Shown: in pieces, positions 1-64,000 of the stretch
Layout: each line of letters starts with the position of its first letter
How positions within the stretch are numbered: the first letter of the stretch is position 1
Notes under the pieces: model-generated
Told to the model about the DNA's origin: nothing
Databases searched by the model: none
The model's input: the letters and a program-made list of their open reading frames with translations, nothing else
Translations under genes and position numbers: made by a program
Origin: Gammaproteobacteria bacterium
GTDB taxonomy: Bacteria > Pseudomonadota > Gammaproteobacteria > GCA-001735895
Reading direction: 5' to 3'
Length of the DNA stretch: 64,000 nt
Assembly (NCBI GenBank): GCA_024225395.1
Contig: JAAEMR010000159.1
Location: forward strand, 64,811 to 128,810

Positions 1-2551
1 CCAGGGAATAGCCTATGCCATAGCGAGAGGTTAATTCAGGTAATGTTAAATCACGCAAATCGGCAGTAATTTCTTCGGTATTATTAATCTCTTCATTCAC
101 ATCGGCAGTAACTGAAACGGCCAGTAAACCATCAGAATGACGTAGTGTTTCAAAGCCCTGACGAGACTCCCATGAGGCTACACTATTGAGCGGCACAAAT
201 CGTCCATCGGCCAGTTGAACGGGCAATTCATCGAGACTGGTTAAATAGCGTTTTTCTGAATCCGGCAGTTGAATTCTGACATCCACTTCATCAGCACCAT
301 CCTGAAAACGCTGCAATAAAATCCCGTCATAAGCTGCTCTTAACTGTCTGCCCAAATCGACAATGCTCAACCCCAATGCTTCTCCCGCCGGTGTCAGTGA
401 GTAAATTAACTGTTCAAAGCCGTAGGGCAAATCATCATCAACAGCTGTCACACCCGAAATGCCTTTTAATGCTTCGGACAGTTCCAGCGCAGCCAGCTTC
501 ATTTGCAGGGGATCATCACCGGTCAGACGAACACTTAAATCACGCCGGGAAGGCCCCATTTTGCGGGATGAAATTTTAAAGGATTCAACCCCCGCCGGAA
601 TTTTCACCCTTTTGTTCCAGGCTTTTATGAATTTATTGTTATTGGTTTTACGACTGTCCGGTGCGGTTAATTCCACATAAATAGAACCATTACGCTCACC
701 TTTTATCGCTCTGCCCTGCCCGGTAGAGGAAGCATGTCTGACGTAATAGGTATCGACCACTTTTTCATCCAGCGCTTCAATAGTTTGCTGTAAAGTATCT
801 TCCATATGGGTAAGAAATTTGTCGACTGACTCCTGCCCGCTACCGGCCACAAACCTGACATTGCCATAAACCGTTGTCGATTCAGGCGAAGGGAAAAAGC
901 GCCAGCCAACCCGGCTTCCCAAAATCAGACCTATGGTCAGAATAAACACCCCTATGCCCATCGCAATAGTGCTCCAGCGAAATTCTATGGCGAGCGTGAT
1001 AAAAGGTCTGAACAGTCGGTCGCGAAAGAACTCAAAGGCATTATCCAGCTTCACTCGAAGGGCTGAACGCGTATCACGGTGACTATCTACAAAAGCATGG
1101 CGTAAATGTCCGGGCAGGATAAGAAAGCTTTCGATTAGCGAAGCAATGATGACACTGATGATGACCATCGGAATTGCCTGCATTATATTACCCATGCGAC
1201 CACCGATCAGCATCAATGGTAAAAATGCCGCAATAGTGGTCAGTGAAGACGCCATAACCGGCGACAGCATCCGTCGCGCACCGCCTTCCGATGCTTTTAG
1301 CGAATCCTCTCCCATGTCAAAATGAGCCTGGGCATCCTCCCCTACCACTATTGCATCATCCACGATAATGCCGAGTGCCATGATCAACCCGAACAGACTG
1401 ATCATGTTGATGCTTCCACCAGCCAGGTATATCACTGCCAGCGTAGCCATAAACGAGACAGGAATACCCACAGCCACCCAGAAGGCAACACGAGTCGATA
1501 GAAAAGCATACAAAATAAACAGCACCAGTATTAACCCCCCGGCACCGTTTTTCAGCAACAACATGATACGTTGTTTGATCAATTGCCAGCGTTCGCTAAA
1601 TAACGTGACCGTCACATTCGGTGGCAATATCGGTGTCACCTCATCCAGCCATTGCTGTAAGATTTCAGCTGATTTTAACGAATCGCCATGTTCACTACGT
1701 CGCAATACCAGAACCGCAGATTTTTTATCTCCCAGCGAAATGGTTTCCGAGCCGCTTTTAATACGCCGTTCAATATGCGCGATATCACCGAGGTTGATAC
1801 GATTACCTTCACTGCCAAGTACCGGTAAATCTTCAAAACTTTTGGGAGTTCTGCGCTGATTCAGGCTGCGCAATTCTCGAGTGCCATCATTTTCACCGGC
1901 CAGCCCGGCAGGAAGATCCTGACTCACCCGGTCGATTTTGTCACCGATTTGTGACAGGCTCAGACCGAGGTTATACATTTGTTCAGAAGGTACCGATATC
2001 AGTATCGATTCCTTTGGTAACCCCTCCAGGTCAACTTTATCGATACCCCGTTCCAGCAACTGCTGCTCAAACTTCCTGGCCAGCTTGCGTAAATCATCCA
2101 GATTATCAGGACCGCTGATCAATAGCCTCGCCACCGATTCGTAACGCATACTTTGCGACACCCGGGATTGTTCGGCATCCTGAGGCAAACTGGTGAAATC
2201 ATCGATCTGTTTCTTAACCTGATCCAGCGCCAGAATCATGTCCATGCCTTCTTCAAAATTCAACGTAATACCGGATACACCGGGGGCGGAAGAAGAACTC
2301 ATTTCATCCAGTCCATCTACATTACGCAAACGTTGTTCCTGGGGGATGGTGATTGCCCTCTCAATATCTTCAGCACTGGCACCACTCCATACGGTACTAA
2401 TGGAAATGGCTTCCAGTTCAAAATTAGGAAAAAACTGTACATTCAGCTTCTTCAGGGCCACCAGCCCTGCCAGAATCATGATCACCATCAACAGGTTTGG
2501 AGCAACCTTATGATTGACGAATATGCCTAACAGATCATTTTTATGTTTCAT
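1..2551 (-). CDS. RND family efflux transporter permease subunit (3' end cut by window edge)
   Basis: Inner-membrane proton-driven RND pump subunit. I translated 850 codons from the ATG at 2551, open to the window edge, so the C-terminal part is missing. A first membrane helix lies at about residues 17-34. The first periplasmic loop follows, with the NVQFFP and SGASAEDIE patterns usual in this family. The TM4 proton-relay motif GIIVDDAIVVGED has the two aspartates at residues 398-399, close to the AcrB pair at 407/408. The adaptor gene lies 71 bp upstream in the same direction, so the two form an operon (adaptor first). No outer-membrane channel gene is visible. Substrate cannot be told; the loop pattern is closer to the general AcrB/MexF-like or putative hydrophobe pumps than to CusA heavy-metal pumps. 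Confidence 0.93.
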   Translation of the reverse strand, partial: MKHKNDLLGIFVNHKVAPNLLMVIMILAGLVALKKLNVQFFPNFELEAISISTVWSGASAEDIERAITIPQEQRLRNVDGLDEMSSSSAPGVSGITLNFEEGMDMILALDQVKKQIDDFTSLPQDAEQSRVSQSMRYESVARLLISGPDNLDDLRKLARKFEQQLLERGIDKVDLEGLPKESILISVPSEQMYNLGLSLSQIGDKIDRVSQDLPAGLAGENDGTRELRSLNQRRTPKSFEDLPVLGSEGNRINLGDIAHIERRIKSGSETISLGDKKSAVLVLRRSEHGDSLKSAEILQQWLDEVTPILPPNVTVTLFSERWQLIKQRIMLLLKNGAGGLILVLFILYAFLSTRVAFWVAVGIPVSFMATLAVIYLAGGSINMISLFGLIMALGIIVDDAIVVGEDAQAHFDMGEDSLKASEGGARRMLSPVMASSLTTIAAFLPLMLIGGRMGNIMQAIPMVIISVIIASLIESFLILPGHLRHAFVDSHRDTRSALRVKLDNAFEFFRDRLFRPFITLAIEFRWSTIAMGIGVFILTIGLILGSRVGWRFFPSPESTTVYGNVRFVAGSGQESVDKFLTHMEDTLQQTIEALDEKVVDTYYVRHASSTGQGRAIKGERNGSIYVELTAPDSRKTNNNKFIKAWNKRVKIPAGVESFKISSRKMGPSRRDLSVRLTGDDPLQMKLAALELSEALKGISGVTAVDDDLPYGFEQLIYSLTPAGEALGLSIVDLGRQLRAAYDGILLQRFQDGADEVDVRIQLPDSEKRYLTSLDELPVQLADGRFVPLNSVASWESRQGFETLRHSDGLLAVSVTADVNEEINNTEEITADLRDLTLPELTSRYGIGYSL

Positions 2552-2567
2552 TCGACAACAGACCTTT

Positions 2568-2599
2568 CACCACGAAGGCACCAAGCGCACGCAGAAATT
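2568..2599. repeat. single arm of a dispersed CCACGAAGG-type repeat
   Basis: Starts CACCACGAAGGCACCAAG and lies between the RND permease and adaptor genes. The same kind of sequence (CCACGAAGG, CCGCAAAGGACGC and their complements) occurs at 39981-40121 and 47214-47502. Here only one orientation is present. It may be an intergenic repeat of the extragenic type; no coding function is seen. Confidence 0.5.
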
Positions 2600-2622
2600 A
2601 TATATTTCAGGTGCAGGATCAT

Positions 2623-3864
2623 TTACTCATCCACCCGTTTTACTTTTAGACCATCTACAGCATTTGAGAGGTGAGTCGTAATAATCTGATCGCCGGGTTT
2701 GATGTCATCACTGCGAATTAATAAAGTCGGCTTCCCGTCCTTTTCTTCAAATTGACCAACAGCTTCTACATTCACTGCCACCATGCGCTCGTCACGATAC
2801 ATATAAACCCGGTTATTCCCATAAATGGCGCGATAAGGCACAGTAATAACATTGTGTTGCATCGGGCGCTGTAAATTCACTTTTAACAGGTTGCCAATTC
2901 GCAAACGACTGGAACCCTCTATCACTTTAAAATAGGCGTCTATGCCATCGGCACGCGCTTCACCGGCTAACCGAAGTAATTGTAGTTTGTACCGTCTACC
3001 GGACATTTCTGCAACGGCCGTTAAACTGGTTTCATTTTCCAGAGCAATTTGAATTTCTGCCTGATAGCCGGCCGGAATGCTGGCTCGAATTTCCAGTGAA
3101 TCAAGTGCATACAGGCTCACCAGAATATCAGCAATCCGAACCCTGTCACCTGCAGAAACCGGTACCTCGGCGATGATGCCTGCAAATTCAGCTCGAATCT
3201 CACTTCGTTCTATCGCCAGACTGGTTTCAGCCTGTCGCGCTTTTGCACGAGCTAACCTGGCGCGATATTGCTTAACCGTGGATTTATAGCGATCCACTTC
3301 CAGTTGCTTACCGAGCAATGAAAGCTCCTGTCGGCCGAGCAATTCATGTGCATCAGATAAAGCAGACTCTGAACTCAGGTTATTTTTTTTCAACCGCTCG
3401 ACCCTCTGTACTTCCTTGTTCGCCAGAGAGAGCAGGTTTTTCTCCTGTTCCAGAGCTTTTAAATTAGATAAATATTTAACCTTCAGTTCCGCCAGCTGAG
3501 CTTCTATATCAGTCACATCTGCATTAGCCTGTAAATTTGCAGCTGAAAAGTCACGACCATCCATGCTCACCAGTAGCTGCCCCGGTGTAACGGACTCACC
3601 TGGACGCACCAGAACCTGAGATACATGACCCGCACCGGGTGCAGCTGCTCTGAGTAAAGCAGGTGTATCAACTTTACCGTGCAGGGTTAAATCCGGTGCC
3701 AAAGAACGGGACTGTACCGCAACGGCATTAACCAGCCAGACTTTTTCGGTGGCAACCGGCTTTTTACGTTCCGGCTTGCTCGCCTTCAGGTAGGAAAAAG
3801 TACTGACAGCCAGCGTAATAATTAGCACTGGAAGCACACGACTAATAATCAATCGTTTATTCAT
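2623..3864 (-). CDS. RND efflux periplasmic adaptor (membrane fusion protein)
   Basis: 413 residues. One N-terminal membrane anchor (about residues 7-25) is followed by a barrel-sandwich lipoyl half-motif (LVRPGESVTPGQLLVSMDGRDF, near 105-125). A long charged helical hairpin with clear coiled-coil character spans about 130-225. The second lipoyl half (IRAEFAGIIAEVPVSAGDRV) and beta-barrel domains follow to the C-terminus. This is the HlyD/AcrA adaptor layout that links an inner-membrane RND pump to an outer-membrane channel. It is transcribed ahead of the RND permease gene. No lipobox is present, so it is anchored by the N-terminal helix and not by lipid. Substrate is unknown. Confidence 0.9.
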   Translation of the reverse strand: MNKRLIISRVLPVLIITLAVSTFSYLKASKPERKKPVATEKVWLVNAVAVQSRSLAPDLTLHGKVDTPALLRAAAPGAGHVSQVLVRPGESVTPGQLLVSMDGRDFSAANLQANADVTDIEAQLAELKVKYLSNLKALEQEKNLLSLANKEVQRVERLKKNNLSSESALSDAHELLGRQELSLLGKQLEVDRYKSTVKQYRARLARAKARQAETSLAIERSEIRAEFAGIIAEVPVSAGDRVRIADILVSLYALDSLEIRASIPAGYQAEIQIALENETSLTAVAEMSGRRYKLQLLRLAGEARADGIDAYFKVIEGSSRLRIGNLLKVNLQRPMQHNVITVPYRAIYGNNRVYMYRDERMVAVNVEAVGQFEEKDGKPTLLIRSDDIKPGDQIITTHLSNAVDGLKVKRVDE

Positions 3865-4055
3865 AGTTTCAAACAGGGGTTTTTAAATAAAAACAAAGTG
3901 AGTTTACAGGATGGAACTAGTAAGACCGAATAAAATCAAAATAATTCATCATCTATCACTCAAAATCAATATTGTAAAACATTAATATAGTTACTTAATT
4001 CCGATGACTTAAATAAAGCCTGTTGTTAAAATAATTCGATTTTCAGGAGAAACCA

Positions 4056-4742
4056 ATGAAACTTAAACTTATTACACTAGCTACTATCGCGGCTCTTTCA
4101 GCTTCAATATCAGGGTGTACTACATTCGATGCCTACACTGGAGAGCAAAAAACCAGCAGTACCGCTAAAAGCAGTGCCATAGGCGCAGGTATTGGCGCAC
4201 TAATCGGGTATATTTCAGCCAGAGACAAAAGCAGCCGTGATCGTCGTAAGGCGATTTTGGTTGGCGCAGGTGTTGGCGGCGTGACAGGAGCAGGAGTCGG
4301 GTCATACATGGATAAGCAGGAAGCCGAGCTACGTGATCAGCTCGAAGGAACGGGTGTTAGTGTTACCCGTAATGGCAATGAAGTCATTTTAAACATGCCG
4401 GGCAACATTACCTTTGCTACCGGTAAGTCGACACTACAACCCAACTTTGGCGCAATACTGGATTCAGTTGTTTTAGTGTTAAATGAATTTAATCAAACCC
4501 TGATCGAAGTCGCCGGCCATACCGACAGTGTTGGTTCAACTGCATCCAACCAGAAGCTCTCTTACTACCGTGCAACCAGTGTGGGTAATTACCTGATGGA
4601 CAATGGTGGAATTAGTTTTGATCGAGTCATGACCGTTGGTCGTGGTGAAGGCCGACCCATTGCTGATAATAAAACAACCTCTGGTCGTGCACTAAATCGT
4701 CGTGTCGAGCTGACGTTGATTCCGGTTGAAGCTGAAGGTTAA
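4056..4742 (+). CDS. OmpA-family lipoprotein with glycine-zipper segment
   Basis: 228 residues. The N-terminus has a lipoprotein signal with lipobox ISGC (Cys21). A glycine-rich zipper follows (IGAGIGALIGYISARD and VGAGVGGVTGAGVGSYMD, about residues 43-85), and then a C-terminal OmpA/MotB-like peptidoglycan-binding domain (about 115-225) with AGHTDSVGS and NRRVEL motifs. This is the layout of YfiB/Pal-like cell-envelope lipoproteins that tie the outer membrane to the cell wall. The start is supported by TTCAGGAGAAACC just upstream. It is a single gene, divergent from the RND adaptor and convergent with the downstream CoA ligase. Confidence 0.93.
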   Translation: MKLKLITLATIAALSASISGCTTFDAYTGEQKTSSTAKSSAIGAGIGALIGYISARDKSSRDRRKAILVGAGVGGVTGAGVGSYMDKQEAELRDQLEGTGVSVTRNGNEVILNMPGNITFATGKSTLQPNFGAILDSVVLVLNEFNQTLIEVAGHTDSVGSTASNQKLSYYRATSVGNYLMDNGGISFDRVMTVGRGEGRPIADNKTTSGRALNRRVELTLIPVEAEG

Positions 4743-4767
4743 ATCGAACATCTACTAACTGCAGATG

Positions 4768-4804
4768 GGCTGTGCAATTGCAGCCCATTAGCAATTGCAC
4801 AGCC
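4768..4804. terminator. bidirectional hairpin between convergent genes
   Basis: A perfect 14-bp inverted repeat, GGCTGTGCAATTGC at 4768-4781 and its complement at 4791-4804, with a 9-nt loop. The loop side can also pair as ATGGGCT/AGCCCAT (4765-4771 with 4782-4788), giving an alternative fold. It sits between the stop codons of two convergent genes and touches the last base of the stop codon of the minus-strand gene. There is no long T tract, so the termination role is inferred from position. Confidence 0.7.
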
Positions 4805-6744
4805 TACTGCAATTCTGCAATATTTTTATACAGCTCCAATGCCCGGGGATTCGCCAGGGCACCCCTGTTTTTTATCTCGCGATTATGCACCACATCGCGA
4901 ACTGCTAATTCGACAATTTTCCCTGACTTGGTTCGAGGTATCTCAGCCACCTGAATGACTTTGGATGGCATATGACGTGGCGTACACTTTTCACGAACTG
5001 TTTGCCTGATCAACTGGATTAACTTTTCATCAAGTACTAGGCCCGGTTGAAGAACGACAAATAAAACCACTCGCACATCATTATCCCATTCCTGCCCGAT
5101 CACTATACTTTCCACAACATCATCAAGTTGTTCAACATGACGGTATATTTCAGCCGTACCAATTCGTACCCCACCCGGGTTCAGCGTCGCATCTGATCGT
5201 CCATAAATCACTACGCCCCCATTTTTTGTCAGCCGCACATAGTCCCCATGATGCCAGATATTTTCATACTCACTAAAATAGGCATTGTGGTATTTTTCAC
5301 CGGAATCATCTCCCCAGAAACATAAAGGCTGACTGGGAAATGTTTTAGTACATACGAGTTCTCCTTTTTCATCATTTAATGCTTCACCCTGTGGGTTGAA
5401 TACCTCGACTGCCATGCCCAGACCTCGACATTGACTTTCACCCCGGTAAACAGGAACAACCGGATTGCCTAACACAAAGCAGGAAACGATATCAGTACCA
5501 CCGGAAATTGAAGCCAGGTTGACATCCTGTTTAATCGACTCATAAACAAAGTTAAAACTTTCCGGAGCTAATACAGAGCCGGTCGAACAAATGGTGCGTA
5601 AATACTTTAACTGGTGCGTCTGTTTTGGCTGGATATTATTCTTTTTTAACGCATCGATATATTTAGCCGACGTACCAAAAAGCGTCATATCTACCTGATC
5701 AGCATAATCCCACAATACATTTCCATCAGGGTAAAAAGGCGCACCGTCAAATAACACCACAGTGGCACGAGATGCCAGTGCAGTCACCAGCCAGTTCCAC
5801 ATCATCCAGCCACAGGTTGTAAAGTAAAACACCCGGTCGCCCGGTTTAATATCACTGTGCAATTGCTGCTCTTTCAAGTGCTGTAGTAACACACCGCCAA
5901 CCTTGTGCGTGATGCACTTTGGCTTACCCGTTGTGCCGGAAGAATAAAGAATATACAGCGGGTGATTGAATTCCGTTTTTACAAAATTAATATCCGCATC
6001 ATGCGGTTCGGCTAAAACAGAGGACCAGCTGGTAAAATCACTCTCAGCTTGCGCTCCAGTTAAAGAGATTTCAACTGTCTGCTGTAATGAAGGTAAACCC
6101 TCTTTAATGGCTGCAACCTTGTTCCGGGTGTTAATGCTTTTTCCGTTATAAAAATACCCGTCTACACAAAACAGGATTTTAGGTTGAGTTTGACCAAACC
6201 GATCAATCACAGACTCTTCTCCAAAGTCAGGAGAAGTAGACGTCCAGATAGCTCCCAGGCTGGTCGTTGCCAGCATTGCCACAATTGTTTCTGGCATATT
6301 AGGCAAATAGGCTGCCACCCGATCACCCTTTCCAATGCCCTGTTTTGTTAACCAGGCAGCCACTGCAGCAACCTGTTCATACAATTCATTAAAGCTGAGC
6401 TGATAGTCAAGCTGATCTTCCGCTTTAAAGGTAATGGCCGTATTATCACTGCGTTCGCGTAACAGGTTTTCTGCAAAATTTAATCTCGCTTCTGGGAACC
6501 ACTGTGCTTTCTCCATATTTTCACCATCAATTAATAGCGTCTCCCCCTTATCACCAATCACTTCACAGAAGTCCCATAAAACAGACCAGAAAGTCTCACT
6601 GTCAGTGATCGACCACTGGTAAAGACTGTCGAAATCAGCAAAGTTTTTACCCGTGGAATTTGATACAAACCTGATAAAGCGTGTCAGGTTAGCCTGTTCA
6701 ACCTGATTATGATCAGGCGTCCAAAGTGGAATTTGCTGGTTCAT
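4804..6744 (-). CDS. acetoacetyl-CoA synthetase (acetoacetate-CoA ligase)
   Basis: 646 residues, the usual length for this family. It is an adenylate-forming enzyme that activates acetoacetate with ATP and CoA, used in ketone-body or polyhydroxybutyrate use and in leucine breakdown. The AMP-binding P-loop is YSSGTTGKPKCITH (near residue 268). The family-specific stretch around CGWMMWNWLVTALA follows. The C-terminal motifs YGRSDATLNPGGVRIGTAEIYR and the acceptor lysine context PRTKSGKIVE are present. The Trp/Met-rich stretch and the N-terminal ACAS_N-like region separate it from acetyl-CoA synthetase. It appears monocistronic; no thiolase or CoA-transferase lies nearby. The divergent neighbour is a HAD phosphatase 223 bp away. 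Confidence 0.93.
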   Translation of the reverse strand: MNQQIPLWTPDHNQVEQANLTRFIRFVSNSTGKNFADFDSLYQWSITDSETFWSVLWDFCEVIGDKGETLLIDGENMEKAQWFPEARLNFAENLLRERSDNTAITFKAEDQLDYQLSFNELYEQVAAVAAWLTKQGIGKGDRVAAYLPNMPETIVAMLATTSLGAIWTSTSPDFGEESVIDRFGQTQPKILFCVDGYFYNGKSINTRNKVAAIKEGLPSLQQTVEISLTGAQAESDFTSWSSVLAEPHDADINFVKTEFNHPLYILYSSGTTGKPKCITHKVGGVLLQHLKEQQLHSDIKPGDRVFYFTTCGWMMWNWLVTALASRATVVLFDGAPFYPDGNVLWDYADQVDMTLFGTSAKYIDALKKNNIQPKQTHQLKYLRTICSTGSVLAPESFNFVYESIKQDVNLASISGGTDIVSCFVLGNPVVPVYRGESQCRGLGMAVEVFNPQGEALNDEKGELVCTKTFPSQPLCFWGDDSGEKYHNAYFSEYENIWHHGDYVRLTKNGGVVIYGRSDATLNPGGVRIGTAEIYRHVEQLDDVVESIVIGQEWDNDVRVVLFVVLQPGLVLDEKLIQLIRQTVREKCTPRHMPSKVIQVAEIPRTKSGKIVELAVRDVVHNREIKNRGALANPRALELYKNIAELQ

Positions 6745-6967
6745 GAAAATATTTATGTTGTGTAGTCAGAACAGTGTGGCAAACTTATAAAAAAAAGAGT
6801 AATACTTAAACTGTCTATATATAAAACTGCCTGATCCCCTTTACCGCAGCCTTTGATAGCTTTCCAGCACATATTTTAGAACCATACAGAAGGGCTGCCT
6901 GCAGCGGGATCTTTCGGCATAGCATATTTACTTCAACATATTCAATCAACTGGAAACCTGAAAAACA

Positions 6968-7603
6968 ATGTCTACATGCCTGCTCTTCGACTGCGATGGA
7001 ACTCTCGTTGATAGTGAACGACTGGGCAATACCGGCCTGGTGACTAAATTTAAAGCTTTAGGCATAAGGCTGGATGCGGATGAATTAACCGCCAGGTTCA
7101 GTGGCTGGAAAATGGCAAACATTCTGGATGACTTGAGCGATGAATATGAAATAACCCTGGATGATAATTTTGTTAATAGTTATCGAGCTTTAGTTGCAGA
7201 ATTATTTGAAGCCGAGCTAAAACCCATTGATGGTGTTATTCATGCTCTCAGCCAGCTCAAACAACCTAAAGCGGTAGTTTCCAGTGGTCCTCTTAGCAAA
7301 ATTGAACTCTCTCTAAGAGTGTGCGGGCTATCTCAATTTTTTGGCAACCATATTTATAGCGCCTATGATATCAATAGCTGGAAACCTGATCCCGGGCTAT
7401 TCCTTTACGCCGCTAAAAATATGGGATATTCAGCAGCGGATTGCATCGTCATTGAAGACAGCATTGTAGGGGTCGAGGCAGGCATAAATGCCGGCATGAA
7501 AACTCTATTTTACAATGCAAAGAATGAAGAACATGATTATTCAGAAGTTACCTGTTTCAAGTCAATGAGTGAACTGGGTGAATTAATTCAGGCTTCCAGA
7601 TAG
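6968..7603 (+). CDS. HAD-superfamily sugar-phosphate phosphatase, YieH-like
   Basis: 211 residues. HAD motif I is FDCDGTLVDSE at the N-terminus (nucleophile Asp8, acid/base Asp10). A helical C1 cap follows. Motif II is VVSSGP (about 96-101), the motif III lysine lies in WKPDPGLF, and motif IV is IEDSIVGVEAGINAGM. Sequence order and details such as the SxYDIxxWKPDP stretch resemble E. coli YieH, a 6-phosphogluconate phosphatase. That exact substrate is an inference from resemblance. The gene stands alone between acetoacetyl-CoA synthetase (divergent) and cysB. Confidence 0.88.
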   Translation: MSTCLLFDCDGTLVDSERLGNTGLVTKFKALGIRLDADELTARFSGWKMANILDDLSDEYEITLDDNFVNSYRALVAELFEAELKPIDGVIHALSQLKQPKAVVSSGPLSKIELSLRVCGLSQFFGNHIYSAYDINSWKPDPGLFLYAAKNMGYSAADCIVIEDSIVGVEAGINAGMKTLFYNAKNEEHDYSEVTCFKSMSELGELIQASR

Positions 7604-7734
7604 CCTCTCATTTCGAAAACTTTGAGAAATATTACATTCTTATAACAAAAAGATTGATTGTATTTGATATACTTGTAAAATCATGACCCTATAACTAAAA
7701 CCTATAATAAACTAGTAACCACTGAGAATTTACT

Positions 7735-8730
7735 GTGAAATTGCAACAATTACGCTTCCTTGATGCGGTAGTAAGAAATAACCTGAATGTTTCTTCCGCT
7801 GCTGAAGAGCTTTATACCTCCCAACCCGGCGTTAGCCACCAAATTAAACTGCTTGAAGAAGAGCTGGATATCAAGGTATTCGAACGCTCTGGCAAAAAGC
7901 TGACAGGCATATCACCTGCAGGCTATGCAGTACTGGAACATGTTGAATCCCTGCTCAACAATGTGAAAAGCATTAAACAGGCGGCCAGAGAGTATTCTAA
8001 TGCCAATAGAGGCAGCTTAACGATTGCCACTACTCATACTCAGGCACAGTTTTTACTGCCCCAAATTTTGCAAAATTACACCATTAAATATCCACGTATC
8101 GATTTACAGGTCCATCAGGGAAATCCTAAAGCTATGTGTAAGCTGGCCGCTAACAATTCGGTAGATTTTGTACTGGCCTCTGAAACCATCGATGAATTCG
8201 ATGAACTGGTAACCATTCCGGCCTATACCTGGAATAGATTTATTGTCGTACCCAAAGGACACGGCCTGACTACCAAGTCAGAAATCACATTAGCCGACCT
8301 GGCCGCCTACCCGATCCTGACGTATATGCTGGGTTTAACCGGGCGATCCAAGCTGGATCGAACATTCCATGATGCCAACCTGGAACCCAATGTAGTCTTT
8401 ACCGCAACCGATTCTGATGTCATAAAAACTTATGTCCGACTGGGTTTTGGAGTCGGCATTATTGCGGAAATGGCAAAAGGACAAAAACATGATGATGAAC
8501 TGGAGTGTATCAGCGCCAACCACCTGTTTCCAGACAGCATGATTAAGGTGGGCTTTCGACATTCTCGCCATATTTCAACTTATCAATACGAGTTCCTGCA
8601 CATGATGACCCCTTATCTTGAAATGGACACCATTAAAGAGCTGGTTCATACCCGGGCACTCAATGATCGAAATGAAATTTTGTCAAACTACACCATTCCA
8701 ACATTCAAACAGTTACTCCATTCAAAATAG
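7735..8730 (+). CDS. cysB: LysR-family regulator CysB
   Basis: 331 residues, against about 324 in E. coli. The N-terminus MKLQQLRFLDAVVRNNLNVS and the helix-turn-helix with LYTSQPGVSHQIKLLEEEL are typical of CysB/Cbl. The C-terminal periplasmic-binding-like effector domain carries the TTHTQAQFLLP stretch that lines the acetylserine/sulfate pocket in this family. CysB activates sulfur assimilation and cysteine synthesis genes when N-acetylserine is present. The start codon is GTG. No cys genes are next to it. Downstream it is convergent with the EAL gene, with only 51 bp between and no clear terminator. Confidence 0.9.
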   Translation: MKLQQLRFLDAVVRNNLNVSSAAEELYTSQPGVSHQIKLLEEELDIKVFERSGKKLTGISPAGYAVLEHVESLLNNVKSIKQAAREYSNANRGSLTIATTHTQAQFLLPQILQNYTIKYPRIDLQVHQGNPKAMCKLAANNSVDFVLASETIDEFDELVTIPAYTWNRFIVVPKGHGLTTKSEITLADLAAYPILTYMLGLTGRSKLDRTFHDANLEPNVVFTATDSDVIKTYVRLGFGVGIIAEMAKGQKHDDELECISANHLFPDSMIKVGFRHSRHISTYQYEFLHMMTPYLEMDTIKELVHTRALNDRNEILSNYTIPTFKQLLHSK

Positions 8731-8781
8731 CGTAATTTATAATCACCTTCCTGCTATCGTCTTCATGAATGGCGAAACTGG

Positions 8782-11487
8782 TCAGGAGGGCTGATTAAAA
8801 TCAATAAGCTCCAAAGCCTCAGGGTTACTGATAACTGAACCTTGCAGGTAATCGACACCCACTTCAGACAGCTTACTCCATACCTCTTTAGACTCTACTG
8901 ACTCAGCAATTACTTTAACTCCCATACTGTGACCTACCGTCACAATGGAACTGACAAAAACAGAAGAGTAATCATATTGCAGAATATTCTCGACATATAC
9001 ACCATCAATTTTTAAATAGTCTAATGGGAATTGCTGCAAATGGGTTAAAGAGGAGATCCCACTTCCAAAATCATCCAGTGAAAATTTGGCTCCTATAGTT
9101 TTGAGCTGTTTTATAAACTCAATGGATTTCCCAGTGTCTTTGACCACCGAACTCTCTGTTGCTTCAAAACAGAAGCTGCTGGCATTCACCAGATCTGTTT
9201 GCAATATCTGAAACAGAAATCGATGAAAACTATTCGATGTAATACTGGCCTCGGAAATGTTAATAGAGATTAGCAATTCCTGGGCAGGCTCCGGGTTCTT
9301 CACCACCCAGTGAATAACTTCGGAAATGACCCATCGATCAATTTTTTCACTTAAACTGAAACGCCTGGCCGCACCTAAAAACTCTCCCGGTTGAACAAGT
9401 GATCCATCTTCATCCTGATACCTGATCAATACTTCATAAAACCTTTTATCGTCACTACCATCTACCGGCACAATGGGTTGTGCAAATAGTTTAAAGCGTT
9501 TTTCAACAAAACCTTTGTTAATTTTTGCAACCCAGGAAAGGTTTGAATGATGCTCCTGAACATTAATATCATCATCTCCTACCAGGTAATACTGGTTCCC
9601 ACCTTTTTGCTTCGCCAGACTGGTAGCCGAACTTAACCTGGAAAGTACATTTGCCAAATCGTCATCACTATCACTAAAAGTCATTAATGCAGCACTCGCG
9701 GTGACCGGGTACTCTACACCATCCCAGTTAAAGCCTGATTTGCAAATATCAGCCAGAATATTATTAACCGTGCCCGCTGCTATGGAGAGCTCAGCACCGG
9801 CTAATATCAGGCTGAATTCATCCCCTCTGATGCGAGCCAGAAAGTCAGATTTCCGCACATTCCTTCTCAGAATTTTAGCTACCCGGTGAAGCAGTAAATC
9901 CCCTGCTTGATTACCACAACCCTGATTAATCACATTAAAGTGATCAATATTTATAACCACCAGAACATGCTGATAAGTTGATTCATATACACCTGCTATC
10001 AATTCATCATATTTAGATTCAAATGCATCACGAATGAGTAAACCAGTTACCTTATCATGCCGACTTTCATAGTTTATTCTACGACGTAATCTGCGATCCT
10101 CAGTGACATCCCTAAAAATCAACACATAACCGACATCCTCCAGATCAACATCAAGCATGGGAGAAATCATGACTTCCAGCTCGCTTACTTTACCCTCAAC
10201 TTCAAAATAAAGCTTTTCCAGGTGTTGCGGGTTAGTTCTCAGCTTTTCCCAGTTCACTATATGCGTAACCGATCGATTCGTATAAAAAGTAACCACAGTA
10301 TCCAGCGCGTAGCCATTAAGGTTTTCCTGTCTTTCGCCCAGCATTTTTTCTGCGGCAGGATTTGCCAGCTTCAGTATTAACTCAGAATTAACCACCAGTA
10401 CTGCATCAGTTATTGAGTTGAGTGTTTTAGAAATAAAATCGCGTTCAGAACGTAAATTTTTATCTACGACATCGTGCTTTAGGGAAGCATCTTCCAGTAT
10501 CAAAATCATTTTATTGTAAGCTGATGCAAAATCCTTTAATTCATTACGAAGATTCTCGATATTAATAGGGACAAAGCGATCATTCTCAACCACACCCAGA
10601 GCTTGCCGTACCTTGTCCACGGGTTTGAAAGAATAAAACAGCACTATCAACACAAATAGAAGCATTCCAAAAGTTGAAGTTCCAGCAACTATTAAAATAG
10701 TAGAATAGGCAGATTCAATACGGCTGCTTATTGGTGACTCATCATAAATACTCGAAATAACCAGCCCGGGAACAAGATCATCACCATATAAAGTATGCAA
10801 AACAGGTGTTGAGACTTTATTTTTTTGTTTAACTTCCAACCACCCGGGTGACTGATATAACATCTGGCCCAGGTTTCCCATAATGGTTACAGGTAAATTT
10901 ATATCCTTGTCGATAGATTTTAACTCCGTCCCAAGGTAGGCAATAATGTGAATAAAGGAAGCAGAGTCCTGATCCTCTGTTCTCACCACCACTTCAGACA
11001 TCAGGTCATTATTTTGAGCACAAAGAGCAAATTTTGATTTCTGGTTAGACTCATTTCCTCCGGTCGTTATTCGATCAATAATAACCGGACAGCCATTATA
11101 AGAATCTGCATTATCGTCATACACTGCAACTACCATATTGGCTTCAGAGTCGCGCAGCAGGATAGATTTAAAATGAATACCCTGCTTATCTAAAAGTGGC
11201 TGATTAAACCTTCTATGTAGATAGGATTTAAGAGTTTGAGTATCATTAGATTCCACGGCCCGACGAAATATTTCATCTGATTGAATATCATCAGCAAATT
11301 CAACCTGTCTCTGCCTCAGTGATTGGATCAACTCTTCAGCTCTGTACTTAAGCAACTCCTGAATGGATAGCCTATGGTCTTCAAAAGTTAATTGCTGATA
11401 GGTTTCAGCGGTATACCAGACCAGCCCAAAGGTCAGCAAACTTAACAGCATAATTGTGGACAGGATAATATATTTGATAGTCAACAA
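8782..11487 (-). CDS. membrane sensor with PAS, GGDEF and EAL domains (cyclic-di-GMP phosphodiesterase candidate)
   Basis: 901 residues. TM1 lies at about 5-25, a periplasmic sensor of about 235 residues follows, and TM2 is at about 265-288. A HAMP-like linker leads to a PAS domain (about 345-455), GGDEF (about 470-630) and EAL (about 650-890). The GGDEF signature reads RGDEF, so cyclase activity is doubtful. The EAL signature reads YEVLIR. Other EAL residues look intact: SINIS asparagine, FEATES, LDDFGSG, YLKIDG, IAESVES and YLQG. Phosphodiesterase activity is therefore the more likely output. It probably turns over cyclic-di-GMP at the inner membrane in response to a periplasmic signal. No target gene is linked. 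Confidence 0.9.
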   Translation of the reverse strand: MLTIKYIILSTIMLLSLLTFGLVWYTAETYQQLTFEDHRLSIQELLKYRAEELIQSLRQRQVEFADDIQSDEIFRRAVESNDTQTLKSYLHRRFNQPLLDKQGIHFKSILLRDSEANMVVAVYDDNADSYNGCPVIIDRITTGGNESNQKSKFALCAQNNDLMSEVVVRTEDQDSASFIHIIAYLGTELKSIDKDINLPVTIMGNLGQMLYQSPGWLEVKQKNKVSTPVLHTLYGDDLVPGLVISSIYDESPISSRIESAYSTILIVAGTSTFGMLLFVLIVLFYSFKPVDKVRQALGVVENDRFVPINIENLRNELKDFASAYNKMILILEDASLKHDVVDKNLRSERDFISKTLNSITDAVLVVNSELILKLANPAAEKMLGERQENLNGYALDTVVTFYTNRSVTHIVNWEKLRTNPQHLEKLYFEVEGKVSELEVMISPMLDVDLEDVGYVLIFRDVTEDRRLRRRINYESRHDKVTGLLIRDAFESKYDELIAGVYESTYQHVLVVINIDHFNVINQGCGNQAGDLLLHRVAKILRRNVRKSDFLARIRGDEFSLILAGAELSIAAGTVNNILADICKSGFNWDGVEYPVTASAALMTFSDSDDDLANVLSRLSSATSLAKQKGGNQYYLVGDDDINVQEHHSNLSWVAKINKGFVEKRFKLFAQPIVPVDGSDDKRFYEVLIRYQDEDGSLVQPGEFLGAARRFSLSEKIDRWVISEVIHWVVKNPEPAQELLISINISEASITSNSFHRFLFQILQTDLVNASSFCFEATESSVVKDTGKSIEFIKQLKTIGAKFSLDDFGSGISSLTHLQQFPLDYLKIDGVYVENILQYDYSSVFVSSIVTVGHSMGVKVIAESVESKEVWSKLSEVGVDYLQGSVISNPEALELIDFNQPS

Positions 11488-11674
11488 AGCGCTATACCCA
11501 ATATAAGTCCAGCAATTTGAAGTGAGAATTTTGGGAAATCATGGACTCCTTATTTATTCAGGTTATATATCGCTACATTAATAGTAGTTCTGAATAGAGA
11601 TTTTGCAAATAGGGCCCGACAGTCTTAATAAAGGCTCGTCTAGCAGCATAAAACGGACATGTGCTATAGAGGAA

Positions 11675-11735
11675 AACCTGTTGCGCGATTGTCAGGCAAT
11701 GTCGGTAAACAGGTTGCGATTCAATAAACAACCTG
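11675..11735 (-). other. alternative hairpins between the FNR-like and EAL genes
   Basis: AACCTGTT at 11675-11682 can pair with AACAGGTT at 11708-11715. The second arm can instead pair with CAACCTG at 11729-11735. This gives two mutually exclusive stems in the 286-bp region downstream of the FNR-like gene and upstream of the EAL gene, both read leftwards. It may be a terminator or leader structure. Nothing else recognisable is in the gap. Confidence 0.3.
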
Positions 11736-11773
11736 CTTTGACTTTTGAATAGCGGTGATCCTGGGATAGAAAC

Positions 11774-12544
11774 CTAGTAAAGTCTATAAGTTTGAACGGT
11801 TGCAGGATCAAAATTTCCTAAATTGCAAAGAGCATCGATATCATGAATTTTCAAACATTTGGACGAAATTTCCATCAAGCCCTGCTCACGCATAGATTTT
11901 AATGTACGGTTAACATGAATTTTAGTCAATCCGGTCGCATCACCAATGTCTTCCTGAGATAGCGGAAAGAAAACATCATCGCTTTGCTGTTCACTGTAAA
12001 TTGCCTTGATTCGAAAAAATAGTTCACTGCAAAAAAAAGCTATACGTTCAATGGCTGATTGCTGCCCTATAGTCAACAATCGATTCTGGCAGATATTCAT
12101 ATCCCGCGCATTAAGCTCTGTCAAACGCTTGGATACACTTAAATTTTTACGTAACAACTCCGGCATCTCACGCCTCGGGAAAGCACACAATACGGCATCC
12201 GTTAAACTGGCCGCCGAATGGGTCATGGGGGCTTCCAGATCAGCCTGAAAACCTAGCATGTCACCGGGCAAAGCGATTCTTAAAATTTGACGCTTCCCAT
12301 TACCCAGTGTTTTAAAAATAGCAAACCAGCCATGATAGACCGTGAACATGAATTCACTGGCTAAAGATTCCCGATAGATTTCCTTACGCGCAGCTACCGT
12401 GTATTGACAGCTTCGAAATGTCTGAGTCCATGACAGCTCATCTTCAGGAACACCATGGAATAAAGCCAGACGACGAATCGAGCATTCGGTACAAACCGTT
12501 TGGTTATTCTCTATTTCAATCAGATTAGTTTTTAGATCAGCCAT
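11774..12544 (-). CDS. Crp/Fnr-family regulator, FNR-like with an incomplete cysteine set
   Basis: 256 residues. A cyclic-nucleotide-binding-like beta-roll (about 30-150) is joined by a dimer helix to a C-terminal winged helix (QEDIGDATGLTKIHVNRTL recognition region near 205-223). The N-terminal CTEC gives Cys18 and Cys21, matching FNR Cys20 and Cys23, and Cys120 (VLCAFP) matches FNR Cys122. The position of FNR Cys29 is alanine (Ala27). The protein therefore has three of the four [4Fe-4S] ligands and may not sense oxygen as FNR does. It lies 10 bp downstream of xthA in the same direction and may be cotranscribed with it. Confidence 0.85.
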   Translation of the reverse strand: MADLKTNLIEIENNQTVCTECSIRRLALFHGVPEDELSWTQTFRSCQYTVAARKEIYRESLASEFMFTVYHGWFAIFKTLGNGKRQILRIALPGDMLGFQADLEAPMTHSAASLTDAVLCAFPRREMPELLRKNLSVSKRLTELNARDMNICQNRLLTIGQQSAIERIAFFCSELFFRIKAIYSEQQSDDVFFPLSQEDIGDATGLTKIHVNRTLKSMREQGLMEISSKCLKIHDIDALCNLGNFDPATVQTYRLY

Positions 12545-12554
12545 TATTTAATAC

Positions 12555-13364
12555 TTATGTTATTTCAATCCATGCAGGTGCATGATCTGAAGGTTTTGGC
12601 ATAGAACGCACATCATAATCGATTCCAGCTGCAGTCACACCCTCTTTTAATACATTGCTCACCATTAAGTGATCAATGCGCAAACCTCTGCGAGGTTCAC
12701 GATCAAAGCCTTTACTACGATAATCAAACCAGCTAAACAGCTGATCTTCATCGGGATGACAAAGACGAAAACCATCATAATAACCTAAATCGCAAAACGA
12801 TTTAAACCACTCTCTTTCTTCCGGTAAAAAGCTTGCCTTGCCACTCTTCAACCAGCGTTTGGCATTATCCGGACCTATACCAATATCCTTGTCATCCGGT
12901 GCAATATTATAATCCCCCATAACCACAACACGTTGATTTTCAAGGTGTTTTCCAGTTACGAAAGCATTTAAATCCTGATAGTATTTTTGTTTGGAGGGAA
13001 ATTTTACCGGGTGATCACGTGATTCACCCTGCGGGAAATAGCCATTATAAATATACCAGTCCTCTCCTTCGACCTGATAACGGCCCCCAATAAATCGTTT
13101 TTGAGCTTCGTCATCATCACCGGGAAAACCCAATTGGCTTTCCACGCACTCTGTTCGGGATAATAACGCCACGCCGTAATGAGTTTTCTGCCCCATATAG
13201 ATGGCCTGGTAACCCATTTGCTGAATAGCTTCCAGCGGGAAATCATGATCCTGAACCTTGGTTTCCTGTAAGCCAATAAACTCCGGTGCATGTTTATCAA
13301 TAACGGCTTGCAGCTGGGGCAGCCGTAAACGCACACTGTTCACATTAAAAGAAACAATTTTCAT
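12555..13364 (-). CDS. xthA: exodeoxyribonuclease III
   Basis: 269 residues, against 268 in E. coli, with near-complete agreement of motifs. Metal ligand Glu34 lies in GLQETKV. NGYFPQGESRDHP, the catalytic GDYNIAP, FSWFDYRSKGF, RIDHLM and the terminal PSDHAP with the catalytic histidine are all present. The enzyme is the main AP endonuclease and 3'-5' exonuclease of base-excision repair. It lies 3 bp after the YihY-family gene and 10 bp before the FNR-like gene, so four or five genes here (DUF924, YihY, xthA, FNR-like) probably share a transcript. Confidence 0.96.
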   Translation of the reverse strand: MKIVSFNVNSVRLRLPQLQAVIDKHAPEFIGLQETKVQDHDFPLEAIQQMGYQAIYMGQKTHYGVALLSRTECVESQLGFPGDDDEAQKRFIGGRYQVEGEDWYIYNGYFPQGESRDHPVKFPSKQKYYQDLNAFVTGKHLENQRVVVMGDYNIAPDDKDIGIGPDNAKRWLKSGKASFLPEEREWFKSFCDLGYYDGFRLCHPDEDQLFSWFDYRSKGFDREPRRGLRIDHLMVSNVLKEGVTAAGIDYDVRSMPKPSDHAPAWIEIT

Positions 13365-13367
13365 ACA

Positions 13368-14690
13368 CTACTCTATGTTTGATAACACCAGATCCTGTAG
13401 AGATTTATTCGCAAGAGCCTGTTGCTGGCATTGATCAATATCCTGTTGCAGGCAATCAACCTCTGAACTTGTATGCAACTGCCCCAGCAAATCATTATCA
13501 CCGACCTTACGTGCCACCCGAAGAATATCAATCAATTTAATCTGATCCATTGATTGTGACGGTAAGTATCGACTTTCCTTATCAACTGTCTGAACAATTA
13601 GACCACAAGCTTCAAGGTTATTTAGCATACGATTTATCATGGTATGCGGAATTTTTAAGCGTTTAGCCAGCATGCCCTGCGTCGGAATAAATTCATCGGG
13701 CTGATAAAATGCGCTACCAATTTCCAGCATCAGCTGAAATGCCAGGCTTTCCTGCATAACTGCGCTAAAGCTGCATTGATCTGATTTCCAGAGCAGCCGT
13801 TCAGGGTGTTGATGATAATAAGAAATACTGGCACCTATCAGTAAAATCAACCAGCCCAGATACAACCAGATCATGAATAGCAGTAAAATCGCAAAACTGG
13901 AATATATAGCCGTATAATTGGTAGAACCTGCAGCAAATGAGGCAAACAGGACTCCAGTCCAACGCCACAGAATACCGGCGACTATGGCTCCATACAGGGC
14001 AGACTTTATCTTAACCCGGGTATTTGGAACCAGCACATAAACAAAACTGAAGGCGGCAATAATCAACACATAGGGCAGTAATTTTCCAGCCAGGTGAATA
14101 AGATCACCAGCAAAAGGTAAACTTTGAATCGAATCAATAATAGGCTGACTTGCCAGGGTTGCAGTGATACCGACAGCAGAAAAAATGAGGACCGGTCCTA
14201 CCATAATCACACTCAGGTAATTACTGAAGCGCTGGGCAAAGTTACGTTCGGTATTTAATCGCCAGGTGAAATTAAAAGCGGACTCTATTTTATGAATCAA
14301 AGAAATTACGGTATAAATCAACACGCCCAGTCCCATAGCCCCGAGCACACCTATCTTCATATTTTCCACAAAGCCAACAATTTTGGCGGTGATATCGATG
14401 CTTTTTTCACCCAGAGGTTCAAGCAGGCTGAGTAACAAAGGTTCGACCTGGTTATGCACGCCAAACCCCTTTAAAACTGAAAAGCTCACCGCTAATAACG
14501 GCACAAAAGATAGTAATGTTGTATACACCAGGCTCATAGCCCGAAGTGTTAGCATGCCCCTGGACAAATCACGGGCAACCAGAGAAAGAATACGTAGCAG
14601 GCGAATAATTTTTTGCTGCCACACAGGAAATGCCAACACATCATCCTGCCAGATTGTTTTATGCACCTGTTCCGGTAAGATGTTTATCAC
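13368..14690 (-). CDS. YihY/BrkB-family inner-membrane protein
   Basis: 440 residues. The N-terminal RDLSRGMLTLRAMSLVYTTLLS stretch and about six membrane segments between residues 30 and 290 match the YihY (formerly 'RNase BN') family. The C-terminal 130 residues are soluble, with a winged-helix look (TQGMLAKRLKIPHTMINRML). The RNase BN name in older annotations is not supported for this family, and the function is unknown. The C-terminal extension is common in gammaproteobacterial members. It is 5 bp from the DUF924 gene and 3 bp from xthA. Confidence 0.88.
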   Translation of the reverse strand: MINILPEQVHKTIWQDDVLAFPVWQQKIIRLLRILSLVARDLSRGMLTLRAMSLVYTTLLSFVPLLAVSFSVLKGFGVHNQVEPLLLSLLEPLGEKSIDITAKIVGFVENMKIGVLGAMGLGVLIYTVISLIHKIESAFNFTWRLNTERNFAQRFSNYLSVIMVGPVLIFSAVGITATLASQPIIDSIQSLPFAGDLIHLAGKLLPYVLIIAAFSFVYVLVPNTRVKIKSALYGAIVAGILWRWTGVLFASFAAGSTNYTAIYSSFAILLLFMIWLYLGWLILLIGASISYYHQHPERLLWKSDQCSFSAVMQESLAFQLMLEIGSAFYQPDEFIPTQGMLAKRLKIPHTMINRMLNNLEACGLIVQTVDKESRYLPSQSMDQIKLIDILRVARKVGDNDLLGQLHTSSEVDCLQQDIDQCQQQALANKSLQDLVLSNIE

Positions 14691-14695
14691 TGCCG

Positions 14696-15244
14696 TTACC
14701 AGTTAGCCGTTTTTAAATATTCAATTTCTTCAGCTGTACTATCCCTGCCTAAAACTTGATTTCGATGTGGAAAACGGGCGAAACGTCTAATCACATCACG
14801 ATGATGTATTGCGAATCGTAAATTATCATCAAGACCTGCTTTTTGATATAGCTCGACAGACCTGTCCTGATCTTCAATAGATTCACTGTGCATAAAAGGT
14901 AAATACATAAAAGCACGCTGAGCCATATCCAGCTTTTCATCCAGCCCCTGATTAATAGCATGATCGGCTATCATTCGCGCATGGGCTTCAGTCGAATACT
15001 GGCGCGCATCAGTACGAAACATATTCAATGGAAACTGATCAAGAATGATGACCAGTGCCAAAGCTCCATCGGGTTCCTGTTCCCAGTGGTCAAAACTCTC
15101 AGCACGGGCCTGCCCCCAGACATTTTCAAAACGTTGCCGAATCTGTTCATCAAACTCAGGGGACGAGTTAAACCATTTTGAACGGGATTCTTCAGCAAAC
15201 CAGAACTGTAGAACATCCTGAATTAAATCATCATCTTTTATCAT
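14696..15244 (-). CDS. DUF924-family protein
   Basis: 182 residues. It opens with the family pattern VLQFWFAEESRSKWFNSSPEFD, followed by DQFPLNMFRTDARQYSTE, FMYLPFMHSE, HRDVIRRFARFPHRNQVLGR and the terminal YLKT. These are all hallmarks of this all-helical, TPR-like family of unknown function that is widespread in proteobacteria. It is the first gene of the leftward run through yihY-like and xthA. Confidence 0.92.
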   Translation of the reverse strand: MIKDDDLIQDVLQFWFAEESRSKWFNSSPEFDEQIRQRFENVWGQARAESFDHWEQEPDGALALVIILDQFPLNMFRTDARQYSTEAHARMIADHAINQGLDEKLDMAQRAFMYLPFMHSESIEDQDRSVELYQKAGLDDNLRFAIHHRDVIRRFARFPHRNQVLGRDSTAEEIEYLKTANW

Positions 15245-15344
15245 AGTACCTGTTACTTTCCTTTAATAATTGTGACAGCACTTTCACGAGACAGATCCCG
15301 CTGCCATGGTTTATTTCATTTTCCGCAAGCTTAGATTCTCAACA

Positions 15345-15587
15345 TTACTCCAGCCATTCTGCCAGATAATAGAGATATTGCCCTTCAGAAGATTTTGAAG
15401 GCCCCATCACACGGGCGGCAAAATATTTTTTCTCCGGGTCAGCTTCAGCCAGTGCCAGTTCCGCTGAGTCCTTTAGTTGCACGCAATTCGCAGAAAACCG
15501 GTTACGGCTACGTCTGGGTACATATACCACGGCAAATTGATAAGTTGAAACCGACGTTTCAGGGTCGGGTGGAACAAAACCTTTCAC
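15345..15587 (-). CDS. small protein of unknown function
   Basis: 80 residues, starting MKGFVPPDPETSVSTYQF and ending YLAEWLE. Composition is that of a folded cytosolic protein: mixed charge, several aromatic residues, no signal or membrane segment. It fills the gap between the SDR gene (divergent) and the DUF924 gene. I do not recognise the family. The frame is intact and flanked by real gaps, so I regard it as probably a gene, with the start less certain. Confidence 0.55.
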   Translation of the reverse strand: MKGFVPPDPETSVSTYQFAVVYVPRRSRNRFSANCVQLKDSAELALAEADPEKKYFAARVMGPSKSSEGQYLYYLAEWLE

Positions 15588-15652
15588 AACAAACTTGTAA
15601 CCCAGACTAATGATTAGGGTATCCTACCACCTTCAACAATGAACTGAATACA

Positions 15653-16354
15653 ATGACAAATATATTTATTACCGGTAACAGTAACGGTCTCGGCCTTGGC
15701 TTAACTCAATTTTACCTGAACCAGGCTAACCAGGTTTACAGTTTAAGCCGTAGCGAATGCCCACTGTCACACGCTAACTTACACCATTCAAAGCTGGATT
15801 TATCAAATCTGGATGAAATAGAACCTTCACTGAATAAGCTGCTTCCCGACACGATTGATCTGGTTATCCTAAACGCAGGCATACTGGGGGAAATTAACGA
15901 TCTTGCCGATACATCGATGCAACAGGTACAGAACATTATGGATATCAATGTCTGGTCGAATAAGGTCATTATTGACTGGCTGATTAAACACGATATCAAG
16001 GTCAAACAACTAATATTAATATCATCGGGCGCCTCCATTAACGGCAACCGGGGCTGGGGCATATATTCCATGTCAAAAGCGGCTATCAATATGATGGCTA
16101 AACTGTATGTCCATGAAATGCCGGATACCCATATCTGCGCCTATGCACCCGGACTGGTGCACACTCAAATGCAGGAATACCTGTGTAAAAAAGTAGATAC
16201 CGTCAAGTTCCCGTCCATAAAAGGACTGGTTAAGGCTTATGAAACCGAATATATGCCCGACATCGAAACGGCTGCAAAAAACATAGCTGCAAGTTTTAAC
16301 AAATGCACAGAATTTGACAGCGGTAGTTTTATCGATATTCGCCAACTATCATGA
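15653..16354 (+). CDS. short-chain dehydrogenase/reductase
   Basis: 233 residues. The Rossmann nucleotide motif is TGNSNGLG (residues 7-14), with LNAGILGE at the NAG position, the catalytic serine in LISSGAS and the catalytic pair in YSMSKAA. The C-terminal third is short for the superfamily. It is probably an NAD(P)(H)-dependent oxidoreductase; the substrate cannot be told. Its stop overlaps the start of the radical SAM gene by 4 bp, which implies translational coupling. Confidence 0.88.
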   Translation: MTNIFITGNSNGLGLGLTQFYLNQANQVYSLSRSECPLSHANLHHSKLDLSNLDEIEPSLNKLLPDTIDLVILNAGILGEINDLADTSMQQVQNIMDINVWSNKVIIDWLIKHDIKVKQLILISSGASINGNRGWGIYSMSKAAINMMAKLYVHEMPDTHICAYAPGLVHTQMQEYLCKKVDTVKFPSIKGLVKAYETEYMPDIETAAKNIAASFNKCTEFDSGSFIDIRQLS

Positions 16355-17835
16355 TTCTGCTATGCACACTCAACGCCAAATATATCCATTGCTCTCTGGG
16401 ACTGCGTTACCTTTATGCCAATATGGGTGAACTGCAAGAGCAAACAGAAATCAATGAGTTCATGATTAATCAACGTCCTGTTGATATTGCTGAAATGATA
16501 CTCAATAAAAACCCGACTATTGTCGGTTTTGGCATTTACATCTGGAACATCCAGCAAACCACGGAAGTCATCTCCACCCTGAAAGCACTCAAACCCGGAA
16601 TAAAAATTATTCTGGGCGGCCCCGAAATAAGCTATGAAACAGAATCCAGCCCGGCATATCCCTATGCTGACTTTATAATTAAGGGCCAGGGTGATCTGGA
16701 ATTTAAACAGTTATGCCATAAAATTTTAAACAATACTCCGGTTGTAAATCATATTATTGATGCATCACCCTTTCATCCAACTGACATAAAATTGCCTTAC
16801 GAATTTTACAGCGACGAAGATATCAAGCAGCGAGTTTTATACGTAGAGGCTTCAAGAGGCTGCCCGTTTAAATGTGAATTTTGTCTGTCAGCCCTGGATA
16901 AAACATCACAACCATTTGATATCGATAATTTTTTGCAACAGATGGAACAACTCTATCAACGTGGAGCCAGGCATTTTAAATTTGTCGACCGAACCTTCAA
17001 CCTGAACATTAAAACCAGTCAGAAAATTTTAAATTTCTTTTTACAAAAACCTTTAGATGATTTATTTCTGCATTTTGAATTAATCCCTGATCGCCTACCT
17101 GAAGAGTTAAAGGACTTGATCCAACAGTTTCCAGCAGGGGCCTTACAGTTCGAAATTGGCATTCAAACTTTTAACCCGGAAGTACAGCAAATCATCAGCC
17201 GCAAACAGGATCACCAGAAAACCATTAAAAACCTGAAATATTTATTTACTCAGACAGAGGTTCATTTACACACCGATTTAATTGCAGGATTACCCGGTGA
17301 AGACATCCAGAGCTTTGCAAAAGGCTTTGACCTGCTGATTGAATTAAAAGCCCAGGAGATTCAGATGGGAATTTTAAAACGATTACGTGGCACTCCGGTC
17401 ATTCGTCATACTGAAAATTACCACATGGTCTTTAACCCAAATCCTCCTTACACCGTACTGAGCACCGAAGATATGGACAGCCAGACCCTGTTTCGCATAA
17501 ACCGCTTTGCCCGTTACTGGGATATGATTGCCAATTCCGGTCGGTTTTCAAATACTTTACCTGAAATGCTCAGCGATCATCCTTTTGATAATTTCATGAA
17601 TTTATCTGACTGGTTATTTGAAACCACAGAACAAACTCATAAAATTGCTTTGCCCCGTTTATTCAAATTAATTTACCAGTTCTACAATTCATCTGAATCA
17701 ATACAGAAAAATCTGGAACAGGATTTTAATAAGACGGGAATCAAAAGTGTATTCTCATCGGTCATTGGAGAAAACAGTCAGAATATAAAATCCATGCAAG
17801 CTGCTTCATCCCGACAGAAGCGACATTTAAACTAA
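16351..17835 (+). CDS. B12-binding domain radical SAM protein (DUF4080-type)
   Basis: 494 residues. The N-terminal B12-binding-like Rossmann domain (about 1-130) contains the GFGIYIWN and ILGGPEISYE patterns. The radical SAM core (about 165-380) carries the [4Fe-4S] motif in SRGCPFKCEFC. The C-terminal helical region resembles the DUF4080 domain seen in this family. Members of the class catalyse methyl transfer or ring rearrangements, but the substrate of this subgroup is not known to me. It overlaps the SDR gene by 4 bp, so the two probably act together. Downstream it is convergent with yqaA. Confidence 0.88.
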   Translation: MILLCTLNAKYIHCSLGLRYLYANMGELQEQTEINEFMINQRPVDIAEMILNKNPTIVGFGIYIWNIQQTTEVISTLKALKPGIKIILGGPEISYETESSPAYPYADFIIKGQGDLEFKQLCHKILNNTPVVNHIIDASPFHPTDIKLPYEFYSDEDIKQRVLYVEASRGCPFKCEFCLSALDKTSQPFDIDNFLQQMEQLYQRGARHFKFVDRTFNLNIKTSQKILNFFLQKPLDDLFLHFELIPDRLPEELKDLIQQFPAGALQFEIGIQTFNPEVQQIISRKQDHQKTIKNLKYLFTQTEVHLHTDLIAGLPGEDIQSFAKGFDLLIELKAQEIQMGILKRLRGTPVIRHTENYHMVFNPNPPYTVLSTEDMDSQTLFRINRFARYWDMIANSGRFSNTLPEMLSDHPFDNFMNLSDWLFETTEQTHKIALPRLFKLIYQFYNSSESIQKNLEQDFNKTGIKSVFSSVIGENSQNIKSMQAASSRQKRHLN

Positions 17836-17840
17836 AACTT

Positions 17841-18269
17841 TTAAGTCGATAACAAGCCCATTAGACCCAGTATCAAGGCATACCGAATACCTTTTCCGAT
17901 ACTTACTAATAGCAAAAAATAAATAAATCGGACACGCATTACTCCAGCGATAAAAGTGAGTCCATCTCCAATGATAGGGGCCCAGGCCAGTAATAGTGAC
18001 CAAAACCCATAATGCTGGAACCATCGCTGGGCTTTTTGCAAGGACTTTTCCTTAATCGGAAACCACCGGTGATGCCTGAAATGCAACAGGTATTTTCCTA
18101 AAACCCAGTTCACAACTGAACCCAGAGTGTTGCCCGCTGTCGCCCAGCCCCATAAACTAAAAGCATCATGCCCCTGCGATAGAAAACCAGCCAGTAAAAC
18201 TTCAGAACTTCCCGGTAACAAGGTTGCCGATAAAAAAGCAGACAGAAACAGCGCTAAATAAATATCCAC
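17841..18269 (-). CDS. yqaA: YqaA-family small membrane protein (VTT/DedA-like)
   Basis: 142 residues, the same length as E. coli YqaA. The FLSATLLPGSSEVLLAGFL opening and GNTLGSVVNWVLG, followed by WAPIIGDGLTFIAGVMR and GKGIRYALILG, match the family closely. It has four to five membrane segments and belongs to the SNARE-associated/VTT group, thought to be lipid scramblase- or transporter-like; the function of YqaA itself is unproved. It follows bioA by 3 bp in the same direction. Confidence 0.9.
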   Translation of the reverse strand: MDIYLALFLSAFLSATLLPGSSEVLLAGFLSQGHDAFSLWGWATAGNTLGSVVNWVLGKYLLHFRHHRWFPIKEKSLQKAQRWFQHYGFWSLLLAWAPIIGDGLTFIAGVMRVRFIYFLLLVSIGKGIRYALILGLMGLLST

Positions 18270-18272
18270 GCT

Positions 18273-19562
18273 TTAACCTGGTAAATCGCTAACCACTTTC
18301 ACCACGGCATCCGTTAACGTCTTCAGGTCTACTTCAGACATAATAAGCGGAGGCATCAAATAAACCAGTTTCCCAAAGGGACGAACCCATACTCCCTGTT
18401 CAACAAAGGCAGGTTGAATAGTTTTCATATCCACGGGATGTTTAAGCTCTACCACACCGATGGCACCTAATACTCTTACATCTTCTACCTGTGGAAAATC
18501 AACACATTGTGCCAACCCGGAAGCTAACAAGCTCTCAATGGTTTTAACTTTTTGCTGCCAGTCTGAATCCTGCAACAACTTTATACTGGCATTGGCTACA
18601 GCACAGGCCAGAGGATTTGCCATAAAGGTGGGCCCATGCATGAAAACACCCGGAGGATTTTCACTAATCGTCCGGCTTATATTTTCAGTAGTTAAAGTAG
18701 CAGCCAATGTCATGTAGCCCCCCGTCAGTGACTTTCCTACACACAGTATATCTGCTGAAATATTTGCAAATTCACAGGCGAAAAGCTTCCCTGTTCTACC
18801 AAATCCCGTGGCAATTTCATCTGCTATTAACAGGACATTAAATTCATCACACAACTGACGCGCCTTTATTAAATAGTCTGCAGAGTAAAAATGCATACCT
18901 CCTGCACCCTGAACGATGGGTTCAAGGATAACGGCGGCTATTTGTTGATGACTATCTTCAAGTATCTTTCTGAGCGCCGCTATATCATTATCACTACAGG
19001 GTTCATTAAACAGGCAACGCGGTGAATCGACAAAAAACTGTTGCGTCAATGTTTCCGAGAACAAACTGTGCATTCCAGTTACCGGGTCACATACCGACAT
19101 AGCGGCAAAGGTATCTCCGTGATAACCCGAACGTAAACTCACAAATCGTTGTTTTTTAGTCTGACCCAAAGCACCCCAATATTGAATGGCCATCTTCATC
19201 GCTACTTCAACAGCAACAGAGCCGGAGTCAGAAAAGAACACAGTCTGCAAAGGTTGCGGAGTGATTTCCACTAATGTTGAGGCGAGTTGAGCTGCGGGTT
19301 GATGGGTTAACCCGCCGAACATGATATGCGACATACTGTGCAATTGATCAGTTACCGCCTTATTCAGAACAGGATGATTATAGCCGTGCAGTGCACACCA
19401 CCAGGAAGACATTCCATCGATTAATTCAGAACCATCTTGCAGTTTAATTTTCACTCCTGAAGCAGAAGCCACCGGGAAAACAGGCACTTCTGAATTCATC
19501 GATGAATAAGGGTGCCAGACATAATTTTTGTCATAGCCAATCCAGTCAGTTTGTTTATTCAT
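18273..19562 (-). CDS. bioA: adenosylmethionine-8-amino-7-oxononanoate aminotransferase
   Basis: 429 residues. It is a class-III PLP aminotransferase that uses SAM as amino donor to make 7,8-diaminopelargonate in biotin synthesis. The BioA hallmarks HPYSSM, DGMSSWWCALHGYNHP, SGSVAVEVAMKMA, GYHGDTFAAMSVCDP, the PLP-site DEIATGFGRTG and the Schiff-base lysine in GKSLTGGYM are all present. No other biotin genes are adjacent. Its ATG overlaps the end of tmcA by 8 bp, an unusual partner that implies translational coupling. Confidence 0.95.
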   Translation of the reverse strand: MNKQTDWIGYDKNYVWHPYSSMNSEVPVFPVASASGVKIKLQDGSELIDGMSSWWCALHGYNHPVLNKAVTDQLHSMSHIMFGGLTHQPAAQLASTLVEITPQPLQTVFFSDSGSVAVEVAMKMAIQYWGALGQTKKQRFVSLRSGYHGDTFAAMSVCDPVTGMHSLFSETLTQQFFVDSPRCLFNEPCSDNDIAALRKILEDSHQQIAAVILEPIVQGAGGMHFYSADYLIKARQLCDEFNVLLIADEIATGFGRTGKLFACEFANISADILCVGKSLTGGYMTLAATLTTENISRTISENPPGVFMHGPTFMANPLACAVANASIKLLQDSDWQQKVKTIESLLASGLAQCVDFPQVEDVRVLGAIGVVELKHPVDMKTIQPAFVEQGVWVRPFGKLVYLMPPLIMSEVDLKTLTDAVVKVVSDLPG

Positions 19563-21624
19563 TTAATTGTCTAACACTCAAGCGTAATTGTTTTATCATT
19601 TCTTTTTTCCCGGCACTAGTTGAATGTAGATTTGATAAATCACCCCAATCTTTATTCAATAGTATTTTGTCTATTAATAGTTTAATCACTGACGGCTCTA
19701 ACTGACCATGAATCAAACGGCTTATCAGTAATTTCTGCAATACTGCCTGTGAAAGGTCAAAGCCTCTGTAGCCTTCTGCAAATGCAATAACTTCATCTTT
19801 ATCAAGAGTAGAAAATACACACTTTGCATTTAAAATTTCCAGCAAAGCATAGACATCTGTCGATAACATCCGCTGACAATAACAAAGCAACCAGACCGGC
19901 AAATAGCCGGTTATTTTTTGTGTTAACAAAGTGACAATATTAACCACCTGTGGATCTACTGACTTAATAACAGCAACCGTTTGTCTGCCGGTTGACTTTC
20001 CCTTTCCAGCGGCAATATGTATCAGCTTGAAACCCATTTTATTCCAGAAGCTACTCATAGAAGGATCGAGTGCAAAACTACTGGCCAGATAATTCAACTG
20101 TAGTTCTTTAACCAGTTTTTCTGCAGACTCTATCAATAATCGACCGACTCCCTGCTTGCGAAAATTTTCATCGACAGCGATGCGTTGCACTCGCAAACCT
20201 TTTAGTACAGCAAAGTCCTTAACCCCTGCCTGAGCCGTAATCATTTGAGCAAACAGGTGTCCCTGAGGGCGGCGTATACCCATGAAAACCTGATGACTTA
20301 GCTCTGCATCAAAACCACCTTCCATATTCAACAACAAAACACCAATGAGTGATTTACCCGTCCGTGTAATAATAATTCTCTGATTTTCATCATCCATCAA
20401 TTGCCTCAAGTCAGAGGGTCTTGTCCTGTAATGTGCAGAGGTCAGTAATGCATAAATGTCTGTTAGCAATTCATAATCTTCATTTAGCTGCTCTTTAGTA
20501 ACCGTCTGAATTGACAAGCCGGAGATCGCCCCACTGCATTTTTTGCCGGCTACATTCAGCATCAGCACACGGTTAAACCAGCTTTCCATTTCATCTTTTT
20601 GTCCCCAGCGTATTGCTTCCAATAACAGCCGGTGTTTCAGTTTTGTTCTATCAAAATTCCCCATAAACTTAATCAGGAAGCCCTGACCTGTTCCCTCATA
20701 ACCACCTGTGGTAGTCGCCATTAATGTTTTATTTGATAATTCCAGACACTGCTGAAGCATACTGTTTGGCAACATGGCTGCTTCATCTATTATCAAACAG
20801 TCAATAGCAGCATTTCTTCGTATAATTTCATCCGGCGCTATAAACTCAATAGTGCTCTGAATGGAATCTATCTGTTTCAACAGAATACTGGCCTGAGCTT
20901 TTGACGCTGCCGTGACAACAATTTTAAAATCATGCTGATGTTGTTGCGCAAACTGTCCCAGCAAAGTACTTTTACCCCGCCCCCTGTCTGCAGTTAACAC
21001 AAAAACAGGTGTTTGTTTTAACTGTAACCAGTCGTTCATATCCAGCAGCACGGCATGCTGTTGACTGCTCAGGCCTTCTATAAATTCTGGCTCAGCAGAA
21101 AACATTAATTCTTTAATCGGTGGTAATTTACCGGCACGACTTTCCTCGACAAAAATCATGTCATGTGTCAGATGCTTCAGCAGGTACTTAAAAAAATAAT
21201 GCTGTTGATTACTTCTTCCCTGCCACTGTCCATATTTATCTTCCATCTGGAAAACATCCTGCGGCAATAACAACATTAACACTCCACCCGCCTTGACCAA
21301 ACCTGCCGCCATGCATAATACATCTGTATTAATCCCGCTAAAGCCGTCATACACCACACATTGTGTTTCCAGACCCAACAGCGTTTCTGCTTTACTAAAC
21401 GGGGTACGGGGTTTCACATCCTGGAAATTTGATACCACAATTTGAGAGTTAAAACTGTTTGCCATCTTTAGCATCGACAGGCACCATTCACGTTTTCCCT
21501 GAAAAGTAACAATCAAACGCTGGTTGCTTTCCTTCAGGGTCTCGGCTAGCTGCCCGAACCAGTCGATAACCTCTGACTTGCGGGGTAAATCTATATCTTT
21601 AGTTATGCTAATCTGTGCTTTCAT
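19555..21624 (-). CDS. tmcA: tRNA(Met) cytidine acetyltransferase TmcA
   Basis: 690 residues from the chosen ATG. The enzyme acetylates the wobble cytidine of elongator tRNA-Met using ATP and acetyl-CoA. An N-terminal domain precedes an RNA-helicase-like ATPase with Walker A in TADRGRGKSTLL and Walker B IDEAA. A GNAT acetyltransferase domain (RVQRIAVDENFRKQGVGRLL) and a C-terminal tail follow. The frame is open 150 bp further upstream, but that stretch lies inside the divergent DUF1244 gene and has no family likeness, so I take the ATG at 21624. Only 16 bp separate this start from the divergent one. Confidence 0.92.
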   Translation of the reverse strand: MKAQISITKDIDLPRKSEVIDWFGQLAETLKESNQRLIVTFQGKREWCLSMLKMANSFNSQIVVSNFQDVKPRTPFSKAETLLGLETQCVVYDGFSGINTDVLCMAAGLVKAGGVLMLLLPQDVFQMEDKYGQWQGRSNQQHYFFKYLLKHLTHDMIFVEESRAGKLPPIKELMFSAEPEFIEGLSSQQHAVLLDMNDWLQLKQTPVFVLTADRGRGKSTLLGQFAQQHQHDFKIVVTAASKAQASILLKQIDSIQSTIEFIAPDEIIRRNAAIDCLIIDEAAMLPNSMLQQCLELSNKTLMATTTGGYEGTGQGFLIKFMGNFDRTKLKHRLLLEAIRWGQKDEMESWFNRVLMLNVAGKKCSGAISGLSIQTVTKEQLNEDYELLTDIYALLTSAHYRTRPSDLRQLMDDENQRIIITRTGKSLIGVLLLNMEGGFDAELSHQVFMGIRRPQGHLFAQMITAQAGVKDFAVLKGLRVQRIAVDENFRKQGVGRLLIESAEKLVKELQLNYLASSFALDPSMSSFWNKMGFKLIHIAAGKGKSTGRQTVAVIKSVDPQVVNIVTLLTQKITGYLPVWLLCYCQRMLSTDVYALLEILNAKCVFSTLDKDEVIAFAEGYRGFDLSQAVLQKLLISRLIHGQLEPSVIKLLIDKILLNKDWGDLSNLHSTSAGKKEMIKQLRLSVRQLNE

Positions 21625-21640
21625 AAAGAGTGAGTTTAGC

Positions 21641-21958
21641 ATGACAAAACAACAACAGATTGAAATTGAAGCGGCCGCATTTAGAGGCCTGGTAAAACAC
21701 CTGCAGGAAAGAACGGATGTGCAGAATATCGACATCATGAATGTTGCCGGATTCTGTCGTAACTGCCTGTCCAAATGGTACCTGGCCGAGGCTAAAAACC
21801 AGGGTCTTGAGATGGATTACGCAGCAGCCCAGCAGGAAATATACGGGATGAGCATCAATGAATGGAAAGAGAAACACCAGACCAAAGCTTCTGATGAGCA
21901 GATAAAAACATTTGAACAAACCAAACCCATGCATGCAAAGATAAGCGGACATAACTAG
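21641..21958 (+). CDS. DUF1244-family protein
   Basis: 105 residues from the chosen ATG. The family core EAAAFRGLVKHLQERTDVQNIDIMN, then GFCRNCLSKWY, is unmistakable, and the two cysteines in that motif are kept. The function is unknown; the fold is small and helical. The frame extends upstream to 21524, but that portion lies antisense to tmcA, and the family begins close to MTKQQQIEIEAAAF, so 21641 is the better start. A GAGTGAG stretch 9-15 bases upstream may serve as ribosome-binding site. The promoter must lie within tmcA coding sequence. Confidence 0.88.
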   Translation: MTKQQQIEIEAAAFRGLVKHLQERTDVQNIDIMNVAGFCRNCLSKWYLAEAKNQGLEMDYAAAQQEIYGMSINEWKEKHQTKASDEQIKTFEQTKPMHAKISGHN

Positions 21959-22023
21959 TTTCTGTTTTTATCCCGGTTTGATTCTATAATGGTGATTGAA
22001 TTTTAAATACAATGGAGAGCACA

Positions 22024-22281
22024 ATGAAAATTTCAAAACTAATCGCTTTTGCCTTACCCGCGCTACTATTGGCCAGCACGGTAACCGAAGCAGCTGCAGG
22101 TCGTTACCAGGCATACTGGAATGGTAAGAACTACATGATTCTGGACTCAGACAAGGGTTATATGTGGACTTATTTTGGTGACACCATCATGTATAACGGA
22201 CGCATTGATGGCGACAATTTCAAGTCACCTGAAAAAACCAAAATCTGGCAACAAAGCCACGGAAAGTGGATTAAAAAATAA
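22024..22281 (+). CDS. small secreted protein of unknown function
   Basis: 85 residues from the ATG at 22024, preferred over 22012 because GGAGAG sits 7 bases before it. A Sec signal peptide (KISKLIAFALPALLLASTVTEAAA) probably gives a mature protein of about 60 residues. The mature part is rich in Tyr, Trp, Lys and Gly (YQAYWNGKNYMILD, WQQSHGKWIKK). There are no cysteines or histidine clusters suggesting metal binding. It lies 9 bp before the metal permease gene and is probably cotranscribed with it. Confidence 0.7.
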   Translation: MKISKLIAFALPALLLASTVTEAAAGRYQAYWNGKNYMILDSDKGYMWTYFGDTIMYNGRIDGDNFKSPEKTKIWQQSHGKWIKK

Positions 22282-22290
22282 CCATTATTC

Positions 22291-23511
22291 ATGACCTCAT
22301 TCATTGCTGAATATTTTCAGGCTTTATGGAGTATTGTGCTGGAGCTCAGCCCTCCTTTATTGGGCGGATTGATCTTTGCAGGATTAATCCACCTGGTCAT
22401 ACCCGCAGGCTTTATTCACAAGACACTCAGCAAACGGGGTTTTAACAGTGTATTCAAATCAGTCATGGTGGGCGTTCCCATGCCATTGTGTTCATGCGGC
22501 GTTGTACCTACCGCTTTAGGGCTGCGTAAAGAAGGGGCATCAAATGGAGCAACCACCGCTTTTTTAATTAGCACTCCGCAAACGGGTATAGATTCGATTC
22601 TGGTCAGCGCTAATTTTCTGGGCTGGCCTTTTGCAATCTTTAAAGTTGTCAGCGCCTTTGTGACTGGTATGTTAGGCGGATTGATCGCCGAATATGCAGA
22701 TGAACCCTCCAAGATTGCCGAACAGCATAATAACAGCTTCGAACCGACGCCTCGCACCTTCAAAGAATTCTGGCATTACACCGTAGTTGACCTGTATGGA
22801 GCCATCGATAAATGGATTTATATGGGTGTATTACTGGCAGCACTCATTACCGCACTGACACCTGAGAATTACTTTTCTGACCTGTCACTAGCGCAGGGCT
22901 TTAGCGGTATGTTATTAATGCTCGCAATATCTATCCCCTTATACGTTTGTGCAACCGGTTCCGTCCCTATCGCGGCATCACTGGTAATAGCTGGCATGCC
23001 CCTCGGCACTGCGATGGTTTTTTTAATGGCAGGACCGGCAACCAACGTAGCTACTATCGGCGCTATCTATCGTACACTCGGTTTAAAATTACTGATGGTC
23101 TATCTGGGCACCTTGATCAGCATGAGCATCCTGTTTGCCCTGTTATTTGAAGCCCTGTTTTCTGATCAAATGGTGGTCGCAATTCATCAGCACGGTGATG
23201 ACTTACTGGGCATTATTTCAACCATAGCTCTAGGGTTGGTCACCTTTTGGTTATATTATTACCAACATCAGCAAAAACAAATCAAACTACAGCAATTTGA
23301 GGAGAACGACATGGGAATTACTTTAGATGTAGAAGGCATGAGTTGCGGACATTGTGTAGCAAATGTCAAAAAATCTCTTGAAGCACTGGACGGTGTAGAA
23401 ACAGCATCACCAGATCTGGATAGCGGTAAAGTTTTAATCGATGGGGATAACCTCGATAACGACCAGCTTAAGCAGGCCGTTATCGATGCAGGGTACGTGG
23501 TTAAAGATTAA
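22291..23511 (+). CDS. SO_0444/YraQ-type permease fused to an HMA metal-binding domain
   Basis: 406 residues. The N-terminal permease (about 1-330) has eight or more membrane segments. It carries the family motif PMPLCSCGVVP in its first half and a related repeat, ISIPLYVCATGSVP, in the second half. A cytosolic linker leads to an HMA domain (about 340-405) with GMSCGHC, the CxxC metal site of copper chaperones. The permease family has been linked to export of Cu, Zn or arsenic compounds. The fused HMA domain points to copper or another soft metal. An internal ATG with a good AGGAGAA site before MGITLDVEGM could let the HMA domain also be made alone. Confidence 0.85.
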   Translation: MTSFIAEYFQALWSIVLELSPPLLGGLIFAGLIHLVIPAGFIHKTLSKRGFNSVFKSVMVGVPMPLCSCGVVPTALGLRKEGASNGATTAFLISTPQTGIDSILVSANFLGWPFAIFKVVSAFVTGMLGGLIAEYADEPSKIAEQHNNSFEPTPRTFKEFWHYTVVDLYGAIDKWIYMGVLLAALITALTPENYFSDLSLAQGFSGMLLMLAISIPLYVCATGSVPIAASLVIAGMPLGTAMVFLMAGPATNVATIGAIYRTLGLKLLMVYLGTLISMSILFALLFEALFSDQMVVAIHQHGDDLLGIISTIALGLVTFWLYYYQHQQKQIKLQQFEENDMGITLDVEGMSCGHCVANVKKSLEALDGVETASPDLDSGKVLIDGDNLDNDQLKQAVIDAGYVVKD

Positions 23512-23521
23512 AAAAAGCTCT

Positions 23522-25183
23522 TTAATTATCCCGCAACTCACGACGCAGTATCTTACCCACATTAGTCTTAGGTAACTCAGTTCTGAATTCGATTTGCCTG
23601 GGCACTTTGTAACTGGTCAAGTCTTTACGACAGTGGTCGATAACATCTTTCTCAGTGAGAGAATCATCATTTCTGACGATAACCGCTTTCACCGCTTCAC
23701 CGGATTTCTCATCTTCTACACCAATTACACCCACTTCCAGGACACCCGGACAGGCCGCAATAACCGATTCAATTTCATTCGGGAAAACATTAAAACCGGA
23801 AACCAGAATCATATCCTTTTTGCGATCTACAATTCGAAAAAAACCTTCTTCATCCATAATCGCCACGTCACCGGTTTTTAGCCAGCCCTTTTCATCCAGT
23901 ACAAAAGCCGTTTCTTCGGGTTTCTTCCAGTAACCTTTCATAACCTGCGGGCCACGAACGCATAACTCACCACTTTCACCCTGCTCCAGAAATTCACCAT
24001 CCTCTGTTCTGATAGAAACCTCTGTAGACGGGACTGGCAAACCAATACTGCCATTAAAGTCTTTCAAATCCATTGGATTGATACACACGGCAGGAGATGT
24101 TTCAGTCAGTCCATAGGCTTCCAGCAATGGAGATTGAGTGACACGACGCCAATGTTCAGCCACTGCTTCCTGCACAGCCATGCCGCCACCTAAAGTCAAC
24201 TTCAGTGCTGAAAAGTCAATCTCTTTAAAACCAGGCGTATTTAGCAATCCGTTAAACAGAGTATTCACGCCTGTAATAGCGGTAAATTTCACCGATGCCA
24301 GTTCCTTAACAAAACCCGGCATATCGCGTGGATTGGTAATTAAATAATTTAGCGCACCTTTTTTCATGAACACCAGGCAATTCGCGGTTAGTGAAAAGAT
24401 GTGATACAGCGGTAATGCGGTAATGATGATTTCCTCTCGTTCTATCACCATGTGAGAAATCCACTCTGATGCCTGCTGCATATTGGCAACCATATTTCTG
24501 TTGGTCAGCATCGCACCTTTAGCCAGACCAGTTGTACCTCCGGTATATTGCAAAAAGGCAAGGTCGTCATGTGTTATTTGCACTGGGATAAACTGTTTGG
24601 ACGCACCAATCGACAGTGCCTGTTTAAAAGTAATACTGCCGGGAATCGAGTAAGCAGGAACCATCTTCTTTACATACTTTACGACCAGGTTAACGATCAT
24701 CGATTTCGGGAATTTGAGCATATCACCCAGTTGCGTGGTAACAACCTGCTGGATATCGGTCTCTTCAACGACCGATTCCAGGGTATCGCAAAAATTATCC
24801 ACCACGATAATAACTTTAGCTCCAGAATCTTTTAACTGGTGCTTCAGCTCTCTGGCAGTGTAAAGCGGGTTAGTATTAACAACCGTGAAGCCGGCTTTTA
24901 ATATGGCAAATATCGAGATCGGATTTTGCAACAGATTGGGCATCATTACAGCCACACGATCACCTTTCTGCATGCCGGGCAGGGATTGCAAATAGGCTGC
25001 CAGATCAGTTGTCAGGCGCCCCATATCAGCATAACTGAGCGTGGTACCCATATTGCAAAAAGCAGGATAATCAGAAAATTTATCAACTGCCTGATTAAAA
25101 ACATCAGTCACTGACTGATATTCATCGATATCTATATCCTGCTTGACCCCTTCAGGGTAGGACTTTAACCAGAGCTTTTCCAT
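23522..25183 (-). CDS. fadD: long-chain fatty acid-CoA ligase
   Basis: 553 residues. Adenylate-forming enzyme that activates long-chain fatty acids for beta-oxidation. P-loop YTGGTTGLAKGAMLTNRN (near residue 214), AYGLTETSPAV, and the linker/C-terminal motif WLKTGDVAIMDEEGFFRIVDRKKD with PNEIE are present, and the terminal catalytic lysine lies in KTNVGKILRRELR. Length and motifs fit gammaproteobacterial FadD. It lies 99 bp downstream of fadE in the same direction, a sensible pairing. It is convergent with the HMA permease gene, with 10 bp between stops. Confidence 0.92.
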   Translation of the reverse strand: MEKLWLKSYPEGVKQDIDIDEYQSVTDVFNQAVDKFSDYPAFCNMGTTLSYADMGRLTTDLAAYLQSLPGMQKGDRVAVMMPNLLQNPISIFAILKAGFTVVNTNPLYTARELKHQLKDSGAKVIIVVDNFCDTLESVVEETDIQQVVTTQLGDMLKFPKSMIVNLVVKYVKKMVPAYSIPGSITFKQALSIGASKQFIPVQITHDDLAFLQYTGGTTGLAKGAMLTNRNMVANMQQASEWISHMVIEREEIIITALPLYHIFSLTANCLVFMKKGALNYLITNPRDMPGFVKELASVKFTAITGVNTLFNGLLNTPGFKEIDFSALKLTLGGGMAVQEAVAEHWRRVTQSPLLEAYGLTETSPAVCINPMDLKDFNGSIGLPVPSTEVSIRTEDGEFLEQGESGELCVRGPQVMKGYWKKPEETAFVLDEKGWLKTGDVAIMDEEGFFRIVDRKKDMILVSGFNVFPNEIESVIAACPGVLEVGVIGVEDEKSGEAVKAVIVRNDDSLTEKDVIDHCRKDLTSYKVPRQIEFRTELPKTNVGKILRRELRDN

Positions 25184-25282
25184 CTTATCCTCATTTTTTT
25201 TAATGATTATTGTTATACAGAATAGTACCCCTTTTATTTGAAAATAACTACGCCCTTAAATTCACCGGCGTAGTGATAAGGC

Positions 25283-27736
25283 TTAAGCCACTTTTTCTAC
25301 CGGTAAATTTCCAGATTCAATTTCACCAGGAGCAAATTCATCAACCATAATGATATCTCTGGTAGCCTCGCTTCCCTGTCGGAGTATCTCCGCTTCCTGC
25401 TCTGAAATATCATCTGCCGATACCAGCTCAACCAGCCATTGCTCATAACTTTGAAATACAGGCTTTTGACGTTTTTTAGCTCGCAGGCGTTTTTCTATGG
25501 GGTCGGCCAATATAACCTTGCGCATTGCCACTTCAAGTTTACCGGTAATATCATCTTCACTTTCACTGACAAATAAACCCTTAGTCAGCCGGTCTCTTGC
25601 TTCACCCGGTTTCAGTAGAATAGCTGCAACTCTCTGGCTCAAAGAATCATTGGGCTGACGCAAACTTAAACCCAGCGGGAAAACCAGTAAGCGAATGATC
25701 AATCCAATCGGCTTGTTCGGAAAATTACGCAGAATTTCATCCAGTGCCAGCTGCACCTGGTTCAGGCTGTATTTCGCACTCCATTCAACCAGTGGCAAAT
25801 CAACCCGGGGACGACCATCGTCTTCAAATTTCTTTAAGATAGCCGAGGTATAAAACATATAACTCAAGGCATCTGCAAAGCGACCTGATAATTTTTCCTT
25901 ACGTTTCAGAGCGCCACCAAGCATCATTAACGCCAGATCTGACACCACTGCAAACGCTGCACTCATCTGCGCCAGTCTTTTATAATATTGTCCTACTCGA
26001 CCATTCACAGGCGTTTTTGCCAGATGCGAACCGGTCAAACCTAAACTAAACGCACGTATTAGATTTAGCGTAAAATACGACATGTGCCCGGTCAAAGTGG
26101 TATCAAAATCTTTTTCTGCCTGTTTTTTATCGGCCAGTCCTGCAGCTTCCATCTCTCGAACCAGGTAAGGGTGACAACGAATAGCCCCCTGGCCAAAAAT
26201 GATCATACTACGAGTTAAAATATTAGCGCCTTCCACCGTTATTCCCACTGGCAGGGTTTGATACGCGCGCCCGATATAGTTGGAGGGCCCCATACAAATA
26301 CCCCGACCACCATGAATATCCATCGAATCATTGAGTACCTGACGCATTTTTTCAGTATTATGATATTTCAACATAGCGGTGATAACAGATGGTTTCTCTC
26401 CACTATCCAGAGCCGACAGAGTCATTAACCGGCCGGCATCCATAAAATAGCTTAAACCTGCTATTCTAGCTAACACCTCTTCAACACCTTCAAAGCGCCC
26501 AATTGGCGTTTTAAACTGCTTACGAATCCGCGCATAGGCTCCCGTCCAGCGAGAGGTTCCTTTTCCAGAACCCGCACCCACAGCCGGCAATGAAATACCT
26601 CGCCCAACCGCTAAAGACTCGACCAGCATTCTCCAGCCTTTACCGACCATTTTCTCTCCACCGATAATAAAATCTAGCGGAATGAAAACATCCTTGCCCC
26701 GGGTTGGTCCATTCTGAAATGCAGCATTCAGGGTAAAATGACGACTTCCAATATCAATGCCAGGTAAATTTGATGGAATTAACGCACAGGTAATTCCCAG
26801 CTCCTGCTCGTCTCCTAACAAGGCATCCGGGTCATAAACCTTAAATGCAAGACCCAGTACGGTAGCCACAGGCCCCAGGGTAATGTAACGTTTTTCCCAG
26901 TTCAGACGTAAGCCCAGTACTTTTTTACCTTCAAACTCACCCTCACACACAATACCTGAATCAGGAATCGAACCCGCATCAGAACCGGCATCCGGCCCGG
27001 TCAACGCAAAACAGGGGATCTCACGTCCATCAGCCAAACGCGGCAAGTAAAAATCTTTTTGTTGCTCAGTTCCATAATGCTGTAATAACTCAGCGGGACC
27101 TAATGAGTTAGGCACCATCACCGTGACACCCACTGAAATACTCCGCGCAGAAATCTTCATCACCGCTTCAGAATGCGCAAATGCTGAAAATTCGAGGCCA
27201 CCATATTTTTTAGGAATAATCATTCCAAAGAATTTATTCTGCTTGATAAACTGCCAAATCTCTGGGGGTAAATCTTTCCTGTTATTGGTGATATCCCAGT
27301 CATCCACCATTTCACAAAGTTCATTAACCGGCCCATCCACAAAGGCCTGTTCTTCAGTTGTTAACACGGGCTTTTTGTATGCCAGCAACTTATCCCAGTC
27401 TGGATTCCCACGAAATAATTCGGCTTCCCACCATACCGTTCCCGACTCGATAGCATCCTTTTCGGTTTGAGACATCGGAGGTAAAACTTTTTTAATTCGA
27501 TAGAGTAGCGGATTAGAAAGGTATCGTTGGCGTATATCAGGTACTGCTAAAAAGATAGTTGGGGCCAAAAACAATACCCAGACCACTCCACCCCATAACA
27601 GGTTAAACCCGCCAAGCAGAGTAAATGCTGATAAAGCTGCACCAACGATTAATGCCCAGTGACGAAACGGCATTGATAACCGGGTCATTGAGTAAAATAA
27701 AGCTAAAATTCCGCCAACAAAAAATATAAAATTCAT
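25283..27736 (-). CDS. fadE: acyl-CoA dehydrogenase FadE
   Basis: 817 residues, close to the 814 of E. coli FadE. Two N-terminal membrane segments (about 1-60) precede a large acyl-CoA dehydrogenase core. Recognisable stretches are CFALTGPDAGSDAGSIPD (FAD/substrate loop), LGLRLNWEKRYITLGPVA, GGRGICMGPSNYIGRAYQ with the catalytic-region glycine pair, and a long C-terminal domain of unknown role particular to FadE. It catalyses the first step of beta-oxidation, passing electrons to the electron-transfer flavoprotein. The DGRPRVDLPLVEW stretch and length separate it from short-chain dehydrogenases. Confidence 0.95.
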   Translation of the reverse strand: MNFIFFVGGILALFYSMTRLSMPFRHWALIVGAALSAFTLLGGFNLLWGGVVWVLFLAPTIFLAVPDIRQRYLSNPLLYRIKKVLPPMSQTEKDAIESGTVWWEAELFRGNPDWDKLLAYKKPVLTTEEQAFVDGPVNELCEMVDDWDITNNRKDLPPEIWQFIKQNKFFGMIIPKKYGGLEFSAFAHSEAVMKISARSISVGVTVMVPNSLGPAELLQHYGTEQQKDFYLPRLADGREIPCFALTGPDAGSDAGSIPDSGIVCEGEFEGKKVLGLRLNWEKRYITLGPVATVLGLAFKVYDPDALLGDEQELGITCALIPSNLPGIDIGSRHFTLNAAFQNGPTRGKDVFIPLDFIIGGEKMVGKGWRMLVESLAVGRGISLPAVGAGSGKGTSRWTGAYARIRKQFKTPIGRFEGVEEVLARIAGLSYFMDAGRLMTLSALDSGEKPSVITAMLKYHNTEKMRQVLNDSMDIHGGRGICMGPSNYIGRAYQTLPVGITVEGANILTRSMIIFGQGAIRCHPYLVREMEAAGLADKKQAEKDFDTTLTGHMSYFTLNLIRAFSLGLTGSHLAKTPVNGRVGQYYKRLAQMSAAFAVVSDLALMMLGGALKRKEKLSGRFADALSYMFYTSAILKKFEDDGRPRVDLPLVEWSAKYSLNQVQLALDEILRNFPNKPIGLIIRLLVFPLGLSLRQPNDSLSQRVAAILLKPGEARDRLTKGLFVSESEDDITGKLEVAMRKVILADPIEKRLRAKKRQKPVFQSYEQWLVELVSADDISEQEAEILRQGSEATRDIIMVDEFAPGEIESGNLPVEKVA

Positions 27737-27850
27737 TAGATAATCCTCCTTATTAACTTATGTTATATATCCATTAGTTTCTTTTTGCAACTTTTAGTTT
27801 GCAGCTTTATGCAATTTGTGACTTCATTCAGGTTTGTTTATAAAAAATCA

Positions 27851-27859
27851 GGGGGGGGG
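27851..27859. repeat. homopolymer run of nine G
   Basis: Nine consecutive G between fadE and the thioredoxin-like gene (G4/G5 runs would be expected by chance at this GC content). It lies 115 bp upstream of fadE on the minus strand. Such tracts can vary in length by slippage. The remaining gap (27737-27924) holds no other feature I can name. Confidence 0.6.
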
Positions 27860-27924
27860 ATAGCCGGAAAACGGACAGCCATAACTGGTTACCAGAGAGA
27901 TCGTAGAAACCGGCTTTAATAAAA

Positions 27925-28503
27925 TTACTGAATATGGGTTAACCAGATTCTACTTAGCATTCCTATGGTAGAAGTGTAACCTCTGGTACTGAAAGTTATC
28001 TGCCCGGTATTATCGATAATAAATGCGGCTGGCACTCCATTCACACCGAGCGAACGACTGATTGCTCCGTTTTCATCATTAATTACCTTAAAATCAATAC
28101 CCTGTTTAGCCACATATTTTCGTACATTCTCATCATCACCAGACTGCATGGCAACTCCAAGTACACGAGCATTCGGGCTTATAGAGGAAATGACAGAGTG
28201 CTGGACCTTGCAGATAGGGCACCAGTCAGCAAAAAAATACAACAGTACCGGCTTATCCTGAAGATCTGGATTATCCGATAAAACTTGTGTCGAGGCTGGA
28301 GCAGAGTTATCTACTCGATTGAATTCAAGGTTGAAATCAGCACCTTGTATATCCTTAAAAACAACAGAAGACAGTTGCCCGCTCGCCTGGTCTCGTGTCA
28401 TCCAGATATTGCCAATGAAACTGGATACAAAAATAATCAGCACATAAACTAAGATTAAACGAACTCGACGCCATGAGAACAGTTGTTTAATTCGCTGAAT
28501 CAC
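27925..28503 (-). CDS. membrane-anchored thioredoxin-like protein (ScsD/TlpA type)
   Basis: 192 residues. One N-terminal membrane helix (about 14-32), then a periplasmic thioredoxin fold with the active site FADWCPICK (CPIC, near residues 92-97) and the cis-proline loop NGVPAAFIID. The CPIC motif with preceding WCP context resembles ScsD and TlpA-like disulfide reductases that keep periplasmic cysteines reduced. Its start overlaps the receiver-GGDEF gene by 4 bp. No ScsB/DsbD partner lies in the window. Confidence 0.85.
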   Translation of the reverse strand: MIQRIKQLFSWRRVRLILVYVLIIFVSSFIGNIWMTRDQASGQLSSVVFKDIQGADFNLEFNRVDNSAPASTQVLSDNPDLQDKPVLLYFFADWCPICKVQHSVISSISPNARVLGVAMQSGDDENVRKYVAKQGIDFKVINDENGAISRSLGVNGVPAAFIIDNTGQITFSTRGYTSTIGMLSRIWLTHIQ

Positions 28504-29618
28504 CCGGGCTCATCGTCAAATTTATCCAGGATCCGGTTAAACTGCATTTCATCATTAGTGTGGATAAATTCCAGTAACGGCATAATGCCATCCAGCAAAC
28601 CCGGGATTTGTTTCACCAGTGATTCAGTGCGATTAAAGTTAATCATATTCAAAGCCTGTTCGATGGATACCTTATTCTGTTCCAGCTCCGACTTACTACT
28701 GACAATTTGACCGCCGCCCTTTTTTTCCGCCTTTTTCAGTCTTTGTTCGATAATGCTCAGCACTCTTTCGGTTGAAAGCTCTTCTGTGGGAAGAGTGGAA
28801 TATAGCCCAGCACTTAAAGACACCTTGATACTCTGCTGTTGATGATTTAACAGAGTATTATGGATTTCTTCAACCAGTCGTTTAGTAGCGGTATTGGCAC
28901 CTATGCCATTGGTAACCGGGTAGAGCAAGGCAAAGGTTTCATCGCCAAAATAAGCATAACTATCTTCGCGCCGGATCATTTTCTCTATAATTTTGGCGAC
29001 CGCACGCAAAACAGCCTTTAAGATATCTTTACTGTATTTTTCTTCTAATTCATCTGCACCATCAAGCTTGATCAAACAAACACTGACAAAAGATTTATGC
29101 CTGGCCGAAAAAGATAATTCCTGTTCCAGCCGGTTAGAGAAATATTTCTCCTGCATCAAACTATTCAGGATATCGACCGGGGAGTTTTGACTGTCCAGTT
29201 CAAATGATGTCTCTTTTTGATGCAGGCTAAATAATTTGGAATGCAACCTGACCCTGGCCATTAATTCAATACTGGAAAAGGGCATATGGATAAAATCGGT
29301 CGCACCAACCGAAAAGGCTAGATCCATACGTTCTTCAGTATCACTTTCGCCGACTAATAACAACACCGGCAAGCTGGCCACAACTTTATCTTCAGCTCGA
29401 CGAACTCTTTCCAACAGAGCCATCTCGTTGATGGCCATTTCAAGCTCACAGATCACTACCTTTATTATGGCTTCAGACTGCAATACCTGCCACGCTTGCT
29501 CAGCCGATTCTGCATGTACAATCGAAAACTGTTCACCAATCAATCTATTTAAAGACCTGGTGGTAAGACTCGATGCCGTTATCAAAAGAATAGCGGGAAG
29601 GTCATTAGAGTCAGGCAT
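28500..29618 (-). CDS. receiver-GGDEF protein with both domains degenerate
   Basis: 372 residues. A receiver-like domain (about 8-128) is followed by a GGDEF-like domain (about 150-305) and a helical tail. The receiver lacks the acidic pair after strand 1 (ILLITASS), has Glu58 where the phosphoacceptor Asp belongs (VICELEM), and has Met112 in place of the conserved lysine before Pro113. The cyclase signature reads GDETF (225-229) where GGDEF is expected. Neither phosphorylation nor cyclic-di-GMP synthesis is likely. It may act as a protein-interaction or nucleotide-sensing adaptor. It overlaps the thioredoxin-like gene by 4 bp, so the pair is coupled. Confidence 0.85.
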   Translation of the reverse strand: MPDSNDLPAILLITASSLTTRSLNRLIGEQFSIVHAESAEQAWQVLQSEAIIKVVICELEMAINEMALLERVRRAEDKVVASLPVLLLVGESDTEERMDLAFSVGATDFIHMPFSSIELMARVRLHSKLFSLHQKETSFELDSQNSPVDILNSLMQEKYFSNRLEQELSFSARHKSFVSVCLIKLDGADELEEKYSKDILKAVLRAVAKIIEKMIRREDSYAYFGDETFALLYPVTNGIGANTATKRLVEEIHNTLLNHQQQSIKVSLSAGLYSTLPTEELSTERVLSIIEQRLKKAEKKGGGQIVSSKSELEQNKVSIEQALNMINFNRTESLVKQIPGLLDGIMPLLEFIHTNDEMQFNRILDKFDDEPG

Positions 29619-29682
29619 GAAAATTAATCCGTTAAACTAAAATTCTGGAAATATTTCATAGTTTACACGACCGCAACCCGGA

Positions 29683-31506
29683 TTAATCTGCTTTTGGTGC
29701 TCTGCTAGCTCTTTTTCTTTCATTTTCAGTTAAAAATTTCTTTCTAATACGAATTGATTTAGGAGTTACTTCTACCAGCTCATCATCATCAATGAATTCC
29801 AGTGCTTGCTCCAGAGTCATTAGAACTGGCTTGGTTAATACCAGGTTTTCATCGGTTCCGGCTGCACGAATATTATTCAGCTGTTTTGCTTTCAGAGGAT
29901 TAACCGTTAAGTCATTAGCACGATTATGGATACCTACGACCATACCTTCATAGACCTCTGTACCATGTCCCAGCATCATTTTACCCCTTTCCTGCAGGTT
30001 AAACAGGGCATAACCCAACGCTTTACCCTGTCCATTAGAAATCATTGCACCATTAATCCGCGCAGTGGTTTCTACATCTTTAACCGGTCCATAACTATCA
30101 AAAATACTGTACATCAAACCAGTACCCTGAGTAGACGTTAGAAATTCATTACGATAACCAATCAGCCCTTTAGCGGGAATTTTGAAATCCATACGCATGC
30201 GACCCTGTCCATCAGGAATCATATCGATGATTTCACCACCACGATTACCAAACGTTTCCATGATCGTACCCTGATGCTGCTCTTCAACATCGATAGTGAC
30301 CGATTCATAAGGCTCAGACATCACACCATCGACCGTCTTGAAAATAACTTCAGGACGAGAAACCCCTAATTCAAAACCTTCACGACGCATGGTTTCAATC
30401 AAAATTGCCAGGTGCAATTCACCACGACCAGAGACTTTAAAACGATCTGCATTTTCTGTTTGTTCAACTCGCAGAGCAACATTGTGCTCAAGCTCTTTAT
30501 CAAGACGCTCAGAAATTTGACGAGAGGTAACAAATTTTCCATCCTGCCCGGCAAAAGGAGATGAATTAACCAGGAAGTTCATGGTCACCGTTGGCTCATC
30601 AACCGATAGAGGAGGCAATGCCTCCACATGCTCAGGGTCACACAAGGTATCTGAAATCTGTAACCCGGAAATACCGGTAAAAGCGATGATATCACCCGCT
30701 TCCGCTTCCGGCACTTCAATTCTTTCCAGTCCGAGGAAACCCATTACCTGTAAAACTTTAACTTTCCGGGTTTTACCTTCAATATCAATCAGAGTCAGTT
30801 GTGCATTGGTTTTAACTTTACCGCGGGTAATACGCCCGATGCCGATAACGCCGACATAACTGTTGTAATCCAGGGAACTGACCTGTAACTGAAACGGGCC
30901 ATCTACATTCACTTCCGGAGCCGGTACTTTATCTACGATAGTCTCAAAAAGAGCAGTCATATCGTTACCGGGCTGCTCATGATCATGCATTGCGAAACCT
31001 TCCAGAGCTGAAGCATAAACCACATCAAAATCCATTTGCTCATCAGTTGCACCAAGACGATCAAATAAATCAAAGGTTTGATCCACAACCCAGTCCGGAC
31101 GACTGCTGGGACGATCAATTTTATTAATAACGACGATGGGCTTCAGTCCTTGCTCCAGCGCTTTCTGAGTAACGAAACGCGTTTGAGGCATAGGGCCATC
31201 AACCGCATCAACCAGTAACAGCACACTGTCAACCATCGACATGACGCGCTCAACTTCACCACCAAAATCGGCGTGGCCCGGTGTATCAACAATATTGATT
31301 CGATAGTCATTCCAGGTAATGGCCGTATTCTTTGACAGGATGGTAATACCTCGCTCCTGTTCCAGCTCATTACTATCCATCATGCGCTCACCTAACTTGG
31401 CGCGCTCATCAAACGTACCCGATTGCTCAAGTAACTTATCTACCAGCGTGGTCTTACCGTGGTCAACGTGGGCGATAATCGCAATATTGCGTAGTTTTTT
31501 GGTCAT
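29683..31506 (-). CDS. typA: translational GTPase TypA/BipA
   Basis: 607 residues. G1 [16 protein letters not shown]2 with RGITI, G3 [11 protein letters not shown]4 NKIDRP and G5 near YASAL give a complete EF-G-like GTPase domain. Domains II, III, V and the BipA-specific C-terminal domain follow ([28 protein letters not shown]). BipA binds 70S ribosomes and aids 50S assembly, mostly under cold or other stress. It is monocistronic, with a 293-bp leader gap before the next gene, in which I see no further gene. Confidence 0.97.
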
Positions 31507-31799
31507 AAATGTTCCGTGCGTCAGTTCAGGGCTGGTAAAAGATCATCTTTCACAGACCTATATTACTAACTACTAATAAAAAAAGGACGCGATTATATCT
31601 GAGATGCCGCCAGATTGATAAGAAATCTTATGCTTTAGCCTTCAAATTCACTGGCTTTAACGCATAAATTGTAAATAGCTGGCTGTAATATAAAAATATC
31701 ATTGATATTACATATTAATTCGATAATTTTATAGTGATGGAATTATCGAACTCAATACAACTATTATCATCTCTGGCTGATGAGTCGAGATTGAATATG

Positions 31800-32081
31800 T
31801 TAGTTGAGGTTTTTTAAAGCCAGCTGCTGTTCAATTAACAAATCATCGGCAATTTGCAAATGATAACCCTGTTGCTCAAGGTTTTCATACACGGTGACAG
31901 AGTCTTCCTTGGCTAAAGCTTTTTGTGGAGTTAGCTCGAATTGAAAACTGAATTCGGGCTCACCAAACACCGTTAACAACTCGTCGGGAACCTGGCTAAA
32001 ATCATCTTTCTCTAACAGGTAAAGATAAGTATCAGCTTTTCGTTCACTTCTATAAATAAAACAGATAACGGGTTTACTCAT
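31800..32081 (-). CDS. YcgL-domain protein
   Basis: 93 residues from the ATG at 32081, where the family signature begins (MSKPVICFIYRSERKADTYL). It continues with FSQVPDELLTVFGEPEF, LTPQKALAKED and LEQQGYHLQI, the full YcgL domain. The frame runs 66 bases further upstream, but that portion overlaps the preceding gene and is not family-like. The function is unknown; in many gammaproteobacteria ycgL lies near rnd (RNase D), which is not seen here. It follows the small membrane protein gene by 10 bp. Confidence 0.87.
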   Translation of the reverse strand: MSKPVICFIYRSERKADTYLYLLEKDDFSQVPDELLTVFGEPEFSFQFELTPQKALAKEDSVTVYENLEQQGYHLQIADDLLIEQQLALKNLN

Positions 32082-32091
32082 GTTTTTAATC

Positions 32092-32484
32092 TCATAAAGC
32101 CCAGATAACCTTGTAATAGGACGAGGCCGTGACTTCCAGCTCATCACCGGATTCTATGGACCATTGCTTCACCCAACCCAGCGTAATTTCACTGGCAGCA
32201 GGCAACACTGGCGCAATATATTGATGTTTAATATTCTGCTTGCCATCTTTTAAGGTGACCATCAGGTTATTGATTGGAGACGTCGATACATTTTTTAACA
32301 CCAGATTTTTACTGCTATTGCCAGTAATCTTCTGCACCAGATCACCGGCAATAGAGTTTTGCACCACCAGCTCAACTGGAACCGGCTCAAAACCATAACC
32401 CACAGGCAACCTGTCAGGGGCAAAGATAACGATAGTAACGGCAATTGCCAGTACAAAACCGATAAATGATGTAAGAATTCGCAT
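32092..32484 (-). CDS. small membrane-anchored protein of unknown function
   Basis: 130 residues from the ATG at 32484, chosen because GGGAAAA lies just upstream and the next residues form a membrane helix at once (MRILTSFIGFVLAIAVTIVIF). The remaining 105 residues look like a periplasmic beta domain (LVLKNVSTSPINNLMVTLKDG, GWVKQWSIESGDELEVTAS), possibly immunoglobulin-like. I do not recognise the family. It is likely cotranscribed with ycgL. Confidence 0.7.
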   Translation of the reverse strand: MRILTSFIGFVLAIAVTIVIFAPDRLPVGYGFEPVPVELVVQNSIAGDLVQKITGNSSKNLVLKNVSTSPINNLMVTLKDGKQNIKHQYIAPVLPAASEITLGWVKQWSIESGDELEVTASSYYKVIWAL

Positions 32485-32532
32485 GGATTTTCCCGTATTG
32501 ATTTGCGGGCATGATAACAAAGTAACCTGCAC

Positions 32533-32982
32533 AAAACTATATTAGATAAACCTTATGAATGTTATAAATCTTACCGCTTGGGTATTAGAAGGCAGAATGT
32601 ACATGGAGATCACCGGGGATGTCTCCCGGCATAAGCACAACAGTTATTTTTAATACCTGACTAGTTTGAAACATTGAGGCTTCGATACAAATGCTGCTCG
32701 TTGCCATATATGGATCCACTCCGTTCCTGCAAGAGAAAATCATTGCTCCCATATATCCGGCCTGGATTTGAATGAACCGGTCTGACCTATCCCACCATCC
32801 GATTTCTTTCTTTTGCAACTGTCGTAAAGGGTCTTTCTTTTACTCAATTGAAGCCAGCCTAAAAGCTGCTTGCTTCAAATTTACTAACGGTTTTATGCAG
32901 GTAGTCTATAGGTTTCCACTTAGGCTCTTTTGAAGCCGTACATATATGTGGAGCGGGTCCATACCATTATCCCTGGCCAAAG
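32533..32982. other. gene-poor stretch with inverted repeats, possible small element remnant
   Basis: No convincing gene. TATGGATCCACTCC at 32709-32722 and the complement of TATGGACCCGCTCC at 32950-32963 form an imperfect inverted pair (12 of 14) about 240 bp apart. Next to them are short palindromes, CCATATATGG (32704-32713) and ACATATATGT (32940-32949). CCGGG/CCCGG near 32617-32634 forms a small stem. The layout could be a degraded non-autonomous transposable element. Confidence 0.35.
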
Positions 32983-33007
32983 AAAAGGGCGCATCAAGCG
33001 CCCTTTT
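32983..33007 (-). terminator. rho-independent terminator of glnK-amtB
   Basis: A perfect 10-bp stem, AAAAGGGCGC (32983-32992) with its complement at 32998-33007 and a 5-nt loop. Read on the minus strand it ends in TTTTCTTT, a good U tract. It lies 19 bp after the amtB stop codon. Confidence 0.9.
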
Positions 33008-33026
33008 AAAGTTAAGTTCTTATAAA

Positions 33027-34313
33027 TTACTTCATCGTGAACTCAGGGTAGGCCTCCATACCGCATTCTGTGATATCAACACCTTCGTACTCTTCTTCTT
33101 CGCTAACACGAATACCCATAACCATCTTCAGTACAAACCAGGTGATAAAACTAGCACCAAATACCCAGATGAATATAGTCGCAGCACCGACTAACTGACC
33201 CATAATTGAAGCACCGGAGTTAGTTAAAGGAACAGCCAGCAGTCCCCAAAGACCTACAACACCGTGTACAGAAATCGCACCAACCGGATCATCAATCTTC
33301 AGTTTATCAAGAGTCAGTATTGAGAATACAACAATCACACCACCGACAGCACCAATAACAGCCGCCATCAACGCTGTTGGAGTATCAGGTCCAGCAGTAA
33401 TGGCAACCAGACCAGCAAGAGCGCCGTTTAAGATCATGGTTAAATCAGCCTTGCCGAAGAACAACCTGGCAACGATCAATGCAGCTACCACACCACCTGC
33501 AGCCGCAGCATTAGTATTCAGGAACACAACAGCAACAGCATTAGAGTTAGCAATATCGCCCAGTTTCAACACTGAACCACCGTTAAAACCAAACCAGCCC
33601 ATCCACAGAATGAATGTACCTAAAGTAGCCATAGGTAAGTTAGCACCAGGAATCGCATTAACCTGACCATTGGCACCATATTTACCTTTACGTGCACCCA
33701 GCAATAAAACACCTGCAAGAGCAGCAGCAGCACCCGCCATATGAACGATACCGGAACCGGCAAAGTCAGTGAAACCAAAATCATCAACCAGGTTGAATAA
33801 ACCAAATACAGAGTTTCCACCCCATGTCCAGCTGCCTTCCATAGGATAGATGAAAGCCGTCATCACAACAGCAAACGCCATAAATGCCCATAACTTCATA
33901 CGCTCAGCAACCGCACCAGAAACAATAGACATTGCAGTAGCCACGAAAACTACCTGAAAGAAAAAGTCTGAAGCATCAGAGTAAACTGATCCGCCATCAA
34001 AGCCGGCTTCTCTAGATGCAGCAAGAGCAGCAGCAACCATTGCATCACCATCAGCCGCACCTTCTGTAGCTATGCCATCAAGAAAAATTCCTCCGCCATA
34101 CATTACGTCATAACCAACAACCATGTAAGCTGTACAGGCAATTGCAAACAACACAATGTTTTTAGTTAAAATTTCAGTCGTGTTCTTGGAACGAACTAGA
34201 CCCGCTTCTAACATGGCAAAACCTGCTGCCATCCACATAACTAACGCACCACATACCAGAAAGTAAAAAGTATCTAACGCATACTGTAATTGAAAAATTT
34301 GATCTTCCATCAT
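33027..34313 (-). CDS. amtB: ammonium transporter
   Basis: 428 residues with eleven membrane segments. The conserved conducting-pore histidines lie in GSGIVHMAGA and GAISVHGVVG. The AGFAMLEAGLVRSKN opening is typical. It lacks an obvious cleavable signal. A 50-residue loop rich in Ala, Asp and Gly (about 80-125) is longer than in E. coli AmtB. It carries ammonium or ammonia across the inner membrane and is blocked by GlnK. It lies 6 bp after glnK, with a strong terminator following. Confidence 0.96.
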   Translation of the reverse strand: MMEDQIFQLQYALDTFYFLVCGALVMWMAAGFAMLEAGLVRSKNTTEILTKNIVLFAIACTAYMVVGYDVMYGGGIFLDGIATEGAADGDAMVAAALAASREAGFDGGSVYSDASDFFFQVVFVATAMSIVSGAVAERMKLWAFMAFAVVMTAFIYPMEGSWTWGGNSVFGLFNLVDDFGFTDFAGSGIVHMAGAAAALAGVLLLGARKGKYGANGQVNAIPGANLPMATLGTFILWMGWFGFNGGSVLKLGDIANSNAVAVVFLNTNAAAAGGVVAALIVARLFFGKADLTMILNGALAGLVAITAGPDTPTALMAAVIGAVGGVIVVFSILTLDKLKIDDPVGAISVHGVVGLWGLLAVPLTNSGASIMGQLVGAATIFIWVFGASFITWFVLKMVMGIRVSEEEEYEGVDITECGMEAYPEFTMK

Positions 34314-34319
34314 AGTCTC

Positions 34320-34658
34320 CTATAAAGCTTCAGGACCAGACTCACTCGTACGAATACGAATAGCCTGTTCAATTTCGGTTACAAAAATTTTGCCATCTCC
34401 AATTTTTCCGGTATTTGCTTTAGCAGTAATAGCCTCGATTGTTTGATCCAGTAATGAATCATCAATCGCTAATTCCATTTTTACTTTAGGAAGAAAGTCA
34501 ACCACATACTCTGCACCACGGTACAGTTCTGTATGGCCCTTTTGACGTCCGAAGCCTTTCACTTCAGATACGGTTACACCTTGAACACCAATTTCTGACA
34601 GTGCCTGTCGCACGTCATCCAGCTTGAAGGGTTTAATAATGGCAGTCACCATTTTCAT
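34320..34658 (-). CDS. glnK: PII nitrogen regulatory protein
   Basis: 112 residues, the standard PII length. The uridylylation site Tyr51 lies in the T-loop (HTELYRGAEYVVDFLPK), and GKIGDGKIFV is the B-loop. The C-terminal RIRTSESG matches the family. Pairing with amtB supports the GlnK name over GlnB. It senses 2-oxoglutarate, ATP and ADP, and gates AmtB. The ribosome site is CAGGAGACATTCC. A sigma-54 promoter match lies 44 bp upstream, consistent with nitrogen control. Confidence 0.95.
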   Translation of the reverse strand: MKMVTAIIKPFKLDDVRQALSEIGVQGVTVSEVKGFGRQKGHTELYRGAEYVVDFLPKVKMELAIDDSLLDQTIEAITAKANTGKIGDGKIFVTEIEQAIRIRTSESGPEAL

Positions 34659-34701
34659 AGGAATGTCTCCTGTTAATAAAAAAAATTGACAGGCTCATAA
34701 A

Positions 34702-34717
34702 TGCAAAGACCTTACCA
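34702..34717 (-). promoter_or_regulatory. sigma-54 promoter of glnK-amtB
   Basis: Read on the minus strand: TGGTAAGGTCTTTGCA. The GG at -24 and GC at -12 have the exact spacing of the TGGCAC-N5-TTGCA consensus, and the -12 element TTGCA is perfect. Transcription would start near 34691, giving a leader of about 33 nt. This matches the known nitrogen control of glnK-amtB by NtrC and RpoN. I could not pick out a convincing NtrC site. Confidence 0.75.
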
Positions 34718-34866
34718 ATGCTTCAAATATCTTTTATTTTCAACTAGTTATAAAATTCAGGAGACATCCAGCAGGATAAATGGCACAATTCTCTGCACCA
34801 GCACCCCAGTTACGCACTCTTTTTGTGCGTGTCAAAATTTTTAGAGCACCAAAACAGGACATCATC

Positions 34867-35100
34867 ATGCAACAACATAAAATCAATGAAATTGCTGACA
34901 AAATCGAATCCCTGCTACCATCGGGTATCAGGCAGGTAAAAGATGATTTTGATGATAAGTTGAAAAAAGTATTGCAACAGCAATTAACAAAAATGGATTT
35001 TGTCAGCCGAGAAGAATTTGATATTCAAAGCAAAGTACTGGCGCGCACTCGAGAAAAGCTGGAGCAACTGGAAAAAAGAGTAGAAGAGTTAAGCAAGTAA
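34867..35100 (+). CDS. ubiK: ubiquinone biosynthesis accessory factor UbiK (BMFP/YqiC family)
   Basis: 77 residues from the ATG at 34867, preceded by AGGAC. The pattern IADKIESLLPSGIRQVKDDF and the C-terminal coiled coil (SREEFDIQSKVLARTREKLE, then EKRVEEL) are those of YqiC/UbiK, a small trimeric membrane-associated factor needed for efficient aerobic ubiquinone synthesis, working with UbiJ. An in-frame ATG at 34780 would add 29 residues unlike the family, so I reject it. A short hairpin (ACGCAC/GTGCGT, 34812-34830) lies in the leader. Divergent from glnK. Confidence 0.88.
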   Translation: MQQHKINEIADKIESLLPSGIRQVKDDFDDKLKKVLQQQLTKMDFVSREEFDIQSKVLARTREKLEQLEKRVEELSK

Positions 35101-35201
35101 TAATAATTCTATATCTATAGACGGATATGGCTATTAGTTGATTTAGATTCCTGCCAGAAAATGTTATGTTGTTTTCACAAAACATAATGTAAGGGATTAC
35201 T

Positions 35202-36716
35202 ATGGCGTTAACTCAGCTTCTAACGCGCGCAGAAGAAGGAATTCAGGCTCCTTCGGTTACTGTAGAAGTACATATTTCTAATGGCTTACCTGCCTTTTCG
35301 ATCGTGGGTTTACCCGAGGCAGCCGTCAGGGAAAGCCGCGATCGGGTACGTAGCGCCATCATCAATTCGGGCTTTGAATTTCCGGTTCGGAAAATTATCG
35401 TAAACCTTGCTCCAGCCGATTTACCAAAAGAAGGCGGTCGTTATGACCTCGCCATAGCGCTGGGAATTCTGGCATCCTCAAAACAGTTAAGGTCTACTCA
35501 TTTACAGCAATATGAATTTTTCGCTGAACTCGCATTAAGCGGTGAATTACGTCCTGTGAGCGGGCTGGTTCCCGCACTGATAAATTGCCAGCAACAGGGG
35601 CGCAAGGTAATTCTGGCTCAAGCCAACCAGGCTGAAGCTTCATTTATCAATCGATTAGAGACCGGTCTGGCTGAAAACCTTGCCCAGGTGTGTCAATTTT
35701 TTAATGGCGGAGAAGAGCTGCCTTCAGTTGCCACCGGGCAATCCGTTTCAGCTATATTGTATGAACTGGACCTTGCCGAAGTATTAGGTCAGACACAGGC
35801 TAAACGGGCGCTGGAAATAGCGGCCGCAGGAAATCATCACCTGTTAATGATGGGACCACCGGGTACCGGAAAAAGTATGCTGGCCCAACGATTAAACACC
35901 ATTTTACCGGAAATGGATCAACAGCAGGCCTTGCAAACTTTAAGCATCCATTCGATCAGCAATAACGCTTCTATTGATTTAAACAACTGGAAGAAACGAC
36001 CGTTTCGATCTCCACATCATACGGTTTCGGGTGTTGCACTGGTGGGTGGAGGATCACAGCCTAAACCGGGAGAAATTTCTCTGGCGCATAACGGTATTCT
36101 GTTCCTCGATGAGCTCACCGAATTTGATCGTAAAACCATAGAAGTCCTACGTGAACCGCTGGAAACCGGGAAAATCAATATTTCCCGCGCGGCACGGCAG
36201 GCAACATTTCCTGCTGCTTTCCAATTGATTGCTGCCATGAATCCCTGCCCCGGCAACTGTGAATCTATTCAGACCTGTAGCTGCAGTCATCAGCAGCTTT
36301 CCCGTTATAAAAATAAGCTTTCTGCCCCGCTGCTGGATAGAATTGATATTCAAATTGAATTGCCCCGGCTGGATAAGAATGAATTACTCAACCAGAAAAT
36401 TCATCAACAGGAAAGCAGTGCCACCGTTCGACAACGAGTCAGCCATGCACGTGAAGTTCAATTAGCAAGACAGGGGTGCCTGAATGGACAAATGAATAAT
36501 CAGCAGATTGAAGATATTTGCCAACTGGATAAAACATCACAACTGTTGCTTACGCGGGCGATAGACAAGCTGAAGTTATCCGCCCGAAGTTATCACCGCC
36601 TGCTGAAGCTGGCACGCAGCATTGCCGATTTAGCAGGGAAAGAAAGTATATCCGTGAGCTGTATCAGCGAAGCGATTAATTATCGCCGTTCGCCGTTATC
36701 GGAGAGGGGTTCGTAA
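35202..36716 (+). CDS. comM: ComM/YifB-type Mg-chelatase-like AAA+ helicase
   Basis: 504 residues, normal for the family. An N-terminal Lon-protease-like ChlI domain (about 20-145) is followed by an AAA+ core with Walker A GPPGTGKSMLAQRL (near 219-232), LFLDELTEFDRKT as Walker B, and RAARQATFPAAFQLIAAMNPCPGNC. The C-terminal CxC region and SARSYHRLLKLARSIADL complete it. ComM is a hexameric branch-migration helicase that helps integrate single-stranded DNA in natural transformation; homologues are common in non-competent bacteria too. It lies 101 bp after ubiK. Confidence 0.92.
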   Translation: MALTQLLTRAEEGIQAPSVTVEVHISNGLPAFSIVGLPEAAVRESRDRVRSAIINSGFEFPVRKIIVNLAPADLPKEGGRYDLAIALGILASSKQLRSTHLQQYEFFAELALSGELRPVSGLVPALINCQQQGRKVILAQANQAEASFINRLETGLAENLAQVCQFFNGGEELPSVATGQSVSAILYELDLAEVLGQTQAKRALEIAAAGNHHLLMMGPPGTGKSMLAQRLNTILPEMDQQQALQTLSIHSISNNASIDLNNWKKRPFRSPHHTVSGVALVGGGSQPKPGEISLAHNGILFLDELTEFDRKTIEVLREPLETGKINISRAARQATFPAAFQLIAAMNPCPGNCESIQTCSCSHQQLSRYKNKLSAPLLDRIDIQIELPRLDKNELLNQKIHQQESSATVRQRVSHAREVQLARQGCLNGQMNNQQIEDICQLDKTSQLLLTRAIDKLKLSARSYHRLLKLARSIADLAGKESISVSCISEAINYRRSPLSERGS

Positions 36717-37055
36717 AAATAAAGCATTCATCACGAACCAGGGCAGGACGCCGGTAGTTAGAATAATGCCAGGAGCTATTGTCGAGGCACGAAGAGCATG
36801 CAGGATTTTTCGTGGATAAATTATAAATGTTCGGCATAAAGGTAACTAATAAAAAACTTCATTCCGTCATGTTCTTAGATAAAATCCTACGAATCAATAA
36901 CCAATTAGCTGAACAGAGTTATATTTAAGAAGATTCCATCAAAAAACATGACAGAAAAACTTAACCCGAATTTATGTTGCTCTACGTGATTTAGCCACAT
37001 AACCAATATAAATCCTTCCTGCTCTACGTGGTGAAAATATTTTCAAGAACTAAAC
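36717..37055. other. 339-bp gap with an 11-bp direct repeat
   Basis: No gene seen. TGCTCTACGTG occurs at 36978-36988 and again at 37020-37030, in longer similar context (ending TGATT and TGGTG). The second copy lies 25 bp from the cytochrome gene stop. The related block GCTCTAC is also found at 47456-47462. The rest of the gap has AT-rich sequence with no clear promoter or terminator. Confidence 0.5.
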
Positions 37056-37904
37056 TTATTTAACCTTTTCCATCATGAAAGCCACAATGTTAGCCACTTC
37101 CGCATCGGATAATTGCATAGCACCACCTTTGGCTGGCATTGCGCCTTTACCGTTGAGTGCAGTATTTAATAGCGCATCAAAACCCAGAGGAATACGCTGC
37201 GACCAGGCTGCTGCATCACCCAGCCTGGGGGCACCAGCGACTCCAGAATCATGACAGGCAAAACAGGCTGTTTTATACACAGCTTTTCCAGCGGCCAAAT
37301 CATGGGATGGCTTGCCAAGTGAAACACTTTTCACAGGCTCTTCTACAACTTCCGGCATGACCTGAATTTGAGGATCGGTTTCAGCAGGCTCAGCAGTTGC
37401 AGAATCCGCCATCAATCCGGCATCCAGCAGCATCATTTCAATAATGCTTTTCATTTCAGCGTCACTATAAGCAGAGCCACCGTTCGGTGGCATTGCACCT
37501 TTACCGGCTTTAGCAGAAGCAAGCAGTGCATCCACACCTGCGCTAGCTCTTGCAGTCCAGACTTCGGCATCTCCCAGCTTTGGAGCACCTGCAACACCCG
37601 TATTATGGCAGGCGAGACAGGCCCCATCATAAAGTTCTTTTGGAGATTTTGTTGTGGCTACAGTCGCTACAGCAGTGCTATTTTTATCTTTACTGCCGGT
37701 AATATCAGCCAGTGTTACAACGGGTTTAATTCGCTCAAGCAATAAACCATCATCCTGTTGATTGACTCTTTGCATATTTTTTCCATGGCCATCTTCTGCC
37801 ATTGAAAAGACAAACAGATAGATAACAGCAACCACTGCCAATAAACCAACAACTAACTTTATGGATAATACAAATTCACTATTGCTGGATGTAGACACAG
37901 TCAT
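37056..37904 (-). CDS. dihaem cytochrome c (c5-type tandem), membrane-anchored
   Basis: 282 residues. One N-terminal membrane helix (about 13-32), a linker, and two cytochrome c domains, each with a CxxCH haem site: CLACH (near residue 95) and CFACH (near 212). Both have the same following pattern (NTGVAGAPKLGD, DSGVAGAPRLGD) and an axial Met context, GKGAMP. The two domains are clearly a tandem duplication, joined by a Pro/Glu-rich stretch. The family carries electrons in the periplasm, often to cbb3 or other oxidases. It is monocistronic. Confidence 0.9.
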   Translation of the reverse strand: MTVSTSSNSEFVLSIKLVVGLLAVVAVIYLFVFSMAEDGHGKNMQRVNQQDDGLLLERIKPVVTLADITGSKDKNSTAVATVATTKSPKELYDGACLACHNTGVAGAPKLGDAEVWTARASAGVDALLASAKAGKGAMPPNGGSAYSDAEMKSIIEMMLLDAGLMADSATAEPAETDPQIQVMPEVVEEPVKSVSLGKPSHDLAAGKAVYKTACFACHDSGVAGAPRLGDAAAWSQRIPLGFDALLNTALNGKGAMPAKGGAMQLSDAEVANIVAFMMEKVK

Positions 37905-38088
37905 CTCCGGGATATAGGCGTAAAAAAATTGCCGCGAGTATAAGCTAAATTAGTATATTACGATATACCTTTTTAGGCATTGAAGACTCTATCCTAAAGA
38001 GCTTTTGCAACTGTTTAATTAACTTAGGGTTACAACAAACTAACTTTGCTTTATGCTTCGTGGCACAAAAATAAGATGCAATTAAGAC

Positions 38089-39972
38089 ATGTCAATTAAG
38101 AATATTCTGTTTTTCAGCATTATTGGGTTAATGGTAATCACCGTTTCCACGATCATGTTTTCAACCTATACAACAACTCAACAGATGTTGATAGGACATG
38201 CCCACCAGGTTATGGATAATGTTTCCAGTGAAGCTATAGACCGCTCAACTGCCTTTCTTCAACCTGCAGAGCTGGCCGCAGAACTGACTCAGAAACTTGC
38301 TAACCACAATGTTGTCAGCCAGCAAAATAGCAGTGCCATGGAACGCTATTTCTTCGAGCAGTTAAAGCTCTATCCTCAATTCACCGGCATTTACTATGGC
38401 ACCAGGAATGGTGATTTCGTGTATGTAAGCCGTGATGACAGTTTTTCTAAAAACGGTTATAGAACAAAAATAATCAATATAAAAGACAATATCAAAAGCG
38501 TTAATTTACACTGGAGAGACCAGAAATTTAACTCAGTCACTAAAAGACTGGATACTGAAGATAACTATGATCCCAGAATAAGACCCTGGTATTTAAAGGC
38601 TCTTAAACATAAACGCATGGTCTGGACCGAACCATATATTTTCTTTTCTTCACAACAGCCCGGTGTCACTATTTCCAGCCCTGTTTTTGAAACGGGATTA
38701 GATCACAGCATTAGCGGAGTGGTGGGCGTCGATATCGAAATCAGTCAAATATCTTCTTTTCTTTCCAGCCTTAAAATAGGTCTGCACGGCTCTGCATTTA
38801 TAATCGATACACATGGACAGGTATTAGCTCACCCGGATGCAAGCAAAATAAAACGTAAAAATAATGATCAAACTACCTTTAACCTGATCACTGAAATTGA
38901 TGATCCCATTGCCAGAGCAGCCTTCAGATCTCTACAACTACCACTTTCTCAAACTTATATTTTAGACACAAAAACATTCACTCAATTTATTCATGATAAA
39001 ATCAATTATCAGGCGGTGTTTACCCCCTTTCAACAGCACCAATGGCCCTGGATTATTGGCATATATGTTCCAGAAAATGACTATTTAGGTGTTTTTCATG
39101 AAAACCAGCAGCAAAATATTTATCTTGCCATTATCATTGCGGTTTTTGCCAGCCTGTTGGGATATTTTTTATCCCGAAGTTTAAGCCGTCCGATTATTCA
39201 GCTGGGTCATCAGTCCCGGGCTATAATGAAAGGCGACTGGGATAACACTGCTCCCATTGCTACGCCCTATAAAGAAATAAAACAAACCGCAGAAGCTTTT
39301 TCGGCGATGACGACGACGTTGAAACAACAGCAAAATGAAAATAACGTACTCAATAAAACCCTGTTAGAAAACAGCCTGGCGACTATTTTTCGATTATCCC
39401 AGGCCGCCGAATATAAAATTCCGGTTTCGAGCAATCACCTTTCACGCATGGCTCAACTAACATCATTGATTGCTCGTGCACTGGGTAAAGATAAACACTA
39501 CTGTGAAATGATTCTGTATGCGGCACCCATGCATGATATTGGTTACCTGGGTATTGCTGATCAAATTCTACTGAAACCGGGTAAACTGGATATGCAGGAG
39601 TGGGAGAGCATAAAAACTCATCCGGTTATTGGTGCTGAAATTTTAAAAAATCCGGAAACAGAAATGCTCAGTATGGCTCGAAAAATCATTCTGACTCATC
39701 ATGAAAAATGGAACGGCTTTGGTTACCCGAAGGGTCTGGCGGGTACAGATATTCCACTGGAAGGTCGAATTTGCGCGCTTGCAGATGCCTTCGATACCAT
39801 GGCATCTGAACGGGTGTACAAAAAGGCTTATGAACTGGATGCTATTTTCAGGGAAGTAAAAGTATGCAGAGGAAGTCACTTTGACCCCAAATGTGTAGAT
39901 GCCTTACTGGAGAAAGAGCTGGAAGTTCGCCGTCTGTATAGCAGCCTTCCTAGCCTGGATCGAGTGATATAA
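38089..39972 (+). CDS. membrane Cache sensor with HD-GYP output domain
   Basis: 627 residues. TM1 (about 5-27), a large double-Cache periplasmic sensor (about 35-335, with RIRPWYLKALKH and GVVGVDIEISQ typical of dCache_1), TM2 (about 343-363), HAMP (about 365-420), and HD-GYP (about 440-610). The HD-GYP motifs are HDIGYLGIAD (Tyr where Lys is usual), HPVIGAEIL, THHEKWNGFGYPKGL and ALADAFDTMASERVYK. Metal ligands look complete, so cyclic-di-GMP hydrolysis is likely. The ligand of the sensor is unknown; Cache domains often bind amino acids or other small metabolites, including purines. Confidence 0.92.
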   Translation: MSIKNILFFSIIGLMVITVSTIMFSTYTTTQQMLIGHAHQVMDNVSSEAIDRSTAFLQPAELAAELTQKLANHNVVSQQNSSAMERYFFEQLKLYPQFTGIYYGTRNGDFVYVSRDDSFSKNGYRTKIINIKDNIKSVNLHWRDQKFNSVTKRLDTEDNYDPRIRPWYLKALKHKRMVWTEPYIFFSSQQPGVTISSPVFETGLDHSISGVVGVDIEISQISSFLSSLKIGLHGSAFIIDTHGQVLAHPDASKIKRKNNDQTTFNLITEIDDPIARAAFRSLQLPLSQTYILDTKTFTQFIHDKINYQAVFTPFQQHQWPWIIGIYVPENDYLGVFHENQQQNIYLAIIIAVFASLLGYFLSRSLSRPIIQLGHQSRAIMKGDWDNTAPIATPYKEIKQTAEAFSAMTTTLKQQQNENNVLNKTLLENSLATIFRLSQAAEYKIPVSSNHLSRMAQLTSLIARALGKDKHYCEMILYAAPMHDIGYLGIADQILLKPGKLDMQEWESIKTHPVIGAEILKNPETEMLSMARKIILTHHEKWNGFGYPKGLAGTDIPLEGRICALADAFDTMASERVYKKAYELDAIFREVKVCRGSHFDPKCVDALLEKELEVRRLYSSLPSLDRVI

Positions 39973-39980
39973 TCTTTTAT

Positions 39981-40121
39981 TCACCGCAAAGGACGCTAAC
40001 ATAAGCAAAGGAAATCCAGCAGACTTTTGTCGCTAATTTAGTATTTATAGTTATTACAATAAACTTAGCTAACAATTTTTATCTTTTCCCTCTGCGTACC
40101 TTAGCGTTCTTTGCGGATAAA
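39981..40121. repeat. inverted repeat pair of the CCGCAAAGGACGC type around an AT-rich core
   Basis: Left arm begins TCACCGCAAAGGACGCTAAC (39981-40014). The right arm (40086-40121) is its near complement, ending TTAGCGTTCTTTGCGG. The 70-bp centre is AT-rich. It sits between the HD-GYP gene and the minus-strand phosphoribosyltransferase, which are convergent, so it may act as a terminator. The same arrangement occurs at 47214-47502. Confidence 0.6.
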
Positions 40122-40127
40122 TTTTTT

Positions 40128-40682
40128 TTAAAACAAATCCAGAATATTCTTCAGGTCTGTTTTTCCTTCGGCAATTTCTTCTTTCGTTAGTCCTTCAAGC
40201 TCATGCGGGAATACTAACCATTCTTCACTTTCGTGACTGAAGTAATCAGGTTTGATATCGACAGCTCGCTTGGAAGGTTTATACCATGTACAGGCTACTC
40301 TAATGTCTTCAGGCGCATTCAACCGGGATTGTTTCTTTATCTGTTTGATCAATGCATCGACACTGCGACCCGAATCAAACACATCATCCACGATCAACAG
40401 GCCATCTTCCGAATTAGCATTTTCAATCAGGTAATGCAGGCCATGAACACGAATTTCCCTGGACTGTTGATTGATGCCGGTATAGGAAGATGTTCGTACA
40501 GAAATATGATCGGTACTGATGCCTTTATATTCAAAATATTCCTGAACGGCGATGCCAATCGGGGTGCCCCCTCTCCAGATGCCCACTATAAACTGGGGAC
40601 GAAACCCGTCTTTATAAATATCATGAGCCAGCTTGAATGAGCTCTCAAGAAGTTCCTGTGCGGTAATATAGGTTTTTTGCAT
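40128..40682 (-). CDS. purine-type phosphoribosyltransferase
   Basis: 184 residues from the ATG at 40682; a frame extension to 40724 is less likely. The PRPP-binding motif is IVDDVFDSGRSVDAL (near 95-109), with the WRGGTPIGIAVQEYF loop upstream and a C-terminal TWYKPSK/PHELEG region as in xanthine/hypoxanthine-guanine phosphoribosyltransferases. It would convert a free purine base and PRPP into the nucleotide. It is the last gene of the leftward purine operon, 55 bp after allA, where it could save part of the imported base for nucleotide synthesis. Base preference cannot be read from sequence. Confidence 0.8.
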   Translation of the reverse strand: MQKTYITAQELLESSFKLAHDIYKDGFRPQFIVGIWRGGTPIGIAVQEYFEYKGISTDHISVRTSSYTGINQQSREIRVHGLHYLIENANSEDGLLIVDDVFDSGRSVDALIKQIKKQSRLNAPEDIRVACTWYKPSKRAVDIKPDYFSHESEEWLVFPHELEGLTKEEIAEGKTDLKNILDLF

Positions 40683-40737
40683 AACGAAACAGTCCACAAT
40701 CGAAGGGGGATTATACCCAAACATTTAGCCCAGGTTT

Positions 40738-41238
40738 TTAATTCAACCCTAAAGTCAGTTGATCCTGATCAGAGAAATGAAACTCTTCACAGTTTTCACC
40801 CACGCCATCTCTGTCCACACAGATAAAACTCATCTCAGCGAATGGTGTTAACAATAAGCCGTGCCAGGTACCGGGGTTATAGTTTATACCCTGTTCACCA
40901 TTGGTAATAAAAGCCTTTAATCGAGAAGCTTCAATCTTATCTCCGGGTTTTGCAACAACCACAATAAAAGGAGTCTTATCCAGGGGAATAAATGCCTGGC
41001 TACCCAGTGGATGGCGTTCCACAATCTTCACCTTCTGCGGCATATCATATTTTTTACTGTCTACCAGGCTGATCACCGGATAACCATCTTCCGTACCCGT
41101 GTCCACTTTAGCCAACGCATGATACCTGTCGGCCATGCCATAGTTGATTTCAAAGGATTGTTTACCTCTGGTTTCAATCACATCACCAAAGTCGGCAAAA
41201 GCCTCAGCGGTTAAAGGTCCAACGTTTAGGGTACTCAT
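40738..41238 (-). CDS. allA: ureidoglycolate lyase
   Basis: 166 residues, the usual AllA length. It splits (S)-ureidoglycolate into glyoxylate and urea, the last step of the ureide pathway here. Family motifs: LTAEAFADFGDVIE at the N-terminus, ERHPLGSQAFIPL, and YNPGTWHGLLLTP with the conserved His near the active site. The start overlaps the allantoicase stop by 4 bp. Confidence 0.94.
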   Translation of the reverse strand: MSTLNVGPLTAEAFADFGDVIETRGKQSFEINYGMADRYHALAKVDTGTEDGYPVISLVDSKKYDMPQKVKIVERHPLGSQAFIPLDKTPFIVVVAKPGDKIEASRLKAFITNGEQGINYNPGTWHGLLLTPFAEMSFICVDRDGVGENCEEFHFSDQDQLTLGLN

Positions 41239-42242
41239 GCCAGTTTTCCCATTACCCGAAGTCGACTGACTCCACCGTCTGGATAAATATTAAGTTTTAT
41301 ATGCGTGACAGGACCGATATTTAATAGCTCATTGCTAAACTTATGTTCACTATCCATCTGTAATTTTTGCCGGGGAAGAAGCTCCTGCCAGAACATGCTC
41401 TGGGTGATCAGCGATTTATCTGTCATTGCCGAGATATCAGCAGCCTGAAGCGAAAATCTATCCGGATAATTCCCCTTAAAGAATGCCGTATCCAGCAAAA
41501 TTTCATCGATTTGGCCACGATGTCCAAGCTCCAGAATACACCAGTCATTACCCGGTTCACGCCGGCGTCGAGTTTCCCAGCCATCCCCCATGTTCACACC
41601 TTTACCCGGAGCGATCAGGTTAGATCCATGACCGAAATGCGCATCGTTCCAGGCAATTGCCCTGCCACCATTTTCCATCGCAGCCAGATCATAGGTTGCC
41701 TGCTGATCCCTGTTTGACCAGTCACAGAAAATTCGACCATAGACACGTAATCTCGCAATACCTCCATCCGGAAAGATATTAAGGCGCAAATGAGTCCACA
41801 CTTTATCACTATTAACTTCGATATAATGATGGCTATCACCCTTTAAATTTATCGCTGCAATAACTTCAAACCAATCGGTTGATTCATCGGGGTCTGCTTC
41901 ACAGCTACAGGCTTCCAGTGAAGCTGCAGGAGGATAGTTACCGGTAAAATGAGAGGTATCCATGTCAACGCCGTACAAAATGCCCGGCTGACCCAGTTTA
42001 ATAATCGCCGAATCGAAACCACCGTTACGACGACGACGGGTTTCCCAGCCATCCATCCACTTCCCGTTATCATCGAATTTACCATCGATAAACACAGGCT
42101 CTTCAGGTTTCAACATGCGCTCACAGGCGGCAAAAAAATCATCGGTGCAGGAGACTACTTTACACCCTAATCGTGGCTGAGCGAGGTTGATGCCTTTGTT
42201 TAAGAAATCAGGGAGAGTTTCTGTTTTCATATTTGTGTCCAA
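41235..42242 (-). CDS. alc: allantoicase
   Basis: 335 residues. Hydrolyses allantoate to (S)-ureidoglycolate and urea. It is made of two similar halves, as in known allantoicases. Each half has a GWETRRRR stretch (one begins WMDGWETRRRRNGG, the other MGDGWETRRRREPG), then an LG..G...VDTS/LDTA..KGNYP pattern. Each half ends in a NIFPDGGIARLRVYG or NIYPDGGVSRLRVMG block. It lies 4 bp after the preceding deaminase and overlaps allA. Confidence 0.95.
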   Translation of the reverse strand: MDTNMKTETLPDFLNKGINLAQPRLGCKVVSCTDDFFAACERMLKPEEPVFIDGKFDDNGKWMDGWETRRRRNGGFDSAIIKLGQPGILYGVDMDTSHFTGNYPPAASLEACSCEADPDESTDWFEVIAAINLKGDSHHYIEVNSDKVWTHLRLNIFPDGGIARLRVYGRIFCDWSNRDQQATYDLAAMENGGRAIAWNDAHFGHGSNLIAPGKGVNMGDGWETRRRREPGNDWCILELGHRGQIDEILLDTAFFKGNYPDRFSLQAADISAMTDKSLITQSMFWQELLPRQKLQMDSEHKFSNELLNIGPVTHIKLNIYPDGGVSRLRVMGKLA

Positions 42243-42246
42243 TTTA

Positions 42247-43650
42247 TTAAGCTACACCTGCTTTCACTAACATTTCATGCGCAAGCTGGTTATGTTTAAT
42301 CACCAGGTTTTCAATATCTACATTCAATAGCTCACCATTTTGCACAATAATACGACCATTGATGACAGATAGCCAAACACCCGTCGGTGCACAACTTAAA
42401 AGCGACGCCACCTTATCACTTTGACCACCTGCGTGATGAAGATCATCAATTCTGAATGCTATTAAATCGGCAGCTTTATCCACTTCGAGACTACCAGTAT
42501 CTTTTCTGTTGAGTACTTTAGCACCACCCAGCGTTGCCAGTTCTAGCGCATCACGGGCCGAGAAACGACCGGCATTCGACTCAAAACCCGGCCAGCCCAC
42601 ACGTTGCAGCAACATGGCCTGGCGAACTTCGCCCAGCATCTGGTTACCATCATTGCTGGCAGAACCGTCCACGCCTAATCCGACACGCACATCGGCATCC
42701 ACCATCTGCCGAATCGGTGCAATACCCGAAGCCAGAATCATATTACTACTCGGACAGTGGCATACTCCGCTACAGCTGTGTGCCAACTTTTTAACCTCAT
42801 CCTCATCTGGATGCACCATGTGAGCAAACCAGACATCATCTCCCAACCAGTTCAGGCTCTCCATGTATTCGACAGGACGTTTACCATATTTCTCCAGACA
42901 GAAACGATTTTCATCGATGGTTTCAGCCAGGTGCGTATGCAGATTCACCGCTTCATAAGCGCGGGCCATTTCAGCACTCTGTTTCATTAAATCGGCAGTC
43001 ACACTAAACGGTGAGCAGGGCGCCGGACCAATACGGCACATAGAAAAATCATCGGTATCGTGAAATTGTTCAATGACCCGCTGACTATCATTTAAAATAT
43101 GCTCTTCCGTATCGCAGATATTATCCGGTGGCAACCCGCCTTTACTTTCACCCAGGCTCATGCTGCCACGAGTGGGATGAAAGCGTACACCCAGTTCCTG
43201 AGCAGCCGCTATCTCATCATCCAGTCTGGAACCATTTGGAAACAGGTAAAGGTGATCGGCCACCGTCGTGGCACCGGATAAAATTAATTCAACCAGGCCC
43301 AGTTTGGCACTGGTATACACAGACTCCGCATCCATCTGCCCCCAGACTGGATAAAGAGTTTTCAACCAGTCAAACAAAGACAATCCACCAGCCGTTCCCA
43401 AAGTACGGGTTAAAGTCTGGTATAAGTGGTGATGACAGTTGATCAAACCGGGCAAGATAACAGTGCCTTTGGCATTGATGGTTTCATCCGGCTTAATGTT
43501 GTATTGATGTAAATATAGTTGCATTTCTACCGTATCACTAATATGTACAATCCGGTTACCTTCTGCCAGCAATGCTCCATCTTTTATTTCACGGCGATTA
43601 ACATCCATGGTGACCAGTACATCAGCATGCTCAACTAACAGGTAACTCAT
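42247..43650 (-). CDS. 8-oxoguanine deaminase (amidohydrolase)
   Basis: 467 residues. Amidohydrolase with the TIM-barrel metal site: HHHLYQTLTR (near 72-81), HTHLAET, HMVHPDEDEV and the GLGVDGSASND aspartate. It belongs to the group once named hydroxydechloroatrazine hydrolase. The Pseudomonas aeruginosa member Pa0142 deaminates 8-oxoguanine to urate, and the DGSASND and CHCPSSNM features fit that group. A role here is to turn oxidised guanine directly into urate, bypassing xanthine dehydrogenase. It directly abuts guaD with no gap. The substrate call is by family and context. Confidence 0.82.
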   Translation of the reverse strand: MSYLLVEHADVLVTMDVNRREIKDGALLAEGNRIVHISDTVEMQLYLHQYNIKPDETINAKGTVILPGLINCHHHLYQTLTRTLGTAGGLSLFDWLKTLYPVWGQMDAESVYTSAKLGLVELILSGATTVADHLYLFPNGSRLDDEIAAAQELGVRFHPTRGSMSLGESKGGLPPDNICDTEEHILNDSQRVIEQFHDTDDFSMCRIGPAPCSPFSVTADLMKQSAEMARAYEAVNLHTHLAETIDENRFCLEKYGKRPVEYMESLNWLGDDVWFAHMVHPDEDEVKKLAHSCSGVCHCPSSNMILASGIAPIRQMVDADVRVGLGVDGSASNDGNQMLGEVRQAMLLQRVGWPGFESNAGRFSARDALELATLGGAKVLNRKDTGSLEVDKAADLIAFRIDDLHHAGGQSDKVASLLSCAPTGVWLSVINGRIIVQNGELLNVDIENLVIKHNQLAHEMLVKAGVA

Positions 43651-44949
43651 TCAACAATTACTCTTTTGATAACAACATTCGCCCATAATATGGGTCGCTT
43701 TAATATTCCTGTCATCACCTAAAATCATCAATGCAAACAATTCATCTTCCAGGTTTTCAACATGGCTCATTCGACGTTGCATTAAGGGTGTCGCATTTTT
43801 ATCTATCACAATAAAATCAGCTTCTTTTCCTGAATCAAAATTACCCAGTTTATCATCAAGGTATAAAGATTTTGCACCGCCCAGAGTTGCCATATAAATT
43901 GCCTGAAAAGGCGACATGTTAAAGCCTTTCATCTGATTCACTTTATAGCCTTCGTGCAACGTTTTCAGCATGCTAAAACTGGTCCCGCCTCCCACGTCAG
44001 TCCCGACTCCCAGGCGTAATCCATGTTCGAGTGTCGACTGCATATCAAATAATCCACTGCCCAGAAATAGATTAGACGTCGGGCAAAAAGAAACAGCCGT
44101 TCCTGACTTCGCCAGACAGTCACGATCTGCTTCATCAAGATAAATACAATGTGCATACACCGATCGATTGCCGAGTAACCCGAAGTGATCGTAAACATCC
44201 AGGTAACTACGGCTCCATGGAAACAGTTTTGATACCCACTCAACTTCACCCGGATTTTCTGCCACATGAGATTGCAGGTAAACATCTGAAAATTCATTCA
44301 CCAATTGCTGTGCTACCTTTAACTGCTGCTCAGTAGAAGTGGGAGCAAATCTTGGAGTTACTGCATATAACAGGCGTTGATGTTGATGCCATTTGTTAAT
44401 TAAGGCCAATGAATCATCATAACTGCTTTCGGGAGTATCACAGAGGTAATCCGGCGCATTCCTGTCCATCAAAACCTTACCTGAAATCAGGCGCATATTC
44501 TGCGTTAATGCTGCATTAAAAATTGCATCGACGGACTGTGGGTGTATGGTTGGAAAAACCATTGCTGTCGTGGTTCCATTTCGTAGTAATTCCTGAATAA
44601 AAAAATCAGCAGCATCCTGTGCAATCGAAGGATCGGAAAATCTTTTCTCAGTGGGAAAGGTATATCGTTCCAGCCAGTCCAGTAACTCGGCGCTATGGCT
44701 GGCAATGATATCGGTTTGCGGATAATGTACGTGGGTATCGATAAAACCGGGCATGATGAGAAAACCGCTGTAATCGACAATACCAGTATTTTCCGACAAC
44801 GTATTTTTTAATGCGGAGTACTCACCACAATCTTTAACCAGTCCATCTTCAACGATTAATAAACCATCTTCAAAATAGCGATAACTCTGCCCCGACGACC
44901 TATAAGGGTCATCGATAAAATCGAACAGTGATGCTCGAAAAGCCTTCAC
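43651..44949 (-). CDS. guaD: guanine deaminase
   Basis: 432 residues. Zinc amidohydrolase that turns guanine into xanthine. Typical GuaD features are PGFIDTHVHYPQTD (near 67-80), the ERYTFPTEKRF stretch, TPRFAPTST, QSHVAENPGEVEWV, YAHCIYL, FCPTSNLFLGSGLF and GTDVGGGTSFSML. It starts immediately after the puuD stop codon and is followed without gap by the 8-oxoguanine deaminase gene. Confidence 0.95.
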   Translation of the reverse strand: MKAFRASLFDFIDDPYRSSGQSYRYFEDGLLIVEDGLVKDCGEYSALKNTLSENTGIVDYSGFLIMPGFIDTHVHYPQTDIIASHSAELLDWLERYTFPTEKRFSDPSIAQDAADFFIQELLRNGTTTAMVFPTIHPQSVDAIFNAALTQNMRLISGKVLMDRNAPDYLCDTPESSYDDSLALINKWHQHQRLLYAVTPRFAPTSTEQQLKVAQQLVNEFSDVYLQSHVAENPGEVEWVSKLFPWSRSYLDVYDHFGLLGNRSVYAHCIYLDEADRDCLAKSGTAVSFCPTSNLFLGSGLFDMQSTLEHGLRLGVGTDVGGGTSFSMLKTLHEGYKVNQMKGFNMSPFQAIYMATLGGAKSLYLDDKLGNFDSGKEADFIVIDKNATPLMQRRMSHVENLEDELFALMILGDDRNIKATHIMGECCYQKSNC

Positions 44950-46152
44950 TTAATTCTGATCCACGTTGGCACCCTGTGCAAACCAGCTGGCGATCAACTG
45001 TCGCTCTTCCACCGTCATGCGCGTTAAATTTCCAATCGGCATGTATTGATTGCCGACCGTTTGCGCAATCATCGGGGCATGTTGAGATATTTGTAAATTC
45101 TGTTTTAACACAATACCTTTGGGGGGTTGAACGAAACCCGGCTGCGTTGGTTGTTCGGCATGGCAGGTGATACAGCGTGCATCGATAATTGCTCTGACCT
45201 TAGAAAACTCGACTTTGGTACTTAAAGTTTCAACACCTGGTGCCTGTGGTTTTAGCCATACTATAACAGCGGATAGCAACGCTATTGCAACGACAGGTAA
45301 CCACCACTTAAACTGATGTAAGTGCCTCAAAACAAAAAATTGACGAATTAAAACTCCAGCCGTCATGATCAACGCTAATACCACCCACCCATATTCATGA
45401 CTATAAGTCATCGGGTAATGATTACTGATCATAACGAATAATACCGGCAGAGTGAAATAGGTATTGTGCACAGAACGCTGTTTACCCACACGACCATATT
45501 CCGGGTTGGGGGTTTGGCCGGCACGAATTTCCTGCACCATTTTTTTATGCCCGGGAATAATATGGAAAAACACATTGAAAACCATGATACTGCCCATAAT
45601 GGCACCTACATGAATATAGGCGGCTCTGGCACTAAATAGCTGGAACAGTAGCCAGTCACACAACAGGATATAGATAAATATCAATGCGGCCAGCAGGTTT
45701 TCATTAGCACTTAAAAAGCGACAAAGCGCATCATAAATTACCCAGCTAACCGCAATCACCAGTGCACTAACTGAAATAGCCTGAGTCGCTGACAATTGAA
45801 ACACATTCTGATCGATTAAATAGGTATTGGCACCAAACCAGTAAATGATGATCAGCATACCCATGCCGGATAACCAGGTGCTATAGGCTTCCCATTTTGA
45901 CCAGTGTAAATGTTCACTCAGTGGTTCACCGATCGGACCTGCCAGGAACTTTTGGCTTTGATAAACACCACCGCCATGCACCGCCCACAACTCACCGGAT
46001 ACACCACGATCTTCATCAGCTTTTTTAGCAGCCTTGCGTAGTGACATATCCAGCATCACGAAATAAAAGGATGCTCCTATCCACGCAACACCGGCTATCA
46101 AATGTATCCAGCGTACCAGTAAATTTGTCCAGTCGAGTAAATAGGTTTCCAT
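44950..46152 (-). CDS. puuD: membrane-bound urate hydroxylase with C-terminal cytochrome c
   Basis: 400 residues. The N-terminal urate hydroxylase part (about 1-290) has eight or so membrane segments with conserved histidines (RWIHLIAGVAWIGASFYF, HGGGVYQ, HIIPGHKK). The periplasmic C-terminal cytochrome c domain (about 315-400) has the haem site CITCH and the axial context QYMPIGN. In this enzyme type, urate is oxidised to 5-hydroxyisourate with electrons going to the respiratory chain and not to H2O2, unlike cofactor-free uricases. It is cotranscribed with the adenine deaminase and guaD genes (12 bp and 0 bp). Confidence 0.95.
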   Translation of the reverse strand: METYLLDWTNLLVRWIHLIAGVAWIGASFYFVMLDMSLRKAAKKADEDRGVSGELWAVHGGGVYQSQKFLAGPIGEPLSEHLHWSKWEAYSTWLSGMGMLIIIYWFGANTYLIDQNVFQLSATQAISVSALVIAVSWVIYDALCRFLSANENLLAALIFIYILLCDWLLFQLFSARAAYIHVGAIMGSIMVFNVFFHIIPGHKKMVQEIRAGQTPNPEYGRVGKQRSVHNTYFTLPVLFVMISNHYPMTYSHEYGWVVLALIMTAGVLIRQFFVLRHLHQFKWWLPVVAIALLSAVIVWLKPQAPGVETLSTKVEFSKVRAIIDARCITCHAEQPTQPGFVQPPKGIVLKQNLQISQHAPMIAQTVGNQYMPIGNLTRMTVEERQLIASWFAQGANVDQN

Positions 46153-46164
46153 GATTATCTTCGG

Positions 46165-47504
<1,340 letters not shown>

Positions 47505-48566
47505 TTACTTGGGAATACTTCCTTCAACACCTTCTACATACCAGTTGAGTCCAGAAAGATCTTTATCAGAAATCACTTCACCAGCCTTCACGACAAGCTC
47601 ACCTTTTTGATTTTTGATGGGACCCTGAAAGGGATGAAAGCTGCCATCAACGATAGATGCTTTTATCTTATCAGCCATGTCACGAACATCCTGTGGCACT
47701 GCATCGCCATAGGGTGCCATTTCAACCATACCCGATTTGATACCATCCCAGGTATCTGTTGATTTCCAGCTACCATCCATCGCCGCTTTAACACGATCAA
47801 TATAATAATCAGACCAGTTATCGATAATAGATGTTAGCTGAGATTTAGGCGCAAAAGCCGCCATGTCTGATGCCTGACCAAAAGCATACACACCGCGTTT
47901 TTCAGCAACCTGCAACGGAGCAGGAGAATCGGTGTGTTGAGTAATAATATCAACGCCCTGATCGATTAATGCTTTTGCTGCATCACCTTCTTTACCCGGA
48001 TCAAACCAGGAGTTCACCCACACTACTTTAACCGTTGCCTTCGGGTTCACCTTACGTAAAGCCAGTGTGAAAGCATCGATGCCGCGAATAACTTCTGGGA
48101 TCGGGAATGAACCAATATAACCCACCACATTTGATTTGGTCATTTTACCGGCAATTGCACCCAGAATAGCGCGGCCTTCATAGAAACGTGCTGAATAAGT
48201 ACTGACATTCGCCGCACGTTTATAACCTGTCGCATGTTCGAATTTAACTTTTTTAAATCGTTTTGCCACTTTAATAGTCGGATTCATATAACCAAAAGAA
48301 GTGGTAAAAATCACGTCATTTCCAGAACTCGCCAGCTTGCGAATAACTCGCTCAGCATCTGCACCTTCGGCTACAGATTCCACAAAAGTTGTTTTCACGC
48401 CTAATGCTCTCTCTACGGCCTGACGCCCCTGATCATGCTGATAAGACCAGCCATGGTCACCAACCGGTCCAACATAAACAAAACCGACTTTGGTTTCAGC
48501 AGCCGCAACGCCACTCAAGCCCAGGCTTGATGCGATTATTGACGATAATAGTATTTTTCTTAGCAT
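47505..48566 (-). CDS. BMP-family ABC transporter substrate-binding protein (purine uptake)
   Basis: 353 residues. A Sec signal peptide (about 1-22, cleaving after VAAAE or nearby) is followed by a BMP/Med-type periplasmic binding fold (KVGFVYVGPVGDHGWSYQHDQG, FTTSFGYMNP, GYIGSFPIPEVIRGIDAF). It belongs to the group that binds nucleosides or free purine bases for ABC uptake; GDHGW and the neighbouring purine genes favour bases or urate-like ligands. No lipobox is seen, so it is a soluble periplasmic protein. A strong AGGAAGGAG site precedes the start. It is separated from its permease genes by two unrelated-looking genes. Confidence 0.9.
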   Translation of the reverse strand: MLRKILLSSIIASSLGLSGVAAAETKVGFVYVGPVGDHGWSYQHDQGRQAVERALGVKTTFVESVAEGADAERVIRKLASSGNDVIFTTSFGYMNPTIKVAKRFKKVKFEHATGYKRAANVSTYSARFYEGRAILGAIAGKMTKSNVVGYIGSFPIPEVIRGIDAFTLALRKVNPKATVKVVWVNSWFDPGKEGDAAKALIDQGVDIITQHTDSPAPLQVAEKRGVYAFGQASDMAAFAPKSQLTSIIDNWSDYYIDRVKAAMDGSWKSTDTWDGIKSGMVEMAPYGDAVPQDVRDMADKIKASIVDGSFHPFQGPIKNQKGELVVKAGEVISDKDLSGLNWYVEGVEGSIPK

Positions 48567-48735
48567 TATTAGTTTCTCCTTCCTGATACAGGGGGATTGT
48601 AATTATTAATAAGGATTATCTCTTGCTCAGGATGCTAGCAGATTATCTGGTAGCGTCCAAATATTGAAAGCAGTTTTTCGGGTAATTGTTTAACCTAAGG
48701 ATATTATTTTACCGCGCTCTTGAACGACAAGTTCA

Positions 48736-50157
48736 TCAGGGAATATCAATCACCACAATGAAAGTCTCACCCCTGTATTCTAAGCGAATTTTAGCCGTGC
48801 CCGTATTTAACACCGTGAACACTTCCGTCGAAACGGTTTCTTCAATGACCTCGGGAACAGCCGTTGGGATAATGAAATAATCCAGATCGCTATCATCGGT
48901 GATATTCTCGCTACTGTCATTTGAAAAATTAGCAGTGACATCCAGGGTTATCGTATTCGGACGACTAGCCAGATTAAGAACTGTATTATCTGTTACTGCA
49001 ACATTATTGGCTCTGACATCGAATGAAAGAACACTCAGCAGGGACACATGGATTTCCTGTGAGGCCAGTTCACAATCAGAATTAATGTCACAACTGACCA
49101 GAGTATCCAGTAACACTCCCTGAGAGATATCATCAATCGTTTGCTCAATACCCCCGCAGGCCAGTGACACGGTAATATCAGAATCTTCAACATCACCGGT
49201 TATATCAAGTTGCTGCCTGTCATCCGAAAAAACACTGGAAGCATTAATTGAGTCAGCAATTCCCCACTTGCTATTTCTGCTGATATTTTCATTATAAGTT
49301 GAACCGTCCGCCGCCTGATAATTACCCACCGCGATTAAGGATATCACCTGATCTTTTTCTATTTCAGACTCATCTACAACACAATTGCCAAGATCGGTAT
49401 CAGTGCTATCGCATAACTTTATAGAATTTAAGCCATGATCAATCGTTTGATCAAAATCTGTCGATGTAACTTCCAAACCAGTTAAATGCGATAGCGCTTT
49501 TGCATTGATGACGATATTACCGGAAGCCAGGCTATGCAAAAATACTTCATCCTGTGAAGTCGTTTCTATAATAGCTCGCTGCGAATCACTACCGTCTTCC
49601 TCGTTAGTAATTAGCCACTCAATCTGATGAATAACTTTGCTATCAACAAGCCTGATTTCTTCATTACCATCCTCATCCTCATAGCGGCCAACAGGTTTGA
49701 TGGTTTGATACTGGCACATATTGATACTAAAACCCGCGTCATCCTCATCCAGCTTCACCACCTGATCAAACTTTGCTGATGAAACCCTGATATCAATAGA
49801 TTCGCTCAAAAATCCAAATTTTGCAGTCAGCGTAAGTGTTTCAGACGTATCAGCGGCCGTAAAAAGACCTTGCTGATTTATACTGCTGACAGCACCAGCA
49901 GAAAGTGACCATTCAACATCGCCATCAACGGTGACCGTATCGACACCGTTTGACTTCAGCCCCTGTAACCTATATTCAACTTCACTACTGATAGAAACGA
50001 CTGTTTCAGTCTCTTCCGGGAAACTGATAGAGATCACATCCTCACTGGCGACCGTATGTAACTCCACCAGGTGAGTTTCATTTTCTGCATCACTACAAGC
50101 CGCTATGAAAATAAATAGAGCTGCCAGCAAGATATTAGCCATAGCTTTAGAAGTCAT
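48736..50157 (-). CDS. predicted lipoprotein of unknown function, beta-rich repeats
   Basis: 473 residues. Lipoprotein signal with lipobox IAAC (Cys21). The mature part is acidic, rich in Asp, Ser, Thr and Val, and seems to be built of several immunoglobulin-like or Big-type beta domains (patterns such as GLFTAADTSETLTLTAKFG, DNTVLNLASRPNTITLDVTA, LNTGTAKIRLEY). A few cysteines (MCQYQ, LCDS, NCVV, ACGG, SCDINSDCELA) could form disulfides. I do not recognise a family. It overlaps the beta-barrel gene by 11 bp, so the two form a unit at the cell surface. Confidence 0.75.
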   Translation of the reverse strand: MTSKAMANILLAALFIFIAACSDAENETHLVELHTVASEDVISISFPEETETVVSISSEVEYRLQGLKSNGVDTVTVDGDVEWSLSAGAVSSINQQGLFTAADTSETLTLTAKFGFLSESIDIRVSSAKFDQVVKLDEDDAGFSINMCQYQTIKPVGRYEDEDGNEEIRLVDSKVIHQIEWLITNEEDGSDSQRAIIETTSQDEVFLHSLASGNIVINAKALSHLTGLEVTSTDFDQTIDHGLNSIKLCDSTDTDLGNCVVDESEIEKDQVISLIAVGNYQAADGSTYNENISRNSKWGIADSINASSVFSDDRQQLDITGDVEDSDITVSLACGGIEQTIDDISQGVLLDTLVSCDINSDCELASQEIHVSLLSVLSFDVRANNVAVTDNTVLNLASRPNTITLDVTANFSNDSSENITDDSDLDYFIIPTAVPEVIEETVSTEVFTVLNTGTAKIRLEYRGETFIVVIDIP

Positions 50158-50674
50158 AGTGAACCCCCAGGCTGAAGGCAGTTATATTCATCTCATCACC
50201 ATGATAAAGGCGAATCCAGTCCGCCGACATTTTGAGTTGTGGCATAGCGCTAAATGACTCTTCAAAACCAATTCCAAAACTCACTCCCTGAAAACTATCG
50301 CTGGAATCAGCAGTACCCGGATAAGACGAATCCACTTCAATCTGACTGGCACCCACAATAAGATGTAGCTGGATATCGCTATCAACGAAAGGCAAGTAAT
50401 GATAAAGCACTGAAACAGCAGACGGTACATCAACTGTGAGCTGATTTAACTCATCATCACTTACACTGGTCATAATGGCCAGTTCAAACTGGTGCATCGA
50501 TTTTACATAACCCACCCGCAAATCTAACATTTTCGGACGCGTTTCCCCGCCAGAGGTATCAATAGTAACCTGAGCAGGGGAGCCCTCTATGTAAAAATTA
50601 TCAGCACTCAAAGGCGAGCTAAATAGAAATAGCAGAAAAAGGTAATAAAAGTGTAATAAATATTTCATATTCAA
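50147..50674 (-). CDS. small outer-membrane beta-barrel protein
   Basis: 175 residues. Signal peptide (about 1-25, ending LSADN). The mature 150 residues alternate polar and hydrophobic positions in strands (LDLRVGYVKSMHQFELAIM, GVSFGIGFEES, MSADWIRLYHG) and end AFSLGVHYDF, with the terminal Phe that guides outer-membrane insertion. It is most like the eight-stranded OmpA/OprF-barrel or OmpW-size class. The function is unknown. It is coupled to the lipoprotein gene by an 11-bp overlap and sits between ABC permease and BMP genes. Confidence 0.75.
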   Translation of the reverse strand: MNMKYLLHFYYLFLLFLFSSPLSADNFYIEGSPAQVTIDTSGGETRPKMLDLRVGYVKSMHQFELAIMTSVSDDELNQLTVDVPSAVSVLYHYLPFVDSDIQLHLIVGASQIEVDSSYPGTADSSDSFQGVSFGIGFEESFSAMPQLKMSADWIRLYHGDEMNITAFSLGVHYDF

Positions 50675-50752
50675 CTATTGATTTTCAGGATCCGTAAAAA
50701 TCAAGTGTACTCTGTTTTGTTAACGAGAAAAAATTGCTAGTACATTTAGTCT

Positions 50753-51673
50753 CTAACGACTTGGATGAAAAGCCTTACCCAGACTGGCAGGTGAATTTAA
50801 CTTTATCCTGGCCTGATCACTGGAAATGATCACCAGTACCACCACGGTAGCCAGATAAGGTAGCATCGACATAACCTGTGAAGGGATACCTATTCCTAGC
50901 GCCTGCGCGTGTAGTTGCAAAATAGTAATGCCGCCAAATAGATATGCGCCTAGCAACACTCGACCCGGCCTCCAGGTAGCAAAGACAACCAGTGCTAATG
51001 CAATCCAGCCGCGCCCTGCCGTCATCTGCTCAACCCACAACGGAGAATAAGCTAATGATAAATATGCGCCACCAACACCAGCCATAGCACCTCCGAACAG
51101 GATGGCTAAAAAGCGGATTTTAATGACTGAATACCCCATTGCATGCGCGGCATCATGTGAATCACCCACCGCGCGTAAAATTAATCCGGCACGACTTCTA
51201 TATAAAAACCACATCACCGCAAAAACCATCAAGATAGATAGAAATACCAGGATATCGTGTTTGAACAATAATTCGCCCACAACCGGGATTGATGAAAGTA
51301 ATGGAATGGATATTATTGGCAACCCCTCATAAGCAATTCCAATCATGCTTTGACCGAGTAAAGCACTCAACCCGATACCGAAAATAGTCAGGGCTAATCC
51401 TGTCGGAACCTGGCTGGCATGAAATTGTAATACCAGCACTGCAAATATCGCCGACATCAAGGCACCTGCCATAAGGCTGGCCAGAATAGCCAGGGTTGCA
51501 CTGCCGGTATAGTGCACTGTGACAAAACCGATAATGGCACCCATTACCATCATGCCTTCTATACCCAGATTGAGTACACCAGACTTCTCCGTGACCAGTT
51601 CACCAAGTGCTGCAAATAATAAAGGTGTCGCAGCCGTAATGATGGTCAGTAACGCGGGGATTAAAATTTCCAT
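50753..51673 (-). CDS. ABC transporter permease, nucleoside/purine type (second)
   Basis: 306 residues with about nine membrane segments. It opens with TLLFAALGELVTEKSGVLNLGIEGMMVMGA, the signature of the BMP-associated permease in YufQ-type systems. The RAVGDSHDAAHAMGYSV stretch is the cytoplasmic EAA-like coupling loop. It shares one base with the preceding permease stop (TAATG). Together with the first permease and the ATPase it forms the membrane part of a purine ABC importer. Confidence 0.92.
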   Translation of the reverse strand: MEILIPALLTIITAATPLLFAALGELVTEKSGVLNLGIEGMMVMGAIIGFVTVHYTGSATLAILASLMAGALMSAIFAVLVLQFHASQVPTGLALTIFGIGLSALLGQSMIGIAYEGLPIISIPLLSSIPVVGELLFKHDILVFLSILMVFAVMWFLYRSRAGLILRAVGDSHDAAHAMGYSVIKIRFLAILFGGAMAGVGGAYLSLAYSPLWVEQMTAGRGWIALALVVFATWRPGRVLLGAYLFGGITILQLHAQALGIGIPSQVMSMLPYLATVVVLVIISSDQARIKLNSPASLGKAFHPSR

Positions 51674-52749
51674 TATGACGCCACCATCTGTTTATTATTA
51701 AAGCTAACTCGGTAATGAATTAACACATCACTGGCCAGCAGAAAAAAGAGTAAAAGCCCCTGGAACACACCGGTAACAGCCACCGGTAAATTCAAACTAA
51801 TTTGTGCTTCCTCTCCCCCCAGGTAAGTCAGTGCCAGTAACAGGGCCGCGAACAGAACCCCTACAGGATGCAGGCGCCCGACATAAGCAACAATGATTGC
51901 GGTAAACCCATAACCCGGAGAAATGGTCGGCAATAATTGACCAATTGGCCCGGACACTTCAATAACACCTGCCAGTCCTGCAATGCCACCGCTGAGTATC
52001 AGCGTAATCCAGATTATTTTTGAGCGACTGAACCCGGCGTGTTCACCAGCTGCAGGAGCATCGCCCATCACTTTAATCTGATAACCCAGTAAAGTTCTTG
52101 AAATTAGTACCCAGCCAACTACTACCACTATCAACGCTATTAAAAAGCCGATATGTAAACGTGATCCTTCAAACATCGTCGGCAATAATGCTGATTCACT
52201 GAACAGCCGTGACTCCGGAAAGTTGTAGCCTTCAGGATCTTTTAATGGGCCGTGCACCATCAAGTTTAAGAATAGACCGGCCACATAACTCAACATCAAA
52301 CTGGTGAGAATTTCATTCGCATTAAAGTGGGTGCGTAAAAAAGCAACTATTGACGCCCACATCATGCCGCCTGACACACCTGCTATCAATATCAGCGGAA
52401 TGATATAAAACCCTGTCTTTTCATAAAAAAATAATGCAACTGCACCACCACAAAGACCGCCCATGATAAGCTGCCCCTCAGCGCCAATATTCCATACTCC
52501 GGCTCGAAAACCCAATGACAATGCGACTCCGATTAAAATCAACGGCGATGCTTTGACCCCTAATTCAGTTAAGCCGTAAAACGTAGATACAGGTTCAATA
52601 AAAAAAGCATGTAAAGCCGCAGCAGGAGACACCCCCATGATCAGAAATAACAAGATTCCAGCAACCAATGTCAGGGCTAAGGCCAGCAAAGGCGACAGGT
52701 AAACCATGGCCCTGGATGGGGTTTGACGTTTAATCATACTAGGCAACAT
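51673..52749 (-). CDS. ABC transporter permease, nucleoside/purine type (first)
   Basis: 358 residues with about eight to ten membrane segments. Features of the YufP type: LTELGVKASPLILIGVALSLGF, FRAGVWNIGAEGQLIMGGL and the coupling loop KVMGDAPAAGEHAGFSR. It overlaps the ATPase gene by 11 bp and the second permease gene by 1 bp. A single-gene homologue pair of this kind always works as a heterodimer with the neighbouring permease. Confidence 0.92.
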   Translation of the reverse strand: MLPSMIKRQTPSRAMVYLSPLLALALTLVAGILLFLIMGVSPAAALHAFFIEPVSTFYGLTELGVKASPLILIGVALSLGFRAGVWNIGAEGQLIMGGLCGGAVALFFYEKTGFYIIPLILIAGVSGGMMWASIVAFLRTHFNANEILTSLMLSYVAGLFLNLMVHGPLKDPEGYNFPESRLFSESALLPTMFEGSRLHIGFLIALIVVVVGWVLISRTLLGYQIKVMGDAPAAGEHAGFSRSKIIWITLILSGGIAGLAGVIEVSGPIGQLLPTISPGYGFTAIIVAYVGRLHPVGVLFAALLLALTYLGGEEAQISLNLPVAVTGVFQGLLLFFLLASDVLIHYRVSFNNKQMVAS

Positions 52750-54277
52750 TCAACACACCCTCTTCAATACAGACTCCCGCCATTAACATGCCCACCTGCT
52801 CGATGGTAATATCACTGGTCGGATAAAACCGGGATAACTTACCGCCACAGATAGCGCCGATACGGTCAGAGATTTCCAGCAACTCATCCAGATCCTGTGA
52901 AATTACCAGCACTGCCGCACCTTTGGCCGCCAGTTCACGCAGCTCCAGTCGAATCGTTTGAGCCGCTCCTGCATCAACCCCCCAGGTAGGCTGAGCTACG
53001 ATTAACATATCCGGATCTTGCAGTAACTCTCTACCAATAATAAATTTTTGAAGATTTCCACCCGACAGGCTGACTGCCGGCACATCCGAGCTGGGCGTTT
53101 TTACCGAAAACTGCTGAATAATTTTATCTGCAAATAATGAGGTTTTTATTGAATCAATCAAACTATTTTTAATCAGACCCAGTCGTTTAAAAGCGGTTAA
53201 AAAAGAGTTTTCAGCCAGGTTCATGTCTGGAACAGCTCCATGCCCCAGACGTTTTTCCGGCACACTGGCAAGCCCGATCAGGCGACGTTCATTGGGTCCC
53301 ATACGACCGGCAGCCTGACCTTCAATTTCAATACTGGAAGCCTGGGCAGATCGCTGCTCACCATTCAATGCCGCCAGTAATTCATCCTGCCCGTTCCCGG
53401 CAACCCCTGAAATTCCAACCACCTCACCCGATCTTACTTCAAGGTTTATGCCCTGGAGCGCTATGCCAGTCTTATCCTTAGCGGGCAGATCCAGCCCATT
53501 CACTAACAGCCGAACCTCACCTAATTCTGCCTGTTTCGGATGCGCTATATTCTTTAGTTCTTTACCCATCATCATGGCGGCCAGTGACTGTGCTGATTCA
53601 TCTTCAACTTTAACGGAGTCTACTTTTCTACCTAAGCGCAAGATCGTGGCACCACTACACAATGCCTTGATTTCATTGAGCTTATGACTGATATACAAAA
53701 TCGCCATGCCTTCTTCTGACAGACGTTTTAATGTAATAAACAACTTCTCAACTTCCTGTGGCGTCAATACAGAAGTCGGCTCATCCATCACCAGTAATTT
53801 TGGTTTTTGTAACAGGCAACGAATAATTTCAATACGCTGACGTTCACCCACAGACAGGGTATAAACATGACGTTGAGGATCTAAAGGTAAACCATATCGA
53901 TGGGATAATTCGGTAATTTGCTGAGCCAGCTCATGCATATCATTATCATGATCCATCCCCAGAGAAATATTATCCACAACTGACAGTGAATCAAACAATG
54001 AAAAATGCTGAAATACCATCGCCACTCCCAGCTCCCGGGCATGTGCGGGAGTATTTACCTCAACGGGTATGCCATTAAAAAGAATGGAACCAGCATCAGG
54101 CTTTAAAATTCCGTAAATCATTTTGACCAGTGTTGACTTGCCCGCACCATTTTCACCCAGCAATGCATGCACTTCGCCGGGTTTGATTTGCAGGTCTACA
54201 TTATCTGTGGCTAATACACCGGGGAAAGCTTTGCTCATCCCTTTAAGTTCCAGCAAATAAGGCGAAGAAGTATTCAT
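52739..54277 (-). CDS. ABC transporter ATP-binding protein, tandem nucleotide-binding domains
   Basis: 512 residues with two ABC domains. The first has Walker A GENGAGKSTLVKM (near 41-53), signature SVGERQRIEIIR and Walker B LLVMDEPTSVLT. The second has a degenerate Walker A (SGVAGNGQDELL), signature LSGGNLQKFIIGREL and LIVAQPTWGVDAGA. This pattern is normal for RbsA/YufO-type nucleoside importers, where the second site hydrolyses ATP poorly. It overlaps xdhC by 4 bp and the permease by 11 bp. Confidence 0.94.
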   Translation of the reverse strand: MNTSSPYLLELKGMSKAFPGVLATDNVDLQIKPGEVHALLGENGAGKSTLVKMIYGILKPDAGSILFNGIPVEVNTPAHARELGVAMVFQHFSLFDSLSVVDNISLGMDHDNDMHELAQQITELSHRYGLPLDPQRHVYTLSVGERQRIEIIRCLLQKPKLLVMDEPTSVLTPQEVEKLFITLKRLSEEGMAILYISHKLNEIKALCSGATILRLGRKVDSVKVEDESAQSLAAMMMGKELKNIAHPKQAELGEVRLLVNGLDLPAKDKTGIALQGINLEVRSGEVVGISGVAGNGQDELLAALNGEQRSAQASSIEIEGQAAGRMGPNERRLIGLASVPEKRLGHGAVPDMNLAENSFLTAFKRLGLIKNSLIDSIKTSLFADKIIQQFSVKTPSSDVPAVSLSGGNLQKFIIGRELLQDPDMLIVAQPTWGVDAGAAQTIRLELRELAAKGAAVLVISQDLDELLEISDRIGAICGGKLSRFYPTSDITIEQVGMLMAGVCIEEGVLNVA

Positions 54278-55350
54278 AACTTTATATTCTCTTTATTAGT
54301 CTGCATGCAATAAAGCTGTAAACCTCTCTGCATTTTTTCATAACACTGAACCAGCTCGGCCGTGATCGCCAGTGCGATAGCTGCCGGTTGTTTCGAGTGG
54401 ATACCATTGATACCAACCGGACAGCTCATGCGAGACAACTGCGCCACATTAATACCACGTTGTGACAGTCGATGTTCAAATTTTTTGCGCTTGGTCAACG
54501 ACCCGATTAAACCAAAGTAACAATAATCATCTCTTCTCAGGATTGACTCTGCCAGATCCTGGTCCAGACTGTGATCATGCGTCATTACTAAAAAATAACT
54601 ACCCGCGGGTGCCTCATCAATAACAGATTGCGGGATATCAGTATTGATAGCGATCACATTAGCCGGTGTAATGTCCGGTAATTGGCCATCCCGCGTATCA
54701 ACCCAGTTGACCCGGCAGGGTAAGTCTTCCAGGTATTTGATTACGGCTTCACCGACATGACCGGCACCGAATAGATAAATATTAAAATCCGGCCCGCTGA
54801 CTGGATCAAATACATAGTCGTTATTCCCTACTCTTTTTACTGAAGTAACCTCAGAATTTGCCAGCATAGTTCTTGCTAGTTTAACCAAAGGTTTAACATC
54901 CTTATCAATGGCATCGGAACAATCAAAATGAACTGAATTTTCCGAAACAATGAAGCGGGGTAACTGAGTAGAGTTTTTCACTGGAATAACCTGAATAAAA
55001 TTCTGCTGCAATAGCATCAGCTGACTAGCATTTTTGACCCATTCAGACTTATTGCTAACCACTTCAAAAAACACCGTAACAATGCCGCCACAACATTGCC
55101 CCAGACTAGCACCCAGTGAAAACCTCTGCATATCACTAGACACATCCTGAGACAGCATATTTCGCGCAAGTTGAATGGCCTTGTATTCGAGATGCCCACC
55201 ACCAATGGTGTTGTTAACCTTATTTTCACTCACCAGCATTCTGGCACCCGGCTCTCTGGGTGTAGAACCTTTTACCGAAGCCACCGATACGATGACAACT
55301 TTATCTGTTGATTCCAGCATAGCCTGCAATTGTTGTAACCACTTAATCAT
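54274..55350 (-). CDS. xdhC: xanthine dehydrogenase accessory protein XdhC
   Basis: 358 residues. N-terminal XdhC/CoxI domain with VSVASVKGSTPREPGARM and IGGGHLEYKA. The C-terminal Rossmann domain has YLFGAGHVGEAVIKYLEDLPC and RDDYCYFGLIGSLTKRKKFE. XdhC binds the molybdenum cofactor, sees to its sulfuration and inserts it into XdhB. It is a bit longer than the common 270-340 residues, owing to an insertion at about 130-180. One base separates it from xdhB, and it overlaps the ABC ATPase gene by 4 bp. Confidence 0.92.
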   Translation of the reverse strand: MIKWLQQLQAMLESTDKVVIVSVASVKGSTPREPGARMLVSENKVNNTIGGGHLEYKAIQLARNMLSQDVSSDMQRFSLGASLGQCCGGIVTVFFEVVSNKSEWVKNASQLMLLQQNFIQVIPVKNSTQLPRFIVSENSVHFDCSDAIDKDVKPLVKLARTMLANSEVTSVKRVGNNDYVFDPVSGPDFNIYLFGAGHVGEAVIKYLEDLPCRVNWVDTRDGQLPDITPANVIAINTDIPQSVIDEAPAGSYFLVMTHDHSLDQDLAESILRRDDYCYFGLIGSLTKRKKFEHRLSQRGINVAQLSRMSCPVGINGIHSKQPAAIALAITAELVQCYEKMQRGLQLYCMQTNKENIKL

Positions 55351-55351
55351 T

Positions 55352-57646
55352 TTACGAGTTCAGGCAATAATCCACGGCATTCAAAATTTCTTCTGCTGTG
55401 GCCGGAGCATTTAGGGGTGGATGAATAGTATACTCGGCCACACTGGCGATGGCATCCCGAATGGCAAAAAAGGCAGAAAATCCAAGTAACAGCGGTGGTT
55501 CACCAACGGCCTTGGAACGCATAATAGAGTCTTTCACATTCTGGTTTTTAAATAGCTTTACATGAAACTCGGCCGGGCAATCGCTCACGGCGGGAATTTT
55601 GTAAGTCGACGGTGCATGAGTCAGCAATCGACCTTCATCATTCCACACCAGTTCCTCTGTGGTTAACCATCCCATACCCTGAATATAGCCACCTTCAATC
55701 TGTCCTAAATCGATAGCAGGATTAATTGAATTACCCGCATCATGTAACAGGTCTGCGCGCAATAATTTGAATTCTCCGGTTAAGGTATCTATCGCCACTT
55801 CAGACACCGATGCGCCGTAAGCATAATAATAAAACGGGCTACCAACGAGTTTTTCCTGATCCCAATGCAAACCGGGGGTTTTATAAAAACCATCAGACCA
55901 TAGCTGAACCCGAGCTTCATAAGCCATCTGGATCAGTTCATTAAATTGTATTACTTTTTCGCCAAGATGCACTTTATCATTAGCAAAAGAAATCAAACCT
56001 TTATCAATGGCATGCTTCTCTGCCAAAAATAAAATCAGTCGATTCTTAATTAGGCGAGCCGCATCCTGGGCTGCTTTTCCATTCAAATCTGATCCGGTCG
56101 ATGCTGCCGTCGCTGAAGTATTCGCTACTTTACTGGTATCTGTAGCAGTAGCTCTTACCCGTTTTGGATTTATACCCAGCTCAATTGCGACTACCTGCGC
56201 TACCTTGGTGTTTAAGCCCTGCCCCATTTCGGTACCACCATGATTCACCAGCACCGAACCATCCGTATAAATATGTACCAGTGCACCCGCCTGGTTGAAG
56301 TGAACGACATTGAATGAAATACCAAATTTTACCGGAGTTAATGCCAGGCCTTTTTTGATGACAGGCGAAGATTGATTAAACGCTTCTATTTTTTTACGTC
56401 GAGAACGATATTCACTCGATTTTTCCAGCTCAGCCACCAGTTCATTAATCACATTGTCTTCGACAGGCTGCCCATAGGGCGTGATATTGTTTTCGGTTTT
56501 GCCATAAAAATTCAATTTCCGTACATCAAGTGCATCCAGCCCGATACAGCGTGCAATATTGTCGATAATATATTCTGTTGCAAAAGCCCCCTGCGGGCCA
56601 CCAAAACCACGAAAAGCCGTGTTAGATTGAGTATTGGTTTTACAGCAATAGGCACCCAGGTCGACATGATCCAGGGTGTAGGCATTATCGACATGACATA
56701 AAGCCCGGGTCACCACAGGCCCCGACAAATCAGCCGAATAGCCGGAACCCACCAACATCTTTAACTGTAAAGATTTTATTTTTCCGTCATTATCAAAAGC
56801 GGCTTGATAGTCATAATCAAAATGGTGCCGTTTGCCGGTAATCAGCATGTCATCATCACGATCCAGCCGGCATTTCACCGGTCGATTTAATTTTTTGGCC
56901 GCCAGCGAAGCAATGCAACAGAAAATAGCCGACTGAGATTCCTTACCTCCAAAACCTCCGCCCATGCGACGCATTTCCACTATGACCTGATTTGCATCCA
57001 GTTGACAGGCTTGCGCAACGAGGTGCTGCATTTCAGTGGGATGCTGTGTTGAACACCATAAGTGCAAACAACCATCTTCTTTTGGAACGGCATAGGCAAT
57101 CTGCCCTTCCAGGTAAAAGTGCTCCTGCCCGCCAACTTTAAACTGACCTTCAAGTCGACAATCCGCTGCATCAAGCTGTCCACTAGCATCACCTTTTTTT
57201 AACATCATCGGTGGCAATACGTAAGATTTATTATTATCGGCCTGGTTCAGGTCAAAAACAGCATCCAGCTGCTGGTATATAACCTTAGCCTTTTTGACGG
57301 CTTTTCGAGCATTCAGAAAACTGTCAGCTATCACCGCAAATATCGGCTGACCAATATAACTCACTACTCCATCAGCCAGGATGGGATCATCATGAATAAT
57401 AGGGCCACAGTCATTAGACCCCGTAATATCTTCTGTGGTTAATAGCGAGATAAACCCGGGGGAAGCTTCAACAGCGGAAGTATCAATGGATATCACTTTT
57501 GCATGTGCTTTTTCACTGGTGAATAAGGCTATAAACAGCGTTCCTTCCAGCTGAGAGATATCATCGGCAAATGCCGCATCACCCGTCACATGTAAGTGAG
57601 CCGACTCATGAGGAATTGACTTATTGTTTGCAACCGACTCACTCAT
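55352..57646 (-). CDS. xdhB: xanthine dehydrogenase molybdenum-binding subunit
   Basis: 764 residues, close to the Rhodobacter capsulatus XdhB at 777. Molybdopterin-site motifs QEHFYLEGQ, GGGFGGKE, TAFRGFGGPQG, GTEMGQGLNTK, TAASTGSDLNG and the catalytic glutamate in VGEPPLLLG are all present. It oxidises hypoxanthine and xanthine to urate, passing electrons to the FeS/FAD subunit. It overlaps xdhA by 4 bp. Confidence 0.95.
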   Translation of the reverse strand: MSESVANNKSIPHESAHLHVTGDAAFADDISQLEGTLFIALFTSEKAHAKVISIDTSAVEASPGFISLLTTEDITGSNDCGPIIHDDPILADGVVSYIGQPIFAVIADSFLNARKAVKKAKVIYQQLDAVFDLNQADNNKSYVLPPMMLKKGDASGQLDAADCRLEGQFKVGGQEHFYLEGQIAYAVPKEDGCLHLWCSTQHPTEMQHLVAQACQLDANQVIVEMRRMGGGFGGKESQSAIFCCIASLAAKKLNRPVKCRLDRDDDMLITGKRHHFDYDYQAAFDNDGKIKSLQLKMLVGSGYSADLSGPVVTRALCHVDNAYTLDHVDLGAYCCKTNTQSNTAFRGFGGPQGAFATEYIIDNIARCIGLDALDVRKLNFYGKTENNITPYGQPVEDNVINELVAELEKSSEYRSRRKKIEAFNQSSPVIKKGLALTPVKFGISFNVVHFNQAGALVHIYTDGSVLVNHGGTEMGQGLNTKVAQVVAIELGINPKRVRATATDTSKVANTSATAASTGSDLNGKAAQDAARLIKNRLILFLAEKHAIDKGLISFANDKVHLGEKVIQFNELIQMAYEARVQLWSDGFYKTPGLHWDQEKLVGSPFYYYAYGASVSEVAIDTLTGEFKLLRADLLHDAGNSINPAIDLGQIEGGYIQGMGWLTTEELVWNDEGRLLTHAPSTYKIPAVSDCPAEFHVKLFKNQNVKDSIMRSKAVGEPPLLLGFSAFFAIRDAIASVAEYTIHPPLNAPATAEEILNAVDYCLNS

Positions 57647-59151
57647 GATGAGACACCCGCTAAATCAATGACTTGATCTGAATGCTCAGATTGAGATTCA
57701 AGGAAAAAACGGGTTATTAGATTTTGCGCAACTTTGAGACGGTAAGCCGAACTTGCCCTGACATCTGACAATGGAGAAAAGTCTTCATTTAATTTCTGTC
57801 GTGCTATTTCCACACTAGCTTCACTCCACTGCTTGCCCAGTAAAACCTGCTCGGTATTTTTCGCACGTACCGGGGTAGCAGCCATGCCACCGTAAGCAAT
57901 TCTAAGATGGTCAATAATGCCATTCTCATCCAGGCCAATAACAAATGCCGAGCAAACAGCAGAGATATCCTGGTCAAAACGTTTACTGACCTTATAACTG
58001 GCCAGCTGATAATGATTGTTATTTAAAGGTATGCGAATGGACTCAATAAATTCACCCGGCTGACAATCTTTTTGCTGATAACCCAGGTAAAACTGATCAA
58101 GTGCTATTTTTCGTTGTGACTTTCCTTTACGCAAGTTCAACTCAGAATTCAATGCAATCAATATAGGCATGGAGTCACCAATCGGTGAACCATTCGCCAC
58201 ATTACCCACCAGAGTGCCGGCATTGCGAATTGACATCGATGCAAAGCGACGAAATAAATCATTTAATTCAGGGTAATGCCTGACCAGTTCAGTAAATGCA
58301 TCTGACAATGAAACGCCTGCACCAATAATAATTTCACTGTCTGTGACTTCAATTTTCTTAAGTTCATTGACCTGTGACAGGGAAATAACTTCGGGTAAAT
58401 CACGTAACTGCTTATTGACCCACAAGCCGACATCGGTATTACCAGCGACTATAGTCGCACCAGGTTTTTGCTCTATTAGTTGAGCAAATTCATCAACAGC
58501 CAGTGGAGCAAAAAACTGTTTGCCCGAGTGTTGAAGGTAAAGTATTTTTTCAGGTCGAATGCTTTCCAGCAAATTGATTAAGCCTGACTCATACTCATCG
58601 ATGGGCGAAACATGTTCCTGAGCCGCTTGGGTTAACCAGTTATCAGGTCGCTCAATTTCAAACATTTGCGCAGCGGCTTCAATAATCGGCCGGTAGCCGG
58701 TGCAGCGACATAAATTACCCGACAGGGCATCATTGATCTGAGATCGATCAGGCCTGGCCGTGGTTTTGAAAAGTGCAAACAACGACATGACAAAACCTGA
58801 CGTGCAAAATCCACATTGCGAACCATGGCAGTCCACCATTGCCTGTTGCACAGGATGTAATTCAGCAGTTTGCAGAGATTCCACCGTAAACAACAGCTTT
58901 CCATGCAACATGGCAACAAATTGAATACAGGCATTTATGCTATGCAAGCGAATACGGCCATCGACAATTTCACCTACAACCACCGTGCAGGCACCACAAT
59001 CCCCTTCTGCACAACCTTCTTTCGTGCCACTTCGATAAAGTGTCTCCCGCAGGTATTGCAACAACGTCAGGCTGGGGTCGATATTCGAAATAGAAACTAC
59101 AGAGCCGTCCAGAATAAAGCGTATAACGCTTTCTGACTCCGCTACTGACAT
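57643..59151 (-). CDS. xdhA: xanthine dehydrogenase FeS/FAD subunit
   Basis: 502 residues. The N-terminal plant-type [2Fe-2S] site is GCAEGDCGACTVV. The second [2Fe-2S] domain has CGFCTSG and LCRCTGYRPI. The FAD domain (about 195-375) has ATIVAGNTDVG and NAGTLVGNVANGSPIGDSMP. The C-terminal CO-dehydrogenase-like domain completes it. Fused FeS and FAD domains in one chain with a separate Mo chain is the bacterial alpha2-beta2 XDH layout. The GGGGGAG-like site before the ATG and a 3-bp gap from the HIU hydrolase gene indicate cotranscription. Confidence 0.95.
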   Translation of the reverse strand: MSVAESESVIRFILDGSVVSISNIDPSLTLLQYLRETLYRSGTKEGCAEGDCGACTVVVGEIVDGRIRLHSINACIQFVAMLHGKLLFTVESLQTAELHPVQQAMVDCHGSQCGFCTSGFVMSLFALFKTTARPDRSQINDALSGNLCRCTGYRPIIEAAAQMFEIERPDNWLTQAAQEHVSPIDEYESGLINLLESIRPEKILYLQHSGKQFFAPLAVDEFAQLIEQKPGATIVAGNTDVGLWVNKQLRDLPEVISLSQVNELKKIEVTDSEIIIGAGVSLSDAFTELVRHYPELNDLFRRFASMSIRNAGTLVGNVANGSPIGDSMPILIALNSELNLRKGKSQRKIALDQFYLGYQQKDCQPGEFIESIRIPLNNNHYQLASYKVSKRFDQDISAVCSAFVIGLDENGIIDHLRIAYGGMAATPVRAKNTEQVLLGKQWSEASVEIARQKLNEDFSPLSDVRASSAYRLKVAQNLITRFFLESQSEHSDQVIDLAGVSS

Positions 59152-59154
59152 TCT

Positions 59155-59505
59155 TTAACTCCCCCGGTAAGTGGAGTAACTCCAGGGTGAAACCAGCAGA
59201 GGAACATGATAGTGCTGAGAACTATCTGATATGCCAAATCGCAGAGCAACATCTTCTACAAATGGAGGATCTGGCAATTGTAAGCCTAAAGCGGAGAAAT
59301 AATCACCCGCATGGAATACCAGCTCAAAACGCCCCGTAATAAAATTATCACCCTCAAGCAAGGGGCTATCCAGCCGGCCATCATCATTAGTCACCGATTG
59401 TTTTACCAGAGACCGGCCATTATCGAGATTATATAATTCCACCCGAATTTTGCCGGCAGGTTTGCCATGCGCGGTATCCAGTACGTGCGTAGTTAAACGA
59501 CCCAT
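59155..59505 (-). CDS. 5-hydroxyisourate hydrolase (transthyretin-like)
   Basis: 116 residues from the ATG at 59505, chosen because GAGG lies 6 bases upstream and the family begins here (MGRLTTHVLDTAHGKPA). The C-terminal YRGS tetrapeptide marks HIU hydrolase and not transthyretin. The histidine of LTTHVLD, the PLLVSPWSYSTYRGS tail and the GRFELVFHAGDYF strand fit. It opens the ring of 5-hydroxyisourate made by PuuD. It is the first gene of the leftward xdh operon. Confidence 0.95.
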   Translation of the reverse strand: MGRLTTHVLDTAHGKPAGKIRVELYNLDNGRSLVKQSVTNDDGRLDSPLLEGDNFITGRFELVFHAGDYFSALGLQLPDPPFVEDVALRFGISDSSQHYHVPLLVSPWSYSTYRGS

Positions 59506-59546
59506 TATTAACCTCAAACTACCTTTTATTGTTATTTGACATTAGC

Positions 59547-59560
59547 CTACAATATTGTAG
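59547..59560. promoter_or_regulatory. perfect 14-bp palindrome, candidate operator of the divergent purine operons
   Basis: CTACAATATTGTAG reads the same on both strands. It lies in the 91-bp gap between the divergent HIU hydrolase (start 59505) and puuE (start 59597) genes, 41 and 36 bp from the two start codons. Each half contains TACAAT, a fair -10 element on either strand. A dimeric regulator bound here could control both operons. The cognate regulator is not in the window. Confidence 0.55.
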
Positions 59561-59596
59561 AGAATAAAGCACTATCATCCTTTCCAGTATCCACTC

Positions 59597-60526
59597 ATGA
59601 CAACAACTTACCCAAGAGACCTGGTTGGTTATGGCCAGCACCCACCTCATGCAAACTGGCCCGGTAATGCACGAATTGCAGTACAGTTTGTTTTAAATTA
59701 TGAAGAAGGCGCTGAAAGCTGCGTTTTGCATGACGATGACTGCTCTGAACGATTTTTGTCTGAAATCATTGGTGCTGAAGCCTACCCTGATCGCCACATG
59801 AGCATGGAGTCCATTTATGAATATGGTTCCAGAGCTGGTGCCTGGCGAATTCTTCGAGAGTTTGAAAAGCGTAATTTGCCTCTGACTATCTTTGCCGTTG
59901 CCATGGCTTTGCAACGTAATCCCGAGCTCACCCAACAGTTTCAAAAGCTTGGCCACGAAATTGCCTGTCATGGCTTACGCTGGATTCATTACCAGAACAT
60001 TGATATTTACACCGAACGAACACACATGCAACAGGCTGTTGAAATCCTTAAAAACTTAACCGGCTCAAACCCGTTAGGCTGGTACACAGGACGTGACAGC
60101 CCCAACACCAGGAGTCTGCTGGTTGAACACGGCGGTTTTTTATACGATTCCGATTACTACGGAGATGACCTGCCATTCTGGGATGAAGTCACATTGCCCG
60201 ACAAAGAGATAAAGCCTCATTTAGTCGTGCCTTACACTTTAGATACCAATGACATGCGCTTTGCCACAGCACAGGGATTTAATTCTGGCGATCAATTTTA
60301 TAGTTACCTGAAGGATAGTTTCGATGTGTTATACGCAGAAGGCGAAGAGTCACCAAAAATGCTATCGATAGGTTTACATTGTCGCATTTCCGGTCGTCCC
60401 GGTCGATTTGCAGCCCTACAACGTTTTCTTGATTATATTCAGTCGCATGGGCAGGTATGGATTTGCCAACGTGCCGATATCGCTAAACACTGGGTACAAC
60501 ATCATCCTTATCAGACCAGGGACTGA
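59597..60526 (+). CDS. puuE: allantoinase PuuE (polysaccharide deacetylase family)
   Basis: 309 residues. It opens with YPRDLVGYGQHPPHANWPG, the PuuE mark, and continues with QFVLNYEEGAE, YGSRAGAWRIL, GHEIACHGLRWIHYQ (metal-site histidines), GWYTGRDSPNTR, PYTLDTNDMRF and GLHCRISGRPGR. It hydrolyses (S)-allantoin to allantoate without the zinc-amidohydrolase fold of AllB. It is the first gene of the rightward operon. The ribosome site is weak. Confidence 0.95.
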   Translation: MTTTYPRDLVGYGQHPPHANWPGNARIAVQFVLNYEEGAESCVLHDDDCSERFLSEIIGAEAYPDRHMSMESIYEYGSRAGAWRILREFEKRNLPLTIFAVAMALQRNPELTQQFQKLGHEIACHGLRWIHYQNIDIYTERTHMQQAVEILKNLTGSNPLGWYTGRDSPNTRSLLVEHGGFLYDSDYYGDDLPFWDEVTLPDKEIKPHLVVPYTLDTNDMRFATAQGFNSGDQFYSYLKDSFDVLYAEGEESPKMLSIGLHCRISGRPGRFAALQRFLDYIQSHGQVWICQRADIAKHWVQHHPYQTRD

Positions 60527-60542
60527 CCCGAAAATAAATACC

Positions 60543-61064
60543 ATGACAAATACTATTAGCCTGCAAAGTATCAATAATTTAAATCCGTCAGATTTTGTAT
60601 CAACACTCGGCTCAGTCTTTGAGCACTCCCCCTGGGTTGCCGAACAGGTTTACCCGCTTCGCCCTTTTGATTCCATCCAACAACTCCATCATCAGATGAA
60701 AGACATTGTTTACAGGGCTGATAAAGAACAGCGAAAACAACTGATTTGCAATCATCCCGAACTGGCTGGCCGGGAAGCTGAAGCAGGAAAACTAACCACC
60801 GACTCTAAAAAAGAACAGGCAGGAGCAGGCCTTAATAATTGCAGTGCAGAAGAATTAAAAAAGCTGCGCGACCTCAATCAGCAATACCTTAAAAAATTTG
60901 ACTTCCCATTTGTCATTGCCGTTAAACAATTAACCCGTTATGACATTCTTGAAGCTATTCAATCCCGCTTACAAAATTCAGCAGATATAGAGTTCAATAG
61001 CTGCATCAATGAAATTGCAAAAATTGCTGAATTTCGTCTTAACGAGTTGATCACAAATGACTGA
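60543..61064 (+). CDS. uraD: OHCU decarboxylase UraD
   Basis: 173 residues from the ATG at 60543, 16 bp after puuE. Family features: INNLNPSDFVSTLGSVFEHSPWVAEQ, NHPELAGR with the catalytic histidine, a Ser-Ala-Glu-Glu stretch, YLKKFDFPFVIAVK. It decarboxylates 2-oxo-4-hydroxy-4-carboxy-5-ureidoimidazoline to (S)-allantoin. The frame also extends back into puuE to 60408, which I reject. The 3' end overlaps the next gene by 8 bp. Confidence 0.94.
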   Translation: MTNTISLQSINNLNPSDFVSTLGSVFEHSPWVAEQVYPLRPFDSIQQLHHQMKDIVYRADKEQRKQLICNHPELAGREAEAGKLTTDSKKEQAGAGLNNCSAEELKKLRDLNQQYLKKFDFPFVIAVKQLTRYDILEAIQSRLQNSADIEFNSCINEIAKIAEFRLNELITND

Positions 61065-61821
61065 CAAAATTATTTCGCAATTACTCGAATCTTCTGCCGT
61101 TCATGATGAATGGATAAAACCTTTAACCAATGCATTGCTAACAGTCGATTCAGCATACCTGAAAAATTTATTTGAAGAGTCAAACTGGCTACCCGGTCCA
61201 GAAAAAATATTTGCCGCTTTTCAGCGAGATCTCAGCCATTGCGAGTACATACTGTTTGGAGAGTCACCATACCCCAGGGCTGAATCCGCCAATGGCATCG
61301 CCTTTTACGATGCAGCAGTCACCGATCTATGGTCTGAAACCGGGTTAAGCAAAGGCGTAAACAAAGCAACTTCTCTTAGAAACATCATGAAAACTGCCCT
61401 GCTAGCCGAAGGACTTATCGAAACACAGGCCGATGGAAAAATTCCTCAGTCGACAATAGCCAGGTTAAACAAGCAAAACTTAATTCAGAATATAGGCCAG
61501 TTTTTTCTGGCATTACGCCAGAAGGGTTTCCTGTTATTAAACGCGACGCCTGCTCTACATCCTGACCGTAAACCCTTAAAGGAAGCCCGATACTGGTCAG
61601 GTTTTGTCAACCAGTTACTCACTGAAATCCAGCAAGTTAGAAAAGACTTACCCACTCTTGTTCTGTGGGGTCAGATTGCCCAGCAGATAGACAGCATGCC
61701 GGCATCTTCGGCATTTCCAATAATACGTTGTGAACACCCATACAACATTTCATTCATTACAAATAAAACGATGCTACAGTTTTTCAAACAACTAAAACTA
61801 TTAAGCAGCAAAAATATATAA
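61057..61821 (+). CDS. uracil-DNA glycosylase-fold protein of unknown function in a purine operon
   Basis: 254 residues. It lines up along its length with family-1 uracil-DNA glycosylase (Ung). LPGPEKIFAAF matches YPPQKDVFNAF. YILFGESPYP (GESPYP at 68-73) matches the catalytic GQDPYH. GIAFYD matches GLAFSV, LLLNATPAL matches LLLNTVLTV, LVLWGQIAQQ matches FLLWGSHAQ, and HPYNIS matches HPSPLS. Ser70 replaces the catalytic Asp64 and Pro73 replaces His67. Pocket residues Tyr72, Phe83, Asn162 and His227 match Ung Tyr66, Phe77, Asn123 and His187. The DNA-intercalating loop is altered. It is coupled to uraD by an 8-bp overlap and followed by the purine permease. Repair activity is unlikely; a nucleobase or ureide function is plausible. 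Confidence 0.8.
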   Translation: MTDKIISQLLESSAVHDEWIKPLTNALLTVDSAYLKNLFEESNWLPGPEKIFAAFQRDLSHCEYILFGESPYPRAESANGIAFYDAAVTDLWSETGLSKGVNKATSLRNIMKTALLAEGLIETQADGKIPQSTIARLNKQNLIQNIGQFFLALRQKGFLLLNATPALHPDRKPLKEARYWSGFVNQLLTEIQQVRKDLPTLVLWGQIAQQIDSMPASSAFPIIRCEHPYNISFITNKTMLQFFKQLKLLSSKNI

Positions 61822-61849
61822 AAATAAAACTAACCCAGGTGGAGCCACC

Positions 61850-63166
61850 ATGACTCAACAAGTAACTGCCGAACAACTACGAAACCCGGAGTTCAAACCA
61901 CCTTTAGCTGTTGCCATTCCACTTGGCATTCAACATGTGCTGGCCATGTTTGTCAGCAACTTTACTCCGGCAATAATTATAGGTCTGGCCGCCGGATATA
62001 GTTTTGGCTCTCCTAACCTGGTTTACATGATTCAAATGGCCATGCTATTTTCAGGCATAGCCACATTAATGCAAACCATCAGCTTCGGCCCGGTGGGTGC
62101 TCGATTACCTATTATGCAAGGCACCAGCTTTGCTTTCATTCCAGTGATGATTCCCGCCGTTAAAACCGCAGGCATGGGCGCTCTATTTGGCGGCATCATC
62201 ATCGGTGGTGCCGTGCACTTTTGCCTGGGATTTTTTATTAATAAAATTCGCCACTGGTTACCTCCTCTGGTCACAGGGCTTATCGTTCTGACCATTGGCC
62301 TCACCCTGTTACCGGTCGGTATAAAATACGCAGCAGGCGGTGTCCCGCTAATGGGTAAACCAGAATTTGGAGCTCTATCACACTGGGGGCTGGCAATGGT
62401 TGTCATAGTCGTTACCCTGGGCATTAAATTTTTTACCAAAGGGTTATTCTCATCAGCCGGTATTTTAATCGGCCTGATCAGCGGCTATATCGTAGCGGTA
62501 TTTATGGGTATAGTTAATTTTGGTGGCATAGCCAAAGCTGGCTGGTTCATGATTCCAGAACCTTTTAAGTTCGGCGTCGAATTCGATTTAGCGACTGTTA
62601 TTGGCATCAGCCTAATGGCATTTGTCAGTGCTATCGAGACAGTTGGAGATATATCAGGTATTACAAAATCAGGAGCAAAACGAGAACCCAAAAACAGAGA
62701 GCTGAGTGGTGGTACATTTGCCGATGGCCTGGGTTCACTTCTTGCTGGCTTCTTTGGGGGGTTACCAAACACTTCCTTTAGTCAAAATGTAGGACTAATA
62801 TCCCTGACCGGAATGATGAGTCGGCATGTCGTTACTATCGGAGCCATCTTTTTAATAGTATGCGGCCTGATCCCTAAAGTAGGAGCCGTAGTAGCCTCAA
62901 TGCCGATAGCTGTTCTTGGAGGCGGTGTTATCATGATGTTTGGTATGGTCGCAGCCGCAGGCATCAATATTCTGGCGGATGTCACCTGGAATCGTCGTAA
63001 CATGGTCATTTTTGCCCTGTCACTTTCAATCGGCCTGGGTCTGCAGGCAGTACCAGAAGCACTGCAACATTTACCATCAACCCTAAAAGTGCTACTGAGC
63101 ACAGGTTTATTACCCGTTGCAATACTGTCCATCATCTTAAACCTGGTATTGCCTAAAGAAGAGTAG
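61850..63166 (+). CDS. NCS2-family xanthine/urate permease
   Basis: 438 residues, with about 12-14 membrane segments. It begins PPLAVAIPLGIQHVLAMFVSN. The nucleobase-ascorbate transporter signature reads NTSFSQNVGLISLTGMMSR, with FVSAIETVGD upstream; both carry the purine-binding residues. QNVG and the neighbourhood favour urate or xanthine over uracil. It is a proton-coupled importer. The sequence GGTGGAGCCACC just before the start can form a small stem around the ribosome site. It is probably the last gene of the puuE operon, with an imperfect stem (63192-63226) downstream that may end transcription. Confidence 0.92.
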   Translation: MTQQVTAEQLRNPEFKPPLAVAIPLGIQHVLAMFVSNFTPAIIIGLAAGYSFGSPNLVYMIQMAMLFSGIATLMQTISFGPVGARLPIMQGTSFAFIPVMIPAVKTAGMGALFGGIIIGGAVHFCLGFFINKIRHWLPPLVTGLIVLTIGLTLLPVGIKYAAGGVPLMGKPEFGALSHWGLAMVVIVVTLGIKFFTKGLFSSAGILIGLISGYIVAVFMGIVNFGGIAKAGWFMIPEPFKFGVEFDLATVIGISLMAFVSAIETVGDISGITKSGAKREPKNRELSGGTFADGLGSLLAGFFGGLPNTSFSQNVGLISLTGMMSRHVVTIGAIFLIVCGLIPKVGAVVASMPIAVLGGGVIMMFGMVAAAGINILADVTWNRRNMVIFALSLSIGLGLQAVPEALQHLPSTLKVLLSTGLLPVAILSIILNLVLPKEE

Positions 63167-63273
63167 AGGGGCCTTGGAAGTATCACTGAAAGCTTTACAG
63201 GGTCAGAAAACAGGACCGTGTTAAAGCATTTAAGCTTAAGCATAAAGCTGTTAGACTACGCGACCTCAATAAA

Positions 63274-63350
63274 GCGCTCGTAGCTCAGTTGGATAGAGTG
63301 TTGGCCTCCGAAGCCAAAGGTCGTGGGTTCGAATCCCGCCGAGCGCGCCA
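63274..63350 (+). tRNA. tRNA-Arg (anticodon CCG)
   Basis: 77 nt including an encoded CCA end. Acceptor GCGCTCG pairs with CGAGCGC. The D-arm contains AGCTCAGTTGGATAGAG, the anticodon stem TTGGC/GCCAA holds loop CTCCGAA (CCG, reading CGG), and the T-arm is GTGGGTTCGAATCCCGC. Complete cloverleaf. The discriminator base is G. Its 3' end is a likely attachment site for the element that follows. Confidence 0.95.
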
Positions 63351-63414
63351 ATAACTCATTGTTTTATCAGCTAAAACAAAACATTCTCATCTCTATAGAG
63401 ATCCAAAATTCACG

Positions 63415-63435
63415 TTTTGGGACAATTTTGGGACA
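63415..63435. repeat. tandem TTTTGGGACA repeats next to integrase
   Basis: Two copies of TTTTGGGACA, at 63415-63424 and 63426-63435, one base apart, between the tRNA gene and the integrase fragment. Such short direct repeats beside attachment sites are candidate integrase arm-binding sites. Confidence 0.5.
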
Positions 63436-63473
63436 CTGAAAAATTCAGGCTCTGAATAAAATCGAGGATGTTA

Positions 63474-63713
63474 ATGGCGACCATTACAAAACGAGGCGAT
63501 GGACAGTGGCAGAGTAAAGTCCGCAAAAAGGGCTATCCTGTCCAGAGCAAGACATTTACCACCAAAGCCCAGGCAGATAGGTGGTCCCGTCATGTTGAGT
63601 CAGAAATGGATAGAGGTATCTTTCTGTCCACTACTGAAGCTGAGAACACCAGGCTTTGCGACCTGATAGATCGCTATAAGATGGAAATAGTACACTGTCA
63701 ACCAGCATCCTAA
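63474..63713 (+). pseudogene. truncated tyrosine-type phage integrase
   Basis: 79 residues. MATITKRGDGQWQSKVRKKGYP, then SKTFTTKAQADRWSRHVESEMDRG and the start of a core-binding domain (TRLCDLIDRYKMEIV), resembles the N-terminus of site-specific integrases. It then ends within seven codons. The family is normally 300-400 residues, so the catalytic domain with the active tyrosine is gone. The start at the second ATG is supported by GAGG 6 bases upstream. It lies 124 bp from the tRNA-Arg end, as integrases of tRNA-targeting islands usually do. Confidence 0.78.
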
Positions 63714-63746
63714 ACTTTAATAATGACATATAAATGAACTGGCAAT

Positions 63747-63773
63747 ATAATGCATTGTAATGCAAAGCATTAT
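63747..63773. promoter_or_regulatory. inverted repeat before the antitoxin-like gene, probable operator
   Basis: ATAATGC (63747-63753) pairs with GCATTAT (63767-63773). Inside it, TGCATT and AATGCA form another dyad (63751-63764). It lies 14 bp before the ATG of a ribbon-helix-helix gene. Such proteins commonly bind their own promoter. Confidence 0.6.
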
Positions 63774-63787
63774 TTGAGGTGTTTATT

Positions 63788-64000
63788 ATGGGAATGACTA
63801 GCGTGAGAATGCCTGATGAGTTGATGACTCAACTTGAACAGGCTGCAGAAAAACTAAGGAGATCCAAAGGCTGGATTATCAATGATGCGCTGAAAGAGTA
63901 TCTTGCCAGAGAGCAACGTAAAGCAAAGATGCTGGAAGAAACTTATGAAGCACTGGCTGATATCAAAGCTGGGCGAGTTTCAGATGGTAATGAAATTTTA
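63788..64000 (+). CDS. ribbon-helix-helix antitoxin-like protein (cut by window edge)
   Basis: 71 codons in view, ending at the window edge with no stop. Begins MGMTSVRMPDELMTQLEQAAEKLRRSKGWIINDALKEYL: a short strand (TSVRMPD) and two helices, the CopG/RelB-type DNA-binding fold. The C-terminal region (ETYEALADIKAGRVSDGNEIL) looks like the toxin-binding tail of ParD or RelB-type antitoxins. GAGG is 9 bases upstream. A toxin gene (RelE/ParE-type) would be expected just past the window; I cannot see it. Confidence 0.8.
   Translation, partial: MGMTSVRMPDELMTQLEQAAEKLRRSKGWIINDALKEYLAREQRKAKMLEETYEALADIKAGRVSDGNEIL

Follow-up and report, generated by a model that had tools for sequence, protein, structure and literature searches.

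The window analysed here, a stretch of 64,000 nucleotides of gammaproteobacterial DNA, contains a complete purine island with the capacity to import nucleosides and to degrade bases to glyoxylate and urea. A reverse-strand segment of this island (40128..54277, −) encodes a phosphoribosyltransferase, ureidoglycolate lyase, allantoicase, 8-oxoguanine deaminase, guanine deaminase, a PuuD-type urate oxidase, adenosine deaminase, and a Bmp nucleoside ABC transporter. Next to it lie the xanthine dehydrogenase genes xdhC, xdhB, and xdhA (54274..59151, −), which were read from the sequence and whose homologs were located in relatives. The gene of hydroxyisourate hydrolase (hiuH; 59155..59505, −) is divergent from a forward-strand group formed by puuE (allantoinase; 59597..60526, +), uraD (OHCU decarboxylase; 60543..61064, +), and a third gene, here termed UDGS (61057..61821, +). 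According to its ORF, profile matches, and fold, UDGS encodes a protein of 254 amino acids from the uracil-DNA glycosylase (UDG) superfamily, which is of the Nitratifractor salsuginis UNG (NsaUNG) type and has the motif 1 GESPYPR. The ATG start codon of UDGS lies within the last codons of uraD, confirming the 8-bp overlap in a purine-degradation locus that a first-pass annotation of this DNA had reported. Promoter counts in promoter and terminator scans were near background, and UDGS had no clear internal promoter. The purine permease described as its 3' neighbor is present in the window, where an NCS2 xanthine permease starts 3' of UDGS (61850..63166, +), but this gene is found downstream in only three genomes of the window's taxonomic family and is not a conserved partner of UDGS. 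The phosphoribosyltransferase at the island edge (40128–40724) matched hypoxanthine phosphoribosyltransferase weakly (46.8 bits vs. a cut-off of 150) and may be a different PRTase. Directly after the purine island, a tRNA-Arg(CCG) is followed by an 81-aa ORF resembling a truncated tyrosine-integrase N-terminus (63274–63713), an arrangement that likely represents a mobile-element integration site. A PADLOC search for defense systems gave no match.

The Pfam search did not assign UDGS to any family, and its score against the canonical NCBIfam ung model TIGR00628 (47.8 bits) did not reach the cut-off of 185.75. The best solved relatives are 5X3G and 5X3H (E-value 1.7e-39; 7e-75 in a profile search), the UNG of N. 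salsuginis and its Y81G mutant, respectively; this enzyme was published as an "unconventional family 1 UDG" (FEBS J 2017, as cited in PMC10776899). An AlphaFold2 model of UDGS, calculated from a 48-row alignment from which one row derived from a plasmid record was left out, reached a pLDDT of 96.1 and a pTM of 0.92. It superimposes on 5X3G with a TM-score of 0.91 (1.8–1.9 Å, 33% identity), whereas the TM-scores to canonical Ungs are about 0.5–0.6. The predicted fold thus remains that of a UDG, and the family 1 layout initially proposed holds at this level, but the match is to one unconventional subfamily, with canonical ung models far below cut-off. The phylogenetic tree groups UDGS with N. 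salsuginis UNG in a single clade, separate from canonical Ung (support 99/97). Within this clade, N. salsuginis UNG sits on a long branch, so that the tree does not fix the order in which the Gln-Asp and Glu-Ser forms arose.

Besides fold, length, full-length homology, and the Tyr, Phe, Asn, and His of the base pocket, N. salsuginis UNG shares with UDGS the sequences PYPR, VNRATSLRN (VNKATSLRN in the window protein), and HPYN-x-(S/T)-FI. Since its own motifs read GQDPYPR and HPYNHTFI, PYPR and HPYN are traits of the subfamily, and at the sequence level only the exchange of Gln-Asp for Glu-Ser separates the two proteins within motif 1. Canonical family 1 Ung (TIGR00628) has the same pocket residues and overall topology, but GQDPYH with the catalytic Asp and HPSPLS where UDGS has GESPYP and HPYNIS; the His of motif 2 is retained. 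Family 4 UDGs (UDGa) and UdgX, whose motif 1 has the form GE[A/G/Q]P, resemble UDGS in having a doublet with Glu and without Asp, in the His of motif 2, and in the Asn of motif 3. They differ in having Gly instead of Tyr72 after the Pro, and UDGS lacks both KCRPP and the R-loop; neither the family 4 model TIGR00758 nor the UdgX models matched it. A direct homolog with 46% identity and the same GESPYPR motif is found in Legionella adelaidensis (WP_058461681.1); it differs from UDGS in being plasmid-borne and adjoining ubiG according to the annotation, and it carries the generic RefSeq name "uracil-DNA glycosylase family protein" without an assigned function. BdiUng of Bradyrhizobium was rejected as the closest relative, N. 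salsuginis UNG being the nearest one with a solved structure, and UdgX-like cross-linking was rejected because the R-loop signature is not seen in UDGS. A viral origin was rejected as well, as a scan of viral contigs yielded no relative and the phage matches were Ung-like proteins of 23–25% identity. UDG-like domains with GQNPYPR (Asn for Asp) were observed in proteins of a Streptomyces sp. Caat 7-52 plasmid (L133:1903-4524) and of Nonomuraea gerenzanensis (L132:2677-4455). In both, an annotated ADP-ribosyltransferase domain follows; the Streptomyces protein also has a region reading like a macro domain in front of the UDG-like one, making this an unusual three-domain fusion.

Motif 1 of UDGS comprises G68-E69-S70-P71-Y72-P73-R74 (61258..61278, +), in which the doublet E69-S70 (61261–61266, +) takes the place of Gln-Asp. 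Both the sequence and the alignment of 48 homologs bear out that the catalytic Asp is replaced by Ser70, as had been recognized before, and that Tyr72, Phe83, Asn162, and His227 align to the pocket residues of Ung. Asn162 (61540..61542, +) corresponds to Asn123 of E. coli Ung, which reads uracil, and His227 in motif 2 (HPYNIS; 61735..61752, +) corresponds to Ung His187. Glu69 is found in 48/48 homologs, of which 46 have Ser and two have Gly at position 70; Pro71, Tyr72, Arg74, Phe83, Asn162, His227, and HPYN are likewise invariant. The swapped Glu-Ser/Glu-Gly doublet therefore appears fixed across the clade in place of Gln-Asp. The two members with GEGPYPR (L108:4960-5742 and L109:5027-5788) display a natural Glu-Gly doublet, as in family 4 UDGs, on a Tyr-containing family 1 frame. 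Motif 3 reads LLNATPxLHP, and residues specific to the window's taxonomic family adjoin Asn162 (NATPxLHPxRKP). Compared with a 79% identical ortholog from an independent MAG, UDGS has a dN of 0.13 and a dS of about 2 (dN/dS about 0.1) and is under purifying selection. The first-pass annotation had also read HPYNIS in place of HPSPLS as an altered DNA minor-groove loop. The sequence is correct, but no DNA loop has been lost specifically in UDGS, as HPYN is also present in N. salsuginis UNG.

In the sampled genomes, UDGS and Ung are mutually exclusive. In a sample of 369 genomes of the class, 24 contain UDGS and 106 an Ung above the cut-off, but none contains both, where about seven would be expected (Ung in 0/24 carriers vs. 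106/345 non-carriers; Fisher p = 3e-4, counted on related genomes and uncorrected for phylogeny); many genomes have neither. Ung was also absent from all 41 genomes of the window's own family. In another family (f42), two genera have UDGS without Ung (genomes G081 and G221) and one has Ung without UDGS (G327). UDGS thus probably fills the Ung niche. A replacement of all uracil repair was considered and dropped, because the window genome also encodes a family 4 UDG, to which UDGS would be additional there, along with a DNA-deoxyinosine glycosylase. Another PF03167 protein is present in 26 of the 28 carriers examined, its identity as a family 4 UDG being confirmed for the window genome only, and no PF03167 protein was found in the remaining two (G367 and G228). 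Hence, uracil repair in most carriers does not obviously require UDGS.

The absence of the motif 1 Asp had previously been taken to suggest a base-binding protein rather than a glycosylase. This is not supported, as UDG families 4, 5, and 6 lack this residue and are active (PMC5387724), and Glu69 is invariant in the UDGS clade. The QD doublet of family 1 and the EG/EA doublet of family 4 co-evolve, and exchanging one for the other leaves activity within about fivefold; in the Thermus family 4 enzyme, the change of EG to QD costs only a factor of five, whereas altering one residue alone lowers activity by two to three orders of magnitude (PMC5387724). Moreover, in the GEQPG motif of UdgX, E52 activates the nucleophile or water (PMC10359453). 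In UDGS, the conserved Glu is followed by Ser or Gly, although the Pro is followed by Tyr and the water-positioning Asn of the family 4 motif 3 has no clear counterpart in the alignment. Given the similarity of E69-S/G70 to GE[A/G]P in family 4 UDGs, which are active, the missing Asp does not imply inactivity, and the paired change has the look that would be expected of a shift toward family 4-like chemistry. We therefore regard UDGS as a predicted DNA glycosylase that belongs to the N. salsuginis UNG subfamily and carries a family 4-like motif 1, and assign this reading a probability of roughly 0.6. In the proposed mechanism, Glu-Ser, or Glu-Gly in two members, would have replaced the Gln-Asp doublet as a whole. 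A deaminated base, most probably uracil, would be flipped out and recognized by Asn162, with Phe83 stacking against it and Tyr72 acting as the gate, and stabilization of the leaving base could come from His227 together with the Glu69 main chain. The water might be positioned or activated by Glu69 instead of an Asp at position 70, or the reaction might lack a general base and run slowly, as in family 4.

It appears rather unlikely that UDGS instead has a UDG fold that is vestigial or without catalytic activity and has been retained for binding DNA or bases, as a scaffold, sensor, or replication accessory. Such a role would be in line with the loss of the subfamily's catalytic Asp in every member of the clade and with the presence of a family 4 UDG in the window genome and of other PF03167 proteins in most carriers. 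Catalytically dead homologs, however, usually drift at pocket residues, whereas in UDGS the whole pocket including His227, Asn162, and Tyr72 is strictly conserved, together with a new, invariant Glu69, and its doublet has changed toward that of active family 4 enzymes.

The glycosylase reading gives no functional reason for the persistent linkage of UDGS to purine genes in the window's own family. There, UDGS is present in 35 of 41 genomes, and in 27 of these carriers uraD lies adjacent and immediately upstream (26 found in the neighborhood survey and one, G022, by coordinates). Both genes occur in 29 genomes, UDGS alone in six, uraD alone in one, and neither in five (p = 0.003); in at least one of the six genomes with UDGS but no detected uraD, the contig breaks off shortly upstream of UDGS. 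Neighbors other than uraD, named from their sequences, include xdhCBA with a FadR-type regulator, a nucleoside ABC transporter, guanine deaminase, and hpt/queCDE. In two genomes of the window's own genus, UDGS directly follows queE, a gene for a 7-deazaguanine precursor (L122:3505-6758, with queCDE; L123:2-1250). The recruitment to purine metabolism suggested by the first-pass annotation is thus borne out as a family-wide linkage, but it does not extend to 14 other gammaproteobacterial families, in which the homologs lie outside purine loci and adjoin, as read from sequence, ubiG, kdsB with a two-component system, RNase E, RNase PH, uvrC, or def-fmt. The uraD profile PF09349 had no match in 21/21 carrier genomes sampled from these families, and carriers outside the window's family mostly lack the ureide pathway. 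The expectation that homologs would be found beside purine genes therefore largely failed. The purine-operon position of UDGS is specific to one bacterial family, and since motifs 1 and 2 are unchanged in homologs outside purine loci and in genomes without uraD, a purine-specific function cannot explain the clade as a whole. A lineage-specific purine addition in the window's family is possible, but probably UDGS is co-transcribed with purine degradation there and is not a step of the pathway.

In such an addition, UDGS could act as a free purine nucleoside hydrolase feeding xanthine dehydrogenase, or as an enzyme or sensor for an oxidized purine or ureide, which we consider improbable despite the adjacency and co-occurrence with uraD and the frequent xdhCBA, transporter, guanine deaminase, or hpt/queCDE neighbors where uraD is not adjacent. 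No PF01156 nucleoside hydrolase was found in 41/41 genomes of the family, Ppnp is absent from 37 and present in four, and the sole PNP_UDP_1 protein of the window genome, which has no other recognized purine nucleoside phosphorylase, is a methylthioinosine phosphorylase; the island nonetheless imports nucleosides and deaminates adenosine. The family-specific changes next to Asn162 also speak for this reading. On the other hand, homologs in the 21 uraD-less genomes share the motifs, UDGS is kept in the six family members without detected uraD, the block loss of one locus can itself produce the observed co-occurrence, and the linkage to purine-degradation genes is limited to this one family. The specific scenario in which a UDG-fold enzyme of this family exchanged DNA for free purine nucleosides, or a related purine metabolite, as its substrate and fills the nucleoside-to-base step between import and xanthine dehydrogenase, appears very improbable. 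We know of no UDG-fold nucleoside hydrolase, and the gap could equally be filled by a phosphorylase of another family or by salvage at the nucleotide level. A literature search for UDGs connected with allantoin or purine catabolism found no link.

Tyrosine at the position of Tyr72 restricts the pocket of family 1 enzymes to uracil, and its conservation in UDGS, together with the dedicated DNA-deoxyinosine glycosylase of the window genome, leaves very little probability for a broad-specificity glycosylase removing deaminated purines (hypoxanthine and xanthine) from DNA, whose placement in the purine operon of the window's family would reflect damage rising with purine flux, although a review reports such activities among BdiUng-like enzymes and in certain UDG families (PMC8307549).

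Most likely, therefore, UDGS serves DNA repair and not purine metabolism, its place in a purine operon being incidental, the gene having presumably become fixed beside uraD in one gammaproteobacterial family; gene neighborhood within a single family should accordingly not be read as function. The motif 1 doublet (Gln-Asp or Glu-Gly/Ala) has been studied through laboratory swaps, whereas here a natural exchange to Glu-Ser or Glu-Gly appears to be fixed on a family 1-like frame. Members of the clade occur in at least 15 families of Gammaproteobacteria, and their carriers are without ordinary Ung. UDGS bears on whether a family 1 pocket stays functional once the Asp is lost, and on uracil repair in these bacteria.
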